DNA from: Zygnema cylindricum
Lineage: Eukaryota; Streptophyta; Zygnematophyceae; Zygnematales; Zygnemataceae
DNA length: 64,000 nucleotides
Assembly (NCBI GenBank): GCA_037447655.1
Contig: JBBHKE010000622.1
Location: forward strand, 25,266 to 89,265
Direction of reading: 5' to 3'
The position numbers were made by a program, and so were the translations under genes. Under the pieces are notes generated by a model. That model saw only the letters and a program-made list of their open reading frames with translations, was not told where the DNA came from and did not search any database. Shown one piece after another: positions 1 to 64,000 of the stretch; the stretch's first letter is position 1, and every line of letters begins with the position of its first letter.

Positions 1-224
1 ACATTTTTATCCGGCGCACCTTTACCATATATCTTAGGTGCTACTCGCGCGCGCATACACGCATGTGCAGCGTTCCCGGTACACGGAAGGCGGTCCCACC
101 GACGCTTAGGCGGCTTTAATAAGGCAGTGCGAGGGGTGGTAGTTTCAAACGGCGGCGGAAAAACAGCAACGCAAAACTTTAAAACCCATCATGTAAATTA
201 CGGGAGACATGCTCAGTAATTAAT

Positions 225-296
225 GGAGGCGACCATGTCTATAATAGAGACGACCATGTCTATAATGAAGGTGAGCATGTCTATAACGCAAGACTG
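225..296. repeat. Three-unit short tandem repeat
   Basis: Three imperfect units of about 24 bp, each containing CATGTCTATAA preceded by a GAGGCGA/GAGACGA/GAAGGTGAG variant, follow one another directly. It is a small local duplication with no sign of coding. Confidence 0.7.
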
Positions 297-769
297 TAAC
301 GTAAGCTTCTAAGAAAGATCTAAAATTCGTAGCTTATAATTGGATGCACAATGGTTGGTCTTACTCCTTGCGACGTGTACGCACATACGCGCGCGCTCAT
401 CGTGGATTCTATATACCTTTTCCACGCGGCCTATTTTTACACGTTCTGTATTCGAGAATTGTCCTCACTGTGCACGGTCTTAGAAAACTGTAAGTTGATG
501 ACGTGGCGTCACGGATAAAAAGTGTAATAAAAATCGGACAGTCCTAATTTACGCCTACAACCTTGGACAATTTTCTGTAATGTTGTTTTCGTTGAAAAAA
601 ATAAGATTCTGTACGAACGTGTACGAAACGGTACGGCCTTCAGTAAAAAACCTCACTTTTTCGCTAATGGAAGTCCACCCTCAATCGACCCCGTCTGTAG
701 AGTTTGACGTACAATTACAGAAACGTACGATGGAACTTCACCCTTAGTGCGCATTTTATGTTTGGTTTG

Positions 770-1040
770 TTTACTTATGGTAATTTCGCATGTAACCAAA
801 ACTTAGTCTTGTTATTTTGTTTTTTAACGAAGACTCTCCATACAACTTTTAGAACATTCGGATGAAAACGCAAATAACTTGTTACTTAAAAAAGTAACTT
901 ACGTAGATGTGTACGAAACAACGTGACAGATGAAGTGGTACACAAAATGAGGCGAAATTTAGGGTACTTTCACATGTAACCGAAACTTAGTCTTGTTACT
1001 TTGTTTTTTAGCGAAGATTTTATGTACAGCTTCGTATGTA
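770..1040. repeat. Direct duplication of ~70 bp
   Basis: A segment at about 776-845 (CATGTAACCAAAACTTAGTC, then TTGTTTTTTAACGAAGA) recurs at about 968-1030 (CATGTAACCGAAACTTAGTC, then TTGTTTTTTAGCGAAGA), roughly 190 bp downstream. A few substitutions separate the copies. Confidence 0.7.
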
Positions 1041-1642
1041 AAGAAAATGAAATAGTAACTTTAGATTGTGACGGATGTAGACATGATGCAATTTGTGACG
1101 ATTGTAGACGCGTACAAAACTCGCGACAATTGATGACATTTACAAAGTAGAGACGGTTGTAGACGTATAGATACTTGTGACATTGTAGATGTTTAGGGTT
1201 TGTGACATTTTGACGTCACCCGTGTTTATCATAGCGTCCACGTCACAAATTCCAAAACATTACGCCATGGTTTCTCGATTTTGATTTTTCATCCATTCTC
1301 ACTCTAGTTGCAACCAAAATAAGCTAAAATACAGCCAAAAGTAATATTTTGTATAGATCTTTCATTTGATACCTTTCTTGCCTTTTTTCAGTGCAAGAAT
1401 TGTGAGATAGAGCCGTTAGTGGGAGAGGGAGAGAGAGAGAGGCGTTTTCACGGACTTCGCTTTTGCGAAATGACGTCCGTTGGTGGAACCACCTCCACGG
1501 CCCCTGTACGGAAAAAAGCGCACGTAAAAAAGTCACGCACAGGTTGGAAACGTGCGGTGGGTTTTTTTTGGTACTCCGCGCTCAAAAATTGTAAAAAACT
1601 TCTTGCACGTGCGACAGCATCTGCCTATTCGTTTACCTCATA

Positions 1643-1688
1643 AAACTTTATTTAAAATCACCTCGCGAGGTGATTTTATATAAAGTTT
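1643..1688. repeat. 46 bp palindrome, copy 1
   Basis: The central 26 bp (1653-1678), centred on CGCG, read identically on both strands. Outer arms AAACTTTAT (1643-1651) and ATAAAGTTT (1680-1688) are also complementary, separated from the core by one unpaired base on each side. The structure could form a cruciform or an RNA hairpin. Confidence 0.85.
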
Positions 1689-2272
1689 GAAGATGACCTA
1701 GAAAGACGCAAAATTGGGTCGAAATGCGCTAGACGACAAACTGCTTTGCGCTAGAAGACAAATTGCAATACATTTAAAGTTGTAAGGTAACACAACTTGT
1801 ACGGTGTTAATTTCATTTTTCTGGTACGGCTGCGTATTTTCTCGTTTTTTCTAAGTTATGAAGGAAAACGACAAAAAATAATTGTAACTTCATCACGTGC
1901 GAAAGTACCCTTTCACTCGGCTTTAATTTGAGGCGTCTTTCCGCTCGCTGAATAATTTTTGTGACTTCGTAATGTCCGTGCGCCACATTGTCGACGTGTC
2001 AAAATACCAAAATACCTTTTGCTATCGCACAAAAATGCGATTTCGTTTTTCGTATTCCCACTTGCCGCAGGTGTCCAATAATTTTCCTACGCCATATGTG
2101 TGAAGATACTTGTGTTTGAAAAAGACGCCCACTGTAGCGAAATTAGCGCAAGGAAAACAATACGCACAGGCTGGAAATATGCAAAGGGGTTTTTTTTTTT
2201 TTTACTTTGCGCACAAAAATTGAAAAAACTTCCGACACGTGCGAAAGCATCTGCCTATTCACGCACCTTATT

Positions 2273-2319
2273 GGACTTTATTTAAAATCACCTTGCAAGG
2301 TGATTTGATGTAAAGTTTG
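2273..2319. repeat. Palindrome, copy 2
   Basis: This is the counterpart of the 1643-1688 palindrome in the second half of the duplication. The core is AAATCACCTTGCAAGGTGATTT, with centre TGCA instead of CGCG. Both central changes are transitions at CG dinucleotides and together keep the palindrome perfect. The flanking ACTTTA/TAAAGT arms are retained. Confidence 0.8.
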
Positions 2320-2559
2320 AACATGTGCTGGAAGGACGCGAAAATGGGTAGAAATGCGCTAAACGACAAATTGCATCGCGCTAAACGACAAATTACTGTA
2401 CGCATAAAGTTTCGAGGTAACGCTTCTTGTACGATGGTTTTTTCAATTTTTTGGTACGGTTGCGGATTTTCTCGTTTTTTTCTAAGTTGTGAAGGAAAAC
2501 AACAAAAAAATAACTATAACTTTAGCACATGCGAAAGTACCCTTAGTTTGAAGTAAATA

Positions 2560-4100
2560 CGTCACATTTGAAGTATTGTTTATTAGTGATGGGTATCGAG
2601 GACCATTTGCCAATATTCAATGTGTATTGAATTTTAGGTACCCGATAATAAATATTTTGCTTTGAAATATGGAAAAACAAAATATCGCAATATATTATCA
2701 TATCGCGATATATTGAAGCTCTTTTTCTTGCTTTTTATAACTATTTGTGCTACACCACCAATTGCTATTAGCGTACTGAACGCTAATTCGGTTCCCCCCA
2801 AATTTTTCTCAAATTCTCAAATAGAATTATCCATGCTATTTAGAAAAAACCCAAATTCTTAATTAGGGTACATGATTTTTTTGAAAATTTCCAAATTCCC
2901 AATTAACATTAAAAACGGTAATTATTCATATTCGCTAAAAAAACTTCTACACTAATAACGATTGACGGTGTACAAGTGGTAGTACTAGTGGTGCTGCTAG
3001 TCCACCGTGAATTGTTATTAGCATAATGAAACAAATAGCGTTTTGAACGCTATTTGGGAATTTTGGGATTTTAAATGAAATCATTAACACTAATAAGGAA
3101 TTTAGAGTTTTCCAACACATAATTAATAATTATATTTGAAAATTCTGGTCAAAAAAAAGGGGTCCGTAAATAGCGTCATGAACGGTAATAGCGTTTCACG
3201 GTGTAGTAATCGTGTCGCTCAGATGGGTGAAGTTGGTCAAAATACTTGCGTGCCAAGGTGTCACTTATTCTTTGTGAAAGTGAGAAGGGCAAATATTATC
3301 CAAGGGGCTTCTACTTCGCTGCTTACTCTGAGGGCCTATGGAGGTCTCAGGGTTTCAATGGCCGTCGCGTTGATACGTGTTAGTTCTTGAGCCATAGTCG
3401 CTCTCCCTGTAATGCTCGCTGTCAACTCATGGCGTGCCACGTGTCCTCCGCCGACATAAGCTCACAAATCGCCAAATGTCCACGCTGGTGCGTCGGCTCC
3501 ACTGTGAGCCGCTTCATATGAAACTGACACTTGATTTCATCCGTTATAAATGAAATGTCGTCTCGTGCTGTCCAACATTTTGTGCGGCTCTATTTATGTT
3601 CGTTTCGTATATAAGTAAACATCAAAATGCTACCCGGATATAATAATGTTTCATCTAGACTTAAGGGTTAAGGACACGGCTAAAGTGTACGTTGTCCTGC
3701 ATGACATAGGTTGAAATTCTGCTATAGGCGTCTAATTTTTGTTATAAGTGTCTAGGTTCTGCTAGCCTCTACCTACCAACTTTCTCTGTCCCCCTGAATG
3801 CCTAAGGCAACCATGGCTATCTTTGAGTCCTCAGTGACTACGACAAGTGTGAGGAACTTAGGAAGACCATCTGACACAATCAGTACATACCTAGAAATTA
3901 CACACATTCTAACAAAGAATGCTTAACACAATAAGCAATTAAACATACAGCCTAAAAGATTTAATTACCATAAATTAAGAACAAAAGACACTCCTCAACC
4001 TCAAATCGAAAAGAGCCAACAACTGAACCTTAAAAGAAATGGAGACGGGTTTTCAACCTTCCCAAACTAATTTGAGAACGGGTCTGTAATGAATGGATAA
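2560..4100. other. Unassigned sequence with short inverted repeats
   Basis: No gene is recognisable. An imperfect hairpin at about 2950-3016 pairs CTAATAACGATTGACGGTG with CCACCGTGAATTGTTATTAG across a ~30 bp loop. Related words (ACACCGTGAATCGT.TTAG) recur near 34946, 35187, 41048 and 41288. The remainder shows no domain or splice structure that I can support. Confidence 0.5.
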
Positions 4101-4239
4101 GATGTTAGGGAGTGATAATGAGCACCTCCAACCAATGAAGGGGCGTCGTTGAGGCACCATCGAGTGCGATTTTTGTGGCGGCTAGTTATACGCCGATAAG
4201 AAGTCAAGTCCATTTGATGAAGACAAAATTATTTTGCAG

Positions 4240-5195
4240 GTGATTCATCGCAGTGAGGTTTCGAAGACTCGACCTAAGGCAAGAGAAAAATTTACCAAGT
4301 GTGGAGGATGCACAAAAGGGAAACGTACGAAGACGCCTCATCTACTGATGGATATACATTATAAGTCGGATTCCCTTTAAGACCTCGTCCAAGTACAACT
4401 TTGCGAGGACATGTATAAAAAAATAATTGAAAAAAAAATCATTATGGTGGCAGGTGATGATTTTAGTACGAAGACATAGGTATATCTGTTGAAGGCCAAA
4501 TCGGATGATTTAGAGACATTCTTTTATTTGTGGTCATGGGTGAGAGAGAAAGTGGAACAAAGGCGAGGGAAATGCCGTCACACCGCGAAGGTGAATTTCT
4601 TGCCTTTGTATAAGATTGTAAAGTTATTTAGATTAAGCAACAATTTTTGGCCCATTATTTTCTACAATCTAATGGAATTGTGGAGAGGAAGAATCAAAAA
4701 TCGCAATAAACGTTGCGAGTCATACTCCACACTACAAAACTCACACATTGTCTTTGGGGAGAAGCTAATTTGGCATCCAATCATGTTACAAACCGATAAA
4801 ATAACTTGGTTTTTGGCAATAAACATTATAGGATTTTTGGAGTGTAATGGTGCCTACGGTTAAACACTTGAGGATTTGGGGATGTGAGGATTTGGGGATG
4901 TGGGGCAGTGGTGTATGTAGAGGAAAAGAATCGAGAGGGGAAGTTTTTGAGACACTCATGGGAAGGATACTTTGTGGGTTCTAGTGAGAACTCAATGAAA
5001 TATCAGGTCTACAACCTAGTTAGGCCTGAGAGTCAAGAAATAAGGAGTTCAACGGAAATTTATAATGGATGGTCAAAGGATCTAATAAGTCCAAACGTGC
5101 TAAAGATTAAGAGAAGTATAATCAAGGAGGTCAATAGAAAGGACGAAGAAGTTATGATGGAGGAAGGAACAAAGATAAAATTACAATTTGTATAA
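4240..5195 (+). pseudogene. copia integrase relic
   Basis: In life this segment would insert retrotransposon cDNA. Conceptual translation passes through a GAG-pre-integrase end (CGGCTKGKRTKTP near 4300), a degraded integrase core with wording like FLKAKSDxLETFFYLWSW (about 4485-4545), and a copia integrase C-terminal segment (GCGAVVYVEEKNREGKF, then WEGYFVGSSENS and YQVYNLVRPES, about 4900-5035). Reading frames change several times and stops interrupt it, so no intact protein is possible. The order matches Ty1/copia rather than Ty3/gypsy. Confidence 0.75.
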
Positions 5196-5689
5196 AATAT
5201 TTTAGAGAAAGTTACGACCCCTACGTCTACCAACGGCGATCAATACAGAGCAAGAATCAGCGAAGAGACAAGGTCACTTTTGAATAACTTGCACGCACCA
5301 ACAATTCGTCACTACAAGAGAAATCTTTATAGAATGAGGATCAAGACAAGATTGAGAGTACATAGGTCACCACGAGAGAAGTCTTTATAGAATGAGGATC
5401 ACACAAGATAGAGAGCAAGGATTCAGATAAAGAGTTTGTAGAGGATGTAATGAGGAGTAAGAGATCAAAAAAAAGAAAGGCACAACATTGTTTATCATTA
5501 GGGCAATCAACATAAAAAAAACAAACCAGTTACCAAAGAGATATTTCCAAAATCAGAGAGCAATATGCGAAATTATTCCCCTCATTAAAGCCAATCACAA
5601 AAAATCGTCAAACTGATCCTCAATCATATCAAGAGTCTTGAGACTCGGATGGATGGGAGGAGAAGTGGGAACCAATATTTATTAAAGTG

Positions 5690-7140
5690 TTTAATTTTGT
5701 AAAGGCGAATGGGTGTTTTGTAGAAGTAAATTTATCAAAACGCAAAAAATCGATTTATTGAAATTTGGTTTTCGAGACAAAGACAACAGCCACGGGATAA
5801 ATTCTGAAGTACAATGCCCGATTAGTATGTAAAGGCCTTAAGCAAAAGTAAAAAATTGAGTAGTTAGAGGTCTTTGCCCCAATAGTCAAGTTTGATTGTG
5901 TGCAAACAATTATTGCAATAACGGTGGCGGAAGGGATACATTTTGACTAATGGATGTGGAGACAACCTTTTTCAGTGGAGGATCCGAGGAGGTATACATG
6001 GAAATTCTAGAGGGATTTCCTAGAGAGAAAATGAAAGTTTGTATGTTGTAGAAGGTCAATGTATTTTGAAGCATTTATCAAGAACGTGGCACCCAAAGTT
6101 GCTAAAGGATTGATAAGTGTGGCTTGAAGAGGCTTATAGTGGATTGTATAGTGTATATTCAAAGACAAGGTTGAGACATGATAAGTATCAAGTGATAAGT
6201 GGATGACTTTTTTTCTATCTATTGCAACTTGAAGATATTTCGATAATTGAGAAGCGAATTTCGGAACCATTTTAAAATCAGACTTAAGAGATGCACAATA
6301 TTTTGTGGGAATTTTGATTATGAGGAGGAAGATTGGAGACATTAAGTTAAGCCAATAACATTATGTGAAGAAGGTGTTTGAGAGATTTGGGTTATTAGAT
6401 TGCAAGCAACTTGAAATTCGTGTTAATCCTCATAACAAGTTTTTTTATTATGTTGAGAGTCTCAAGGTTAATGTTTCTCATAGGGAGGAAATTAGAAGCT
6501 CGATGTATTTGAGTGTTGGAACTAGAACATATATTAGTGCTGCTATAAGTGTTGTTAGTCGATATTGTATCAATCTTCGTATGGTATATTGAGAGGGAAT
6601 GAAAAGGATTATTTGGTATTTGGCAAGAACACTTTGTGTTGGAATTTTTTATGAAAGGGGAGACTTTTGAGTTGTTATGGATATTGTGATGCTGATTATG
6701 GAGGTGATCATGATACAAGGTGGTCTTCCTCAAGATGTGTGTGTATTTTTTGTTGTAAGAGGAGCCACTCATGGAATTCATGTCTACAGCCTAACGTAGC
6801 ACTTCCCTCTACAAAAGTAAAATATTTATCTACATCTCATGCTGCAAATAACACTACGTGGATAAACTTTTTTTATTTAAATTTGTAGTGAGGAAAGAGT
6901 GTATGCAGATATTAACTGATCATATGTCTTCTATTACACCTAGCAAAAATTATATCTTGTATAAGTGCACAATTCTTTTTAAAATTCAATGGTATTTTGT
7001 TCGAGATTTTGTTTGAGAAGCAAAGATATAATTGTGTTTGTACATACAAAAGAGCAAGTTGTCGAAGAATTAACAGAAGCATATGACACAAGAAATATTT
7101 ATATGGTCATGAAGAAAGAGGGGACTTTGGTTCATTTGAG
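5690..7140 (+). pseudogene. copia reverse transcriptase / RNase H relic
   Basis: Broken frames carry the usual copia RT order: a segment resembling RLVAKG..Q, then FAPIVKFDCVQTI-like (about 5870-5910), the MDVETTF.G..EEVYMEILEGFP motif (about 5950-6016), then YVKKVFERFGLLDCK (6363-6408), and late RT and RNase H words SxMYLSVGTRTYI (about 6495-6540), YCDADYGGDHDTRWSS (6684-6730) and AxNNTTW near the end. The YVDD active-site region is not clear. Many stops and frameshifts mark an old copy. Confidence 0.75.
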
Positions 7141-7299
7141 GTGACTGAGTAATCGATGGAATGTTTGGGAATGAGAGTGAGCACCTCCAATTGCAAATGG
7201 GGCGGCGGTGGGGAGCCAATAAGGTGCTAGCGCCAAGCTGACGCCGGTAGGACTTCGAAGTTCATTTGAAGACGACAAAAGTACTTGGACGTCCATCGG

Positions 7300-8640
7300 T
7301 TTACAGGTATTCGTTTGGTCTGTTGGTCAAATTGGGTCGCGTAGGTTTTGTCGGTTCAATCAGATTCCGATCTTACGTCGTGAAGCGAATTGCAACAAAC
7401 GTAGGTATTGTCGCTCATATAAAATTTTAAGAAAACTCCACGTAGATGTTTACTCTTTTTGGTTTGCGGATGCTTATATACTTTAGACGAGTATTTAGTA
7501 TATTTTTGGAGGCGTAGCTTATTATGGATGCGTAAATTAGATTGACGTAAATAGAGCTTTGTACTTGGACGTTTTATTAGTGTATTGAGTGTTGGAGGAA
7601 TATATATGTAGTGTATCTATTGTGCCTTTTTGTATCTTACTTCTTTCAAAGAACATTCAAGTTTTAGGGGAAACATGTAAGGGAAAAACTTAAGTATAAT
7701 TTGACGCCAAACACACGTTTAGGGGGATCATAAGCACATATTGGGGCCGGCGACAATTAACGACCATCGCCTTCAATAAAGGGACATTAACTAAATAGGA
7801 ATCGGGGGACATGTCGTCATCGAGAGACAGATCGCTTAAGGATTTTCTCCCGGAGGGATAAAATGGTTAAACGGATACACCAAGCCCAAAGAGATGGGGC
7901 ATACACATGGGATCGAAGAATAAATGGGGAGGCAACGGGATGGGGGATGCGAGTTATAAATACAAAAAAGGGAGGGATAAAGAGAGGGGAGAGAGGAAGG
8001 GGAGACTAGAGGGAAATACAGTGGGGGGAGGTACCTGTGGGGGAGGGAAGGATGGAGGGATGGAATGCAGATAAGCAGGAGAGAGACGCTCTTTAAAAGG
8101 AACACAAAGACATGAGAAGATATAGGAGGGGAAGTTACAAGAGTGGGAGAGGGGGTGGTAGGAACAGGGGCGAGGGCAAAGGTGAGTGCTGGGATAGGAA
8201 AAAAAAAGTGGGGGAGAGGGATAAAGAGGGAGATAAGAGCAGTGTTGGTGGGCGATTTTGAAGGCAACAAAAGGAATATAAAATCGAAAGTTTCGATGGT
8301 GAGAGGGGGGGGGGAGAAGGGGGGGGGGTAAGATATAAGTCTTATTGTAGTATTTTTTTCATTTGGTTTTCTTTTTTTCCATGTGGTTGTTATGATTTAT
8401 TCAAGATTGATTTTTTGTTTTTTTTATTTTCCTTTTTTATTTCTCATTTCTTGTGCTCGTGGGCTCTTTTGTTGAAATCTCCATCCTTTTCCCTGTCTTT
8501 TTATTTTCTTATAATCTTTATGACATTTTTTACCCTTTACATTTTTTTTATTGGATACTCCTTTCGGCGTTACTATTGGAGTTATTTTTTTTTGTTTTGG
8601 GTACCCTTTTCTATTGGCTCATATTTTTTCGAGTTAATCT
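7300..8640. other. Possible LTR remainder, then purine-rich and T-rich tracts
   Basis: From 7300 to about 7800 no coding is seen, and it may be the rest of the copia 3' LTR. Between about 7920 and 8340 the plus strand is strongly purine-rich (GGGAGA/GGGGGA runs). From 8340 to 8640 it becomes T-rich. Open frames here are consequences of base composition, not genes. Confidence 0.55.
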
Positions 8641-9230
8641 TTTGAGTGTATTTTGGGAAAACGGGCAAGCAAGGGTGGGGGGGGAAGGGAAGGGGAGGGA
8701 ATGGCATTAAATATTGGTGGATGGTGGGGCTGAAGAGGGGGGAGAAAAAGTTCGTCTACCACATTAAATATAGTTTTGGAGGGGGGAAGGGCGGGTGGAG
8801 GGAGGGGGGGGGTGAGATGGGGGGCGTTAAATTCCCCAAGGATAAATAGGGGTGGGGGCGGGGTAGGGTGGTGATGGTTGGGAGGGAAGATCGATGCTTT
8901 GGACAGACACTCGACCCTCCCGTACTAAATCCATTATTCCTTTCTGTGTGTCTCTCTCTCACTCTCTCTCTCTCTCTCCCTCCCTCTCCCTCTCCCTCTC
9001 CCTCTTCCTCTCCCTCTCCATCTTCCTCTTCCTCTCCCTCTCTCAAACTTGATGACCAACGTATTTCGCGATGTACTTGTTTTTGATTAAGCGTAGTGTT
9101 GCGTTGAAATTACACTTGGATTAAGAAACGTACACAATAAAAATATTTATCAAAAATAGTTGGATTATATTTGAATAGCTTTAAATTCTTGTATACTAAC
9201 ACGAGAAAACAAGAAAACGTGTAACCCATA
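8640..9230 (+). repeat. Dispersed repeat, arm 1 of an inverted pair
   Basis: The sequence from about 8640 to 9230 matches, in reverse orientation, 54660-55125. Shared landmarks are the GGGGGGTGAGATGGGGGGCG tract, TTCCCCAAGGATAAATAGGG, GATGGTTGGGAGGGAAGATC, a (CT)n/(CCCTCT)n block, TCAAACTTGATGACCAACGTA, CGCGATGTACTTGTTTTTGA and the ACACTTGGATTAAGAAACGTA tail. The unit switches from a homopurine run to a homopyrimidine run. No coding is seen. Confidence 0.8.
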
Positions 9231-9279
9231 AAAAGAAAGGCAAATTTTCGTAGGCTTCTTGGTATGATAAAGGTCTCCC

Positions 9280-9352
9280 TTATTTGTGACATTACCAAGA
9301 AATATTTATTTGTGACGTTACCAAGAAATATTTATTTGTGACATTACATTTT
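9280..9352. repeat. Three-unit ~25 bp tandem repeat
   Basis: TTATTTGTGACATTACCAAG and close variants occur three times head to tail (TTTGTGACATTACCAAGAAA, TTTGTGACGTTACCAAGAAA, TTTGTGACATTACATTT). Confidence 0.8.
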
Positions 9353-11046
9353 TTTTGTCACGTGAGCTATTGGAGTTTGTTTTTCAACAACTTAGTTATG
9401 AATGATTTTTCATTAGGCGATTATAGTGACTAAATGTTACATTGACTTTCATTAAAAAACAATAAAACATTTTTTCCGTTTACATCAGTTATTATTGCTA
9501 GAAGTTCAATAGACAATTGAAAAATAATAACCATATCAAAAACAATTCTTGAATTTTGTTTTTAGATGCAGAGGTAAAATAGAGAAAAAGCATCACGAAG
9601 TGCCAAAAATATTTGGCATCACAAGGATTCAAGAAGACAAAATCTCAAAGGTTTCATACTACCAAATATAAAGATTAGGGTTATTGCATCATACTCCTTT
9701 CACCAAATCACATTCCATCCTTTTAAACATTTTCATTTTGTCACCTAATGTATTTTAAATAAGAGTAATCTTCAACAGCCATTACGTCTTTTCTCAAATT
9801 TGAGACATAACCAAGATCTCTTATGTTTTCATTTGAATTATAAGAAATTTCCTTTTCAGCCCCCTTATTGGGAACGACGCAATCTTGTAAGGTGTTTACA
9901 TTGCCCCAACTTTGTATCCAATACTGTCCTCTTTTCGATTTTGAACTCAAATATGGTCTAAGCCTTCAGCTAATCATAGTCGTTCACTTTCAAAGATTTG
10001 ATCGAAGATGAAACATTAGGCGATTTCCCTGCTTTCCCAAACATCAAGAGTTTTGGTAACGTCATCAAAGGTTAATACGGGGCATTCAATGTGACTACAA
10101 ATTTACTAGCAAAATATAATGAAGTGATAGGTCCTTTGTTTGTTTGGGAAAAACGACAAATTTAGAGTTTTAGTTAGTTACCCTTAATAGCAAGGCAAAT
10201 GGAGTAGGCTTATATTTTTTGGGAAAAATGAGGAAGTCACGTTATCCACTCAATATGATGGGATCTTTAAGCATAGCCATAGTGTTTTAATTAGCTACAT
10301 AATATTTAAATGTGTCCACCCTTAATGTTGTTACTTGATACGTCAAGCTCACAAACTTTAGTTTCGTCATCGATTTAGAACAAACGAGAAAATAACTATG
10401 TTGTAATACAAACATTGTGGTTGTCATTTTCAAAGTGGTTTCAAGACTATCAGAGTTTATGTTGATGGTTACTTATCAAAGTTTTGCAAAATCATACCAC
10501 AAAGTATATCTTCTTAAATTCTAAAAATCCTTACTACTTCTCTAGCGTGTACAAGGTGCATCACATTATGATAACACGTTCGAAATTTAATGACGATGAT
10601 GATTATAAAAAAAAAACAAAAAATCATTGCTCATATATGCATGTGCTACTTAAAAAAAACAATTCCTTTCATTTCTCTGTCCTGTATTAGATGCATCACA
10701 TTATTCAAAAAGGTGAAAGCAAATTTGCAAAATCAACAAATTTAACTTTTGTAATTCAGATTCTCAAAACCGTCGATTTTTTACTAATGATTTTTTTTCG
10801 TGAAATTCTCACAACTATTAGCCCAGAAATGAGCTCAACATAAACTGTAACATTTTGCAAACAAATGATTGGGTTGTGCCTATTATTTTTATAAAATGAT
10901 TTTGGAGGAAATAAGTTTTTTTTTTGTTTTTCCAGATTGGTGACTACATTCCAATTTAGTGTAAGATGATTAAGAAGGGTTATAATCTAAAATCTTCCAT
11001 TGTTGTATAAGCTTCACCTTCATACGGGTGGAGGAATTGGAGGCGT
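9352..11046. other. Unassigned AT-rich sequence
   Basis: I find no supported gene. Short frames exist on both strands, including 9741-9950 on the minus strand, but none carries a recognisable motif or is flanked by convincing splice sites. It lies downstream of the minus-strand gene ending at 11047 and could include its 3' flank. Confidence 0.5.
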
Positions 11047-11996
11047 TCAGTTGAGTGCAGGTGGTGGAAGAGGTGAACGGCGGGGTGAAGGAGGTGGGCG
11101 AGGGGATTTTGAAGGAGGAGGTAAACGGCGAGGTGAAAGAGGAGGGGGATGGGAAAGGGGAGGTGATCTACGCGGTGGTGAAGGAGAAGGTGAAAGAGGT
11201 GGGCGGGTTGGTAGCAATGGAGGTGGTCCAAAACGTGGTGACCTTAGTGGAGGTGGTTTATTTAGTACTGGAAAAAAAAAAAATCTTCAATGTTGAGAAA
11301 ACCATATTTGTCAAAGCCTTAGATCCCGTTTTTTTGGGTAAACACTGTTGCTCAAAAATAAATCAATTATAGAAATTTTTTTACAGGTTGCATCAATTAC
11401 CAAAAATCAAAAAACTTTCCAAAAATAGTGAAAAAAATTGTGTAATCTAATGAGAATTCTTAAATATTAGAACAAAATAAACAATTTTTGATTCGAAATT
11501 CCATGAATATATATATTCACTACAAAAATGAAATTGTGAGAGGCATGAGACCACAACACCGGAAAATGTGCATATTTCTATTGCTGTAATCAGGCAATCC
11601 CATTTTACGTAGGCATAATAGCTGCAAGATAGCCGCAATCCATTGTAGAGTCTTCTATTGCTTCGAAAAGGCAATCCATTTTTATAAGCAAAATAGCCAC
11701 GAGAAATCGCACCTTTGCAAGTGTATTTGGTTGCTGCATCAGTGTAGCCTTGGTTGCAAGCGCATTTCCATGTCGTCCTGTCTGTGCTATTGGAGCAAAT
11801 GCCGTTTCCCCCACAAGGCCCTCCAGCCTGCGTGGCATTGCAAAATGCGGCGCACTCGCTCGTGCTTCGCTGGTTGGTGGGGCCGCATTGAGATGGGATG
11901 CTCGAGGCAGAAAAACAGTTTCCGAAAAACATGTCACAGTTAGGATATCTGTTGCCTAGTTTAAGGGCTCCACTGAAATAGTTGTTCCGAAAAGTT
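11047..11996 (-). CDS. Partial LRR / EGF-like / extensin-like cell-wall protein gene (two exons)
   Basis: Two minus-strand exons fit together. Exon A (11996-11713) follows a possible acceptor (TTTTGTGAACAG) and encodes an LRR-like C-terminal cap (NNYFSGAL..GNRYPNCD) and then a Cys-rich EGF-like segment (CGPTN, SECAAFC, GPCGGNGICSN, WKCACNQGY, ending TCK). Exon C (11267-11047) follows a strong polypyrimidine-CAG acceptor and encodes about 73 residues rich in PPP, SPSPSPP and SPRPPPSP, ending in TGA. The phases match: exon A leaves one base and exon C supplies two. The weak point is the donor (AAAG/GTGCGA). LRR proteins with Pro-rich extensin tails are known in plant cell walls; assigning this one there is inference. 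Upstream LRR exons and a start were not found, so this may be a fragment or pseudogene. Confidence 0.45.
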
Positions 11997-12079
11997 CTGT
12001 TCACAAAATTTGTCAATGGAAATGGAGAAAGAGTTAGACTTTTGATTATGCTTTGACTGTCAAACTCTTTCATATGAAT

Positions 12080-12890
12080 GTAGCTCGTGAAAGGAAGGAA
12101 TTTTAACTTTGTTCTTTGTTTACACCCTTGTGTTCAATAAAAGTTGGACGGTGGCAAAAGGGGAAGAAGAGGGGGATCTTTTAGGTCCAAGTCTTTTCTC
12201 TTAGAATAAAAAGAGTTTTTACGGACTTTTGGTAAAAAAAGCCATTTGGATTAATTCATTTTTTGATTTCTTCTTTTTTTGACCGTGACGAAATAATCCC
12301 TTTTTTTTATCTTGGAACCATAATTTTAATTTGCACAACATCATCATTTTAAGACCCTAGGAAACAAAACAAATGACAAAAAAAAAGTAAAAACGTTGAT
12401 AAAAAACAAATAAAAAACAAATGCAAAACATTTAGAAAGAACAATTAAATAGGTATCAAAGCTGGAAATGTGAGAAAAAGTTGGAGCTGTGAGAGGGAGT
12501 GTGAGGGGATGATCCCACCTTCCCCCTTACCCTCCCACATACGCCTTATCGTACGGTTATTTTCCATATCTTGGTTTCCTAATTGTTGAATACATTTACT
12601 ATTTTTTGTTGTTTTACTTCATAATTTTTTGCTCTATTATTAACAAACTTTTTTTTTTTAACATTTCTGTCTTCGTTTATTATGTTGTTTCAAACTTTTT
12701 ATTATCTATTGGTATCGTACCTTAAAAAATAATAAAGTTTGGGGGAAGCCTATGATATGCGTATTTACAATTTTTCAAAATCTAGTTTTTGTTTTACCTA
12801 TTGCTATTCATTATGTCTTTCAATTTCTCAACTCTAATTTTGTTTCAGTTTTGTTAACAAGAACTCAAAAAGAAAAAAACGATGTTTAAA
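12080..12890. other. Unassigned AT-rich sequence
   Basis: Long A and T runs are present with no supported exon. If the minus-strand gene at 11047-11996 is intact, its upstream exons should lie here or beyond, but I could not identify LRR codons. Confidence 0.45.
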
Positions 12891-13019
12891 CATATTGCTG
12901 AAACCTTTGCGCTTAACGTGGAACTTTATTGATTTTTTTTTCTTGAAGTTGATCTTCACCTTCTTCTATATTTTTGTTTTAGAGACATTCAAAGTTTTAC
13001 CCTCTTTGATAGGCATCCT

Positions 13020-14060
13020 TTGCTTTTCCATTATTTCTTTTTTTCCCCCCTCGCCTTCGTTCTCCTCATCCCTCCAATTATTCCCACTTTCAAAATCCTT
13101 TGCCCTCCACTTCCTTCCGGTCCCCTTCCCTCCTCTTCCATCCTTTACCACCCTTATTATTCACACCCCTCCAATTTTCCCTCCCTTTCGCTCCCCTCCT
13201 CTCTTTTCCCCTCTTTCTCCTGCTCTTTCCATTTCTTTTCTCCTCCCCTTCCTTTCCTCTCCTTCTATTCTTTTCTTCTTCCTATTATGACTCACTCCAG
13301 TCTCTTTGGCCGAAAGATAAAGATAAAGATTAGAGAAGTTTTATGTAAAGGTGAGAGGAGAAGAGAGGCAGAGACGAACTTTCAACCTTTTGTTGGCCAC
13401 TACATCCTTCATTGTTCGCCCTCCTCCCCTTTCGAAAACAACACTTTCCCCTCTATTTTGACCGTAATTGTTGTGGTTGCTTTATAAAGACTATCTTTTC
13501 TCACTCTCCCACTTTCTCTTTACCCTCTCACAGCCACCCTCTCTCCCCTCACAGCTACAACTCCCTTTTCTGCCATTATTTTCTCAAACCCCTCTAACCG
13601 TGATCCTCTCCTATAATCTTTTTTTTTTTTGGGTCCAGTCTCAACTCTATCTCATTGTCACTCTTTACCCTCCCCATTCTATCTCACGGTTAGTCTTTCC
13701 CTCCGTTTTTACCGTTACTTTCACAATCTCCCCCTCTTATAGTCACAATTTCTTCTTCCTCTATGACTAACACTCTCTTCATGCTACTTCTCGTTTGATC
13801 CTTTCCCAAACTTTCCCCCTCCCTATTAAAAATCCGTCTCTATCTTAACCATCACACTCTCTCGACCCACTTCTAATCATCCTGCACCCCTCTCGAATCG
13901 CCTATGCCTCCTCTTCTCTAACCACGACTCTCTCTCCCTCTTTCCATTTTTACCATCACCCTATCGTCCTCTCTTCACGGCATTTTTTCCCTCTTTTTCC
14001 GTGAATATTCATCCCCTCTTACAAACGCTCTCTATCTATCTCTTCCTTTCACCCGCTCTT
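13020..14060. repeat. Polypyrimidine tract region
   Basis: The plus strand is mostly C and T for about 1 kb (blocks of CCCTCC, CTTCCC, TCTCCC), broken by short mixed segments such as 13310-13400. The open frames seen (Pro/Ser/Leu/Phe-rich) reflect the lack of purine-containing stop codons on this strand. It could form triplex DNA, though this is inference from composition. Confidence 0.7.
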
Positions 14061-14276
14061 TTTTCAAACACCTACTCAAATGGAATCAATGAATGGCAAC
14101 TAAAAAGAGAGCTAATTCATAAAATGTGAAAGTAAAAGAGAGAGGTGAGCACCGCCCCCCACCCCCAAGATGTTTGGAATTTTGTGTTATTTGCTTCGTT
14201 TGTTATACATGTATATATATATATATAATTTTTTGTTGTTAGATTTTGTTTCTTACAAATACCAAAGCTGGGGAAG

Positions 14277-15245
14277 TTGAACGATGGTTGATGGCATGTT
14301 TCCACCAAACTGGTTGTTCTCTAACATTCTGTGACGTCATCTGACCCATCAATGAAGGGTGAGGGTAAGCTTCCATTTCGGGGAGGTGGGGGATGTGGGG
14401 AAACGGGATGGGTTCTGGTATTAAGCTTCCAAACAAAATAGGATTCTAACGCGAGCGTTGGTCTTTCTTCCACCTTCCCTTCCCCTTCCCCTTCTTCTCG
14501 TGCATGGAGTTATATTGTTTATTATTTTTAAAAGCTTAAGGACAGCTGAACATTCTACTTAGAGATTTTAAACATGATAAAAATCATGACAGTGAGTAAC
14601 GTCAAAACATCAAATTTGAGATAACATTTAGTACCATTAAGCACAATTTTAGTGCAATATTTATCTTATTTTAGAAATAGGATTTGGAATTGTGTAGGAT
14701 TTTGTCTTACAAGGAGTAGAGATTTGTCAATTGACTGATGGAACTTGGAAGGCTTCCACTCAATTGGTTGTTATATAAGTTTCTGTAACGCCATCCAGAC
14801 CATAAAGAGGGGTGAAAGTAAGCTTCCAATGTGAGGGAGGTGGGAGAGAACGGGTTTAAGCTCCCCTACCACATTAATTATTGTAATGGAAGTGACAATC
14901 TCTCTTCCGCCTTTACCTTTCCCTCCCCCAACCCTTCTTCCTGTACATGGAGTTCAATATTTTATTAATTTACAAAGATTTAGGACAGTTGAACATTGTG
15001 CTTAGAGTTTCTGTAATTAGTACTTTAAAAACCTAAAAAACGAGCAAACACATTTATTACCATTAAGCACTAGTTTGGAAAAAATCAAATATCTCATTTT
15101 AGAAATAGCATTTGGATTTGTGTTGGATTTTGACTTACAAGTCGTGAAGGTTTGATAGTTGACCGATGGACGATGGAATTCTTCCACTCAATTGGTTGTT
15201 ACCTAGATCACTGTGACGTCATCCACTCCATCAACTCGCCCACCC
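14277..15245 (+). repeat. Tandem ~430-450 bp repeat with TGACGTCA core (three units)
   Basis: A conserved block (GATGGA, then TTCCACTCAATTGGTTGTT, then CTGTGACGTCATCCA-like, then CCATCAA) occurs at 14277-14385, 14728-14840 and 15159-15245. Spacings are about 450 and 430 bp. The DNA between blocks is also shared (GAACATT.T.CTTAGAG, ACCATTAAGCAC, TTTTAGAAATAG.ATTTGGA, TTGTGT.GGATTTTG.CTTACAAG), so it is a true tandem array of a larger unit. In the first two units the block is followed by GGGTGA..GTAAGCTTCCA. No coding is seen. Confidence 0.8.
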
Positions 15246-15690
15246 TCTAAATACCTTTTGTTTATTTTTACCGGAATGTAAAAAAATTAAGAAGAAATGA
15301 GTATGGACTATGTTGGGTGCGTTTATGCAATTCTTCTAATTTTTTTCTTTTGTGTTATTTAAGTCCATTCACCTTTTTTACAACATTTTGAAAATTTATC
15401 ACTTTGAGAAAAAGAAACCTATTAAAAGATGTCAAATCCATATTTTGCTAGAAAATAAAAACATTGCATAAAAATATGCATGTGTTCTTAAAAGTATGAA
15501 AAACAAAACACCTTGTTTACTCGATTTTTGTTTAATTGGTGCTTTGACCTTCCCACTATAATATCTTGTAGCTTTATTGAATAAAAAAAAAAAAATCCTT
15601 TTGTAATTTGAATTTAGCTAATGTCTTGAAAACTACACACAGAATAGTAGCCCAATCCAACATCTCGTCTTGATTACAAAGATTTAAAAT
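15245..15690. other. Unassigned AT-rich sequence
   Basis: Poly-A and poly-T runs with no gene or clear repeat signature beyond weak similarity to the spacer of the flanking repeat family. Confidence 0.5.
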
Positions 15691-16410
15691 GTCACCCTTC
15701 TTATCACTCCTCTAGTCATTCCCCTCCAGTTTCCTTTCCCTTATTCCGTCATCCTTTCTCTTCCTCTCACCTCTCCTCGCCTCTCCTCTCATACCCTCCC
15801 CTACCGCCATGTGTCTTGCCTCGTTTACCCGTTTATCCCATCCACTTCCCTTGTTTCCACCCCACTCCCCTCCTATGCTCTCTACTTCTCCTTCCCTCCA
15901 CCCACCGTCTCCTCCCTTGTTCTACTATACATTCACCCACCCTCCCCCTCGCATCCCTCTGCCATACCTTTCGTTTCCCTCCCTCCACTTCCCAACTCTT
16001 CCCCCACCCCACCCCTTATTGCACTCTCCCATGCCTTGTACCCTATGTCCCGCCTCCTCTTTCGCCCTCACCCGTCTCCTTGCCCCTTTATTTTATCTCC
16101 CCTTTTGTCCCTTACCCTTCACTGTTGCCCCCTCTTTTACCCGCCCCTCTCCTCCCCTCCCCTCCCCTCCCCTCCCTTCTCTGCCCATCCCATGCTTCCC
16201 CTCTCTCCCGTCCTTCCCCCTCCCCTCTCAATTCCACTCCCATTCTCACTCCCTCCCACCCGCTGGCCCTCGCTTGCACCTCTCCTCCTTTTCACTCCAC
16301 CCCACATAGTCCCCCCCTCTCTAAATATCTTTCTTTCCCCTCAATCTCATCCCCCCCCCATCCATTTTACGCTCCCCCCTACCGCACTCCCACTACCACC
16401 CTTAGTGTAG
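15690..16410. repeat. Polypyrimidine tract
   Basis: Plus-strand C/T content is extreme through this interval. All three plus frames stay open for 166-199 codons at once, which is the signature of a stop-poor base composition, not of coding. Blocks of CCCTCC and CCCCTC repeat irregularly. Confidence 0.8.
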
Positions 16411-16442
16411 AATAAAATCTTACACTAAATAGAGTTTCGTCA

Positions 16443-16670
16443 TTTGACCGATGCACGATGGAATGCTGCCATTCAACTGGTTGTTCCATAGTTCTCTGTG
16501 ACGTCATCCACCCCATCAACGCCCCCTCCACTTTTAATACCTATTTTTTTGGACCATAATATAATATACTTAAAAAAAAAATGAGCATGAGTTATTGTTA
16601 AGAACTGCATTCTACTCAGCAGGTTGTTTCACATATCTCTGTAACGCCATCCACCCTATCAACACCGCTT
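16443..16670 (+). repeat. Two further copies of the TGACGTCA-core repeat
   Basis: Copies at 16443-16530 (GACCGATGCACGATGGAATG, then CAACTGGTTGTT and TGTGACGTCATCCACCCCAT) and 16605-16670 (GCATTCTACTCAGCAGGTTG, then TCTGTAACGCCATCCACCCT) belong to the 14277-15245 family. The second copy has the TAACGCCATCC variant. Confidence 0.75.
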
Positions 16671-17330
16671 CCTCACTTACAGCTTGTTTAATTGGACCAG
16701 AAATAAAATATTTAAGAAAAAATGAGCATGAGCTATTGTTAAGGACATTGGAAGGACTCCAGCATAGTAGAGAAAATGGACAGCTACAACTTATGATAAA
16801 TTTCCAATCGTAGATGATAAATTTGACACGCCCAACCCTTTTTGTTTCACAAACTGAACTGTAGGATACAATTTTTGGTGATTTGTTTCCAAATGTTTTA
16901 TATTTAAGCGTGTTAACGCTGTTAATTTCATTCTTGTATTCTGAATTTCGTTTGTAAAAATTTCAAATATTTTTCTCAACATTTTAATATTTTATCGTTG
17001 TGGTTGTAAAAGCCATCAGTTATTTTTTGAAAATATATCCAACACGATCCCTCAAACTTTTTTCGATATTTTTTGCAAGGGAAAGTTATAACGTGAAAAT
17101 ATGCGATGTGTTCTTAAAATTTTGGAAAACATAACACCTTTTCCGGATGATGTAAGTTTATTTAGTGCTTCAACTTTTTGCGATGATTTTTTGCAATTTC
17201 AATAACTTAAAACCTTCCACCTTTTGTATCCTAAATATTGTGAACGTTTAAAAAATACACATCAAGCGCGGAGCTCTATGATGACCCAAACCCTCATCTC
17301 ATCTTGTTTCCAAGACATCCAAAGTTTCAC
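16670..17330. other. Unassigned AT-rich sequence
   Basis: No supported exon or repeat beyond spacer-like AT-rich DNA. Confidence 0.5.
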
Positions 17331-17930
17331 CTTGCTTATCAGCTTTCTTCTCTCCCCCCTCCTCTTTCCTCTCTCCCAGACCGTCGTCCTTATCGGCCCC
17401 CTTCCCTCCCCTCCCTTACACTTCCCTGCCTCCAATCTCGTACCCTTCCATCCCCCTCGTTTTATCTCAACCTTTCCCTTCCTCTTCCCCACCCGTCCAC
17501 TCCCCTCTTTTTTGTTTTCCTCTGTTCCCCTCCCCTCCCCTCCCCTCCCTCTCCCCCCCCCCCCTCTCCCTCCCCCCATCTCCTCCCTCCCTCCACCTCC
17601 CTCGTATAACCTCCCAGCCCCTCCCCTCGCCAAAAAGAAAGTTGGAAGACTATTGGGTAATTAAAAAAAAATAAAAATTAAACATTAATAATAATTAAAT
17701 AATTAAGCATTAGCAATAATTAAAAGTACAGAGAGAAAAGAAAAAAAAAGAGAGGGAAAAAAACAAGGGGTTGGAGGTGGGGTAAAAGGTCCGTAGGGGG
17801 TGGAGGGTGGAAATGCAAGGAGTTAGAAGGTAAGAAAAGTGGTCTAGAAAAAAGTTCGGGGGGGGGGGGGGGGGGGAGGGGGGAGAGAGGGTAGGGGAGA
17901 GTAAAATACATTTTTTTTTGTGGTTTTTCT
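17330..17930. repeat. Adjacent polypyrimidine and polypurine tracts
   Basis: From about 17330 to 17630 the plus strand is C/T-rich. From about 17710 to 17910 it is G/A-rich, including an uninterrupted run of roughly twenty G residues near 17858-17876. The two tracts face each other across ~80 bp of AT-rich DNA. Long open frames here are compositional. Confidence 0.75.
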
Positions 17931-18129
17931 TTTCAATGATCATTGTCGTTCATTCGATCTCTTATTTGTTTTTTTTCTTGTAGAGTACTTTTTGTATATA
18001 TGACAAAGGAGAAAACGGGGGGAAAAGGGGAGAGGGAAAAAAAAAAGAGCACAAAAAGGAAAGGGGGAGGGAGAAGAGTGGAAGGAGGGGTGATTGCCTT
18101 CCTTGTTGGTCATGTTTTAAGAATTTTTC

Positions 18130-18720
18130 AATATCACGCTAATTATGGTTTAGGGATGCGGGTATGCTCCCCTATCACAATGGATATGATTTGTGGGAGG
18201 AGTGAGGTTAAGCTCGCCTGTCACACTAAATATGGTAAGGTGGAAGATTGAGGGTAAGCTCCTATTCACACTTAGTGTTGTGTAGGGGAGGGGTGAGGGT
18301 AAGCTTCCCTGTCATGCTAAAAATGGCTTAAAAAGGAAGAGAAAGGCAAAACTCCCCTAGTATTGTTTGGGGAAGGGATAGAGGTAAGCTCCCTTGTCAC
18401 CCTAAATATGGTTTGCTGGGAGTGGGGGTAAGCACCTATGTCACACAAAACTTGGTTTGGCACAGGGATGATGGTAAGCTCTTGTTCACTCTAAATATGC
18501 TTAGGGGGAGTTGTGAGGAGAAAGCTACCCCGTTACACAGAATATGGCTTGGGTGCAAGATAATTGCAGTTTCTGTCACACTAAATATGGTTTAAGGGAG
18601 AGTTGAGAGTAAGGTTCCACACTAAACATGGTTTGGGGGAGGGGTGAGGGTAAGCTCCCTTGTCACACTAGTTATGGTTTAGAGGAGTGATCGTTAGCTC
18701 CCTTGTTACTATAAATATTA
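18130..18720 (+). repeat. Degenerate ~45-60 bp tandem repeat
   Basis: Units share GTCACACTAAATATGGTTT, then GGGGGAGGGGTGAGGGTAAG and CTCCC. Spacing between successive GTAAG words is about 44-46 bp around 18384-18520 and longer elsewhere. Ten or so diverged units are visible, and no coding is supported. Confidence 0.75.
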
Positions 18721-18779
18721 TTTTTGCAAAACTATAGTCTCACACAAATGGCACTTCATCGGAACTTTAAGTTCGTAAC

Positions 18780-20160
18780 CTATATATTGTAACTTTAAGA
18801 CTATAATATGCCTGGAATCTATTTAGGAAATGGCAGCGGAAGACACTCTCTTTGGTAAACCGACGAGGGAGTCTCGTCCCTCGTTTAAACACGAAGTAGT
18901 CTCGTCGCTGGTTCAGCGGCGAGGGAGTTTACTCGCTACTCTTACCATTGATAGCGTGAGAGTGGAAAAAAAAATTAATTAAACTATGTCTGTAGTTACA
19001 TTGTACAACAAAATAAGAATCTTGGTACGACGGTGCGTGGAAAGATCTATTCAAATGAAACGGAAGATCAATTGGCGATCGAAGAAGTGAGAGTGCAAGA
19101 TCCATGTTAGTTGATAAAGGAGTTGAATTGAAATTTTGGGCTAGGCACTAAACTTTGCAGTTTGTATAAAAAATAGAGTGGAATCCAGAGTTGTGAAGGA
19201 TTAGACATCTTATGAACAATGGACAGGTATTAAACCAATTGTTAGTCAGTTTAAATTACGTGGGAGTCAAGTATTTATTCTACATGATACACAAACACAA
19301 TGGAAAATGGAACGTAAAGGTCTGGAAGGAATATTATTAGGCAATGATGATATTTCAAAAGGATATAGAGCATATGTTCCAGAAAATAATAAGGCCACCA
19401 TAGCTAGGAACATCTTTGTTAAAGATGAACAAAAATCAGTAGATGTTTTTCGCGTGACAGTTGACCAAAAGAAAAAAATGCCACGGTAGTACTACATCAA
19501 AGGACTTTTGTAGAAACAGCTGAAAATCAACTGGTTAGCCAACTACAACAACATTCCAGACCAACTCCATAAACGGTCTTGGAGGAGAGGTTTTACATCT
19601 GGTATGATGATGAAGCTGGAATTGCACTTGATTTTGACCTCAGTCGCCAACTTGAAAATGAAATGTATGGACATTCAGTAACACTTTGCTAAAAAAAAAG
19701 TGATGGGAAGAGTTGTCGAATTGTGTTATTTGCTAGGTGAAAAGATGGTGGTCGATATGTTGACTAAGCACTACCACCTGAAAAATTGAGATACTGCAAC
19801 AAAGCTTGTGGGTTAATTGACTAAAAGATCCTAAAGCTTTACGAGACTATGGTTTTTGGAAAGCTTTAATCCCTTACTAATAGACAATCTAGTGAGAGAG
19901 AGGAACTATAAGAGTAACACTAAGATTTTAGAAGCAAATGGCAATAGAAGAATCGCAAATGGCAATAGAAGAATCTCCCTTTGGTTTAGGGACGAGGTAG
20001 TCTTGTTCTTAGTTTAGCGACAAGGGAGTCTCCTCGTTACTTCTTCTATTAATAGAGTGAGAGTGGAAAAGAACTTTGATTAAAGTACGTCTCTAGTCAA
20101 AATATCATTGTACGAACCAAATTTGAACCTTGGTACGACAGCGCGTGGAAAGATCTATTC
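18780..20160 (+). mobile_element. Second decayed Ty1/copia element
   Basis: Two related LTR-like blocks, about 18780-19075 and 19910-20170, flank copia relics. Both carry GACGAGG..GTCT, AGCG.C.AGGGAGT, GAGTGAGAGTGGAAAA-like words and end with TTGGTACGAC.G.GCGTGG, then AAGATCTATTCAAAT. The TTGGTACGAC word just after the block resembles a degenerate initiator-Met primer-binding site. Because it follows both blocks, the second block may be the 5' LTR of a further truncated copy. Confidence 0.6.
19300..19830 (+). pseudogene. copia integrase C-terminus and pol end relic
   Basis: The frame at 19307-19489 reads KGLEGILLGNDDISKGYRAY, then VPENNK and ARNIFVKDE. That is the copia integrase C-terminal pattern, in which a modified residue patch leads into GYxxxSKAYR-like text. 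Near 19735-19790 broken frames resemble the terminal copia pol motif (K.VADMLTK, then PPEKL and CNKACG). Everything between is deleted and several stops are present. Confidence 0.65.
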
Positions 20161-20169
20161 AAATCAAAC

Positions 20170-20860
20170 GGAAGATCAAATGGCAATCAAGACAACAAAA
20201 CAACGGAGTGGTCGTATACAGACATAAACTACTCGCTGCCAGATATGGATATTGAAAGAACAAGAAATGCCTTTGACTTCATATGGGGACCACATTGACC
20301 GTAAATTCTTGTAGTGTACATAGCTTTATGTCGGTCGGCGAATTTGATAAAAAAAGCATTTGTTCGCTTGTTTATCAGTTGATAAGTGTGAAATTTAGAT
20401 TTCATAGATTTTATTATTAATTAGGTTTGTCCGTACCATGTAGTATGTTACGCACTACATAGTTAACTTTCACGTACATAGGTACAGTACTGTACGTGAA
20501 TCTGATTGGTTCATAGGTAGTTTTACTCTAACTGAGTCTACTTTAGGAATTAGTGTACTTTCTAAGATGTCATTACCATGTCTTGGTAATGACATCTTTT
20601 CCACCGTAGGTGATTTTTACTATCTTCAACCTCTAATATCTTTTGTTGTGGTGGATCAATTTGCATGAACATTGGAGAGTAATTGCATAGGATATGTTTT
20701 ACATATCTCCGTAGTTTAAGGGGTTTTTGTTATAGTCACTGCATTTAGAAGTGTCTGAAATTTGTTGTTTTTCAGATGTTTTTTAATTCCTCCGGCTTTG
20801 ATTTTTGCAATGGCACCAAAACCTCTGCAATTGCAGCGGTTGTTGCAAAACAACATAAAT
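20170..20860. other. Unassigned sequence
   Basis: No gene is supported. A short direct repeat around 20566-20600 (GATGTCATTACCATGTCTTGGTAATGACATC) forms a perfect inverted repeat of GATGTCATTACCA with TGGTAATGACATC. Confidence 0.5.
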
Positions 20861-21000
20861 ATGGTTTAGGGGAAATATTAGGTATGCTTCCTCGTAAATC
20901 TAAACATGGTTTGGCGGAGGGGATGAGGGTAAACCCCCTTTGTCACACTACATATGGTCCAAGGGAGGGGTGAGGGCAAGCACCCTTGTTCTAAACATGA
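20860..21000 (+). repeat. Further units of the 18.1-18.7 kb tandem repeat
   Basis: Words such as CATAAATATGGTTTAGGGGA, CTAAACATGGTTTGGCGGAG, GATGAGGGTAA and GTCACACTACATATGGTCCA match the degenerate repeat at 18130-18720, separated from it by the copia relic. Confidence 0.7.
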
Positions 21001-21059
21001 CTATGAGGGAGATGGGAGGTTGTAGGGATGGGGATAGAGTTATGGTTTTAACACAGCCA

Positions 21060-23540
21060 AACTAACTATAGCGTTGAGGTTGGTTCCCTTTTCTTCCTCT
21101 CTTTTGCCCTCCCCCTCCCTCCCTTTTTCACCCGCCACTTTCTCCTCCCTCTACCCCTCCCTCTCCCTCGCGCCTTCTTCGCATTGTTATCAATTGTAAA
21201 ACCTTTCAAAAAGTTTAACATTGGGCATATGCTTTTCTACTAAGAGTTATTCACATACATTAGATAGTAATAATTTCATGCACAACAGAAAATTACAAAT
21301 TTGAAAGAAAAAAATGCCAACAGATTCGTTGCCATAAAGTACTATTTGTGAGGAAAATCTACCCCATTTGAGAAAATCAATTGGCTCAGTGTAGAAGTTT
21401 GACGTACATGTATGAAACGTTCGACAGTTGACATATGGACGATGGAAGGCTTCCACTCAATTGGTTGTTATATAGAGATCTGTAACGCCATCCATTTGTT
21501 AATCCACACTTCTACAAACCTTCCAATTTTTTAGAAAAATATATAATAATGTAAAAAAATGGTACAAACTGTAGTTAAGTGCATTTGTAGGGTTATTATG
21601 CAACATCACACTTGTCAAAATGTATGACTATAAGTTATCATAAATTTTCAATTGTATTCAAATTCAATTATAAAACACGAGCTAACGTAATACGTTTCAT
21701 CTTGGCAAACCGGAGTACATAATGAGGTTTGGTAAAGGCAAATTTCTTTTACGAAATGTTTTTTAAATTGTTCAAGATTCCTCCTCAAAAAAACACCCCA
21801 TTTCCATCCCGCAAGAGCCTTGTAACACCTCTCCCCCAAACACCCCGTGTACCCTCCCCCCCCCGCAATAACACATTTTAACCGCATCGCAACCGCCACC
21901 CTTCTCATAAGCCTTTTTTATCTATTATTGATCACAATAAGGAGTCATAACATACCTAACCTCACAAAGATTGCATTTACAACAAACGGTCAGGAATCAT
22001 AAGCACCTTTTTTTTTCCACCTATCTCGCTCTTACTTTACAACCGGAAACAAAAAATAAAACAAGCAAAAGTCCAAAATGCATGTCGTAATGTTTTTTAA
22101 CATATTTATTCAATATTCGTTAGCCTTGATTTTCTATTTCCCATATGATATGCAGGACATCCCCTCTCCCAATATCCACTCACATTTGTAGCAGCGCTGT
22201 GAGGTTGCCGATCTCCGGCCCAATTCTCCCCTTGAGTCCGCGACCCGAAAAATCTCTGCATGCCCCAATGATTTCTTAGATTTTGCAATGTGTGTCCTCT
22301 CTCCTCTCTCCCTGTCGATGTTAATGTCAAGTTGTATGCATGTCATGTCGCGCACTTCCCAAGGTAAAATGTAGTCTCGATTGAAGGAATATGTAGAAAA
22401 ATAAAAGAGTAAAGAAGAGAGGTGAATGGATATTAAAATATCCACTTTTTTAATGCAAGAAATTTCCCGTTATGTCTCTCAGTGTCCAATCAATGTGATG
22501 CAATGTTGTGTGATGTGAACGATTTTGCTGTAAGTGAACATTGATTAGAAAATTCGATCTTTTCATGATCTTCAAACGTAGTCCTTCCCCTGCCCCTTTC
22601 ATAAGTTGTTGAACGACTCTCTCTATTCCTCTCACATATCCTACACCTATGGACCACCCTGATTGGTGGGCGAATAAGTTCATTCAATCGTCCCCTTTTC
22701 TAAAAGAGATATTTGCAAACCCCTCTCGTCTCTTGTCAAAACAATCCTTGGTTTCCCTCTTACGTAGACACCCTTCCCTCCCCTTCCCCTTTGTGCGCAT
22801 CTCTCCCCCTTTCCTTTCCCCCCTGCCCACCTAAACCTCGGCAACGCCTAAGCATCCCCGGAAATCGCCGGATCGCAGTAAATAATCCAGCCAGTCTGAG
22901 AGTACAAATTTAGTGCGGTTTTCAGTGCGAAATAGAGTGCGCATTTACCGCAGCACAAAATCCAGCCAAGTACAATATCGGTGCGGTTTTCAGTGCAAAA
23001 TAGAGTGCATATTTTGATGCGCCGGGTCGGTCATCCGAGCTAACGGGAAGGATTCCCGTAACTACAGACAAAATGGACCGGCCACAGATCAATACACGCA
23101 GAGGGGCTTTAGGGAGTCACAGAAACAATAGAGATAGGAATGAGGTAGAGTAGGGAGGGAAATTTATAGCAAATAGACAAAAGTAGACAGAATAGATTCC
23201 AAAAAAGTCGTAGATTTGATTAATGGTCCGTTTAGGACAATTGTTACAAGAGACTTTGTAATAAAGCCAAAATTCTATTCTATTCTTTGTCTCACTATGA
23301 TGTCTGACTTGCTCTCTAAAATTGATGGATGAAGGGATGATTTTCTGTCTGATCTGCAGTGCCTTTGTATTCTACCTCATAAGGATCTACACTAAATGCA
23401 CACCTAAATTGGTCCAATCAGACCGTATATACACGTTGAGTTTCCACCGGGAATTGCCGCACATTTGTTCATGCAATTCCGTACACAGATCATTAATTAA
23501 AACATGTAAACGTTGATTCAATTCCGTACACTCAGATCCG
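21060..23540. other. Unassigned sequence with one dispersed-repeat copy
   Basis: A copy of the TGACGTCA-type repeat (here with TCTGTAACGCCATCCA) lies at about 21427-21505. A pair of related words, GAGTGCGCATTTACCGCAGC and GAGTGCATATTTTGATGCGC, each preceded by GTGCGGTTTTCAGTGC.AAATA, sits at 22915-23025, suggesting a ~60 bp local duplication. Minus-strand frames at 21648-21908 and 22106-22687 have no motif I recognise. No gene is claimed. Confidence 0.5.
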
Positions 23541-23562
23541 TCACGTCACGTCACGTCACGTC
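23540..23562. repeat. (TCACG)n microsatellite
   Basis: Four to five consecutive TCACG units follow GATCCG. Confidence 0.85.
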
Positions 23563-23630
23563 ACATACATGAGAATCGGTACTTTTGTCAGAATCGATGG
23601 ATCGCTGAAGATCGTCCAAAACCAACATAT

Positions 23631-24182
23631 TTATCGCAGCAGAGAGTGCACGCAGCGATTGTCACTCACATCAAAATCACGCGACCTGAAGGATCGCACT
23701 CGACGCCATTTCCAAAACGACCGCCGCATCTGGTCGGCGGGAATCTCTCCTTGTTCACGATGGCCTTCCGCATCGCCCACAGCGCCGCCGCTGCAGCATC
23801 CGCACCGACAGGGGCCGCACGCGAGCCAATCAGAGCGAGGACTCACACGTGTGAACNNNNNNNNNNGTCGCCGCCGCGACACCCGCTACGCCTTCCGGTA
23901 GCACTTGTTCCTCTCTAAGGGCGGCTGGTCTACGCCTCGATGGCCTTCCGCATCGCCCACAGCGCCGCCGCTGCAGCATCCGCACCGACAGGGGCCGCAC
24001 GCGAGCCAATCAGAGCGAGGACTCACACGTGTGAACGCAGACAGAGAGAACGAGCTGTGCGAAACGGTGAGCGGGGAGGGAGGGAGCTTACCGTCTCCTG
24101 CATGAATGGATGCAACCAGGGTGGGTGCCACGTGGAGGAAGAAAAGCAGTATGATGCTCATCATGGTCACGGCGACGGCCAT
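23631..24182 (-). CDS. Signal-peptide first exon of an unknown secreted protein (partial)
   Basis: On the minus strand an ATG at 24182 opens a 30-codon exon (24182-24092) reading MAVAVTMMSIILLFF, then LHVAPTLVASIHAGD, which is a good hydrophobic signal peptide. It ends at a strong donor (GACG/GTAAGC). The downstream sequence runs into the duplicated, gap-containing block at 23758-24036. One phase-compatible candidate second exon (23749-23631, ending in TAA) exists beyond the gap but lacks a polypyrimidine tract, so I place little weight on it. Mature protein, family and function are unknown. The gap may hide true exons. Confidence 0.3.
23758..24036. repeat. 99 bp identical direct repeat flanking a scaffold gap
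   Basis: The 99 bases at 23758-23856, ending immediately before the N run, are repeated without visible change at 23938-24036. Such exact duplication abutting a gap usually means that two overlapping contig ends were not merged. Confidence 0.9.
23857..23866. other. Scaffold gap (10 N)
   Basis: Ten N characters. A fixed small number suggests a placeholder, not a measured gap length. Confidence 0.98.
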
Positions 24183-24624
24183 GGCTGAGCACTCGCCACG
24201 TAAGAAGGTTTTCTAAAAAAAAAGACACGCACACGTGGCAGTTTCTTCTTCTAAAGACGGTTTAAGAAAAAGAAAGAGAAAGGTTTTGACTTTGGTAATC
24301 CGTGGCAACGAATCTTCGAATGCGATAAAAGGAAGGAATGAAGCTATCTGTACTTTGTACGTTTCACTTAAGACGGTCCACTTTTATTTGTCGGTTTCTG
24401 CGGTCCTGTTACCGCCCAAATGTACTTTTAATAATGTCTAAATACATTTGTCGGTTTGAATGACGTGTGTACAACTGGAAGCTACAGTGCTGCACCGCAA
24501 CAATTGGTAATCTTTCCTTTTGGGCTTTTGCACTACATTAATGATTAGAGTAATAGAATCTGATTGGTGGAAACAATTGTCTCATAGGCGAAAAGTCTCG
24601 CTACAGTACTTTAGTTTGTTAACT
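24183..24624. other. Unassigned sequence, possible upstream region of the minus-strand exon
   Basis: This lies immediately 5' of the ATG at 24182 on the minus strand and would hold its promoter if that gene is real. I see no TATA box that I would defend. A 68-codon plus-strand frame has no recognisable motif. Confidence 0.4.
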
Positions 24625-24990
24625 CCGTAGTTCAAAAGTAGGTGAAAGTACACCCATACAATATGCCTATTGTACGCAAAATATACAATATTCCATTAAG
24701 ACCCATATTGTATTGGCCGCAAAATGAAATAAAATAGTAACAGGGTTGAGTTGCACATGGATCGATAGAGAATTAGACATCATGTGTAAATTTGAAAAAA
24801 AAATCAGACAAAAAATTCTTTTTCTGTGAGTTTTGAGGAGTTTGCAATTTAAACCGTCAGATTCGGACAATCGGACGGTCGCTGATCAAAGTAGCAAACT
24901 AAGAAGGTCACATGAAAAGCCCATAATACAACTTACGATAAAGGCGCCGACAAAAGGCCTACAATAGAAGCGCCTACTTTTGAACTATGG
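24625..24990 (+). mobile_element. MITE-like TIR element, copy 1 (complete)
   Basis: The left end CCGTAGTTCAAAAGTAGG and right end CCTACTTTTGAACTATGG are inverted repeats with one mismatch. The element is 366 bp and flanked by a perfect 6 bp direct repeat TTAACT (24619-24624 and 24991-24996). Interior landmarks are CATACAATATGCCTATTGTA, CCATATTGTATTGG, GACGGTCGCTGATCAAAGTA and GGCGCCGACAAAAGGCC. It has no coding capacity, so it would need a transposase from elsewhere. Confidence 0.85.
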
Positions 24991-24996
24991 TTAACT

Positions 24997-25970
24997 CTAT
25001 AGGCTAACTAAGACTACTGCAGTTTCACATGTAGATATTATGAGAAATACGTGAGCTGTACATCGAACATGTTTGGAAATCGATGGATCACAACGGGACA
25101 TGTGATTTTCTTATCAGGTGTAGGTGATGCCACGTAATCATCCGAAACGTATTAACACGCGTGACATCTACGTGACAGTGTCGTTCGCACTTTTGAAGTT
25201 AACAATGAAGCGTTTTCATTGGACGGGCGAAATGTAATGTAAAACGGGAAAATATTAATGGACTTTCCTGAAGGGACCACTTTAAAAAATAAAAATATAA
25301 TGCCTAACGAAATGAAGGGGCATTTTACCCGCCAATAACGGCTGTACGGTAGGAACAGTTGTCACGAGTAAAAAGAGTTCGCACGCGTGAAAGTACATTG
25401 ATGTAGATGACGTCAGGTGGCGGCGGCCTCGAGGTGGTCGCTGTGCACACGCATGCTCGCAGTCGCCATGTGTGCCGCCGACGCCAAGCGCCAAGCGCGC
25501 CGACATCCATTCGCGTGACTCGTGCGATGCGGATAGTACGGTACGGTTGGTGAAGCGTACGATGATGTTGTCTTGCATATGTAACGGAAATTGATTAGAA
25601 TAGTTTTGACTTGTACGGTATTTGTACAATTATATTTCGTATCGCCGTTTCAGTGCATGCTGATTGCGTTGTGTTGAAAGCGATGGACTACAGTCGTGGA
25701 CGCTCCACGTGGCGGTCATTTCTCGACATGAGCCTACACGTGCTGACTGTCTTACAGGACTACAGGTCAAAGCGCTTATCTCAAGGGTGCTGATGGCTCC
25801 TGTACGGCAAGAAGTACGTTTTAGCGTGATTCGCTTGACGGCGCAATTAGGGTCAGAATTATGTACGTTCCAACTACACTATACGGAAAGTACAACATAT
25901 TACAACAGCAATAACAAAATGTGTTGAAACTTTACCGTTTCATTCGAATTTTCATTCGTAGATATCCTTG
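24997..25970. repeat. Dispersed repeat, inverted relative to 34.6-34.9 kb
   Basis: Read on the minus strand, about 25290-25600 resembles 34720-34900: CATATGCAAGA, CCGTACTATCCGCATCGCAC, TCACGCGAA.GGATGT and ACA.ATGGCGACT occur in the same order. On the plus strand, 25735-25810 (TGCTGACTGT, TACAGGTCAAAGCGCT, TGATGGC) resembles the start of the same 34.56 kb unit. Short frames through it are not conserved and I call no gene. Confidence 0.65.
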
Positions 25971-25976
25971 TTCGAA

Positions 25977-26284
25977 CCATAGTTCAAAATTAGGTGAAAG
26001 TAGGCCCATACAATATGCCTATTGTATGTAAAATATACAATATGACCTTATGACCCATATTGTATTCAGTCCTATTCGGACCAATTAAAGCATTCGGACC
26101 AAAAATTGGACCAATTAAAACATTCAGACCAAAAAAAATTGTTTACACCGTCAGATTCGGACGATAGGACGGTCGCTAATCAAAGTAGCGATCTAAGAAG
26201 ATCACATGAAAAGCCCGTAACACAACTTCAGATAAAGCCGCCGACCAAAGGCCTTCCATAAAAACGCCTACTTTTAAACTATGG
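25977..26284 (+). mobile_element. MITE-like TIR element, copy 2
   Basis: The ends CCATAGTTCAAAATTAGG and CCTACTTTTAAACTATGG match copy 1. Flanks TTCGAA (25971-25976) and TTCGAC (26285-26290) are a 6 bp target duplication with one mismatch. Length is 308 bp. The interior carries an additional GGACCAATTAAA.CATTC motif in two tandem copies. Confidence 0.8.
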
Positions 26285-26873
26285 TTCGACCTTTACATTT
26301 AAGTACAGTGTCAAAATAACAATCAGTTACCGTACGGATAATGAGTACGGAATCCTAGAGCGGCGATATACCCATACTGTATTTTCGCAATTCTCACGAA
26401 TGGTCGGCGCCGCTAAATCTGCGCCTACACCGTGTACCGCTATTAATCATAGTTAAAAAGTAGGTGAAAGTAGGCCCATACAATATGCCTATTGTACGCA
26501 AAACATACAATATGACCTTAAGACCCATATTGTTTTGGTCACAAAATGAAAACAAATAGTAACAGGGTTGAGTTGCACATTGATCGATAGAGAATAAAAC
26601 GTCATGTCTAAATTTTGAAAAACATTCAGACAAAAAAATATTTTTTTGTGAGTTTTGAGGAATTATTTATTTAAACCGTCAACTTTGGACAATTGGAGAG
26701 TCGCTGATCAAAGTAGCAATTTTAGAAAATAACATGAAAAGCCCATAACACAACTTACAATACGACTATTGTCAGATTCGGACGATTAGACAGTCGCCGA
26801 TCAAAGTACTGATTTAACAAGAGCACATGGAAAGCATATAACACAACTTATGATAAAGGCGCCTACAAAAGGC

Positions 26874-27614
26874 TCTTAGGATTATTGGAAAAATTGGCGG
26901 TTGAGATGTGGAGAATAGGTCGTCCGCCAGTTCGTTGATGTTTTGGTTCGCGTGGCGCGGTTCGATTTTGAGAATGGTGTCGCGATTTGGATCAGAGTAC
27001 CTTTGGTTCGTTCAATGTACAGCTGTTCAGTACCAGCCGGTACATAGATTATTTATGTATCATGGTTCAGTTGGTTTCGTTTGTTTTTTTTGTGTTGTCT
27101 TGAACGGTAACTATGCATTTTAGTGCGCAGTACGTGTCTAGTCCGTTTTAGGGCGTGTCACTTTATTTCAGCGCTTGAATGCTTTTAAAGCGCACGTCCG
27201 CAAGTGGACTTCGGCGCCCTCGTCTTCTTTCAGTTAGTGGAGTTAGTGGTCGTGAGTTGTCGGTGTGAAGAAGGTATTTTAGTGAGTGTTTTCCATCAGT
27301 TTAGTATGTAGTTTGGGAAGATGCATCATGCAGTCTGTGTAGAGATGCATTACGTGACGTAAGGAGTGACACTTTTAGTTGTAGAGAGAAAAGATGATTT
27401 GAGGGTAGAAAGAAGAGAGGTTGTTATTAAAAAAGCTTCGGTTTAATATATTGATATTTGGCCGACATGCTTTGTTGTGAGCCGTGAATGTTTTATGTGA
27501 AATATGTTTGTTGAAGCTTCCGCTGTGAGATTTGATTTATGATGTGTGAGCATCTTTGTGAGCACTTTATCGATTCTTAGCATCTCTGTTGGAGCACTTG
27601 ATCGATTTTTAACA
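26874..27614 (+). repeat. 5' LTR
   Basis: 741 bp, ending TTTTTAACA directly before the primer-binding site. It contains GCGCTTGAATGCTTTTAAAG and a duplicated GAGCA(C/T)..GATCGATT.TTA block near its 3' end. Small frames such as 26908-27123 recur at the same place in the other LTR and are not genes. Confidence 0.9.
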
Positions 27615-27615
27615 A

Positions 27616-27632
27616 GTGGTATCGGAGCACGT
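27616..27632 (+). other. Primer-binding site, initiator Met tRNA type
   Basis: TGGTATCGGAGCACG follows the 5' LTR by two bases. It closely matches the TGGTATCAGAGC primer-binding sequence of many plant LTR retrotransposons, which pairs with the 3' end of initiator methionine tRNA. Confidence 0.85.
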
Positions 27633-28729
27633 TAGTGCTCCAGTTTTCAGTTTGAGAGTAAGATGCTCCAGTTTGATTGTAAAAGTCAGTCAGGGAGTAG
27701 AGGAAATGGGAGGAAGAAAAGGCACATATTCTTCGAAGAATGAACCGGATGTCGATCCGGATTGAGGTGATTCTGTTTTTTGAAACCGAAGAAGATGATG
27801 ATAAAGAAGTCGAAGAAGAATATGAGGTAGTCGAAGAGGTTGAAGAATAGCGACGAAAAAGGAGAATTGACATGTGCAGATATGATTTATTACTTGAAGT
27901 GTAGAGGAGTGTTTTTTTTGTTTTTTTTAAAGAAGAAATAAAATGTGTTGTTATGAGTTGAGGGGCGAAGAAGATGCTGAAGACTTTTTTGATGGAATTT
28001 TATTTCGTACTTTTGTACTTTATGTGAATCGAAAAGATCGTTGTGGCTATTATCTGATTATCTAAAATCACCAAAGAGTTTGGAAGAAGCGTCATTCCAT
28101 TAGTAGTGATGTGAGGTTTTAATGCTTTCATGATAAGAAAAAAAATGAATCCTGTTTCAGAGGTTCTGTGCTTGAAAGATCCCTTCTTTCGGATCCCTTG
28201 AAGCTCGAGAAGCATCGAAATTCAGATGGTCGTCTCAGAAGTTCCGTGGATGAATTTATGAATTTTGTGAGGAGTGAAGTGAAGGAAACAGAAGTGAGGA
28301 GAAATATTATGTGCAAAATTGTACTGTTTACTATATGGAAAGTGAATCTGCGCATAATTAGTGCGGGCGCTTGAAGTGGTGTTTCGTTTTTTTCGTAATG
28401 GTACCAAGGGTTTGAAATTTTAGTTACTTTTGACGCGAAACAAAATTTGATAAGTGGAAGAGGAGATAGTTCGTGTTGGAACGAGACCGGTATTTTGGCG
28501 GTTGTTTTGGTCGTTTGCTAATGTTAGGCGCCTAACTAGTGTGTGCCCAATTGGCCGCTATGTTTTTTGGTACTTTGTTAGTACCTTTTTTTGGTGGACA
28601 TTGGAGTGTTACATCTTTTTGTACGCATTTATATTCGATGTAGTACTTTTGTACGGTGACATGTTTAAGAGGGGGCACCTAAAATTCGGGGACGTGGCAT
28701 TCCACCGCTTCTCCCAATAAGAGGGAGAT
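27633..28729 (+). other. Internal domain of the non-autonomous LTR element
   Basis: About 1.1 kb without a long open frame. The longest frames (about 60-90 codons at 28168-28374 and 28454-28720) have no zinc knuckle, protease, RT or integrase motif. Acidic GAAGAAG-rich sequence at 27780-27850 is compositional. It would be called a large-retrotransposon-derivative or TRIM-like interior. Confidence 0.7.
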
Positions 28730-29470
28730 TGTTAGGAGTATTGGAAGAATCGGCGGTTGAGATGTGGAGAATTGGTCGTCTGCCAGTTCGTTGATGTTTT
28801 GGTTTGCGTGGCGCGATTCGATTTTGAGAATGGTTTCGCGATTTGCATCAGAGTACCTTTGGTTCGTTCAATGTACGGCTGTTCAGTACCAGGCGGTACA
28901 TAGATTATTTATGTATCATGGTTCAGTTGGTTTCGTTTGTTTTGTTTGTGTTGTCTTGAAGGGTAACTATGCTTTTTAGTGCGCAGTACGTGTCTAGTCC
29001 GTTTTAGTGCCTGTCACTTTATTTCAGCGCTTGAATGCTTTTAAAGCGCACGCCCGCAAGTGGACTTCGGCGCCCTCGTCTTCTTTCAGTTAGTGGAGTT
29101 AGTGGTCGTAAGTTGTCGGTGTTAAGAAGGTATTTTAGTGAGTGTTTTCCATTAGTTTAGTATGTAGTCTGGGAAGATGCATCATGCAGTCTGTGTAGAG
29201 ATGCATTATGTGACGTAAGGAGTGACACTTTTAGTTGTAGAGAGAAAAGATGATTTGAGGGTAGAAAGAAGAGAGGTTGTTATTAAGAAAGCTTCGGTTT
29301 AATATATTGATATTTGGCCGACATGCTTTGTTGTGAGCCGTGAGTGTTTTATGTGAAATATGTTTGTTGAAGCTTCCGCTATGAGATTTGATTTATGATG
29401 TGTGAGCATCTCTGTGAGCACTTTATCGATTCTTAGCATCTCTATTGGAGCACTTGATCGATTTTTAACA
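28730..29470 (+). repeat. 3' LTR
   Basis: 741 bp, the same length as the 5' LTR, starting TGTTAGGAGTATTGG after the purine tract and ending TTTTTAACA. Differences from the 5' LTR are scattered single bases. Confidence 0.9.
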
Positions 29471-29512
29471 AAGGCCTACAATAGAAAGGCCAACTTTTAA
29501 CTATGATATTAA

Positions 29513-30200
29513 TGTGGATAACATTTCTTCACAAAATATTTTCTCAGTACACACTAGTTGGTTTTCACATGGAGATTGATAATCAAAAGGTGAGGTCTTT
29601 CCTTTCAATCTCAACCGTCACATTCATAATCCGACAATAATATACAAATAAAGTTGTTTTAAGTGGCAAAAAAATAACACAAACAAGGATACAAGGTGTA
29701 CATTAGAAACTGCGTGACGGCAAGTGACTGTGGGAAGAACTACCTTCCGAGCGGGAAACCGGGAATAGTTGACAACTACATGGTCCGCATTCACATTTTT
29801 CACATGTGTGACTATTGTTGTACGTTTAAACACAAAGTTTGTGCGGTGTTCGAAATGTACAATCGTGTTTTCAACCTATGTCTGTATCGGTCTTGTCCAT
29901 TTCTCGATAATAGTATGCGCACTATATTTTTTTAAGACTTCAACGCAAATTATTATTTTATTTTATTGATTTTTTGGCGAATTTTGTTAAATTCTGATTA
30001 AATGTTTATGTTTCGCTTTAAGTTACTAATGACTGAAAAAAAAACAAAATTATGGGGAAACTTTGCAAAGTTTTCGATGGGGAAACACTTATTTCTTCAA
30101 AGTGTAACAAAGGTTATTTCTCCTCTACTCATGGAACTAAAATTATCTTCTGAAATGTGGGATTCGAAATAAATATAAGAGTGGATCTTTGCAGCAAAGC
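29513..30200. other. Unassigned sequence
   Basis: No motif-bearing frame. Frames of 66-79 codons around 29696-29969 are plausible only by length. Confidence 0.5.
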
Positions 30201-32045
30201 TGGCATAAAACAAAATAACAACTTATAGTTATAACAGTGGGAGTATAAATGACTATTATTATGATCTTGCAACTCTATTTACTGAATTAGATAGTGCAAG
30301 AAATCTAGTAATCACTCTTATGGTGAAGCTGACTAATAAGTATGAAAACATTATAAATAGGCAGAATCTAGGAGATTACAACTAAAGGATGACAAGAACA
30401 GGAGGATGACACACTGGGTATGATCCTAGTTAATGAGAGTAACCATTGAGTTGGGGAAAGGAAATTCTCGCTTGTAAGCACTAGCTGCTACGACTGATTG
30501 GCGGAAGTATGATAAGCAGAAAGGGAGAAATCCCTATAAAAAAATTGTGGGAAAAAGACAGGGAGGTGGAAGAACAGATCATCAAGAGCTCCGAGAGGTG
30601 GAGTGTGCCATTTCTACAAGAAACAAGGCACTACTTGGCTGAGTGTGCCAATTTTGTAGAATTAAGAATCAAGGATGGTCAAGGGACCTTAAACGAGGGA
30701 GGAAAGAAGAAAGCATTTCTTACACAGGTGCAGAAAGAGGAAGCCAGAGAGAAAGCACAATTTGATGAGGAGTTGGTGGAGCTTCTTATTAATGAAAGCC
30801 TTGAAAAGAAAGAGATGAACAAGGATATCCCATGGAGGCAAAATGTGCATTTGGACGTATGCGGGAAACCCTAGAGGAAAGATAGATCATCGATTTATGA
30901 GATCCTAAACATATTTGCAAAGATATAAAGTGGTTGATAAAAATGAGGAAGATTCCAACTGTTGAGATAAAATTTGGAGATGGTAGAGTTGTGACCACAA
31001 GTCTTGTAGGATCGGTGGATCTACTGGTTTTAGTTGAAGTAAAAGCCTCTATTGTAACACTTTTATATGTTTTTTATATACAACTCAGCTTACCAAGAAT
31101 TCGATTTCTACCGCTGTCCTAGATAACAAATATTTTGTTACAAGAACTACGAAAGGAATGTTCACAGCTAGCTTTAATAACGAGGTACACTTTGCATTTG
31201 AAAAAGGCGTTGAAGAGGTACACTTTGCTATTGAAAAAGGCAATGAAAAGTTTTTCAAAATTGTACTTTGTAATGAAAAGAAGAGTGTTCTTGACTCTTG
31301 TGTAAATGATATGATGTTGTGGCATAAATGGTTGGGACATGTGCATCTAGATAGATTGAGAAAAATGAAAAAAAAGGGATAGTGCATGGGATCAAGTTTG
31401 AGGATTTTTATATATTAGTTGATTGTAGTGGATGCGCCTGAAGGAAGATCCTTTGTCCGTACCACAGCTTAGAAACAGCCACATCCTCTGAAATAGTCAC
31501 ATTCTCCCTCACTCTCATCCAAAACTGTGATCTCAAAATGTGGACCTTGATCTTGGCCCCATTGGACTTGAAAACAGCCTTGCCCACCCACTACGTTTAG
31601 CCATCGTAAAAAATTAAGTGCTCGAGGATGTCGTTCACCTTTAAAAACTAATGAGCATGACCAATTTTGTTGGAATCCGCCCCTTTCTAGATTTCAAAAG
31701 AATGAGTGAAAAAACTGTGGTGTGAGAATCGTGCTGCATAACCATTGCATCCAATCCTAATCATCATTTTACAAGTAAGCATATTGACATCAAATTGCAT
31801 TTTGTCAAAGAAAAAGTTACAAGGAAGATCCTTAAGTTAAGCTACCATCCTGATGAGAAAATGGTGGCAGACATGATCACCAAACCTCTCCCAACGCCCA
31901 AATTATAGTTATGCAGTGAGGCATGTGGATTGAGTCGTGTGTAGGGGCATGTGGATTAAATGGTTAGCATATTATTAGGCTTTAGGGGAGTGTTGTTTTT
32001 GAAAGCCTTAGTCCTCTCGTTTCCTTAGATGTGAGAGGAGAAAAA
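30200..32045 (+). pseudogene. Third decayed Ty1/copia element (gag to RNase H remnants)
   Basis: Plus-strand pieces keep the copia order. A gag-like stretch (LxTELDSARNLVITLMV, about 30270-30330) is followed by a zinc-knuckle region where two frames together give KKQGHYLAECANF but the second Cys is lost (about 30605-30660). A protease-region end reads VEIKFGDGRVVTT (about 30957-30995), and a pre-integrase segment contains MLWHKWLGHVHLDRL (about 31315-31360). After a large deletion comes the pol terminus with HIDIKLHFVKEKV and MVADMITKPLP (31786-31905). Frameshifts and stops occur throughout. A purine-rich GCTTTAGGGGAGTG at about 31978 could be the old polypurine tract. Confidence 0.75.
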
Positions 32046-32880
32046 TGTCAAGACCAGGAATAATTTCGGAAGCTCTTGTTCAATATGAACTAGATTTACA
32101 CTGATTTTGGCATAATATGAAGTAAACCCACAATATACTCCCTAGATACGCGTCAGTGCACGAGGAGGTTTGTTCTCGGATATGAGTGTTGACTCGCACC
32201 AATTCTTTATGGGATTATGTGGACACAAAACGTTACATAACCGGTGCCGAATAAGAGTTCTAGACAAAAGACAAAGTCCACTGTTAATCTAAGACCAATG
32301 AGATCCCCAGTCACATCAATCACAAGATGATTATAAATTGGACGTCCTTAGTGCTTTGAAGTAATTTCGAGAGTCTATATTGCTGACGCAACTTATTAAA
32401 AATGTGTCGGTGCGAATATCTGAAACAACAAAATGTTGTATCTAACAAATTACTTATTTTTAGTGATGATATCAAGATTTTTGGTTGTAAACATTAAAAA
32501 AAGTTATATCTTCATTCGTACTGATATATAGTACACACTGAACCGTTTCGTAATTCTAAGAAGACATCAAATTGGTCGTTATCCTAGTAGGAGCTCTTTG
32601 AGTGTATGATAGTAGGACTTAGTTTATATTAAAGGAACATTTTTGTAAAAAAACTGTTGTTATGCTTTTGGCAATTTTGATTGAGAATTACTCTCAGATT
32701 TGTTGTCTTATTTGGCATGGTGTATCCCTGTGGTATCTTCGACCCTTTGTAGGGTTTGGGATATATTTTTTGTTCGTCTTATATTCCGTGATTGGTTGAA
32801 TTTGTTTTTTAAATTGGTATCTTTTGAGAGGATTTTGCTTGTTTATGTCTAAAATGGCTACTGCATCATCATGTTTTACT
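32045..32880. other. Unassigned sequence
   Basis: It may include remains of a copia LTR just after 31990. No gene is supported. The minus-strand frame at 32694-33002 is Ser/Asp/Leu-rich at its N-terminal end only because it enters the 12 bp minisatellite. Confidence 0.5.
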
Positions 32881-32899
32881 GCACCAGTTTCCCTATGAC

Positions 32900-34396
32900 A
32901 ACACAAACTAGAGTCCAAAGTAAAATTTAAACTAGACTTCAAACCGTAGTCCAAAGCGGATTCCAAACTAGAGTCGAAGGTAGAGTTGGAATTAGAGTCC
33001 AAACTTTAGTAAAGACTAAATTCCAAACTAGAGTCCAAACTAGAGTTCAAAGTGGTGTCCAAAATAGAGCCTTAACTAGGGTCCAAACTAGAGGTAAAAC
33101 TAGAGAGTAGATTTGAATAAAAACAGAGGTCCACATTGGATCCTGAAAAGTCTTAACTTGAGTGTTAAATAGAGTCTAAACTGGAGTGTTAAATAGAGTC
33201 TAAACTGGAGTCCGAACTAGAGTCCATAATAGATTCCAAACTAGAGTCTAAAGTGGGGCGCCAACTAGATTCCAAGTTGGTGTCTAATTCAAAGTCCAAA
33301 CGAGATTGTAAGTAAGACTCAAAACTATGCAAATCGCTATCAACGTTAAGAATTAATTAGAGTAAAAATATAATTATTGTTATTCGTTGTATTTTGTTTT
33401 CAAGGCATTTCGCTAAGGAAGATAACCTTTAAGTTATGCATTTCTTTAATTTGGGTACATTGTTCCTATGGTGTAGCCGGTATAGCATGTATTCACATAG
33501 TTGATGTTTGAACATGCGAGAACAAGTTAGCGTGATTTTTCCATGTCTTTAACTATGAGAATCAAATCTGAATGTTATTTCTTGTTTCGACGCACTCACT
33601 TTTGGGTGTGGACATTGTCTAACACTTTTTTAATTGTATGAAATAAAAAGCAACTTTAGTGCCACCACTATCTAAAAACTGTCGAAATTATTTTTTTTTA
33701 CGTGAATCTAAAAGCCTATATTAATGTAAAAAAACTATTAGAAGCCTATATTAATGTAAAAAAACTATTAGAGTTATTTCTTTATTTTAGGGTTGAGGGT
33801 CAAAATTTGGGGTAATCGAATTAGCGTTATTAACGTTGATAATGATTAACGGTGTAGAGTCCAAACCAAAATCGATATTACAGCTCAAACTGGAGCCTAA
33901 ACTAAAGTCCAAACTAGGTTCGAAACTAGAGTCCCATCTAGAGTTCAACTGGAATCAAAATTAAAGCCCCGACTAGATTTCGAAAATTGAGTCCACTCTA
34001 TAGTCTAAAATATTGTAAAATTAGAGTACAAACAAGAGTTCAAACTAGAGTACAAACTGAAGTCGAAAGTAGAGACCAAACTAGAGCACAACTTATATTC
34101 CGTACTACATTTCAAACTAGAGTCCAAACTGGAGTCGAAGCCCGAGACTAAAAATGGGTCCAAACTAGATTCTAAATTGGACTCCGAAATTCCAAACTAG
34201 AGTCAGAAAAAAAAACCAAACTAGAATCCAAAATAGATTCAAAACTAGAGTTTATAATATATTCCAAACTAGAGTACAAACTAGAGTTCAAACAAAATTC
34301 CAAACTGGAGTCCAAACGGTCCAAGTTAGAGCCAAAATAAAGTCAAAATAAGAGTTCCAAATAGATTCCAAACAAGAGTCCAAACTAGAGTCCAAA
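32900..34396 (+). repeat. 12 bp minisatellite, (CTAGAGTCCAAA)n, upstream array
   Basis: Degenerate units of CTAGAGTCCAAA recur through 32900-33310 and 33850-34396, with a non-repetitive insert at about 33310-33850. Because the period is a multiple of three, the minus strand can read as long Ser-Leu-Asp-Ser repeats; these are not genes. Confidence 0.85.
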
Positions 34397-34560
34397 CCAT
34401 AGTTAAAAAGTAGGTGAAAGTAGGCCCATGTAATATGCCTATTGTATACAAAAAATACAATATGAACTTAAGACTCATATTGTATTCGGACCTATTCGCA
34501 CCAATTAAAACATTCGGACCAAAAATTGGACCAATTAAAACATTTAGACCAAAATAATTC
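34397..34560 (+). mobile_element. MITE-like TIR element, left-end fragment
   Basis: It starts CCATAGTTAAAAAGTAGGTG and runs through CATGTAATATGCCTATTGTA and the doubled ACCAATTAAAACATT motif, matching copies 2 and 3. The right terminal repeat is missing, so it is truncated. Confidence 0.75.
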
Positions 34561-34925
34561 ATGCTGACTGTGGGTTACAGGTCAAAGCGCTCATCCAAAG
34601 AGTGCCGCTGGCACTACCGTACGAGTCAAAACTCGCCACGTGTCACCCGCCACGTTGAGCTTTCATTTTTATCGATACGAAGTAAAGGGTTACAAATACT
34701 ATACGAGTTCAAACTTTTCAAATCCATTTCCGCCACATATGCAAGAAAACTTTCGCACGCTTTACCGACCATACCGTTTCCTACCGTACTATCCGCATCG
34801 CACAATTCACGCGAACGGATGTGGGCGATTAACGTCGTCGGCACATGGCGACTCCACACATCCATTTGAACATATTCTCACACGTGTGTTCACAATGAGC
34901 ACAACGACAATGGTCGGCTAAACCC
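34561..34925 (+). repeat. Dispersed repeat unit
   Basis: Begins near TGCTGACTGTGGGTTACAGG and continues through CATATGCAAGAAAACTTTCG, CCGTACTATCCGCATCGCAC and CATGGCGACTCC. It matches 40662-41030 in the second copy and, inverted, about 25290-25600. Open frames on both strands overlap each other and are not supported as genes. Confidence 0.65.
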
Positions 34926-36700
34926 GCCTTCATTTCCGTTACACTACACCGAGAATCGTTATTAGTGTCAAAATTTTAAAGTGTTGAAGAAAATATACCG
35001 TTATTGATGCTAATTAAGAATTAAAAAAAAAAAAGGTGTATTCTTATTTTGGCATTATGCTAATTTGGGAACAGCAAAAATGGAATATTTGCCGTACGAT
35101 TATAAACAGTAATATATGAATCCGTACAAAATATTAGAAATCGTACACCGTCGTGAAATTTCAATATCCGTACATGTCAATACTACACCGTGAATCGTAT
35201 TAGCGTGTAGAAATTATTAGTGTATATAATGAATTAGTGTCATTTACGCTAATTTGTGTATCAATACCATTTTCAAAAAAATATGTTTTATTGTAATTTA
35301 TCCATAACGCTGATTTGGGTATACAAGATCCGTCGTTGTAGCATATACGGTAAAATAGGTAGAAGTACAAAATTTGACAATCCATACGACATGGCGTCCT
35401 TCTACTGTAAAAATCCATAATTCTATTTTGGGTTTGCGAATATACAATCATTACACCGTGTATAATTATACAGTAAAATAGGTACGAGTAAAAACCGTCG
35501 AAATATACGGGTATGTGTACTTTCACTTAAGTTCATTCGTGACTCTAATAAGCGTTTTTTTCGCACGCGGTGAATATGATTACACTAAAATAGGTGCGAG
35601 GACAACATAGGATAAAACGTACATTGTCGCGTCATATAGTCGATTCTATGCTTCGGGGCTGTAAAACGCAATTATCTCATAAGGTTATGTAACCGTACAA
35701 CTATAATACGTTCAATCATTTCAGTTTGTTATTATGTGTAGAACGCAACTATAGCAACCAACATTCCATGTTTATGTTTCGTTTCACATAACTTACAGTG
35801 AACCCAGCGATTGATTTTAATATCGTTGTTGTACGCTGTGAGGACGACCGTTATATGACGTTAAATATGGACCCTTAACCTTAATAAGGTGCCTTGAGGC
35901 TTGCTTTATTAGAATTAATGCATTGTAATATTGGGACATAAGTGTATTAACGATACGTTTACTTAGATCAGACGTCGAACAAGCCTCTTATTAGTATCAC
36001 TGTTAATTCTAATTGAACGTAAAACGAAGAAAAACCACTTATTAGGATACATGTTAATTCTAATTGGCGGTAATACTCCGACGAAAGATGATCAGTCTCC
36101 GGTGGAAGATTATCATTGGTTGTTGCCAAAAACACGTGGCTTGTTTACTATCCACGCATTCCTAAAGTTGGTCATTTTTCGTACGTGACGTTAGAACAAC
36201 CGTTTTTCGGGGTTACGACGGCGCATTTTTTCCCATCATCTTTTTGCCGTATGCACTATAAGCTGGAGGTCTTTCCATGGCGCTGACAACATTTCATCGA
36301 CGACGTCAGTTTTGAAATATTTTGCCAAATCGAAACATTTTTAACGTAATCGCGCTTCTATTCCCGCGATTTTAAATTTTTAAAAATTGAAAGGCATAAT
36401 AAAGTTCAAAATTTGAATTTTTAACAAAATTTTTAAAATGGCAAATCCCTCCATTTTTACAGCGAAATTAACTTTCGGTTGCATCTAGTGTATTATATAA
36501 ATGTATATGTGATGATGAAGACGACACTATCACCACTTCTTGCTCATTTGCTTGGGTTACCATTTTCATCCTTGGCAGCAACTCTTATTTCTTATTTTTT
36601 AGGTGATATTAAGGTTTTGAAATTATGTGGACCCTTAATAGAATTTGGGGTGCCAACCCTGCCTATTATATCAACAATCCACACAACGCTCAATCTGAAC
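34925..36700. other. Unassigned AT-rich flank upstream of the transposase exon, copy 1
   Basis: Contains several ACACCGTGAATCGT(A)TTAG words and inverted GCTAATTTG forms, but no gene. The corresponding DNA in the second copy is 41030-42800. The 5' end of the pogo-like element should lie here, but I could not define a terminal repeat. Confidence 0.45.
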
Positions 36701-36707
36701 AAGATGA

Positions 36708-36996
36708 AGAAATGGAAAGGGTCGACGAGGAAATCGCATTTCCGACGACAAAGGGAGTGAGGCGGAAGTCGAAACCTCGGTTGACCTGGCGGCCATTGTG
36801 GAAGAGTTTTTTCCGTCCTCGCCCAATTCGAGAGGACGTGTTCCTCACAGGAAAGTTCAACATGTGTCGACTAAGGTAACACGGCTGCGAGTACAAAACT
36901 GGATGCTGAGGGATTGCGAAAAAAATGGGTCGAAAGAACTCATTCCAAGGACGTTGAGGAAGTTTCCCGAGCATTTTACCGGAGTCTACAATACAA
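36708..36996 (+). pseudogene. pogo-like transposase first coding exon, copy 1
   Basis: This is equivalent to 42809-43097. The plus frame reads VEEFFPSSPNSRGRV, then HRKVQHVSTKVTRL and RVQNWMLRDCEKNG, up to a donor ACAA/GTAAGC at 36997. No ATG opens this frame; a TGA precedes it, so an upstream exon or another start is needed. Downstream transposase exons are absent here because the copy ends at the scaffold gap. Confidence 0.5.
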
Positions 36997-37762
36997 GTAA
37001 GCCATTTTAAACATACCTCATCCCATTAATTAAATGGTTTCGTCGCATCCTCCCGGTTTTTTTATTATTTCCATTCACAATGCGTTGTTTTATTTTATTA
37101 TTGTTGTGCTTCTAAAGTGTTTGTACATTATTATGTTGGACCGCCGCCTTTCCTTCTCAATTTACATCCTAAGTTGTTATTAACTTGCCATTAGTGCGTG
37201 TTTTTTTATGTTGTCGGTTGGTATGCATTGTCTTGTTATATTTTGGTATTATTTTCATCGTGTCCTACGATTTCCTTGTGGGGACAACGTATTAGCGACG
37301 AAGGGTCTTTGTCGCGGTGTATGCGACGACATCGTGTCGTCGCTTCAATGATGGGTTCGACAAATTCATTACTGTATGAGGACGCCTCGTTTGGTCGAAA
37401 GTGCGAATGACCGACGACAGTGGTTCGTCGTTTCAACTAAACCACCGACGACATTAGTTCAGTCAATCCAACGTTGGTATACTCGAATGTAATTCGCGGG
37501 CGTCGACGTTGTTTCGTCAGTTCACTATTGGGAAACGCTAATATATTTGAACGCTCGACGACATTGTGTCGTCGCTTGGATGTCGGTTCTATAAGTTCGC
37601 AGGGCCAACGGTTAAATTTTCCGTCGGTGAATAGTTGTCTACGTTTTTACAGCAGCATGATCTAAGTAAAGGTCTGACCAAAAGTGTGTCTTTTAGGTTG
37701 TTTTTTTCTCCCTTAACTGTGTAATTACTTTGTTTCTCGGGAAGCAATTGTTTTTCTTCTCC

Positions 37763-38997
37763 ATGGAGGCCGGCTGACGACCATTCAAACGACTTCGCTT
37801 TGCCATTCAACGACGACATCGTCCACGACCAAATGAAACAGCGGTAGGGGGTCATATACTTAGAGGGAAGAACTTAGTGAGGGAAAGGGAGGCGCTTATA
37901 GAACAATTTAGGGAAGAAAGGGAGATAGCGGTAGGGGAGGATATTCAAAGAGAACGTGAGGAAAGGGCGGAACTGGTTAGGGAGAAGGAAATAGAGGGGG
38001 CGGAAGAATGGCAAGTTTGGATGAGGAGGCGGTTGGGCATATGATACCGGGATCGGAGGTGGTAGTTCGAGAGAGGGAGGCAATCGGAGGAGTATTAGGG
38101 AATAGGGTTGAACCGGAGGAGGGTGGTGGGGAAAGTGTTGGAATGGAGTTAGTTTTGACGGAGGGGGAGGAATCGGGTGCTGAAATAGAGGCGATGGAGG
38201 AATCGGAGGCGGTGGGGAGGGAAGGGACAGGGACGGAGAGGGTAGTAAGGAGAAGTGTGCCGGAAGGGGGGGTTCCGGATGAAGGGGTTGGAGCCGAGGA
38301 CGATGGTGTCCGCGAAGTAGAAGGGGGTAAGGAAGAAGACCAAGAATACAACCCCTCGGGAACCGCGTCGGACGAGCCTATAGAGGACGGGGAAGAGCCT
38401 ACGGAAGAGGGGGAAGTGCTGGAAGAAACTGAATCGTCGGACATTCCGGTGACGAAATAGGAGGACGATCCGACAACCTCGGAGGAGCAATCTTCGGAGA
38501 GCTTGGAAAGGCGCATGGAGGAAAAATATGAAGACGAAGACGAGGTCGTTGCTTTTCCTCCTTCGCCGAACCGCAAAAGAGCTATCGTGGCGGTACAACC
38601 ACCTCAAAATCCGGCCGACCATGATGTTCCCGTTCGAGAGGAAGAACCCGATTGGTTTTTTCCGCCTCCCGTCAGAGATGAGGCCATGGATGGCTTTCGA
38701 CCATCGGCGGCCCACTACATCCCGATCGAGGAGTGGCTGGACTATTGGCGTTATGGGGAGGCTCGGCCTCTCGTACGGAATTTGAGCCCCGTCCCGGAAA
38801 TTCAAGACATCCCTCCGGATGTCCCCGCCCACCCAACATGGTTGTACATCGCATCGTACAACCATGCTTCAAATTTCCCTTACATAATGCATTTTCAGTC
38901 TAATGATGAACGTTTTACATGGATTATACTTCAACCGATCGGATTCGAAATCGATGTGCCGGAATTAATGCGGCATTATCACCTTTGGGATCCACGG
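37763..38997 (+). pseudogene. Accessory acidic/WD-motif protein, copy 1 (broken, truncated by gap)
   Basis: Same gene as 43864-45393. ATG 37763 is followed four codons later by TGA (37775-37777), where copy 2 has CGA. A one-base loss near 38015 shifts frame relative to copy 2. From about 38020 to 38457 the acidic region (runs of Glu, Gly, Val) is open, ending at TAG 38458-38460, which is also present in copy 2. The second part from 38503 contains the REEEPDWFFPPP motif, the IPPDVPAHPTW motif and YHLWDPR, stopping at the N run. It retains CGA at 38068-38070 where copy 2 has TGA, so the two copies decayed independently. Confidence 0.6.
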
Positions 38998-39007
38998 NNN
39001 NNNNNNN
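38998..39007. other. Scaffold gap (10 N)
   Basis: Ten N characters interrupt the accessory gene of copy 1 just after the WDPR codons. The 114 bp after the gap (39008-39121) matches neither copy. Confidence 0.98.
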
Positions 39008-39121
39008 ACTATCGCTAAGCGTATCAAAACTCAGATTGAATGTTAGAGCAAACCTTAAACTTAATCTGTGGTTGAACCTTAGATCAACTGCGGGGTGAAA
39101 TCTGAGATCAAACCTTAGATA

Positions 39122-40497
39122 ATAAACTAGAGTCCAAACTAGAGTTCAAAGTGGTGTCCAAAATAGAGCCTTAACTAGGGTCCAAACTAGAGGTAAAACT
39201 AGAGAGTAGATTTGAATAAAAACAGAGGTCCACATTGGATCCTGAAAAGTCCTAACTTGAGTGTTAAATAGAGTCTAAACTGGAGTGTTAAATAGAGTCT
39301 AAACTGGAGTCCGAACTAGAGTCCATAATAGATTCCAAACTAGAGTCTAAAGTGGGGCGTCAACTAGATTCCAAGTTGGTGTCTAATTCAAATTCCAAAC
39401 GAGATTGTAAGTTAGACTCAAAACTATGCGAATCGCTATCAACGTTAAGAATTAATTAGAGTAAAAATATAATTATTGTTATTCGTTGTATTTTGTTTTC
39501 AAGGCATTTCGCTAAGGAAGATAACCTTTAAGTTATGCATTTATTTAATTTGGGTACATTGTTCCTATGGTGTAGCCGGTATAGCATGTATTCACATAGT
39601 TGATGTTTGTACAAACGAGAACAAGTTAGCGTGATTTTTCCATGTCTTTAACTATGAGAATCAAATCTGAATGTTATTTCTTGTTTCGGCACACTCACTT
39701 TTGGGTGTGGGCGCCTTTGTCTAACACTTTTTTAATTGTATGAAATAAAAAGCAACTTTAGTGCCACCACTATCTAAAAACTGTCGAAATTATATTTTTT
39801 TACGTGAATCTAAAAGCCTATATTAATGTAAAAAAACTATTAGAAGCCTATATTAATGTGAAAAAACTATTAGAGTTATTTCTTTATTTTAGGGTTGAGG
39901 GTCAAAATTTGGGGTAATCGAATTAGCGTTATTAACGTTGATAACGATTAACGGTGTAGAGTCCAAACCAGAATCGATATTACAGCTCAAACTGGAGCCC
40001 AAACTAAAGTCCAAACTAGGTTCGAAACTAGAGTCCCATCTAGAGTTCAACTGGAATCAAAATTAAAGCCCCAACTAGATTCGAAAATCGAGTCCACTCT
40101 ATAGTCTAAAATATTGTAAAATTAGAGTACAAACAAGAGTTCAAACTAGAGTACAAACTGAAGTCGAAAGTAGAGACCAAACTAGAGCACAACTTATATT
40201 CCGTTCTACATTTCAAACTAGAGTCCAAACTGGAGTCGAAGCCCGAGACTAAAAATGGGTCCAAACTAGATTCTAAATTGGACTCCAAAATTCCAAACTA
40301 GAGTCAGAAAAAAAAACCAAACTAGAATCCAAAATAGATTCAAATCTAGAGTTTATAATATATTCCAAACTAGAGTACAAACTAGAGTTCAAACAAAATT
40401 CCAAACTGGAGTCCAAACGGTCCAAGTTAGAGCCAAAATAGAGTCAAAATAAGAGTTCCAAATAGATTCCAAACAAGAGTCCAAACTAGAGTCCAAA
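39122..40497 (+). repeat. 12 bp minisatellite, downstream array
   Basis: CTAGAGTCCAAA-type units as in 32900-34396, again interrupted by the same non-repetitive insert (about 39410-39960). Confidence 0.85.
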
Positions 40498-40660
40498 CCA
40501 TAGTTAAAAAGTAGGTGAAAGTAGGCCCATGTAATATGCCTATTGTATGCAAAAAATACAATATGAACTTAAGACTCATATTGTATTCGGACCTATTCGG
40601 ACCAATTAAAACATTCGGACCAAAAATTGGACCAATTAAAACATTTAGACCAAAATAATT
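40498..40660 (+). mobile_element. MITE-like TIR element, left-end fragment (copy 2)
   Basis: Starts CCATAGTTAAAAAGTAGGTG inside the last minisatellite units, exactly as at 34397, and lacks the right end. Confidence 0.75.
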
Positions 40661-42800
40661 CGTGTTGACTGTGGGTTACAGGTCAAAGCGCTCATCCAAA
40701 GAGTGCCGATGGCACTGTCGTACGAGTCAAAACTTGCCACGTGTCACCCGCCACGTTGAGCTTTCATTTTTATCGATACGAAGTAAAGGGTTACAAATAC
40801 TATACGAGTTCAAACTTTTCAAATCCATTTCCGCCACATATGCAAAAAAACTTTCGCACGCTTTACCGACCATACTGTTTCCTACCGTACTATCCGCATC
40901 GCACAATTCACGCGAACGGATGTGGGCTATTGACGTCGTCGACACATGGCGACTCCACACATCCATTTGAACATATTCTCACAAGTGTGTTCACAATGAG
41001 CACAACGACAATGGTCGGCTACACCCGCCTTCATTTCCGTTACACTACACCGCGAATCGTTATTAGTGTCAAAATTTTAAAGTGTTGAAGAAAATATACC
41101 GTTATTGATGCTAATTAAGAATTAAAAAAAAAAAAAAAGAAGTATTCTAATTTTGGCACTATGCTAATTTGGGAACAGCAAAAATGGAATATTTGCCGTA
41201 CGATTATAAACAGTAATATATGAATCCGTACAAAATATTAGAAATCGTACACCGTCGTGAAATTTCAATATCCGTACATGTCAATACTACACCGTGAATC
41301 GTATTAGCGTATAGAAATTATTAGTGTATATAATGAATTAGTGTCATTTACGCTAATTTGTGTATCAATACCATTTTCAAAAAAATGTTTTATTGTAATT
41401 TCTCCATAACGCTGATTTGGGTATACAGGATCCGTCGTTGTAGCATATACGGTAAAATAGGTAGAAGTACAAAATTTGACAATCCATACGACATGGCGTC
41501 TTTCCACTGTAAAAATCCATAATTCTATTTTGGTTTGCGAATATACAATCATTACACCGTGTATAATTATACACTAAAATAGGTACGAGTAAAAACCGTC
41601 GAAATATACGGGTATGTGTACTTTCATTTAAGTTCATTCGTGACTCTAATAAGCGTTTGTTTCGCACGCGGTGAATATGATTACAGTAAAATAGGTGCGA
41701 GGACAACATAGGATAAAACGTACATTGTCGCGTCATATAGTCGATTCTATGCTTCGGGACTGTAAAACACAATTATCTCATAAGGTTATGTAACCGTACA
41801 ACTATAATACGTTCAATCATTTCAGTTTGTTATTGTGTGTAGAACGCAACTATAGCAACCAGCATTCCATGTTTATGTTTCGTTTCACATAACTTACAGT
41901 GAACCCAACGATTGATTTTAATATCGTTGTCGTACGCTGTGAGGACGACCGTTGTATGACGTTAAATATGGACCCTTAACCTTAATAAGGTGCCCAGAGG
42001 CTTGCTTTATTAGAATTAATGCATTGTAATATTGGGACATAAGTGTATTAACGATACGTTTACTTAGATCAGACGTCGAACAAGCCTCTTATTAGTATCA
42101 CTGTTAATTCTAATTGAACGTAAAACGAAGAAAAACCACTTATTAGGATACATGTTAATTCTAATTGGCGGTAATACTCCGACGAAAGATGATCAGTCTC
42201 CAGTGGAAGATTATCATTGGTTGTTGCCAAAAACACGTGGCTTGTTTACTATCCACGCATTCCTAAAGTTGGTCAGTTTTCGTACGTGACGTTAGAACAA
42301 CCGTTTTTCGGGGTTACGACGGCGCATTTTTTCCCATCATCTTTTTGCCGTACGCACTGTAAGCTGGAGGTCTTTCCATGGCGGTGACAACATTTCATCG
42401 ACGATGTCAGTTTTGAAATATTTTGCCAAATCGAAACATTTTTTACGTAATCCCGCTTCTATTCCCGCGTTTTTAAATTTTTAAAAATTGAAAGGCATAA
42501 TAAAGTTCAAAATTTGAATTTTTAACAAATTTTTTAAAATGGCAAATCCCTCCATTTTTACAGCGAAATTAACTTTCGGTTGCATCTCGTGTATTATATA
42601 AATGTATTTGTGATGATGAAGACGACACTATCACCACTTCTTCCTCATTTGCTTGGGTTACCATTTTCATCCTTTGCAGCAACTCTTATTTCTTATTTTT
42701 TAGGTGTTATTAAGGTTTTGAAATTATGTGGACCCTTAATAGATTTTGGGGTGCCAACCTTACCTATTATATCAACAATCCACACAACGCTCAATCTGAA
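40661..42800. other. Dispersed repeat and unassigned flank, copy 2
   Basis: 40661-41030 repeats 34561-34925. The rest is AT-rich DNA with ACACCGTGAATCGTATTAG-type words and no supported gene. A frame at 42580-42861 shows no domain. Confidence 0.5.
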
Positions 42801-43389
42801 CAAGATGAAGAAATGGAAAGGGTCGACGAGGAAATCGCATTTCCGACGACAAAGGGAGTGAGGCGGAAGTCGAAACCTCGGTTGACCCGGCGGCCATTGT
42901 GGAAGAGTTTTTTCCGTCCTCGCCCAATTCGAGAGGACGTGTTCCTCACAGGAAAGTTCAACATGTGTTGACTAAGGTAACACGGCTGCGAGTACAAAAC
43001 TGGATGCTGAGGGATTGCGAAAAAAACGGGTCCAAAGAACTCATTCCAAGGACGTTGAGGAAGTTTCCCGAGCATTTTACCAGAGTCTACAATACAAGTA
43101 AGCCATTTTAAACATACCTCATCCCATTTATTAAATGGTTTCATCGCATCCTCCTGGTTTTTTTATTATTTCCATTCACAATGTGTTGTTTTATTTTATT
43201 ATTGTTGTGCTTCTAAAGTGTTTGTACATTATTATGTTGGACCGCCGCCTTTCCTTCTCAATTTACATCCTAAGTTGTTATTACCTTGCCATTAGTGCGT
43301 GTTTTTTTATGTTGTCCGTTGGTATGCATTGTCTTGTTATATTTTGGTATTATTTTCATCGTGTCCTACGATTTCCTTGTGGGGACAAC

Positions 43390-43700
43390 GTATTAGCGAC
43401 GAAGGGTCTTTGTCGCGGTGTATGCGACGACATCGTGTCGTCGCTTCAATGATGGGTTCGACAAATTCATTACTGTATGAGGACGCCTCGTTTGGTCGAA
43501 AGTGCGAATGACCGACGACAGTGGTTCGTCGTTTCAACTAAACCACCGACGACATTAGTTCAGTCGATCCAACGTTGGTATACTCGAATGTAATTCGCGG
43601 GCGTCGACGTTGTTTCGTCAGTTCACTATTGGGAAACGCTAATATATTTGAACGCTCGACGACATTGTGTCGTCCCTTGGATGTCGGTTCTATAAGTTCG
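43390..43700. repeat. Cluster of short GACGA/TCGTC hairpins in the transposase intron
   Basis: Several 20-25 bp inverted repeats lie close together: GCGACGAAGGGTCTTTGTCGC (43395-43415 approx.), GCGACGACATCGTGTCGTCGC (43424-43444), GACGACAGTGGTTCGTCGT (about 43514), GTCGACGTTGTTTCGTC (about 43602) and CGACGACATTGTGTCGTC (about 43657). The arms are always GACGA-like with variable loops. The same cluster occurs at 37290-37600 in copy 1. Confidence 0.8.
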
Positions 43701-43863
43701 CAGGGCCAACGGTTAAATTTTCCGTCGGTGAATAGTTGTCTACGTTTTTACAGCAGCATGATCTAAGTAAAGGTCTGACCAAAAGTGTGTCTTTTAGGTT
43801 GTTTTTTTCTCCCTTAACTGTGTAATTACTTTGTTTCTCGGGAAGCAATTGTTTTTCTTCTCC

Positions 43864-45393
43864 ATGGAGGTCGGCCGACGACCATTCAAACGACTTCGCT
43901 TTGCCATTCAACGACGACATCGTCCACGACCAAATGAAACAGCGGTAGGGGGTCATATACCTAGAGGGAAGAACTTAGTGAGGGAAAGGGAGGCGGTTAT
44001 AGAACAATTTAGGGAAGAAAGGGAGATAGCGGTAGGGGAGGATATTGAAAGAGAACGTGAGGAAGGGGCGGAACTGGTCAGGGAGAAGGAAATAGAGGGG
44101 GCGGAAGAAAGGCAAAGTTTGGATGAGGAGGCGGTTGGGCATGAGATACCGGGAGCGGAGGTGGTAGTTTGAGAGAGGGAGGCAATCGGAGGAGTATTAG
44201 GGAATAGGGTTGAACCGGAGGAGGGTGGTGGGGAAAGTGTTGGAATGGAGTTAGTTTTGACGGAGGGCGAGGAATCGGGTGCCGAAATAGAGGCGATGGA
44301 GGAATCGGAGGCGGTGGGGAGGGAAGGGACGGGGACGGAGAGGGTAGTAAGGAGAAGTGTGCCGGAAGGGGGGGTTCCGTATGAAGGGGTTGGAGCCGAG
44401 GACGATGGTGTCCGCGAAGTAGAAGGGGGTAAGGAAGAAGACCAAGAATACAACCCCTCGGGAACTGCGTCGGACGAGCCTATAGAGGACGGGGAAGAGC
44501 CTACGGAAGAGGGGGAAGTGCTGGAAGAAACTGAATCGTCGGACATTCCGGTGACGAAATAGGAGGACGATCCGACAACCTCGGACGAGCAATCTTCGGA
44601 GAGCTTGGAAAGGCGCATGGAGGAAGAATATGAAGACGAAGACGAGGTCGTTGCTTTTCCTCCTTCGCCGAACCGCAAAAGAGCTATCGTGGCGGTACAA
44701 CCACCTCAAAATCCGGCCGACCATGATGTTCCCGTTCGAGAGGAAGAACCCGATTGGTTTTTTCCGCCTCCCGTCAGAGATGAGGCCATGGATGGCTTTC
44801 GACCATCGGCGGCCCACTACATCCCGGTCGAGGAGTGGCCGGACTATTGGCGTTATGGGGAGGCTCGGCCTCTCGTACGGAATTTGAACCCCGTCCCGGA
44901 AATTCTAGACATCCCTCCGGATGTCCCCGCCCACCCAACATGGTTGTACATCGCATCGTACAACCATGCTTCAAATTTCCCTTACATAATGCATTTTCAG
45001 TCTAATGATGAACGTTTTACATGGATTATACTTCAACCGATCGGATTCGAAATCGATGTGCCGGAATTAATGCGGCATTATCACCTTTGGGATCCACGGT
45101 TATTCACCATTCTACGTCGTGCAACTCGTACTCCGGGGCTAAACGAATTTTTAGAGGCTCGAAGTGCGGTTTTACATCGCTTCCGAAATGTGCAAGTGAG
45201 GCGTACGTACCTTTGGGAAATTCCGAGGATCCTACATGTCGATGAGCCCCCTCCACCGCCGCAATTGGAGCAATTGAGGAATGAAGTTAAAAATCTCAAT
45301 CGGCGGGTCGAGGCTCAAGAATTAGCGATGAGAGAGGTTCGTCGCTTAATTAATAATCTCACGCGAGAGCTTGCAGGGATTAGGCGTCGCTGA
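43864..45393 (+). pseudogene. Accessory protein gene with acidic N-terminus, novel WD-motif domain and coiled coil
   Basis: One plus frame runs from ATG 43864 to TGA at 45393, interrupted by TGA (44170-44172) and TAG (44560-44562). A basic start (RRPFKRLRFAIQRRHR) precedes a long Glu-rich region with DQEYNPSG. The part after the TAG (44605 on) has EEYEDEDE, REEEPDWFFPPP, IPPDVPAHPTW, GFEIDVPEL, HYHLWDPRLFTILRR and TPGLNEFLEAR, then Pro-rich PPPPPQ and a C-terminal heptad-like coil (LEQLRNEVKNLNRRVEAQ). The gene lies between transposase exons, same strand. The TAG is shared with copy 1; the TGA is CGA there. The central motifs match the ORF at 51351-52595. I recognise no known family. A role in element regulation or targeting is only a guess. 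Confidence 0.65.
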
Positions 45394-45904
45394 TGCGAGA
45401 TGATGAAGGTCAATTTCATGGCCTTCATTCGACAGAGAGGTATCCCGATTTCTCCCTCACCCTACATTGCATGTCCCAATGTTTTGTTTGTTTTTTATTT
45501 TTTCCATACGTGTATAAATTTAATATATCTCTTCCATTTTCTAGCCTTGTGAATGTAAATTAATTTTTAACTCTTACCTTTGGATTTGCTGATGTCGGCA
45601 TTGTGTTTGATCGTTCTCGTTCCCGGTTTAACGACGAGACAGGGTTGTCGCTGAACTGTGGAATTTTCATTGGTGGTCGGCAAACGACTACGCATCAACG
45701 TCGTTTACGAAAAAAAATGTCAATTCGTTGATTTAACGACGACTTTCTGTCGTCCCTAAATCAACGAGAGTAGCACTTCGTCGCGAAATATTCCCGCATC
45801 TCTTTCTTGTCACTTTAATTTGCTATATTGCTTACCATTGTGACTAATGAAGTGACACATATAATGAAAATCATTTAATATTTTACATTGTGTATTGTGT
45901 ACAG
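45394..45904. other. Intron-like spacer with GACGA/TCGTC hairpins
   Basis: No coding. Hairpin words TAACGACGAGACAGGGTTGTCGC (about 45629), AACGACGACTTTCTGTCGT (about 45741) and CAACGAGAGTAGCACTTCGT (about 45765) repeat the pattern seen at 43390-43700. The spacer ends at the acceptor TGTGTACAG at 45904. Confidence 0.65.
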
Positions 45905-47677
45905 AGTATCAAAAGGCCAAGCGATGGTGGATAAAGAGGAGGAATACGCTTGACGGAATACGAGAGACAACTCGGACATTCTCTTGTTCTAGTTTCAGGA
46001 GGAGATCGGTGGCGGTTACCAATGCTTTGCCGGGACGAGGAAGGAAGGAAGCCGCTTGGGTGACAGTTATACATGAAGAGTTACTTTTCGATTTTGAACG
46101 TTTTAAGAAAGCGGGTATGAAGATGTCCACCACAATTCTCGGGGACATTGCTAGCGACATTATAAGAGAAAGGAGGAAAGAATACGGACCAGAATGGTTC
46201 AACAAAGACGGGTCGGAAATACACCCGGTAATAAATAAAAGGTGGGTGCAAAGGTGTCAAGAGAAGCACAACATCGTTGTGCGGGCACAAAAGGGTAAAC
46301 TACAATGCTCACCCGAGAAAGAGGAATACATTGAGCGTACCGTGGCCTTCCACATGGGCGTGCTGAAGCGAGGGTTTGAATCCGGTGAGTCACTATACAT
46401 TATAAAAATATTATAATGATGGTTCCTTTTTTTGAAATATGTTTTGTTTTGGTTGTATTCCCTACTTAACAACATATACTAAAAAAGTATGAAATTTGTT
46501 TGTTTTGGTTTGCCGTTTCATGTATACTAGGAATTTTCAACGAAGACCTAGTGGAAAACATGGATGAAACACACATGATCGTCAACACCGACAATGGAAA
46601 GACTTTGGGATTTCGAGGCGATGATGTGGTGAAATACGCCAACGTCGCGGGAGGAGGTGAATCCATAACTCTCATGGTGCGAATAACTGGTGGGGTGAAC
46701 GTTCGTATCGAAAACTCGATGATAATTTTTGCAAATCGTGCGAGGAGTTACCCGATATACGGTTTACCGGACACCGTCCCGGGTGAGTTTTTTCTCCCAA
46801 ATAAAATGTTTTCATTTTTATTTTGATGTATGTTTGTCTTTGATGAAGGTCTCTCTATTTGTCTCTATTTCATTTTTTGTGTCTAATCTTATATGTATAT
46901 CTCTCTACTTCTCCCTCTCATACCTCCTCCCTCTCTCTCCCACTACAAATTTACGTTATTTTCATTCATTAACTCTCTAACTTCTCTTATCTCAAACAAT
47001 GACTCCTATGACAAGCTACCTATGGTACACGTAGATTACTTTCCCCATAAGGCAAATTTACGCAAGCAAAATAAAAGTTAATTTTGTCTTCTTTTTGTTG
47101 ATTTTTTATCTTTTCAGGCGTTTGTTACCGGACCGGTTCAAAGGGTTGGAACAACAAAACAATGTTCCCACAGTGGTTCGAAGAGACAAGGTCATATCAA
47201 GGGGAATGGGAAGGACGACAAAAAATCATATTTTTGGATAACTGTGGAGGTCATAATACGTCCGATGAGTTCGAGCGAGTCCTAGAGGCCAAAAACACTA
47301 TTTTACACTATTTTCCACCTCATGCTACGCATCTTGTTCAACAAGCGGACTCTTTTGTCATCTCTAAAATCAAGGACGTGTGGAGCCGTATATGGGACAG
47401 CTAGAAGGCGAAAGGAATTGAAACCAGGCAATGGGGTAAACCTTCAAGCCGTGGATGGTCAGAAAAATTGGTGGGACCCGGTAAAGCATTTTTTCTAAAA
47501 TTGGCACGGGATTCTACCCGAGAGGTTAACGCAATGCGAGACAAAAACAAGATGAGTTATGCGCGAAAAAGAATGATTCAATGTGGTCTGTCTTTACGTG
47601 ACGGACATAGGGAAGAAGACATGCTCACACATCAATTGCAAGACATAATCACCAAGTATCCCAACCATTTCGAATGA

Positions 47678-48151
47678 GAGGTTGTGGAACCTCATTGCCC
47701 AAGGGCAAGAGAATTCCTCCGAAATATTGAAGATGCCGACAGTCAGCAAGATAGCATTTTCAGCGAGGGAGGGATGAGCGGCAACGAGTTTTAAAGATAT
47801 AATATAACTACGTATTCATTTTTTTTGTTTTAAATGTCAGTTTGAGAATGGTAGTTTAATTATAGCGGGAGTAGTAGTCATACTCCTGGCAGATTAATGT
47901 AGACTGTCCATGAAGTTTAGTATTAATTCACTTCTTGGGAAAAAAACAAATTTTATATGTGTGTATGGTTTTATTATGGGATAATACAATTTTGGTATTT
48001 CTGAAGTTTACATGTTTGGCTTAATGTGGAATTGGATGTATTTATAAAAATTATTATGTATTTACCTTGAGATGATGTTAATGTGGTGTTAAATATTTGA
48101 GTGTAGCATGGAATTATATATATTGCTGCATTGTACAACCTAAACTAATCA
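47678..48151. other. 3' flank of the transposase gene
   Basis: After the stop at 47677 the same frame continues with recognisable but unneeded text for about 30 codons. Then AT-rich DNA follows with no gene. It is presumably the 3' untranslated region and inner end of the transposon. Confidence 0.5.
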
Positions 48152-48180
48152 GCGACGAGTATACTTCGTCGCTGATCCAT
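48152..48180. repeat. Perfect 11 bp-arm hairpin at the element junction
   Basis: ATCAGCGACGA and TCGTCGCTGAT are exact inverted repeats around GTATACT. It lies between the last DNA-transposon sequence and the first recognisable gypsy RT codons, about 30 bp further on. Confidence 0.85.
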
Positions 48181-48211
48181 CATCCATCGAGGAAGTTCAT
48201 AATTTTTACAT

Positions 48212-51042
48212 AGTACCGAGCGCTTAACAAGTTAACGGTCAAGAATGCGTACCCTTTACCGAGAATAGACGAATTGCTAGACCGACTTTGAGGTGCTAAA
48301 TATTTCTCAAAGATAGATCTGCGGAGCGGTTATCACCAGATTAGAATTGCCGAGGAGGATGTGGAAAAGATAGCATTTAGAACTCAGTATGGCCATTTCC
48401 AGTTTCGGGTAATGCCGTTCGGGTTAACCAATGCACCGGCGACTTTTATGCATCTGATGAACTCCATCTTTCGATCATATCTGGGTGCGTTTGTAATCGT
48501 CTTTCTAGACGACATCTTGGTGTATAGCGGAACGCTGGAGGATCACATGAAGCACTTACGAACGGTCCTACAAGTCCTTCGGGAAAATAGGTTGTACGCA
48601 AAGAGGAGCAAATGTGACTTATTGAAAGAGAAAATTGATTTTTTGGGCCATGTGGTGAGCCGGGACGGAATCGCAGTGGATCCGAACAAAACAAGGGCAG
48701 TGAAAGAGTGGCCGCAACCGATGAACATTACGGAATTACGGAACTTTCTGGGATTATGCTTCTACTATCGACGTTTTGTTGAAGGTTTCGCCAAAATCGC
48801 TACACCACTCACGGAATTACTTAAGAATGACACGCCCTACGAGTGGAAATCGGCGCAAGGGGCAGCTTTTAACACGCTAAAGGAATGGTTGGTTACCGCC
48901 CCTGTGTTAGCTGTTCCCGACCCGGATTTACCTTGGACGATAATTACAGACGCCAGCGATACAGCTATTTGAGCAATCCTTATGCATGATCAAGGAAAAG
49001 GCGTACAACCCATTACCTACGACAGTCGAAAACTAAAGGCAGCGGAGCTTAACTGGGCCACCCATGAAAAGGAGACAATTGCAATAATCAATGCGCTAGA
49101 GGTTTGGAAATGTTACGTTCAAGGGAAGCGGATCACATGTATCACGGATCACCACGCCCTGCAGTACCTACAAACACAGCCAAAATTGTCCAAGAAACAA
49201 GTGCGCTGGATGACGTTTCTCTAGACCTTCGGGCCGGAACTTGTCATTGAATATAAGCCGGGCAAGACAACCCAGCAGATGTAATGTCGAGAAGACCCGG
49301 AGTCGCTGCTACAGTGGCGGAGCACCGATCGCAAACATCACAAGAAGTCGATGTTAGCTCTGTGAAAGAGAACACCGCAGCGGCGGCCACAGCGTAAGAT
49401 TCGAAACTCAGCGCAATCACCAGTACGGTGCAAGTGGACGAGCAATGGCTAAGTATAATCAAGGCAGCATATGACGAGGACGATACATTAAAAGAACTGA
49501 TAAAACGGAAGGTATTGGTTCGGACCGCCAAATGTATGTGGCGATACCGACCAAGTCAAACAACGAGACTTTACGTACCGACAAACCAGGAGCTATGTCG
49601 TTCGATACTGAAATTAAGTCATGATGAACCACTCTGTGGACGCTTCGACCGCGATTGAACAACCGCACGTGTAGCTGAGGCGTATTATTGGCCAAACATG
49701 ACTTGCAACATTGCGGAGTATGTCCAAACGTGTGACTCTTGTAACAGAAACAAAGCGGAATCGGGTCACCAGGGTCTGTTACAACCACTTCCGATACCAT
49801 CTATTATTTGGGAAGCGATTTCGATGGACTTCATCGTTGCTCTCCCGTTATCCAGGGAAGGTTATGACTCTATTTTCGTCGTCGTGGATTGCTTGACAAT
49901 AATGGCTCATTTCTTACCCACGACAACCACCGCCACAACGCGAGATGTAGCAGACTTATTCTTTTGGGAGATATTCCGCCATCACGGACTCCCAAAGAGG
50001 ATCGTCAGCGACCAAGATCGGAAATTTGTGAGTCACTTTTGGAGAGGTCTGTATGCGCTATGTGGAACGCAGCTGGCGATGTCCACAGCTTACCACCCTC
50101 AAACGGATGGTCAAACTGAAACGGTGAATTGGACTTTGAAGGAGGCGTTACGGGCTTATGTTTCGGTGCACCAAACGGATTGGGTAAACCATCTAATAGC
50201 GATTGAGGTGGCGTACAACAGTGCGGCGCACTTGTCCACGAATGCTACGCCATTCTCCCTCAACGGACGACAGCCCACTCTTCCCCAAAACTTATTCGTC
50301 GTGGACTGCCCTACACCGACAGCTATGGATTTTGCCACAACGTTGCAAGGGAACCAAGAAAACGCGGCGAAAGGCGCTCCAGCTGGCAAAGGATTGTCAA
50401 AAGTCGCAAGCTGACTCTCAGCGGAAGGAAACCGTTTTTCACGTGGGTGATAGGGTTCGCCTTAATATGGCAAACCTCTCCTTACCGGGCGCCCTCTCTA
50501 AGAAATTGGCACCGAAATTCACGCGCATATTCACAATTCTGTCACGTGTGGGAGAGGTGGTTTATAAGATGGATATTCCGACGGAGTGGCATATCCACAA
50601 TGTCTTCCTTGTTTCCCTACTTAAACCATTCATAGACCCTGATTCGATGTTTCCTAATCGACGGCAAAATACTCCTTTGCCCCCCGTTCACGGTACCTCG
50701 GACGAGTATGAGGTGGAGGATATCTTTCAGTCACGCCGCTCTCGGAATTCCAACTCCAGACAGTATCTAGTGCGTTGGAAGGGCTACGGCGTTGAGGACG
50801 ACTCTTGGGTGAACAAGGGGGATCTGCATTCTCGTGAGTTGTTGCGTTGGTTTCAGAAGAGTGAGGACACTCAACTTCACCGGAGGGGCAATCGGAGCGG
50901 CCGCGGTAAAGGAACGAATCGCAGTGTCGCAACCTTTGCAATTATATTGGGGACGCCGCGAAGAAACGCAACGACGATGTTACCTCACTTCGGCGATACA
51001 GCGGCGCAGTCACCGCAGCGCAGCATGGATACCGTACCATGA
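48212..51042 (+). pseudogene. Ty3/gypsy pol: RT, RNase H, integrase, chromodomain
   Basis: The product would copy element RNA and insert the cDNA. Domains in order: RT with [15 protein letters not shown] and active site FLDDILVYS (48502-48528); RNase H beginning at IITDASDTA (about 48940) through TCITDHHALQYL; integrase with an HHCC finger (CDSCNRNK; one His replaced in CGRFDRD) and core MDF (about 49824), SDQDRKF (about 50008) and HPQTDGQTE (about 50096); a C-terminal chromodomain (YEVEDIFQ, YLVRWKGYGVEDDSWV, 50701-50850). Stops at 48287, 48970-48972, 49222 and about 49657, frame breaks around 49265-49290 and a frameshift near 50350-50400 destroy it. Chromodomains in this clade direct insertion into heterochromatin. 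Confidence 0.9.
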
Positions 51043-51350
51043 GAGGAACGCAGCAACACCGCTGCGCTGATAGGAAAGCGCAATGGCGCAATTGTGTTTA
51101 ACCACATTGGTGACAAGGAACCCTTGGTTTCGCCACAGCATCGCAGTTTTAAAAATGTTGGAGGCTGCGATACCCTCGCACACTACGACGCGTCACAGAG
51201 TCCAAATGTGAAACCCTCAACCCTCTGTAACAAAGCCGCCAACCGCCTTTGCGCCCTGTTTAGTCTAGGCAGCTTAGAGAGTGCTTCACTCTGCACAGCC
51301 AGCTTACCCTTCCTTATGCACTACCAGAATTATCCGACGCCACAACATCC

Positions 51351-52595
51351 ATGGCATCGTTGTCTTCTCCACCGCCAAAAAGACGGAGACTGGTACGAGT
51401 AGGGCGAGGTGATGTACCCCGCCCGCATAGATTGTTAGAGGCAGCAGAGGCCATGGTAGAGGTAGGTAGGAGGAGGGAGGAGGTGGTAGTTGTTGAACCA
51501 AAGGAGACAGCTAGTAGCGGGGCAGGGCCAGCGGAGACCAGCAGAAAAAAGGGGTCAGAAAATTCACAAGACCCCGAGTACAACCCACTCCAAGAAGGGG
51601 ATCAGGAGGATGAGGAAGACCATGTGATTTCGGATGCGGAGGAACCGGAACGGGAACCGACACCCCCGCAAATTGAGGAGCGTGCCTCCGACCTGGAGGT
51701 GATGAGGGACCCTAATAACGAGAGCACCGCGGACGAGCAGCCCTTGGAAAGCTCGGAGAAGAAGGCGGAAGCACAATACCCTAGCGGAGACAAGGTATTT
51801 CTCCTCGGAAGGGAAAGAGGGGACACAAACGGGGAAAGTGAGCGGGAAGAAGAAACCCCCGATTATCTCTTTCCATCTCCTATCGACACTCGGCAACCGG
51901 ACCCTACTTTCAGCTTCGCCAAGCGCCTGTACAAGGACCCTTCGGAGTGGCGTGCAACCTGGCGCACAGGAAAACGTGGGGACCCCATCTATATCCCCGC
52001 CGTCGTGCCGTCACACCCAGCCTGGAATTTATTGAGAACGAAAGACCTGGGGAACAACCATAAGGGTTACGTACAACTAAACCCTCATGCCCTGCCATTT
52101 GTGGAAGTAGTCGAAGAGCACTATCGGTACAGGGTGCATGTTCTCGGGTTACCCCGTCGTTACCACCCGTGGGATATTCGTCTGCATGGCATCATCTCTC
52201 GGGTGGAGGTTACACCCGAGGTACGGGCACTCAAGATGGCCCGGAAGAACGCTCTGCAGCGGGCCCGAGCCGCTAGGAAACACATCTCCTTCAAATTAAG
52301 GAAAGTACCGTAGTGGGAACCGGCAGAGGGGGTAGCATATAGGGCACAGCAAGCCGAGGAACCTGAAGCTGCCCAAGCCTCGGCACCCGAAGAATCTGCA
52401 CCGGCAGCCATTCCAGTGCAACCTGCGGCAGGAGCAGAGGCACCGGAGGAAGGGGAGGATCGGGTTCGGGAGCAAATCACTCGGAGACGTTTGGCAGCAG
52501 CGGATCACTATATTACGCTGCTGGAGACTCGTTGTGAGCAGCTCCAACACCAACTTGACACCCTACGACAGGAATTCGAGGAGTACTGTGAGTAG
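51351..52595 (+). CDS. Extra ORF after the chromodomain: acidic protein sharing motifs with the DNA-transposon accessory gene
   Basis: ATG 51351 opens 320 codons to TAG 52311-52313; the same frame then runs 93 codons more to TAG 52593-52595, so the element ancestor probably made about 414 residues. Features in order: basic PPPKRRRL start; acidic stretch with DPEYNP and EDEEDHVISDAEEPE; EEETPDYLFPSP; YIPAVVPSHPAW; EEHYRYRVHVLGLPRRYH, running into PWDIRLHGIISR and TPEVRALK; an Ala/Pro-rich linker; and a C-terminal coil (HYITLLETRCEQLQHQL). The order and key residues match 43864-45393. It lies on the same strand as pol, 0.3 kb downstream, an unusual place for an added gene in a chromovirus. No known enzyme motif is seen; function is unknown. 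Confidence 0.65.
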
Positions 52596-52676
52596 ACATA
52601 CGGCATGCTCCGGAAATTAAAGTTTCCCTCAGGAAACAAAGTTCAGCGGGACGATGAATCCTTAGTGGGACGCACT

Positions 52677-53200
52677 GTAACAGGGTTACAAGGTTGGGAA
52701 CTTAGTGGCTAGAAACTCGGCTGCAATAGTTGCGATTGCAGAGCAGTGCAGCTGCGATTCTAGATTAGCGCAACATAGGAGCATAGCAACTTGGTAGAAT
52801 AACGTAGCGCAGCATTGCAACGCAGCGTAGCAGTATAGCAACGCCGCAGAATGTAGATTTTACCGTATAGTTCTAGAAAAATATTGTGGATAGATCTCGG
52901 TTGACCGCGAAGGTCCACATGTACATTTGTACACTATTGGGTTGACTAGCAGTTAGTTAGTTTATATAGTGAGACAGACGTAGTACGAGACTGACTCTTT
53001 GAGTAGACCCTCGCAGCGTGTGTTGAATATTGTAATCCTCTCTTGAGTAATAAAGCGCCATCTTGTCTGTCACAGCTGTGTGCACCTGTTGTTGCTACGG
53101 GAGGATCCTTGGAGCTTTCCGTTGTGCATTTCTGGTGTATTGTGGTGCCTATAATTCCTGCCTCTTTTACACTTTGCTGAGATCTCGGTTCAAGCTTTGG
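52677..53200 (+). repeat. Probable 3' LTR of the gypsy element (right limit uncertain)
   Basis: It starts TGTAACAGGGTTACA, a short palindrome at the expected TG terminus, 82 bp after the extra ORF. It contains several GCAGC/GCAGA-rich short repeats (52735-52850) and AATAAA at about 53047, as expected of an R/U5 region. No second LTR remains to confirm it, and the CA end is not defined. Confidence 0.45.
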
Positions 53201-53271
53201 TCACTAAATGTAGTGACTATGAATGCCTTGTGGGATAGGACGTTATATTTCGTGTAGGGGGTGGAGTTGAC

Positions 53272-54433
53272 ATGCACGATCAGACATTTTGTTATAGGCC
53301 CACTAACTTCTTGGAACGCAAAATCTGCATTCCGCTAATTTCCGTTAGGAAGTCCATGCCTATTATGGCAAATTTGGCCACATCCATGCTTGCATTTTCA
53401 GGGAATTTGGTGGGGGCCGAAATATTTCATTCATTGCCAGCAGAAGAAATTCTTCCCGATAGTTCTTACTTACCAAAAATTTTCACTAACCCAGGTTTTC
53501 TTATAGATACGAGGGAATTTGACCGTATCTATATCCAAACCTTGTCAATTCCACTTTCTCCAGCCTCTCTTACAATCCTAGTCCCTATAGACTCTTTTGG
53601 GTTTCTTCCCATTAATTGGAATCTGGTCTAATTGGAACCTCATCCAAATGGATTGGTGATTTTGGACCTTTTTGCTGGAATAGGCACTTCCCTCTTTGCA
53701 TGTTTGCGGAATGGATTATTAAACTAATTTTATTAGTCGGTTGAGATTGATCCGTTAGCACGGAAAGCAAAATTACATCATTGTAATGTGTTACATTCCC
53801 TATACCCGCATTTGTTACCAAAATCCGCATACAAGCATATGCATATCGCCCTCCCACAAGACATCCGGATTGTGGGCAACCATCACTTATAGGATATTGG
53901 TCCAATAGATCTACTTTTTGGCGGATGGGGGTGCCAAGGAATGTCTCGGGCGGGGAAAGGTCTCGGATTAGCCGATCCCTACACCAAAATATTTTTTTGA
54001 ATTGATCCGCATCCTACATTTTCTACAAACTTTAGATCATCCTATGGGGTATATCTTGGAAAATGTCGCAGCCTATAATGATCCAAGACCTACAGTCTTG
54101 GCTGATTATCAACGGATTGAACAATTAATTGGTCCGCCTCTTATTATTTACGCGGCTCGCCATGGTTCACTAGCACACCGGGTTCGCTCCAAATGGACGA
54201 ACCTGATCGATATTGGTAGACTACGTGAGGCCAATTTGTTAGTTCGTCCTCCTCTTAGAGACATTCAGGCTGCCATTCTTCCTTTCCATAAGGTGCAGCC
54301 TTGCATTCAAAAGTACTGTCCCCCTAATTTCATTGTCAATTTCCTAGGTCAACCTCTCAAGGTGCTTCCTACCTTAGTTTCTTACCCACATTCACATGCA
54401 TTCTCTAATGACGGTCCAAGGGACTACATTTAA
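53272..54433 (+). pseudogene. C5 cytosine DNA methyltransferase relic (retroelement/DRM-like type)
   Basis: An intact relative would methylate cytosine in DNA. A first frame (53272-53631) has no recognised domain; the same frame continues past a stop into LVILDLFAGIGTS (motif I, SAM binding, about 53657-53694), SVEIDPLARKAK, LPQDIRIV and GGWGCQGMSRAGKGL (motif IV region, catalytic Cys at 53934-53936, 53920-53964). A T-run slip near 53992-53998 moves to the frame 54002-54433 with YILENVA (motif VI), AHRVRSKWTNL (motif VIII) and LPTLVSYPHSHAF. The usual Pro before the catalytic Cys is Gly. Stops lie at 53629, twice near 53730 and once near 53890. Motifs IX-X are missing. It lies just after the putative gypsy LTR; methyltransferases captured by retrotransposons are known in some algae and dinoflagellates. 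Confidence 0.7.
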
Positions 54434-54659
54434 ATTTTTACTCTTTTTTTTTTTCCAATTCCACCAGTCTCGGAGATCTTTATCTACGATTTCCTCAATC
54501 CTAGCCAAATGTCTTGGTCTATTCCCGAATACACGGCTGTCCAGTTTACAAGTCCCATGCATATTCCATCCACTCCTCATTGGAGTGCTGCTTTTCCAAC
54601 ACGCATTTGGAATCATTCGGTTAATTGCCTTATTTAGACACTAGTAGCTGTTGAGTTAG
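54434..54659. other. 3' flank of the methyltransferase relic
   Basis: No domain was found. The frame 54396-54644 overlaps the end of the methyltransferase frame and may hold a degraded continuation, but I cannot recognise motifs IX or X in it. Confidence 0.4.
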
Positions 54660-55125
54660 GTCAAACGCTTATCGCATGTTTTCTTGTTTTCTCATGTTAG
54701 TATACAAGAATCTATAGCTTTTCAAATATTATCCAACTATTTAAGATAAATATTTTTATTGTGTATGTTTCTTAATCCAAGTGTAATTTCAACGCAACAC
54801 TACGCTTAATCAAAAACAAGTACATCGCAAAATACGTTGGTCATCAAGTTTGAGAGAGGGAGAGGAAGAGGAAGATGGAGAGGAAGAGGGAGAGGGAGAG
54901 GAAGAGGGAGCGGGAGAGGGAGAGGGAAGAGGGAGGGAGAGAGAGAGAGTGAGAGAGACACACAGAAAGGAATAATGGATATAGTACGGGGAGGGTCGAG
55001 TGTGTGTCCATAACATTGATCTTCTCTCCCAACCATCACCACCCTACCCCGCCCCCCCACCCCTATTTATCCTTGGGGAATTTAACGCCCCCCATCTCAC
55101 CCCCCCCTCCCTCCACCCGCCTGAT
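54660..55125 (-). repeat. Dispersed repeat, arm 2 of the inverted pair
   Basis: Reverse complement of 8640-9230: TACGTTGGTCATCAAGTTTG, an (AG)n/(GAGGGA)n block, TTGATCTTCTCTCCCAACCA-like sequence, CCCTATTTATCCTTGGGGAA and CGCCCCCCATCTCACCCC follow in the expected order. It abuts the 71 bp satellite, suggesting that the satellite grew out of the purine part of this repeat. Confidence 0.8.
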
Positions 55126-58100
55126 TTGGGGAAGAGGGAGAGGGAAAGTAGGGGGAAAGGGAGGATTTTTGGGAGAGAGGGAGGGAAAGGGCAGATTTGG
55201 GGAAAAAGGAGAGGGAAAGGAGGGGGAAAGGAAGGATTCTTGGGAGAGGGGGATGGAAAGGGCAGATTTGGTGAAGAGGGAGAGGGAAGGTAGGGGGAAA
55301 AGGAGGATTTTTGGGAGAGATAGAGGGAGAGGGCAGATTTGGGGAAGAAGGAGAGGGGTAGTAGGGGGGAAAGGGAGGAATTTTGGGAGAGGGTGAGGGA
55401 AAGGGCAGATATGGGGAAGAGGAAGAGGGAAAGAAGGGGGAAAAGGGAGGATTTTTGGGAGAGGGGGAGGGAAAGGGCAGATTTGGGGAAGAGGGAGGGG
55501 GAAAGTGGGGAAAGGGAGGATTTTTGGGAGAGAGGGAGGGAAAGGGCAGATTTGGGAAGAGGGAGAGTGAAAGAAGGGAAAAGGAAAGATTTTTGGAAGA
55601 GAGGAAGGGAAAGAGCAGATTTGAGGAAGAGGGAGAGGGAAAGTAGGGGCAATGGGAGGATTTTTGGGAGAGAGGGAGGGAGAGGGCAGATTTGGGGAAG
55701 AAGGGGAGGGAAAGTAGGGGGAAAGGGAGGATTTTGGGAGAGGGGGAGGGAAAGAGCAAATTTGGGGAAGAGGGAGAGGGAAAGTAGGGGGAAAGGGAGG
55801 ATTTTTGGGAGAGAGGGTGGGAAAGGGCAGATTTGGGGAAGGAGAGGGAAAAGAGGGGGAAAGGGAGGAAGTTTGAGAGAGAGGGAGGAAAGGGGCAGAT
55901 TTGGGGAAGAAGGAGAGGGAACGTAGGGGAAAGGGAGGATTTTTGGGATAGGGTGAGGGAAAGGACAGATATGGGGCAGAGGGATAGGGAAAGAAGGGGA
56001 AAAGGGAGGATTTTTGGGAGAGGTGGAGGGAAAGGGCAGATTTGGGGAAGAGGGAGAGGGAAAGTAGGGGGAAAGGGATGATTTTTGGGAGAGGGGGATG
56101 GAAAGGGTAGATTTGGGGAAGAGGGAGAGGGAAAGTGGGGTGAAAGGGAGGATTTTTGGGAGAGGGGGAGGGAAAGGGCAGATTTGGGGAAGAGGGAGAG
56201 GGATTGGAGGGAGAAAGGGAAGATTTTTTGGGAAAGAGGGTGGGGAAAGGGCAGATTTGGGAAAGAAAGAGAGGGAAAGTAGGGAGAAGGGAGGATTTTT
56301 TGGGAGAGGGAGGGAAAGGGCATATTTGGGGAAGAAGGAGAGGGAAAGTAGGGAGAAAGGAAGGATTCTTCGGAGAGGGGGATGAAAAGGGCAGACTTGG
56401 GGAAGAGGAGAGGGAAAGTAGGGGGAAAGGGAGGATATTTGGGAGAGAGGGAGGGATAGGGCAGATTTGGGGAAGATGCAGAGGGAAATGAGGGGAAAGG
56501 TAGGATTTTTGGGAGAGAGGGAGGGTAAGGTCAGATTTGTGGAAGAGGGAGAGGGAAAGTAGGGGGAAAGGGGGATTTTTGGAGAGAGGGAAGGATAGGG
56601 CAGATTTGGGGAAGAAGGAGAGGGAAAGGAGGGGAAAGGGAGGATTTTTGGGAGAGAGGGAGGGAAAGGGCAGATTTAGGGAAGAGGAAGAGGGAAAGTA
56701 GGAGGAAAGGGAGGATTTTGGGTGAAGAGGGAGGAAGAGGGCAGATTTCAGGAAGAGGGCGAGGGAAATGATGGGGAAAGGGAGGATTTTTGGGAGAGGA
56801 TGAAGGAACGGACAGATATGGGGAAGAGGGAGAGGGAAAGAAGGGGGAAAGGGAGGATTTTTGGGAGAGAGGGAGGAAAAGGGCAGATTCGAGAAAGAAG
56901 GAGAGGGGAAGTACGGGGAAAGGGAGGATTTTTGGGAGAGGGAAAGGGAAAGTAGGGGGAAAGGGCGGATTTTGGGAGAGAGGGAAGGATAGGGCAGATT
57001 TGGGGAAGAAGGAGAGGGAAAGGAGGGGAAAGGATAGATTTTTGGGAGACAGGAAGGGAGAGGGCAGATTTGGGGAATACGGAGAGGGAAAGTAGGGGGA
57101 AAGGGAGGATTTTTGGAAGAGAGGGTGGGGAAAGGGCCAGATTTGGGGAAGAAGGAGAGGGAAAGGAGGGGGAAAGGGAGGATTTTTGAGTGAGTGGGAG
57201 GAAAAGGGCAGATTTGGGAAAGGAGAGGGAAAGTACGGGGAAAGGTAGGATTTTTGGGAGAGATGGAGGTAGAGGGCAGATTTGGGGGAGAAGGAGATGG
57301 AAAGTAGGGGAAAGGGAGGATTTTTGGGATAGGGTGAGGGAAAGGCAGATATGGGGAATAGGGAGATGGGAAAGAAGGGGAAAAGGGAGGATTTTGGGAG
57401 GGGGGGAGGGAAAGGGCAGATTTGGGGAAGAAGGAGAGGGAAAGTACGGCGAAAGGGAGGAGTTTTGGGAGAGGGGGGATGGAAAGGGCAGATTTGGGGA
57501 AGAGTGAGAGGGAAAGTAGGGGGAAAGGGATGATTTTTGGGAGAGATGGAGGGAGAGGGAAGATTTGGGGAAGAAGGAGAGGGAAAGTTGGGGGGAAAGG
57601 AAGGATTTTTGGGAGTGGGGGAGGGAAAGGGCAGATTTGGGGAAGAGGGAGAGGGATAGGAGGGAGAAAGGAAAGATTTTTTGGAAAGAGGGAGGGAAAG
57701 GGCAGATTTGGGGAAGAAGGAGAGGGAAAGTAAGGAGAAAGGGAGGATTTTTAGGAGAGGGGAATGGAAAGGGCAGATTTGGGGAAGAGGGAGAGGGAAA
57801 GTAGGGGGAAAGGGAGGATTTTTGGAAGAGGGGTAGGGAAAGGGCAGATTTGGGGAAGAGGGAGAGGGATAGGAGGGGGAAATGGAGGATTTTTTGGGAG
57901 AGAGGGAGGGAAAGGGCAGATTTGGGGAAGAAGGAGAGGGAAAGTAAGGAGAAAGGAAGGATTCTTGGAAGAGGGGGATGAAAAGGGCAGACTTGGGGAA
58001 GAGGGAGAGGAAACTTAGGGGGAAAGGGAGAGTTTTTGGGAGAGATGGAGGGAGAGGGCAGATTTGGGGAAGAAGGAGAGGGAAAGTAAGGGGAAAGGGA

Positions 58101-61100
58101 GGATTTTTGGGATAGGGTGAGGGAAAGGACAGATATGGGGAATACGGAGAGGGAAAGAAGGGGAAAAGGGAGGATTTTTGGGAGAGGGGGAGGGAAAGGG
58201 CAGATTTGGGGAAGAGGGAGAGGGAAAGTAGGGGGAAAGGGAAAAAATTTTGGAGAGGAGAGAGGGGAGAGGGCAGATTTGGGGAATAAGGAGAGGGAAA
58301 GTAGTGGGAAAGAGAAGATTTTTGGGAGAGGGGGGGAGGAAAGGGGCAGATTTGGGGAAGAGGGCGAGGGAAAAGAGTGGGAAAGGGAGGATTTTTGGGA
58401 GAGGGTGAGGGAAAGGGCAGATATGGGGAAGAAGGAGAGGGAAAGAAGGGGAAAAGGGAGGAATTTTGGGAGGAGGGGGAGGGAAAGGGCAGATTTGGGG
58501 AAGAGGGAGAGGGAAAGGAGGGGGAAAGGGAGGATCTTTGAGAGAGAGGGAATGAAAGGGCAGATTTGGGGAAGAAGGAGAGGGAAAGAAAGGGGAAAGG
58601 GAGGATTTTTGGGAGAGAGGGAGGGAAAGGGCAGATTTGGGGAAGAGAGGGAAAGTAGGGGGAAAAGAAGGATTTTTGGAAGAGGGGGATGGAAAGGGCA
58701 GATTCGGGGAAGAGGGAGAGGGAAAGTAGGGGGGAAAGGGATAATTTTTGGAAGAGGGGGAGGGAAGGGCAGATTTGGGGAAGAGGGAGAGGGATAGGAG
58801 GGGGAAAGGGAGGATTTTTTGGGAGAGAGGGGAGAGAAAGGTCAGATTTGGGAAGAAGGAGAGGGAAATTAGGGAAAAGGAAGGATTCTTGGGAGAGGGG
58901 GATGGAAAGGGCAGATTGGGGAAGAGGGAGAGGGAAAGTAGGGGGAAAGGGAGGATTTTTTGAGAGAGATGGAGGGAGAGGGCATATTTGGGGAAGGAGT
59001 TGGAAAGTAGGGGGAAAGAGAGGATTTTTGGGAGAGAGGGAGGGAAAGGGCAGATTTGGGGAAGAAGGCGAGGGAAAAGAGGTGGAAAGGGAGGATTTTT
59101 GGGAGAGGGTGAGGGAAAGGTTAGATATGGGGAAGAGGGAGAGGGAAAGAAGGGGAAAGGGAGGATTTTTGGGAGAGGGGGAGGGAAAGGGCAGATTTGG
59201 GGAAGAGGGAGAGGGAAAGTAGGGGGAAAGGGAGGATTTTTGGGAGAGAGGGAGGGAAAGGTCAGATTTGGGGAAGAAGGAGAGGGAAAATACGGGGAAA
59301 GGTAGGATTTTTGGAGAGATGGAGGGAGAGGGCAGATTTGGGGAAGAAGGAGAGGGAAAGTACGGGGAAAGGGAGGATTTTTGGGATAGGGTTAGGGAAT
59401 GGGCAGATTTGGGGAAGAGGGAGAGTGAAAGTACGGGGAACGGGAGGAGTTTTGGGAGAGGGGGATGGAAAGGGCAGATTTGGAGAAGAGGGAGAGGGAA
59501 AGTAGGGGGAAAGGGATGATTTTAGTGAGAGAGGGAGGGAAGGGCAGATTTGGGGAAGAGGGAGAGGGTAAAGTAGGGGGAAAGGGAAAAAATTTTGGAG
59601 AGAGAGAGGGAGAGGGCAGATTTGGGGAATAAGGAGAGGGATAGTAGTGGGAAAGAGAGATTTTTGGAGAGGGGGAGGGAAAGGGCAGATTTGGGGAAGA
59701 GGGCGAGGGAAAAGAGTGGGAAAGGGAGGATTTTTGGGAGAGGGTGAGGGAAAGGGCAGATATGGGGAAGAAGGAGAGGGAAAGGGAGGGGGAAAGGGAG
59801 GATTTTTGGGAGAGAGGGAGGGAAAGGGCAGATTTGGGGAAGAAGGAGAGGGAAAGTAGGGGGAAAAGAAGATTTTTGGAAGAGGGGGATGGAAAGGGCA
59901 GATTTGGGGAAGAGGGAGAGGGAAAGTAGGAAGAAAGGGATGATTTTTGGAAGAGGGGGAGGTAAAGGGCAGATTTGATGAAGAGGGAGAGGGATAGGAG
60001 GGGGAAAGGGAGGATTGTTTGGGAGATTGGGAGAGAAAGGTCAGATTTGTGGAAGAAGGAGAGGTCAATTAGGGGGAAAGGAAGGATTCTTGGGAGAGGG
60101 GGATGGAAAAGGTAGATTTGGGGAAGAGGGAAAGGGAAAAAAGGGGGAAAGGGAGGATTTTTGGGAGAGATGGAGGGAGAAGGCATATTTGGGGAAGGAA
60201 GGAGAGGGAAAGTAGGGGGAAAGAGAGGATTTATGGGAGAGAGGGAGGGAAAGGGCAGATTTGGGGAAGAGGCGAAGAGAAAAGAGGGGGAAAGGGAGGA
60301 TTTTTGGGAGAGGGTGAGGGAAAGGGCAGATATGGGGAAGAGGGAGAGGGAAAGTAGGGGGAAAGGGATGATTTTTGGGAGAGATGGAGGGAGAGGGCAG
60401 ATTTGGGGAAGAGGGAGAGGGAAAGTGGGGTGAAAGGGAGGATTTTTAGGAGAGGGGGAGGGAAAGGGCAGATTTGGGGAAGAGGGAGAGGGGTAGGAGA
60501 AAGAAAGTGAAGATTTTTTGGGAAACAGGGAGGGAAAGGGCAAATTTGGGGAAGAAGGAGAGGGAAAGTAGGGGAAAGGGAGGATTTTAGTGAGAGAGGG
60601 AGGCAAAGGGCAGATTTGAGGAAGAGGGAGAGGAAAGTAGCGGGAAAGGGAAATTTTTTTGGAGAGAGAGAAGGAGAGGGCAGATTTGGGAAATAAGGAG
60701 AGGGAAAGTAGTGGGGAAGAGAGATTTTTGGGAGAGGGGGAGGGAAAGGGCAGATTTGGGGAAGTGGGCGAGGGAAAAGAGTGTGAACGGGAGGATTTTT
60801 GGGAGAGGGTGAGGGAAAGGGCAGATATGGGGAAGAAGGAGAGGGAAAGGAAGGGGGAAAGGGTGGATTTTTGGGGAGAGAGGGAGGGAAAGGGCAGATT
60901 TGGGGAAGAAGGAGAGGGAAAGTAGGGGGAAAAGAGGATTTTTGGAAGAGGGGGATGGAAAAGGCAGATTTGGGGAAGAGGGAGAGGGAAAGTAGGAGGA
61001 AAGGGAGGATTTTTGGGAGAGATGGAGGGAGAGGGCATATTAGGGGAAGAAGGAGAGGGGAAAGTAGGGGGAAAGAGAGGATTTATGGGAGAAAGGGAAG

Positions 61101-64000
61101 GAGATGGCAGATTTGGGGAGAGGGCGAAGAGAAAAGAGGGGGAAAGGGGGGATTTTTGGGAGAGGGTGAGGGAAAGGGCAGATATGGGGAAGAGGGAGAG
61201 GGAAAGAAGGATAAAAGGAAGGATTTTTGGGGAGAGGGGGAGGGAAAGGGCAGATTTGGGGAAGAGGGAGAGGGAAAGGAGGGGGGAAAGGAAGGATTAC
61301 GGCGAAAGAGGGATGGCAAGGCAGATTTGGCGAAAAGGGAGAGAGAAAGTAGGGGGAAATGGAGGATTTTTGGGAGAGAGGGAGGGATAGGGCAGATTAA
61401 GGTAATAATGAAAGGGAAAGTAGGGGAAAAGAGAGGATTTTGGGAGAGGGGGAGGGAAAGGGCAGATTTGGGGAAGAGGGCGAGGGAAAAGAGGGGGAAA
61501 GGGAGGATTTTTGGGAGAGGGTGAGGAAAAGGACACATTTGGGGAAGAGGGAGAGGGAAAAAGGGGGAAAGGGAGATTTTTGGGAGAGAGGGAGGGAAAG
61601 GGCAGATTTTGGGAAGAAGGAGAGGGAAAGTAAGGGGAAAGGGAGGATTTTTGGGAGAGAGGGAGCGGAAAGAGCGGATTTGGGGAAGATGGAGAGGGAA
61701 AGTAGGGGGAAATGAAGGATTTTTGGGAGAGGGGGATGGAATGGGCAGATTTGGGAAAGAGGGAGAGGGAAAGTAGGGGGGAAAGGGAGGATTTTTGGAA
61801 GTGGGGGAGGGAAAGGGCAGATTTGGGGAAAAGGGTGATGGAAAAGAGGGGGAAAGGGAGGATTTTTGGGAGAGGGGTGAGGGAAAGGGCAGATATTGGA
61901 AGAGGGAGAGGGAAAGAAGGGGAAAAGGGAGGATTTTTTGGGAGAGGGGGAGGGAAAGGAAAGATTTGGGGAAGAGGGAGAGGGAAAGTAGGGGGAAAGG
62001 GAGGATTTTTGGGAGAGATGGAGGGATAGGGCAGATTTGGGGAAGAAGGAGAGGGAAAGGATGGGAAAGGAAGGATTTTTGGGAGAGAGGGAGGGAAAGG
62101 GCAGATTTGGGGAAGAGGGAGAGGGAAAGTAGGGGGAAAGGGAGGATATTTGGGAGAGAAAGAGGGATAGGGCAGATTTGGGAAGAAGGAGAGGAATGGA
62201 GGAGAAAGGAGAATTTTTGGGAGAGAGGGAGGGTAAGGTCAGATTTGGGGATGAGGGAGAGGGAAAGTAGGGGGAAAGGGAGGATTTGTGGGAGAGAGGG
62301 AGGGTTAGGGCAAATTTGGGGAAGATGGAGAGGGAAAGGAGGGGAAAGTAAAGATTTTTGGGAGAGAGGGAGGGAAAGGGCAGTTTTGGGGAAAAGGAAG
62401 AGTAAAGGTAGGGGGAAAGGGAGGATTTTGGAGAAAGGGAGGAAGAGGGCAGATTTGGGAATAAGGAGAGGGGAAAGTAGGGGAAAAGGGAGGATTTTGG
62501 GAGAGGGGGGAGGGAAAGGGTAGATTTGGGGAAATGGGCGAGGGAAATGATGGGGAAAGGGAGGATTTTTAAGAGAGGGTGAGGGAATGGATAGATATGG
62601 GGAAGAGGGAGAGGGAAAAAAGGGGGAAAGGGAGGATTTCTGGGAGAGAGGGAGGAAAAGGGCAGATTTGGGGAAGAAGGAGAGGAAAAGAACAGGTCAA
62701 GGGAAGATTTTTGGAGAGAGAGAGGGATAGGGCAGATTCGGGGAAGAAGGAGAGGGAAAGTAAGGGGAAAGGGAGGATTGTTGGGAGACACGGAGGGAAA
62801 GGGCAGAATTGGGGAAGAAGGAGAGGGAAAGTAGGGGGAAAGGAAGGATCTTTGGGAGAGGGGAATGAAAGGGGCAGATTTGGGGAAGAGGGAGAGGGAA
62901 AGTAGGGGGAAAGGGAGGATTTTTGGAAGTGGGGAGGGAAAGGGCAGATTTGGGGAAGAGGGAGAGGGAAAAGAGGGGGAAAGGGATGATTTTTTTGGGA
63001 GAGAGGGAGAGAAAGGGCTGATTTGGGGAAGAAGGAGAGAGAAAGGAGGGGGAAAGGAAGGATTCTTAGGAGAGGGGGATGGAAAGGGCAGATTTGGCGA
63101 AGAGGGAGAGGTAAAGTAGGGGGAAAGGGGGAATTTTTTGGAGAGATGGAGGGGAGAGGGCAGATTTGGGGAAGAAGGAGAGGGAAAGTAGGGGGCAAGG
63201 GATGAATTTTGGGAGAGGGGTGAGGGAAAGGGCAAATATGGGGAAGAGGGAGAGGGAAAGAAGGGGGAAAGGTAGGATTTTTGGAAAAGAGCGAGGGAAA
63301 GGGCAGATTTGGGGAAGTAGGAGAGGGAAAGTAGGGGAAAGGAAGGATTTTTTGGGAGAGGGGGAATAAAAGGGCAGATTTGGGGAAGAGGGGGAGGGAA
63401 AGTAGGGGGAAAGGGAGGATTTTTGGAAGTGGGGAGGGAAAGGGCAGATTCGGGGAAGAGGGAGAGGGTTAGGAGGGGGAAAGGGAGGATTTTTTGGGAG
63501 AGAGGGAGAGAAAGGGCAGATTTGGGGAAGAAGGAGAGAGAAAGGAGGGGGAAAGGAAGGATTCTTAGGAGAAGGGGATGGAAAGGGCAGATTTGGGGAA
63601 GAGGGAGAGGTAAAGTAGGGGGAAAGGGAGGATTTTTGGGAGAGATGGAGAGAGAGGGGAGATTTGGGGAAGAAGGAGAGGGAAAGTAGGGGGGCAAGGG
63701 AGGATTTTTGTGAGCGGTGGAGGGAAAGGGCAGATTTGGGGAAGAGGGAGAGGGAAATTAGGGGGGAACGGGGAGGATTTTTGGATGAGAGGGAGGGAAA
63801 GGGGCAGATTTAGGGAAAAAGGAGAGGGAAAGGAGGGGGAAAGGAAGGATTCTTGGGAGAGGGGGATAGAAAGGGCAGATTTGGGGAAGAGGGAGAGGTA
63901 AATTAGGGGGGAAAGGGATGATTTTTGGGAGAGATGGAGAGAGAGGGCAGATTTGGTGAAGAGGGAGAGGGAAAGTAGGGGGAAAGGGAGGATTTTTGGG
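55122..64000 (+). repeat. Homopurine satellite, 71 bp period, at least 8.9 kb
   Basis: The word GGGCAGATTTGGGGAAGA recurs at 71 bp steps (GCAGATTTG at 55191, 55262, 55333). The unit reads GAGGGAGAGGGAAAGTAGGG, then GGAAAGGGAGGATTTTTGGG, then AGAGAGGGAGGGAAAGGGCA, then GATTTGGGGAA. About 125 units fit in the window, and the array continues past the end. Variants (GGATTCTTGGGAGAGGGGGA, AGATATGGGGAAGAGG) occur in a partly ordered way, hinting at a higher-order repeat. Minus-strand frames up to 766 codons (Pro/Ser/Phe/Leu-rich) and many plus-strand Gly/Arg/Glu frames are compositional. Confidence 0.95.

Follow-up and report, generated by a model that had tools for sequence, protein, structure and literature searches.

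Two unrelated mobile elements of one genome, that of Zygnema cylindricum, share a single, undescribed protein family; one is a large pogo-like DNA transposon of the Tc1/mariner superfamily, the other a Ty3/gypsy chromovirus. Both elements lie in the window, i.e., the whole stretch of 64,000 nucleotides that was analysed, and the family members they carry there are referred to as ORF1 and ORF2, respectively (Table 1). A sequence-only reading of the window had located both protein regions and had claimed that they share the motifs D(Q/P)EYNP, REEExPD..FP.P, IP..VP.HP.W, YHxWDxRL..I.R and TP.(L/V); these are indeed collinear in the two proteins, with their spacing roughly kept. BLASTP aligns the ORF1 and ORF2 proteins of the window at 27% over 205 aa (E 1e-16), and ORF1 and ORF2 copies from other places in the genome reach E 3e-28 in two pairs. 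The profile-profile comparison proposed in that reading, run with nine ORF1 and four ORF2 sequences, gave a strong match (99.8%, E 3e-29, 241 columns). In three core-to-core alignments, each controlled with 500 shuffles, the scores were 216-243, against shuffle means of 36-37 and shuffle maxima of 73, 60 and 70; that is, the cores score 24-33 SD above their shuffles. The homology of ORF1 and ORF2, in a family with two carriers, is thus close to certain.

Both window copies are broken, and open copies are found elsewhere in the 353-Mb genome. ORF1 consists of a basic start, an acidic stretch, a conserved core (~44740-45246) and a coiled-coil-like tail (~45259-45390), and it is interrupted by an in-frame TGA at 44170 and a TAG at 44560, so that the region cannot be called one open reading frame, as had been assumed. 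The core of ORF2 spans ~51846-52310 and is followed directly by an in-frame TAG at 52311, which places the tail of this copy behind a stop codon. The coiled-coil character of the tail is a by-eye reading accompanied by weak matches to coiled-coil families (best E 1.7e-4); the basic start, likewise read by eye, appears nuclear-localisation-like.

Table 1. Features of the two carriers and their accessory genes in the window.
Feature	Position	Strand	Basis
Second, partial pogo copy, with the same ORF1 (from ~37981)	35184..38997	+	self-blastn, terminal repeat at 35184, ORFs
Pogo-like (Tc1/mariner superfamily) transposon copy, 3'-truncated	41288..48213	+	blastn to genome copies, terminal repeat scan
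Left terminal inverted repeat of this copy	41288-41310	+	terminal repeat scan
Transposase exon 1, approximate	42738..43096	+	tblastn with L010 exon peptide
Eight palindromes AGCGACGA-N7-TCGTCGCT	43395..48173	.	at most 3 mismatches in 16
Palindrome first bases	43395, 43423, 43511, 43655, 45324, 45630, 45735, 48151		
ORF1, accessory protein within transposase intron 1	43864..45393	+	
Transposase exon 2	45907..46389	+	tblastn, 92.5% to L010 peptide
Transposase exon 3, motif MDETH	46530..46784	+	tblastn
Transposase exon 4, DDE_1 endonuclease, motif DNCGGH	47117..47791	+	tblastn
Ty3/gypsy chromovirus copy without 5' LTR, gag and start of pol	48214..53171	+	match to L041, reverse transcriptase to 3' LTR
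Reverse transcriptase piece	48292..48972	+	PF00078 E 1.5e-30
Integrase piece	49659..50414	+	PF17921 E 2.9e-9; PF00665 E 3.3e-7
Chromodomain	50701..50859	+	PF00385 E 3.1e-9; tblastn
ORF2, ORF1 homologue downstream of chromodomain	51351..52595	+	
3' LTR (TGTAACAG ... TTTTACA)	52676..53171	+	aligned with L041 LTR pair and 3' end of ten other copies

In the pogo-like carrier, exon 1 of the transposase lies upstream of ORF1 and exons 2-4 lie within 45907-47791; ORF1 is therefore contained in the first transposase intron, where it forms a separate open reading frame. The exon 1 donor is GTAAG at loci L010, L012 and L021 and GTAAT at L016, and AG precedes exon 2 at L010, L012 and L021, in phase 1. 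Matches to DDE_1 (PF03184) exceed the curated cut-off at L010 (E 2.4e-12) and L021 (E 4e-11), and, as to a helix-turn-helix of the CENP-B/Tc5 type, the transposase N terminus gives matches under the cut-off to HTH_Tnp_Tc5 (E 0.028) and HTH_Tnp_Tc3_1 (E 0.04). L021 is a complete copy of 9.4 kb, and the only one in which both transposon ends were seen, with identical 24-bp inverted repeats at the two ends, starting and ending in TA. Terminal repeats of the left type were found at 17 of the 20 loci examined, as well as in the window copy. The latter breaks off at ~48213, where it meets a gypsy copy that is without its 5' part and starts inside reverse transcriptase.

The layout of the second carrier is best seen in L041, a near-intact LTR element (LTRs 98.5% identical) with the features of a Ty3/gypsy chromovirus: gag-pol, reverse transcriptase before integrase, a chromodomain after integrase, and two LTRs. 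A single open frame of 1800 residues runs from pol through the chromodomain into ORF2, which lies upstream of the 3' LTR. The primer-binding site of this element, TGGTATCAGAGCA, is similar to those of plant elements. In L045, order and frame are unchanged, and pol is separated from ORF2 by at least two stops. Among the window pieces, the matches to PF00078, PF17921 and PF00385 exceed their cut-offs, and the integrase match to PF00665 (30.9 bits) falls slightly under its own of 32.6.

The elements of the window are both truncated and abut one another, and ORF2 might for this reason be taken for a pogo remnant that came to lie beside a gypsy element in this one place. The likelihood of such an artefact is negligible: it is refuted by the L041 layout, in which ORF2 precedes the 3' LTR, by a near-fixed distance to the chromodomain, and by the tree. 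Specifically, ORF2 follows the chromodomain by 307-377 bp in 53 of the 150 chromodomain matches listed. In 85 of the 150 transposase matches listed, an ORF1 on the same strand precedes the match by no more than 10 kb; the remaining 65 have no ORF1 upstream among the matches listed, reflecting either its absence or an unlisted ORF1. None of 239 ORF1 places lies within 2 kb of ORF2 or a chromodomain, among the matches listed. The flanks of the genome copies, whose inspection had also been proposed, define two element types and not one scattered retroelement family: ORF1 copies are enclosed by the terminal inverted repeats of a DDE_1 transposon, and ORF2 copies by a gypsy chromodomain on one side and the 3' LTR on the other. 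A tree built from 25 sequences has one branch, with support 100/100, that separates 5 gypsy from 20 pogo rows.

How the family came to have two carriers is a separate matter. The sequence-only reading had proposed one family captured or exchanged across the two transposon classes, or else a host gene taken up twice. Its first part, a single family, is borne out; as to the second, the split of the tree, which has no outgroup, is compatible both with a single transfer and with two uptakes from a shared source. If the pogo and the gypsy lineages each acquired a host gene family on their own, the likeness of ORF1 and ORF2 would be that of the host gene and would not reflect passage from element to element. 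This alternative is a substantial possibility, though it falls short of even. A long branch, of 1.75 changes per column in all, divides the two groups and leaves space for an unsampled source, and the plant mobile domain also has host-gene members (PMC5418596). Against it, no host copy was identified among the best places listed; the searches cover those places only and would miss a host gene that had diverged.

That the domain could not be placed in a family from its sequence agrees with the searches made, in which no convincing relative emerged outside the two carriers. Protein searches with whole ORF1, the ORF1 core, and the chromodomain plus ORF2 gave no match at the E limits used; these are weak evidence on eukaryotes, since the chromodomain, which served as an inner control, was also without a match. 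Peptide patterns fitted 81 stretches of viral contigs and 60 of prokaryote genome contigs, with no relative among them; PDB sequence profiles gave three matches, none better than E 0.5, and the window had no Rfam match at gathering score. The titles and opening lines of abstracts listed on accessory ORFs of chromoviruses or pogo elements, on the plant mobile domain, on VANC and on shared domains of the ULP1 type do not describe the case.

Published work supplies a precedent, which qualifies the earlier statement that accessory genes rarely cross transposon classes: few proteins serving both classes are known, and the example found is the plant mobile domain (PMD; PMC5418596). This is the closest precedent. 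PMD-A is the form of Gypsy elements, and PMD-C that of MULE fusions and of the MAIN/MAIL1 genes, so that PMD is likewise common to Ty3/gypsy and class II transposons, and in some cases it is fused to the transposase (PMC5418596). The present family differs in that its class II carrier is pogo-like, not a MULE, and its class I carrier a chromovirus; in that the PMD model matches none of nine ORF1 and four ORF2 members at E 0.1 in a Pfam scan; and in that no host-gene members were found among the best places listed, whereas PMD is described as having them (PMC5418596).

Purifying selection acts on the cores of distant copies, in pogo and gypsy elements alike. For ORF1 cores, dN/dS is 0.09 (L010/L016), 0.14 (L010/L012), 0.16 (L020/L021) and 0.14 (L021/L028), two more pairs being saturated; for ORF2 cores it is 0.06-0.08 in three pairs with L041, at a near-saturated dS of 1.7-2.0. 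Higher values were obtained with close or degenerate pairs, namely 0.70 (L010/L015), 0.61 (L016/window), 0.33 (L024/L025) and 0.35 (L037/window).

The pogo elements are in addition dense in a palindrome, AGCGACGA-N7-TCGTCGCT. Allowing up to 3 mismatches in 16, we counted 187 in the element parts of 16 pogo loci (122 kb), none in 37.5 kb of the left flanks of these loci, and none in 14 gypsy loci totalling 60.5 kb. The exact pattern occurs at 956 places in the genome, and the reversed pattern at 2. The half-site AGCGACGA alone occurs once in 2.5 kb in one flank and once in L041. In three elements, 3 of 43 palindromes fall in reading frames, which make up 37-46% of the length; in the window, 7 of 8 lie outside reading frames, and the one at 45324 is inside ORF1. 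A motif dense in the noncoding parts of the gene-carrying element recalls VANC of the VANDAL (MULE) transposons, likewise an accessory ORF of a DNA transposon, where VANC21 binds a short motif that is dense in noncoding parts of its own element (PMC5735166). The likeness drawn here is one of motif arrays. It has limits: the motif here is palindromic, with a 7-bp spacer, instead of forming a one-orientation array, and the ORF1/ORF2 protein occurs in a retrotransposon as well.

That the accessory protein, and not the transposase, binds these palindromes is conceivable but on the doubtful side. In an unlikely alternative, the protein would serve the transposition machinery as a second DNA-binding subunit, binding repeated motifs inside the element ends and helping to pair these ends. 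TnpA of En/Spm (CACTA) is an element-encoded accessory protein of this kind, with repeated motifs inside the element ends; it belongs to another superfamily and is likened here by description only. The palindromes cluster ahead of ORF1, in the stretch from ORF1 to exon 2, and past the transposase, and a protein paired through a coiled coil would suit a palindrome; yet the retrotransposon, which has no such ends to pair, keeps the domain under selection, and the transposase itself may be the palindrome binder. A DNA target common to ORF1 and ORF2 was also considered and is rejected for now: the 60.5 kb of gypsy loci have none of the pogo palindromes, and a shared target is not supported because in 13 of 13 LTR sequences (two being the pair of one element, and ten including ~100 bases upstream) the commonest 7-mer does not exceed the shuffle maximum.

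As to function, we consider the chances evenly balanced that the accessory protein is a nuclear, chromatin-level factor, be it in anti-silencing or in targeting. Such a protein would act in the nucleus on chromatin or DNA; its C-terminal coiled coil may pair it, and its Trp/Pro/His-rich core could be the binding module. It would serve a need common to both replication modes, most likely that of keeping element DNA from being silenced, or of guiding the integrase or transposase to chromatin. Within pogo elements, the palindrome array outside the reading frames would be its likeliest address; in the palindrome-lacking chromovirus, the domain beside the chromodomain could be a chromatin adaptor. 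A more specific proposal is that a new-family anti-silencing or chromatin-opening factor reads the pogo palindromes, and that it was passed once between the classes, added behind the chromodomain, and retargeted. Taken as a whole, this proposal is rather improbable; if true, a single counter-defence module would serve the cut-and-paste and the copy-and-paste elements of one genome.

Somewhat less improbable, though still doubtful, is a tethering factor with no role in silencing, in which the domain would bind a host chromatin protein and bring the integrase (fused) or the transposase (in trans) to a preferred niche. The position of ORF2 downstream of the chromodomain and its in-frame fusion to pol in L041 argue for such a factor, as do chromodomains of other elements, which are reported to direct integration; the sequence itself favours neither anti-silencing nor tethering. 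On the other side, ORF1 is a separate ORF in pogo elements, and a permanent pol-ORF2 fusion seems unneeded, since there are at least two stops between pol and ORF2 in L045. Whichever applies, a shared module would indicate a step that neither class can bypass, i.e., nuclear survival, silencing or targeting.

Extra domains of other elements offer partial parallels. Orchid Gypsy elements carry an m6A demethylase-like domain, which like ORF2 is an extra protein of a gypsy element; it belongs to a known enzyme family, whereas ORF2 fits no known family and also occurs in a DNA transposon (PMC9289625). C48 (Ulp1) peptidases occur in two groups of Cryptons, and domain shuffling has been proposed for them; they are likewise accessory domains possibly exchanged between mobile elements, but here a known protease is involved, and tyrosine-recombinase transposons are the carriers in both cases (PMC3212892). 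A second, unrelated module shared by the pogo-like element and the chromovirus would show that passage between classes has occurred more than once.

Both elements appear to have been active recently, given that near-identical or open copies exist; six ORF1 places are open and 99-100% identical. The window itself contains a near-duplicate, in that 33025-38997 matches 39124-45099 at 97.9% by self-blastn, and the second pogo copy within it is interrupted by a 10-N assembly gap.

ORF1, the accessory-protein frame of the pogo-like transposon, and ORF2, its homologue after the gypsy chromodomain, were compared in the window and across the genome assembly (352.8 Mb, 2689 contigs; the window's contig is C464). 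Assembly size, introns and the types of element present mark the genome as eukaryotic. The window copies match at 27% over 205 residues. Profile-profile comparison, the check proposed in the sequence-only reading, aligned the two with E 3e-29 over 241 columns, and the ORF2 of L041, a gypsy locus fetched from elsewhere in the genome, matched the open ORF1 copies of loci L010 and L028 with E 3e-28 each. Alignments between the conserved central segments (cores) scored 216-243 in three cases, with shuffle means of 36-37 and a highest shuffle score of at most 73 (500 shuffles each). Residues invariant in a joint alignment of 11 sequences include E91-W92, W96-R97, H124-P125, H174, W176, R179-L180 and T190-P191, in first-row numbering. 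The similarity between ORF1 and ORF2 is real. Neither reading frame is intact in the window: in translation, the window ORF1 is interrupted by TGA at 44170 and TAG at 44560, and the window ORF2 by TAG at 52311. The shared protein starts with a basic segment, continues through a long acidic region into a core rich in Trp, Pro and His that are conserved, and ends in a tail weakly matched by coiled-coil families. Family and solved-structure searches gave no convincing match; the sequence-only reading had likewise been unable to place the domain in a family.

For the first carrier, we compared 10-kb loci round 20 ORF1 copies. These contain related elements, and 17 of the 20 have a 24-bp left-end repeat of the type TACACCG(T/C)(G/C)AATCG(T/C)TATTAGCGT. 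L021 closes on the right with an inverted copy of the identical 24 bases, 9.4 kb beyond the left repeat, and has TA at both ends; a right end was not found in L010 or L016, the two other copies extended. The transposase comprises four coding pieces, the last of which matches DDE_1 (PF03184; E 2.4e-12 and 4e-11). The first piece, upstream of ORF1, is followed by a donor (GTAAG in L010, L012 and L021; GTAAT in L016), and the second, in phase 1, is preceded by AG in L010, L012 and L021. Given this position and these splice signals, ORF1 is predicted, in a gene model drawn from sequence alone, to sit inside intron 1 of the transposase, on the same strand. The union of two queries places ORF1 at no fewer than 239 sites in the genome, at least six of them open and 99-100% identical. 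Of the 150 transposase matches listed, 85 are preceded on their own strand by ORF1 at a distance of up to 10 kb (up to 4 kb in 81); the other 65 have none upstream among the ORF1 matches listed, though one may be present.

The second carrier is best seen in L041, where two LTRs (470 and 471 bp, 98.5% identical) accompany gag, one stop, and then one uninterrupted frame that takes in pol, the chromodomain and ORF2 and ends before the 3' LTR. On the reverse complement, gag and pol share a frame, with a lone TAA between them (3342-3344); a matching target duplication was not seen at the ends inspected. In L045, one of at least 20 chromodomain matches of equal score, pol and ORF2 share a frame and are separated by two or more stops; the window copy has them in different frames. 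Downstream of the gypsy 3' LTR in L045, a zinc-knuckle, copia-like polyprotein piece was recognised by eye (2904-3500). ORF2 occurs at 125 places or more, and lies 307-377 bp downstream in 53 of the 150 chromodomain matches listed.

Among the matches listed, none of the 239 ORF1 places lies within 2 kb of ORF2 or a chromodomain, which bears out the claim that two element types carry the domain; a distance of 5 kb or less was seen once. The window gypsy copy begins inside the reverse transcriptase at 48214, the breakpoint of the pogo copy; their contact is a local rearrangement, not a fusion of element types. In an unrooted tree of 25 sequences (22 different), one branch (100/100) splits 5 gypsy rows from 20 pogo rows. 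The dN/dS of the ORF1 core is 0.09 (L010/L016), 0.14 (L010/L012), 0.16 (L020/L021) and 0.14 (L021/L028). Higher values come from pairs that are close or degenerate, namely 0.33 (L024/L025), 0.61 (L016/window) and 0.70 (L010/L015), and two more ORF1 pairs are saturated. Three ORF2 core pairs that include L041 give 0.06-0.08, with dS near saturation, and L037/window gives 0.35.

Word counting showed that AGCGACGA recurs densely along the pogo elements. Eight fetched loci trimmed at the left repeat and one complete 10-kb locus contain 8-20 copies each, where order-1 Markov sequences predict 0.10-0.23, and the truncated window element contains 5; elsewhere, one flank and L041 have a single copy each, and the window's first 30 kb has two. 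The majority form part of a palindrome, AGCGACGA-N7-TCGTCGCT. At every position of the second arm, the base given here is the most frequent (59-86%, 117 sites). Exact half-sites face each other head to head, at a distance of exactly 15 bp, in 20 pairs. Three pogo elements contain 43 palindromes at a tolerance of three mismatches in 16; 3 of these lie inside reading frames, which occupy 37-46% of the length (approximate frame borders). At this tolerance, sixteen loci with a left repeat contain 187 on the element side (122,483 bp, any right flank included) and none in the left flanks (37,517 bp); there are none in 14 gypsy loci (60,515 bp, window's own included), and the chromovirus LTRs examined show no such array. 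Exact palindromes occur at 956 places genome-wide, versus 2 for the reversed pattern.

The pogo array resembles VANDAL21, in which VANC21 is reported to bind a nine-base motif concentrated in the noncoding parts, and VANC proteins to cause methylation loss (PMC5735166). That the ORF1 protein binds the palindrome would be a guess, and a rather doubtful one; the transposase is no less likely to bind it. A job that serves a DNA transposon as well as an LTR retroelement probably lies in the nucleus, and would be either escape from silencing or the use of chromatin as a target. We rank first a candidate role as a chromatin-level accessory factor, in an anti-silencing or a tethering form. The plant mobile domain is reported to occur in Gypsy elements (PMD-A) and, as fusions, in MULE transposons (PMD-C), and the host genes MAIN and MAIL1, which have it, act in silencing (PMC5418596, PMC7156037, PMC9289625). 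This kind of cross-class accessory domain is thus already known; the mostly open-access literature searched yielded no description of the present domain, its carriers or its intron position.

Four palindromes in the window's first 33 kb (18859-20016) fall where no pogo copy was recognised, with a 78% direct repeat close by (18883-19085 and 19984-20192); this stretch is perhaps a derivative without transposase. Among the exact palindromes listed, the spacer AGTAGTT (AACTACT on the other strand) recurs in at least eight contigs, and may mark a repeat family of its own through which the motif spread. The first copy of a six-kb duplication in the window ends at a 10-N gap (38998-39007), and the duplication is either tandem or an assembly artefact. 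GC skew reaches 0.92 across the last 8 kb of the window.

Further features of the window and of the L041 open frame
Feature	Position	Strand	Remarks
Long polypurine minisatellite	55123-64000		71-bp and 143-bp units
Six-kb direct duplication	33025-38997 and 39124-45099		97.9% identity
Degenerate 12-bp unit arrays (CAAACTAGAGTC)	32904-34397, 39124-40498		upstream of both window pogo copies
ORF	11447-12130	(-)	weak EGF-like matches, best E 0.0079, below cut-off
L041 chromodomain	from residue 1161		L041 open frame
L041 ORF2	from residue 1378		L041 open frame
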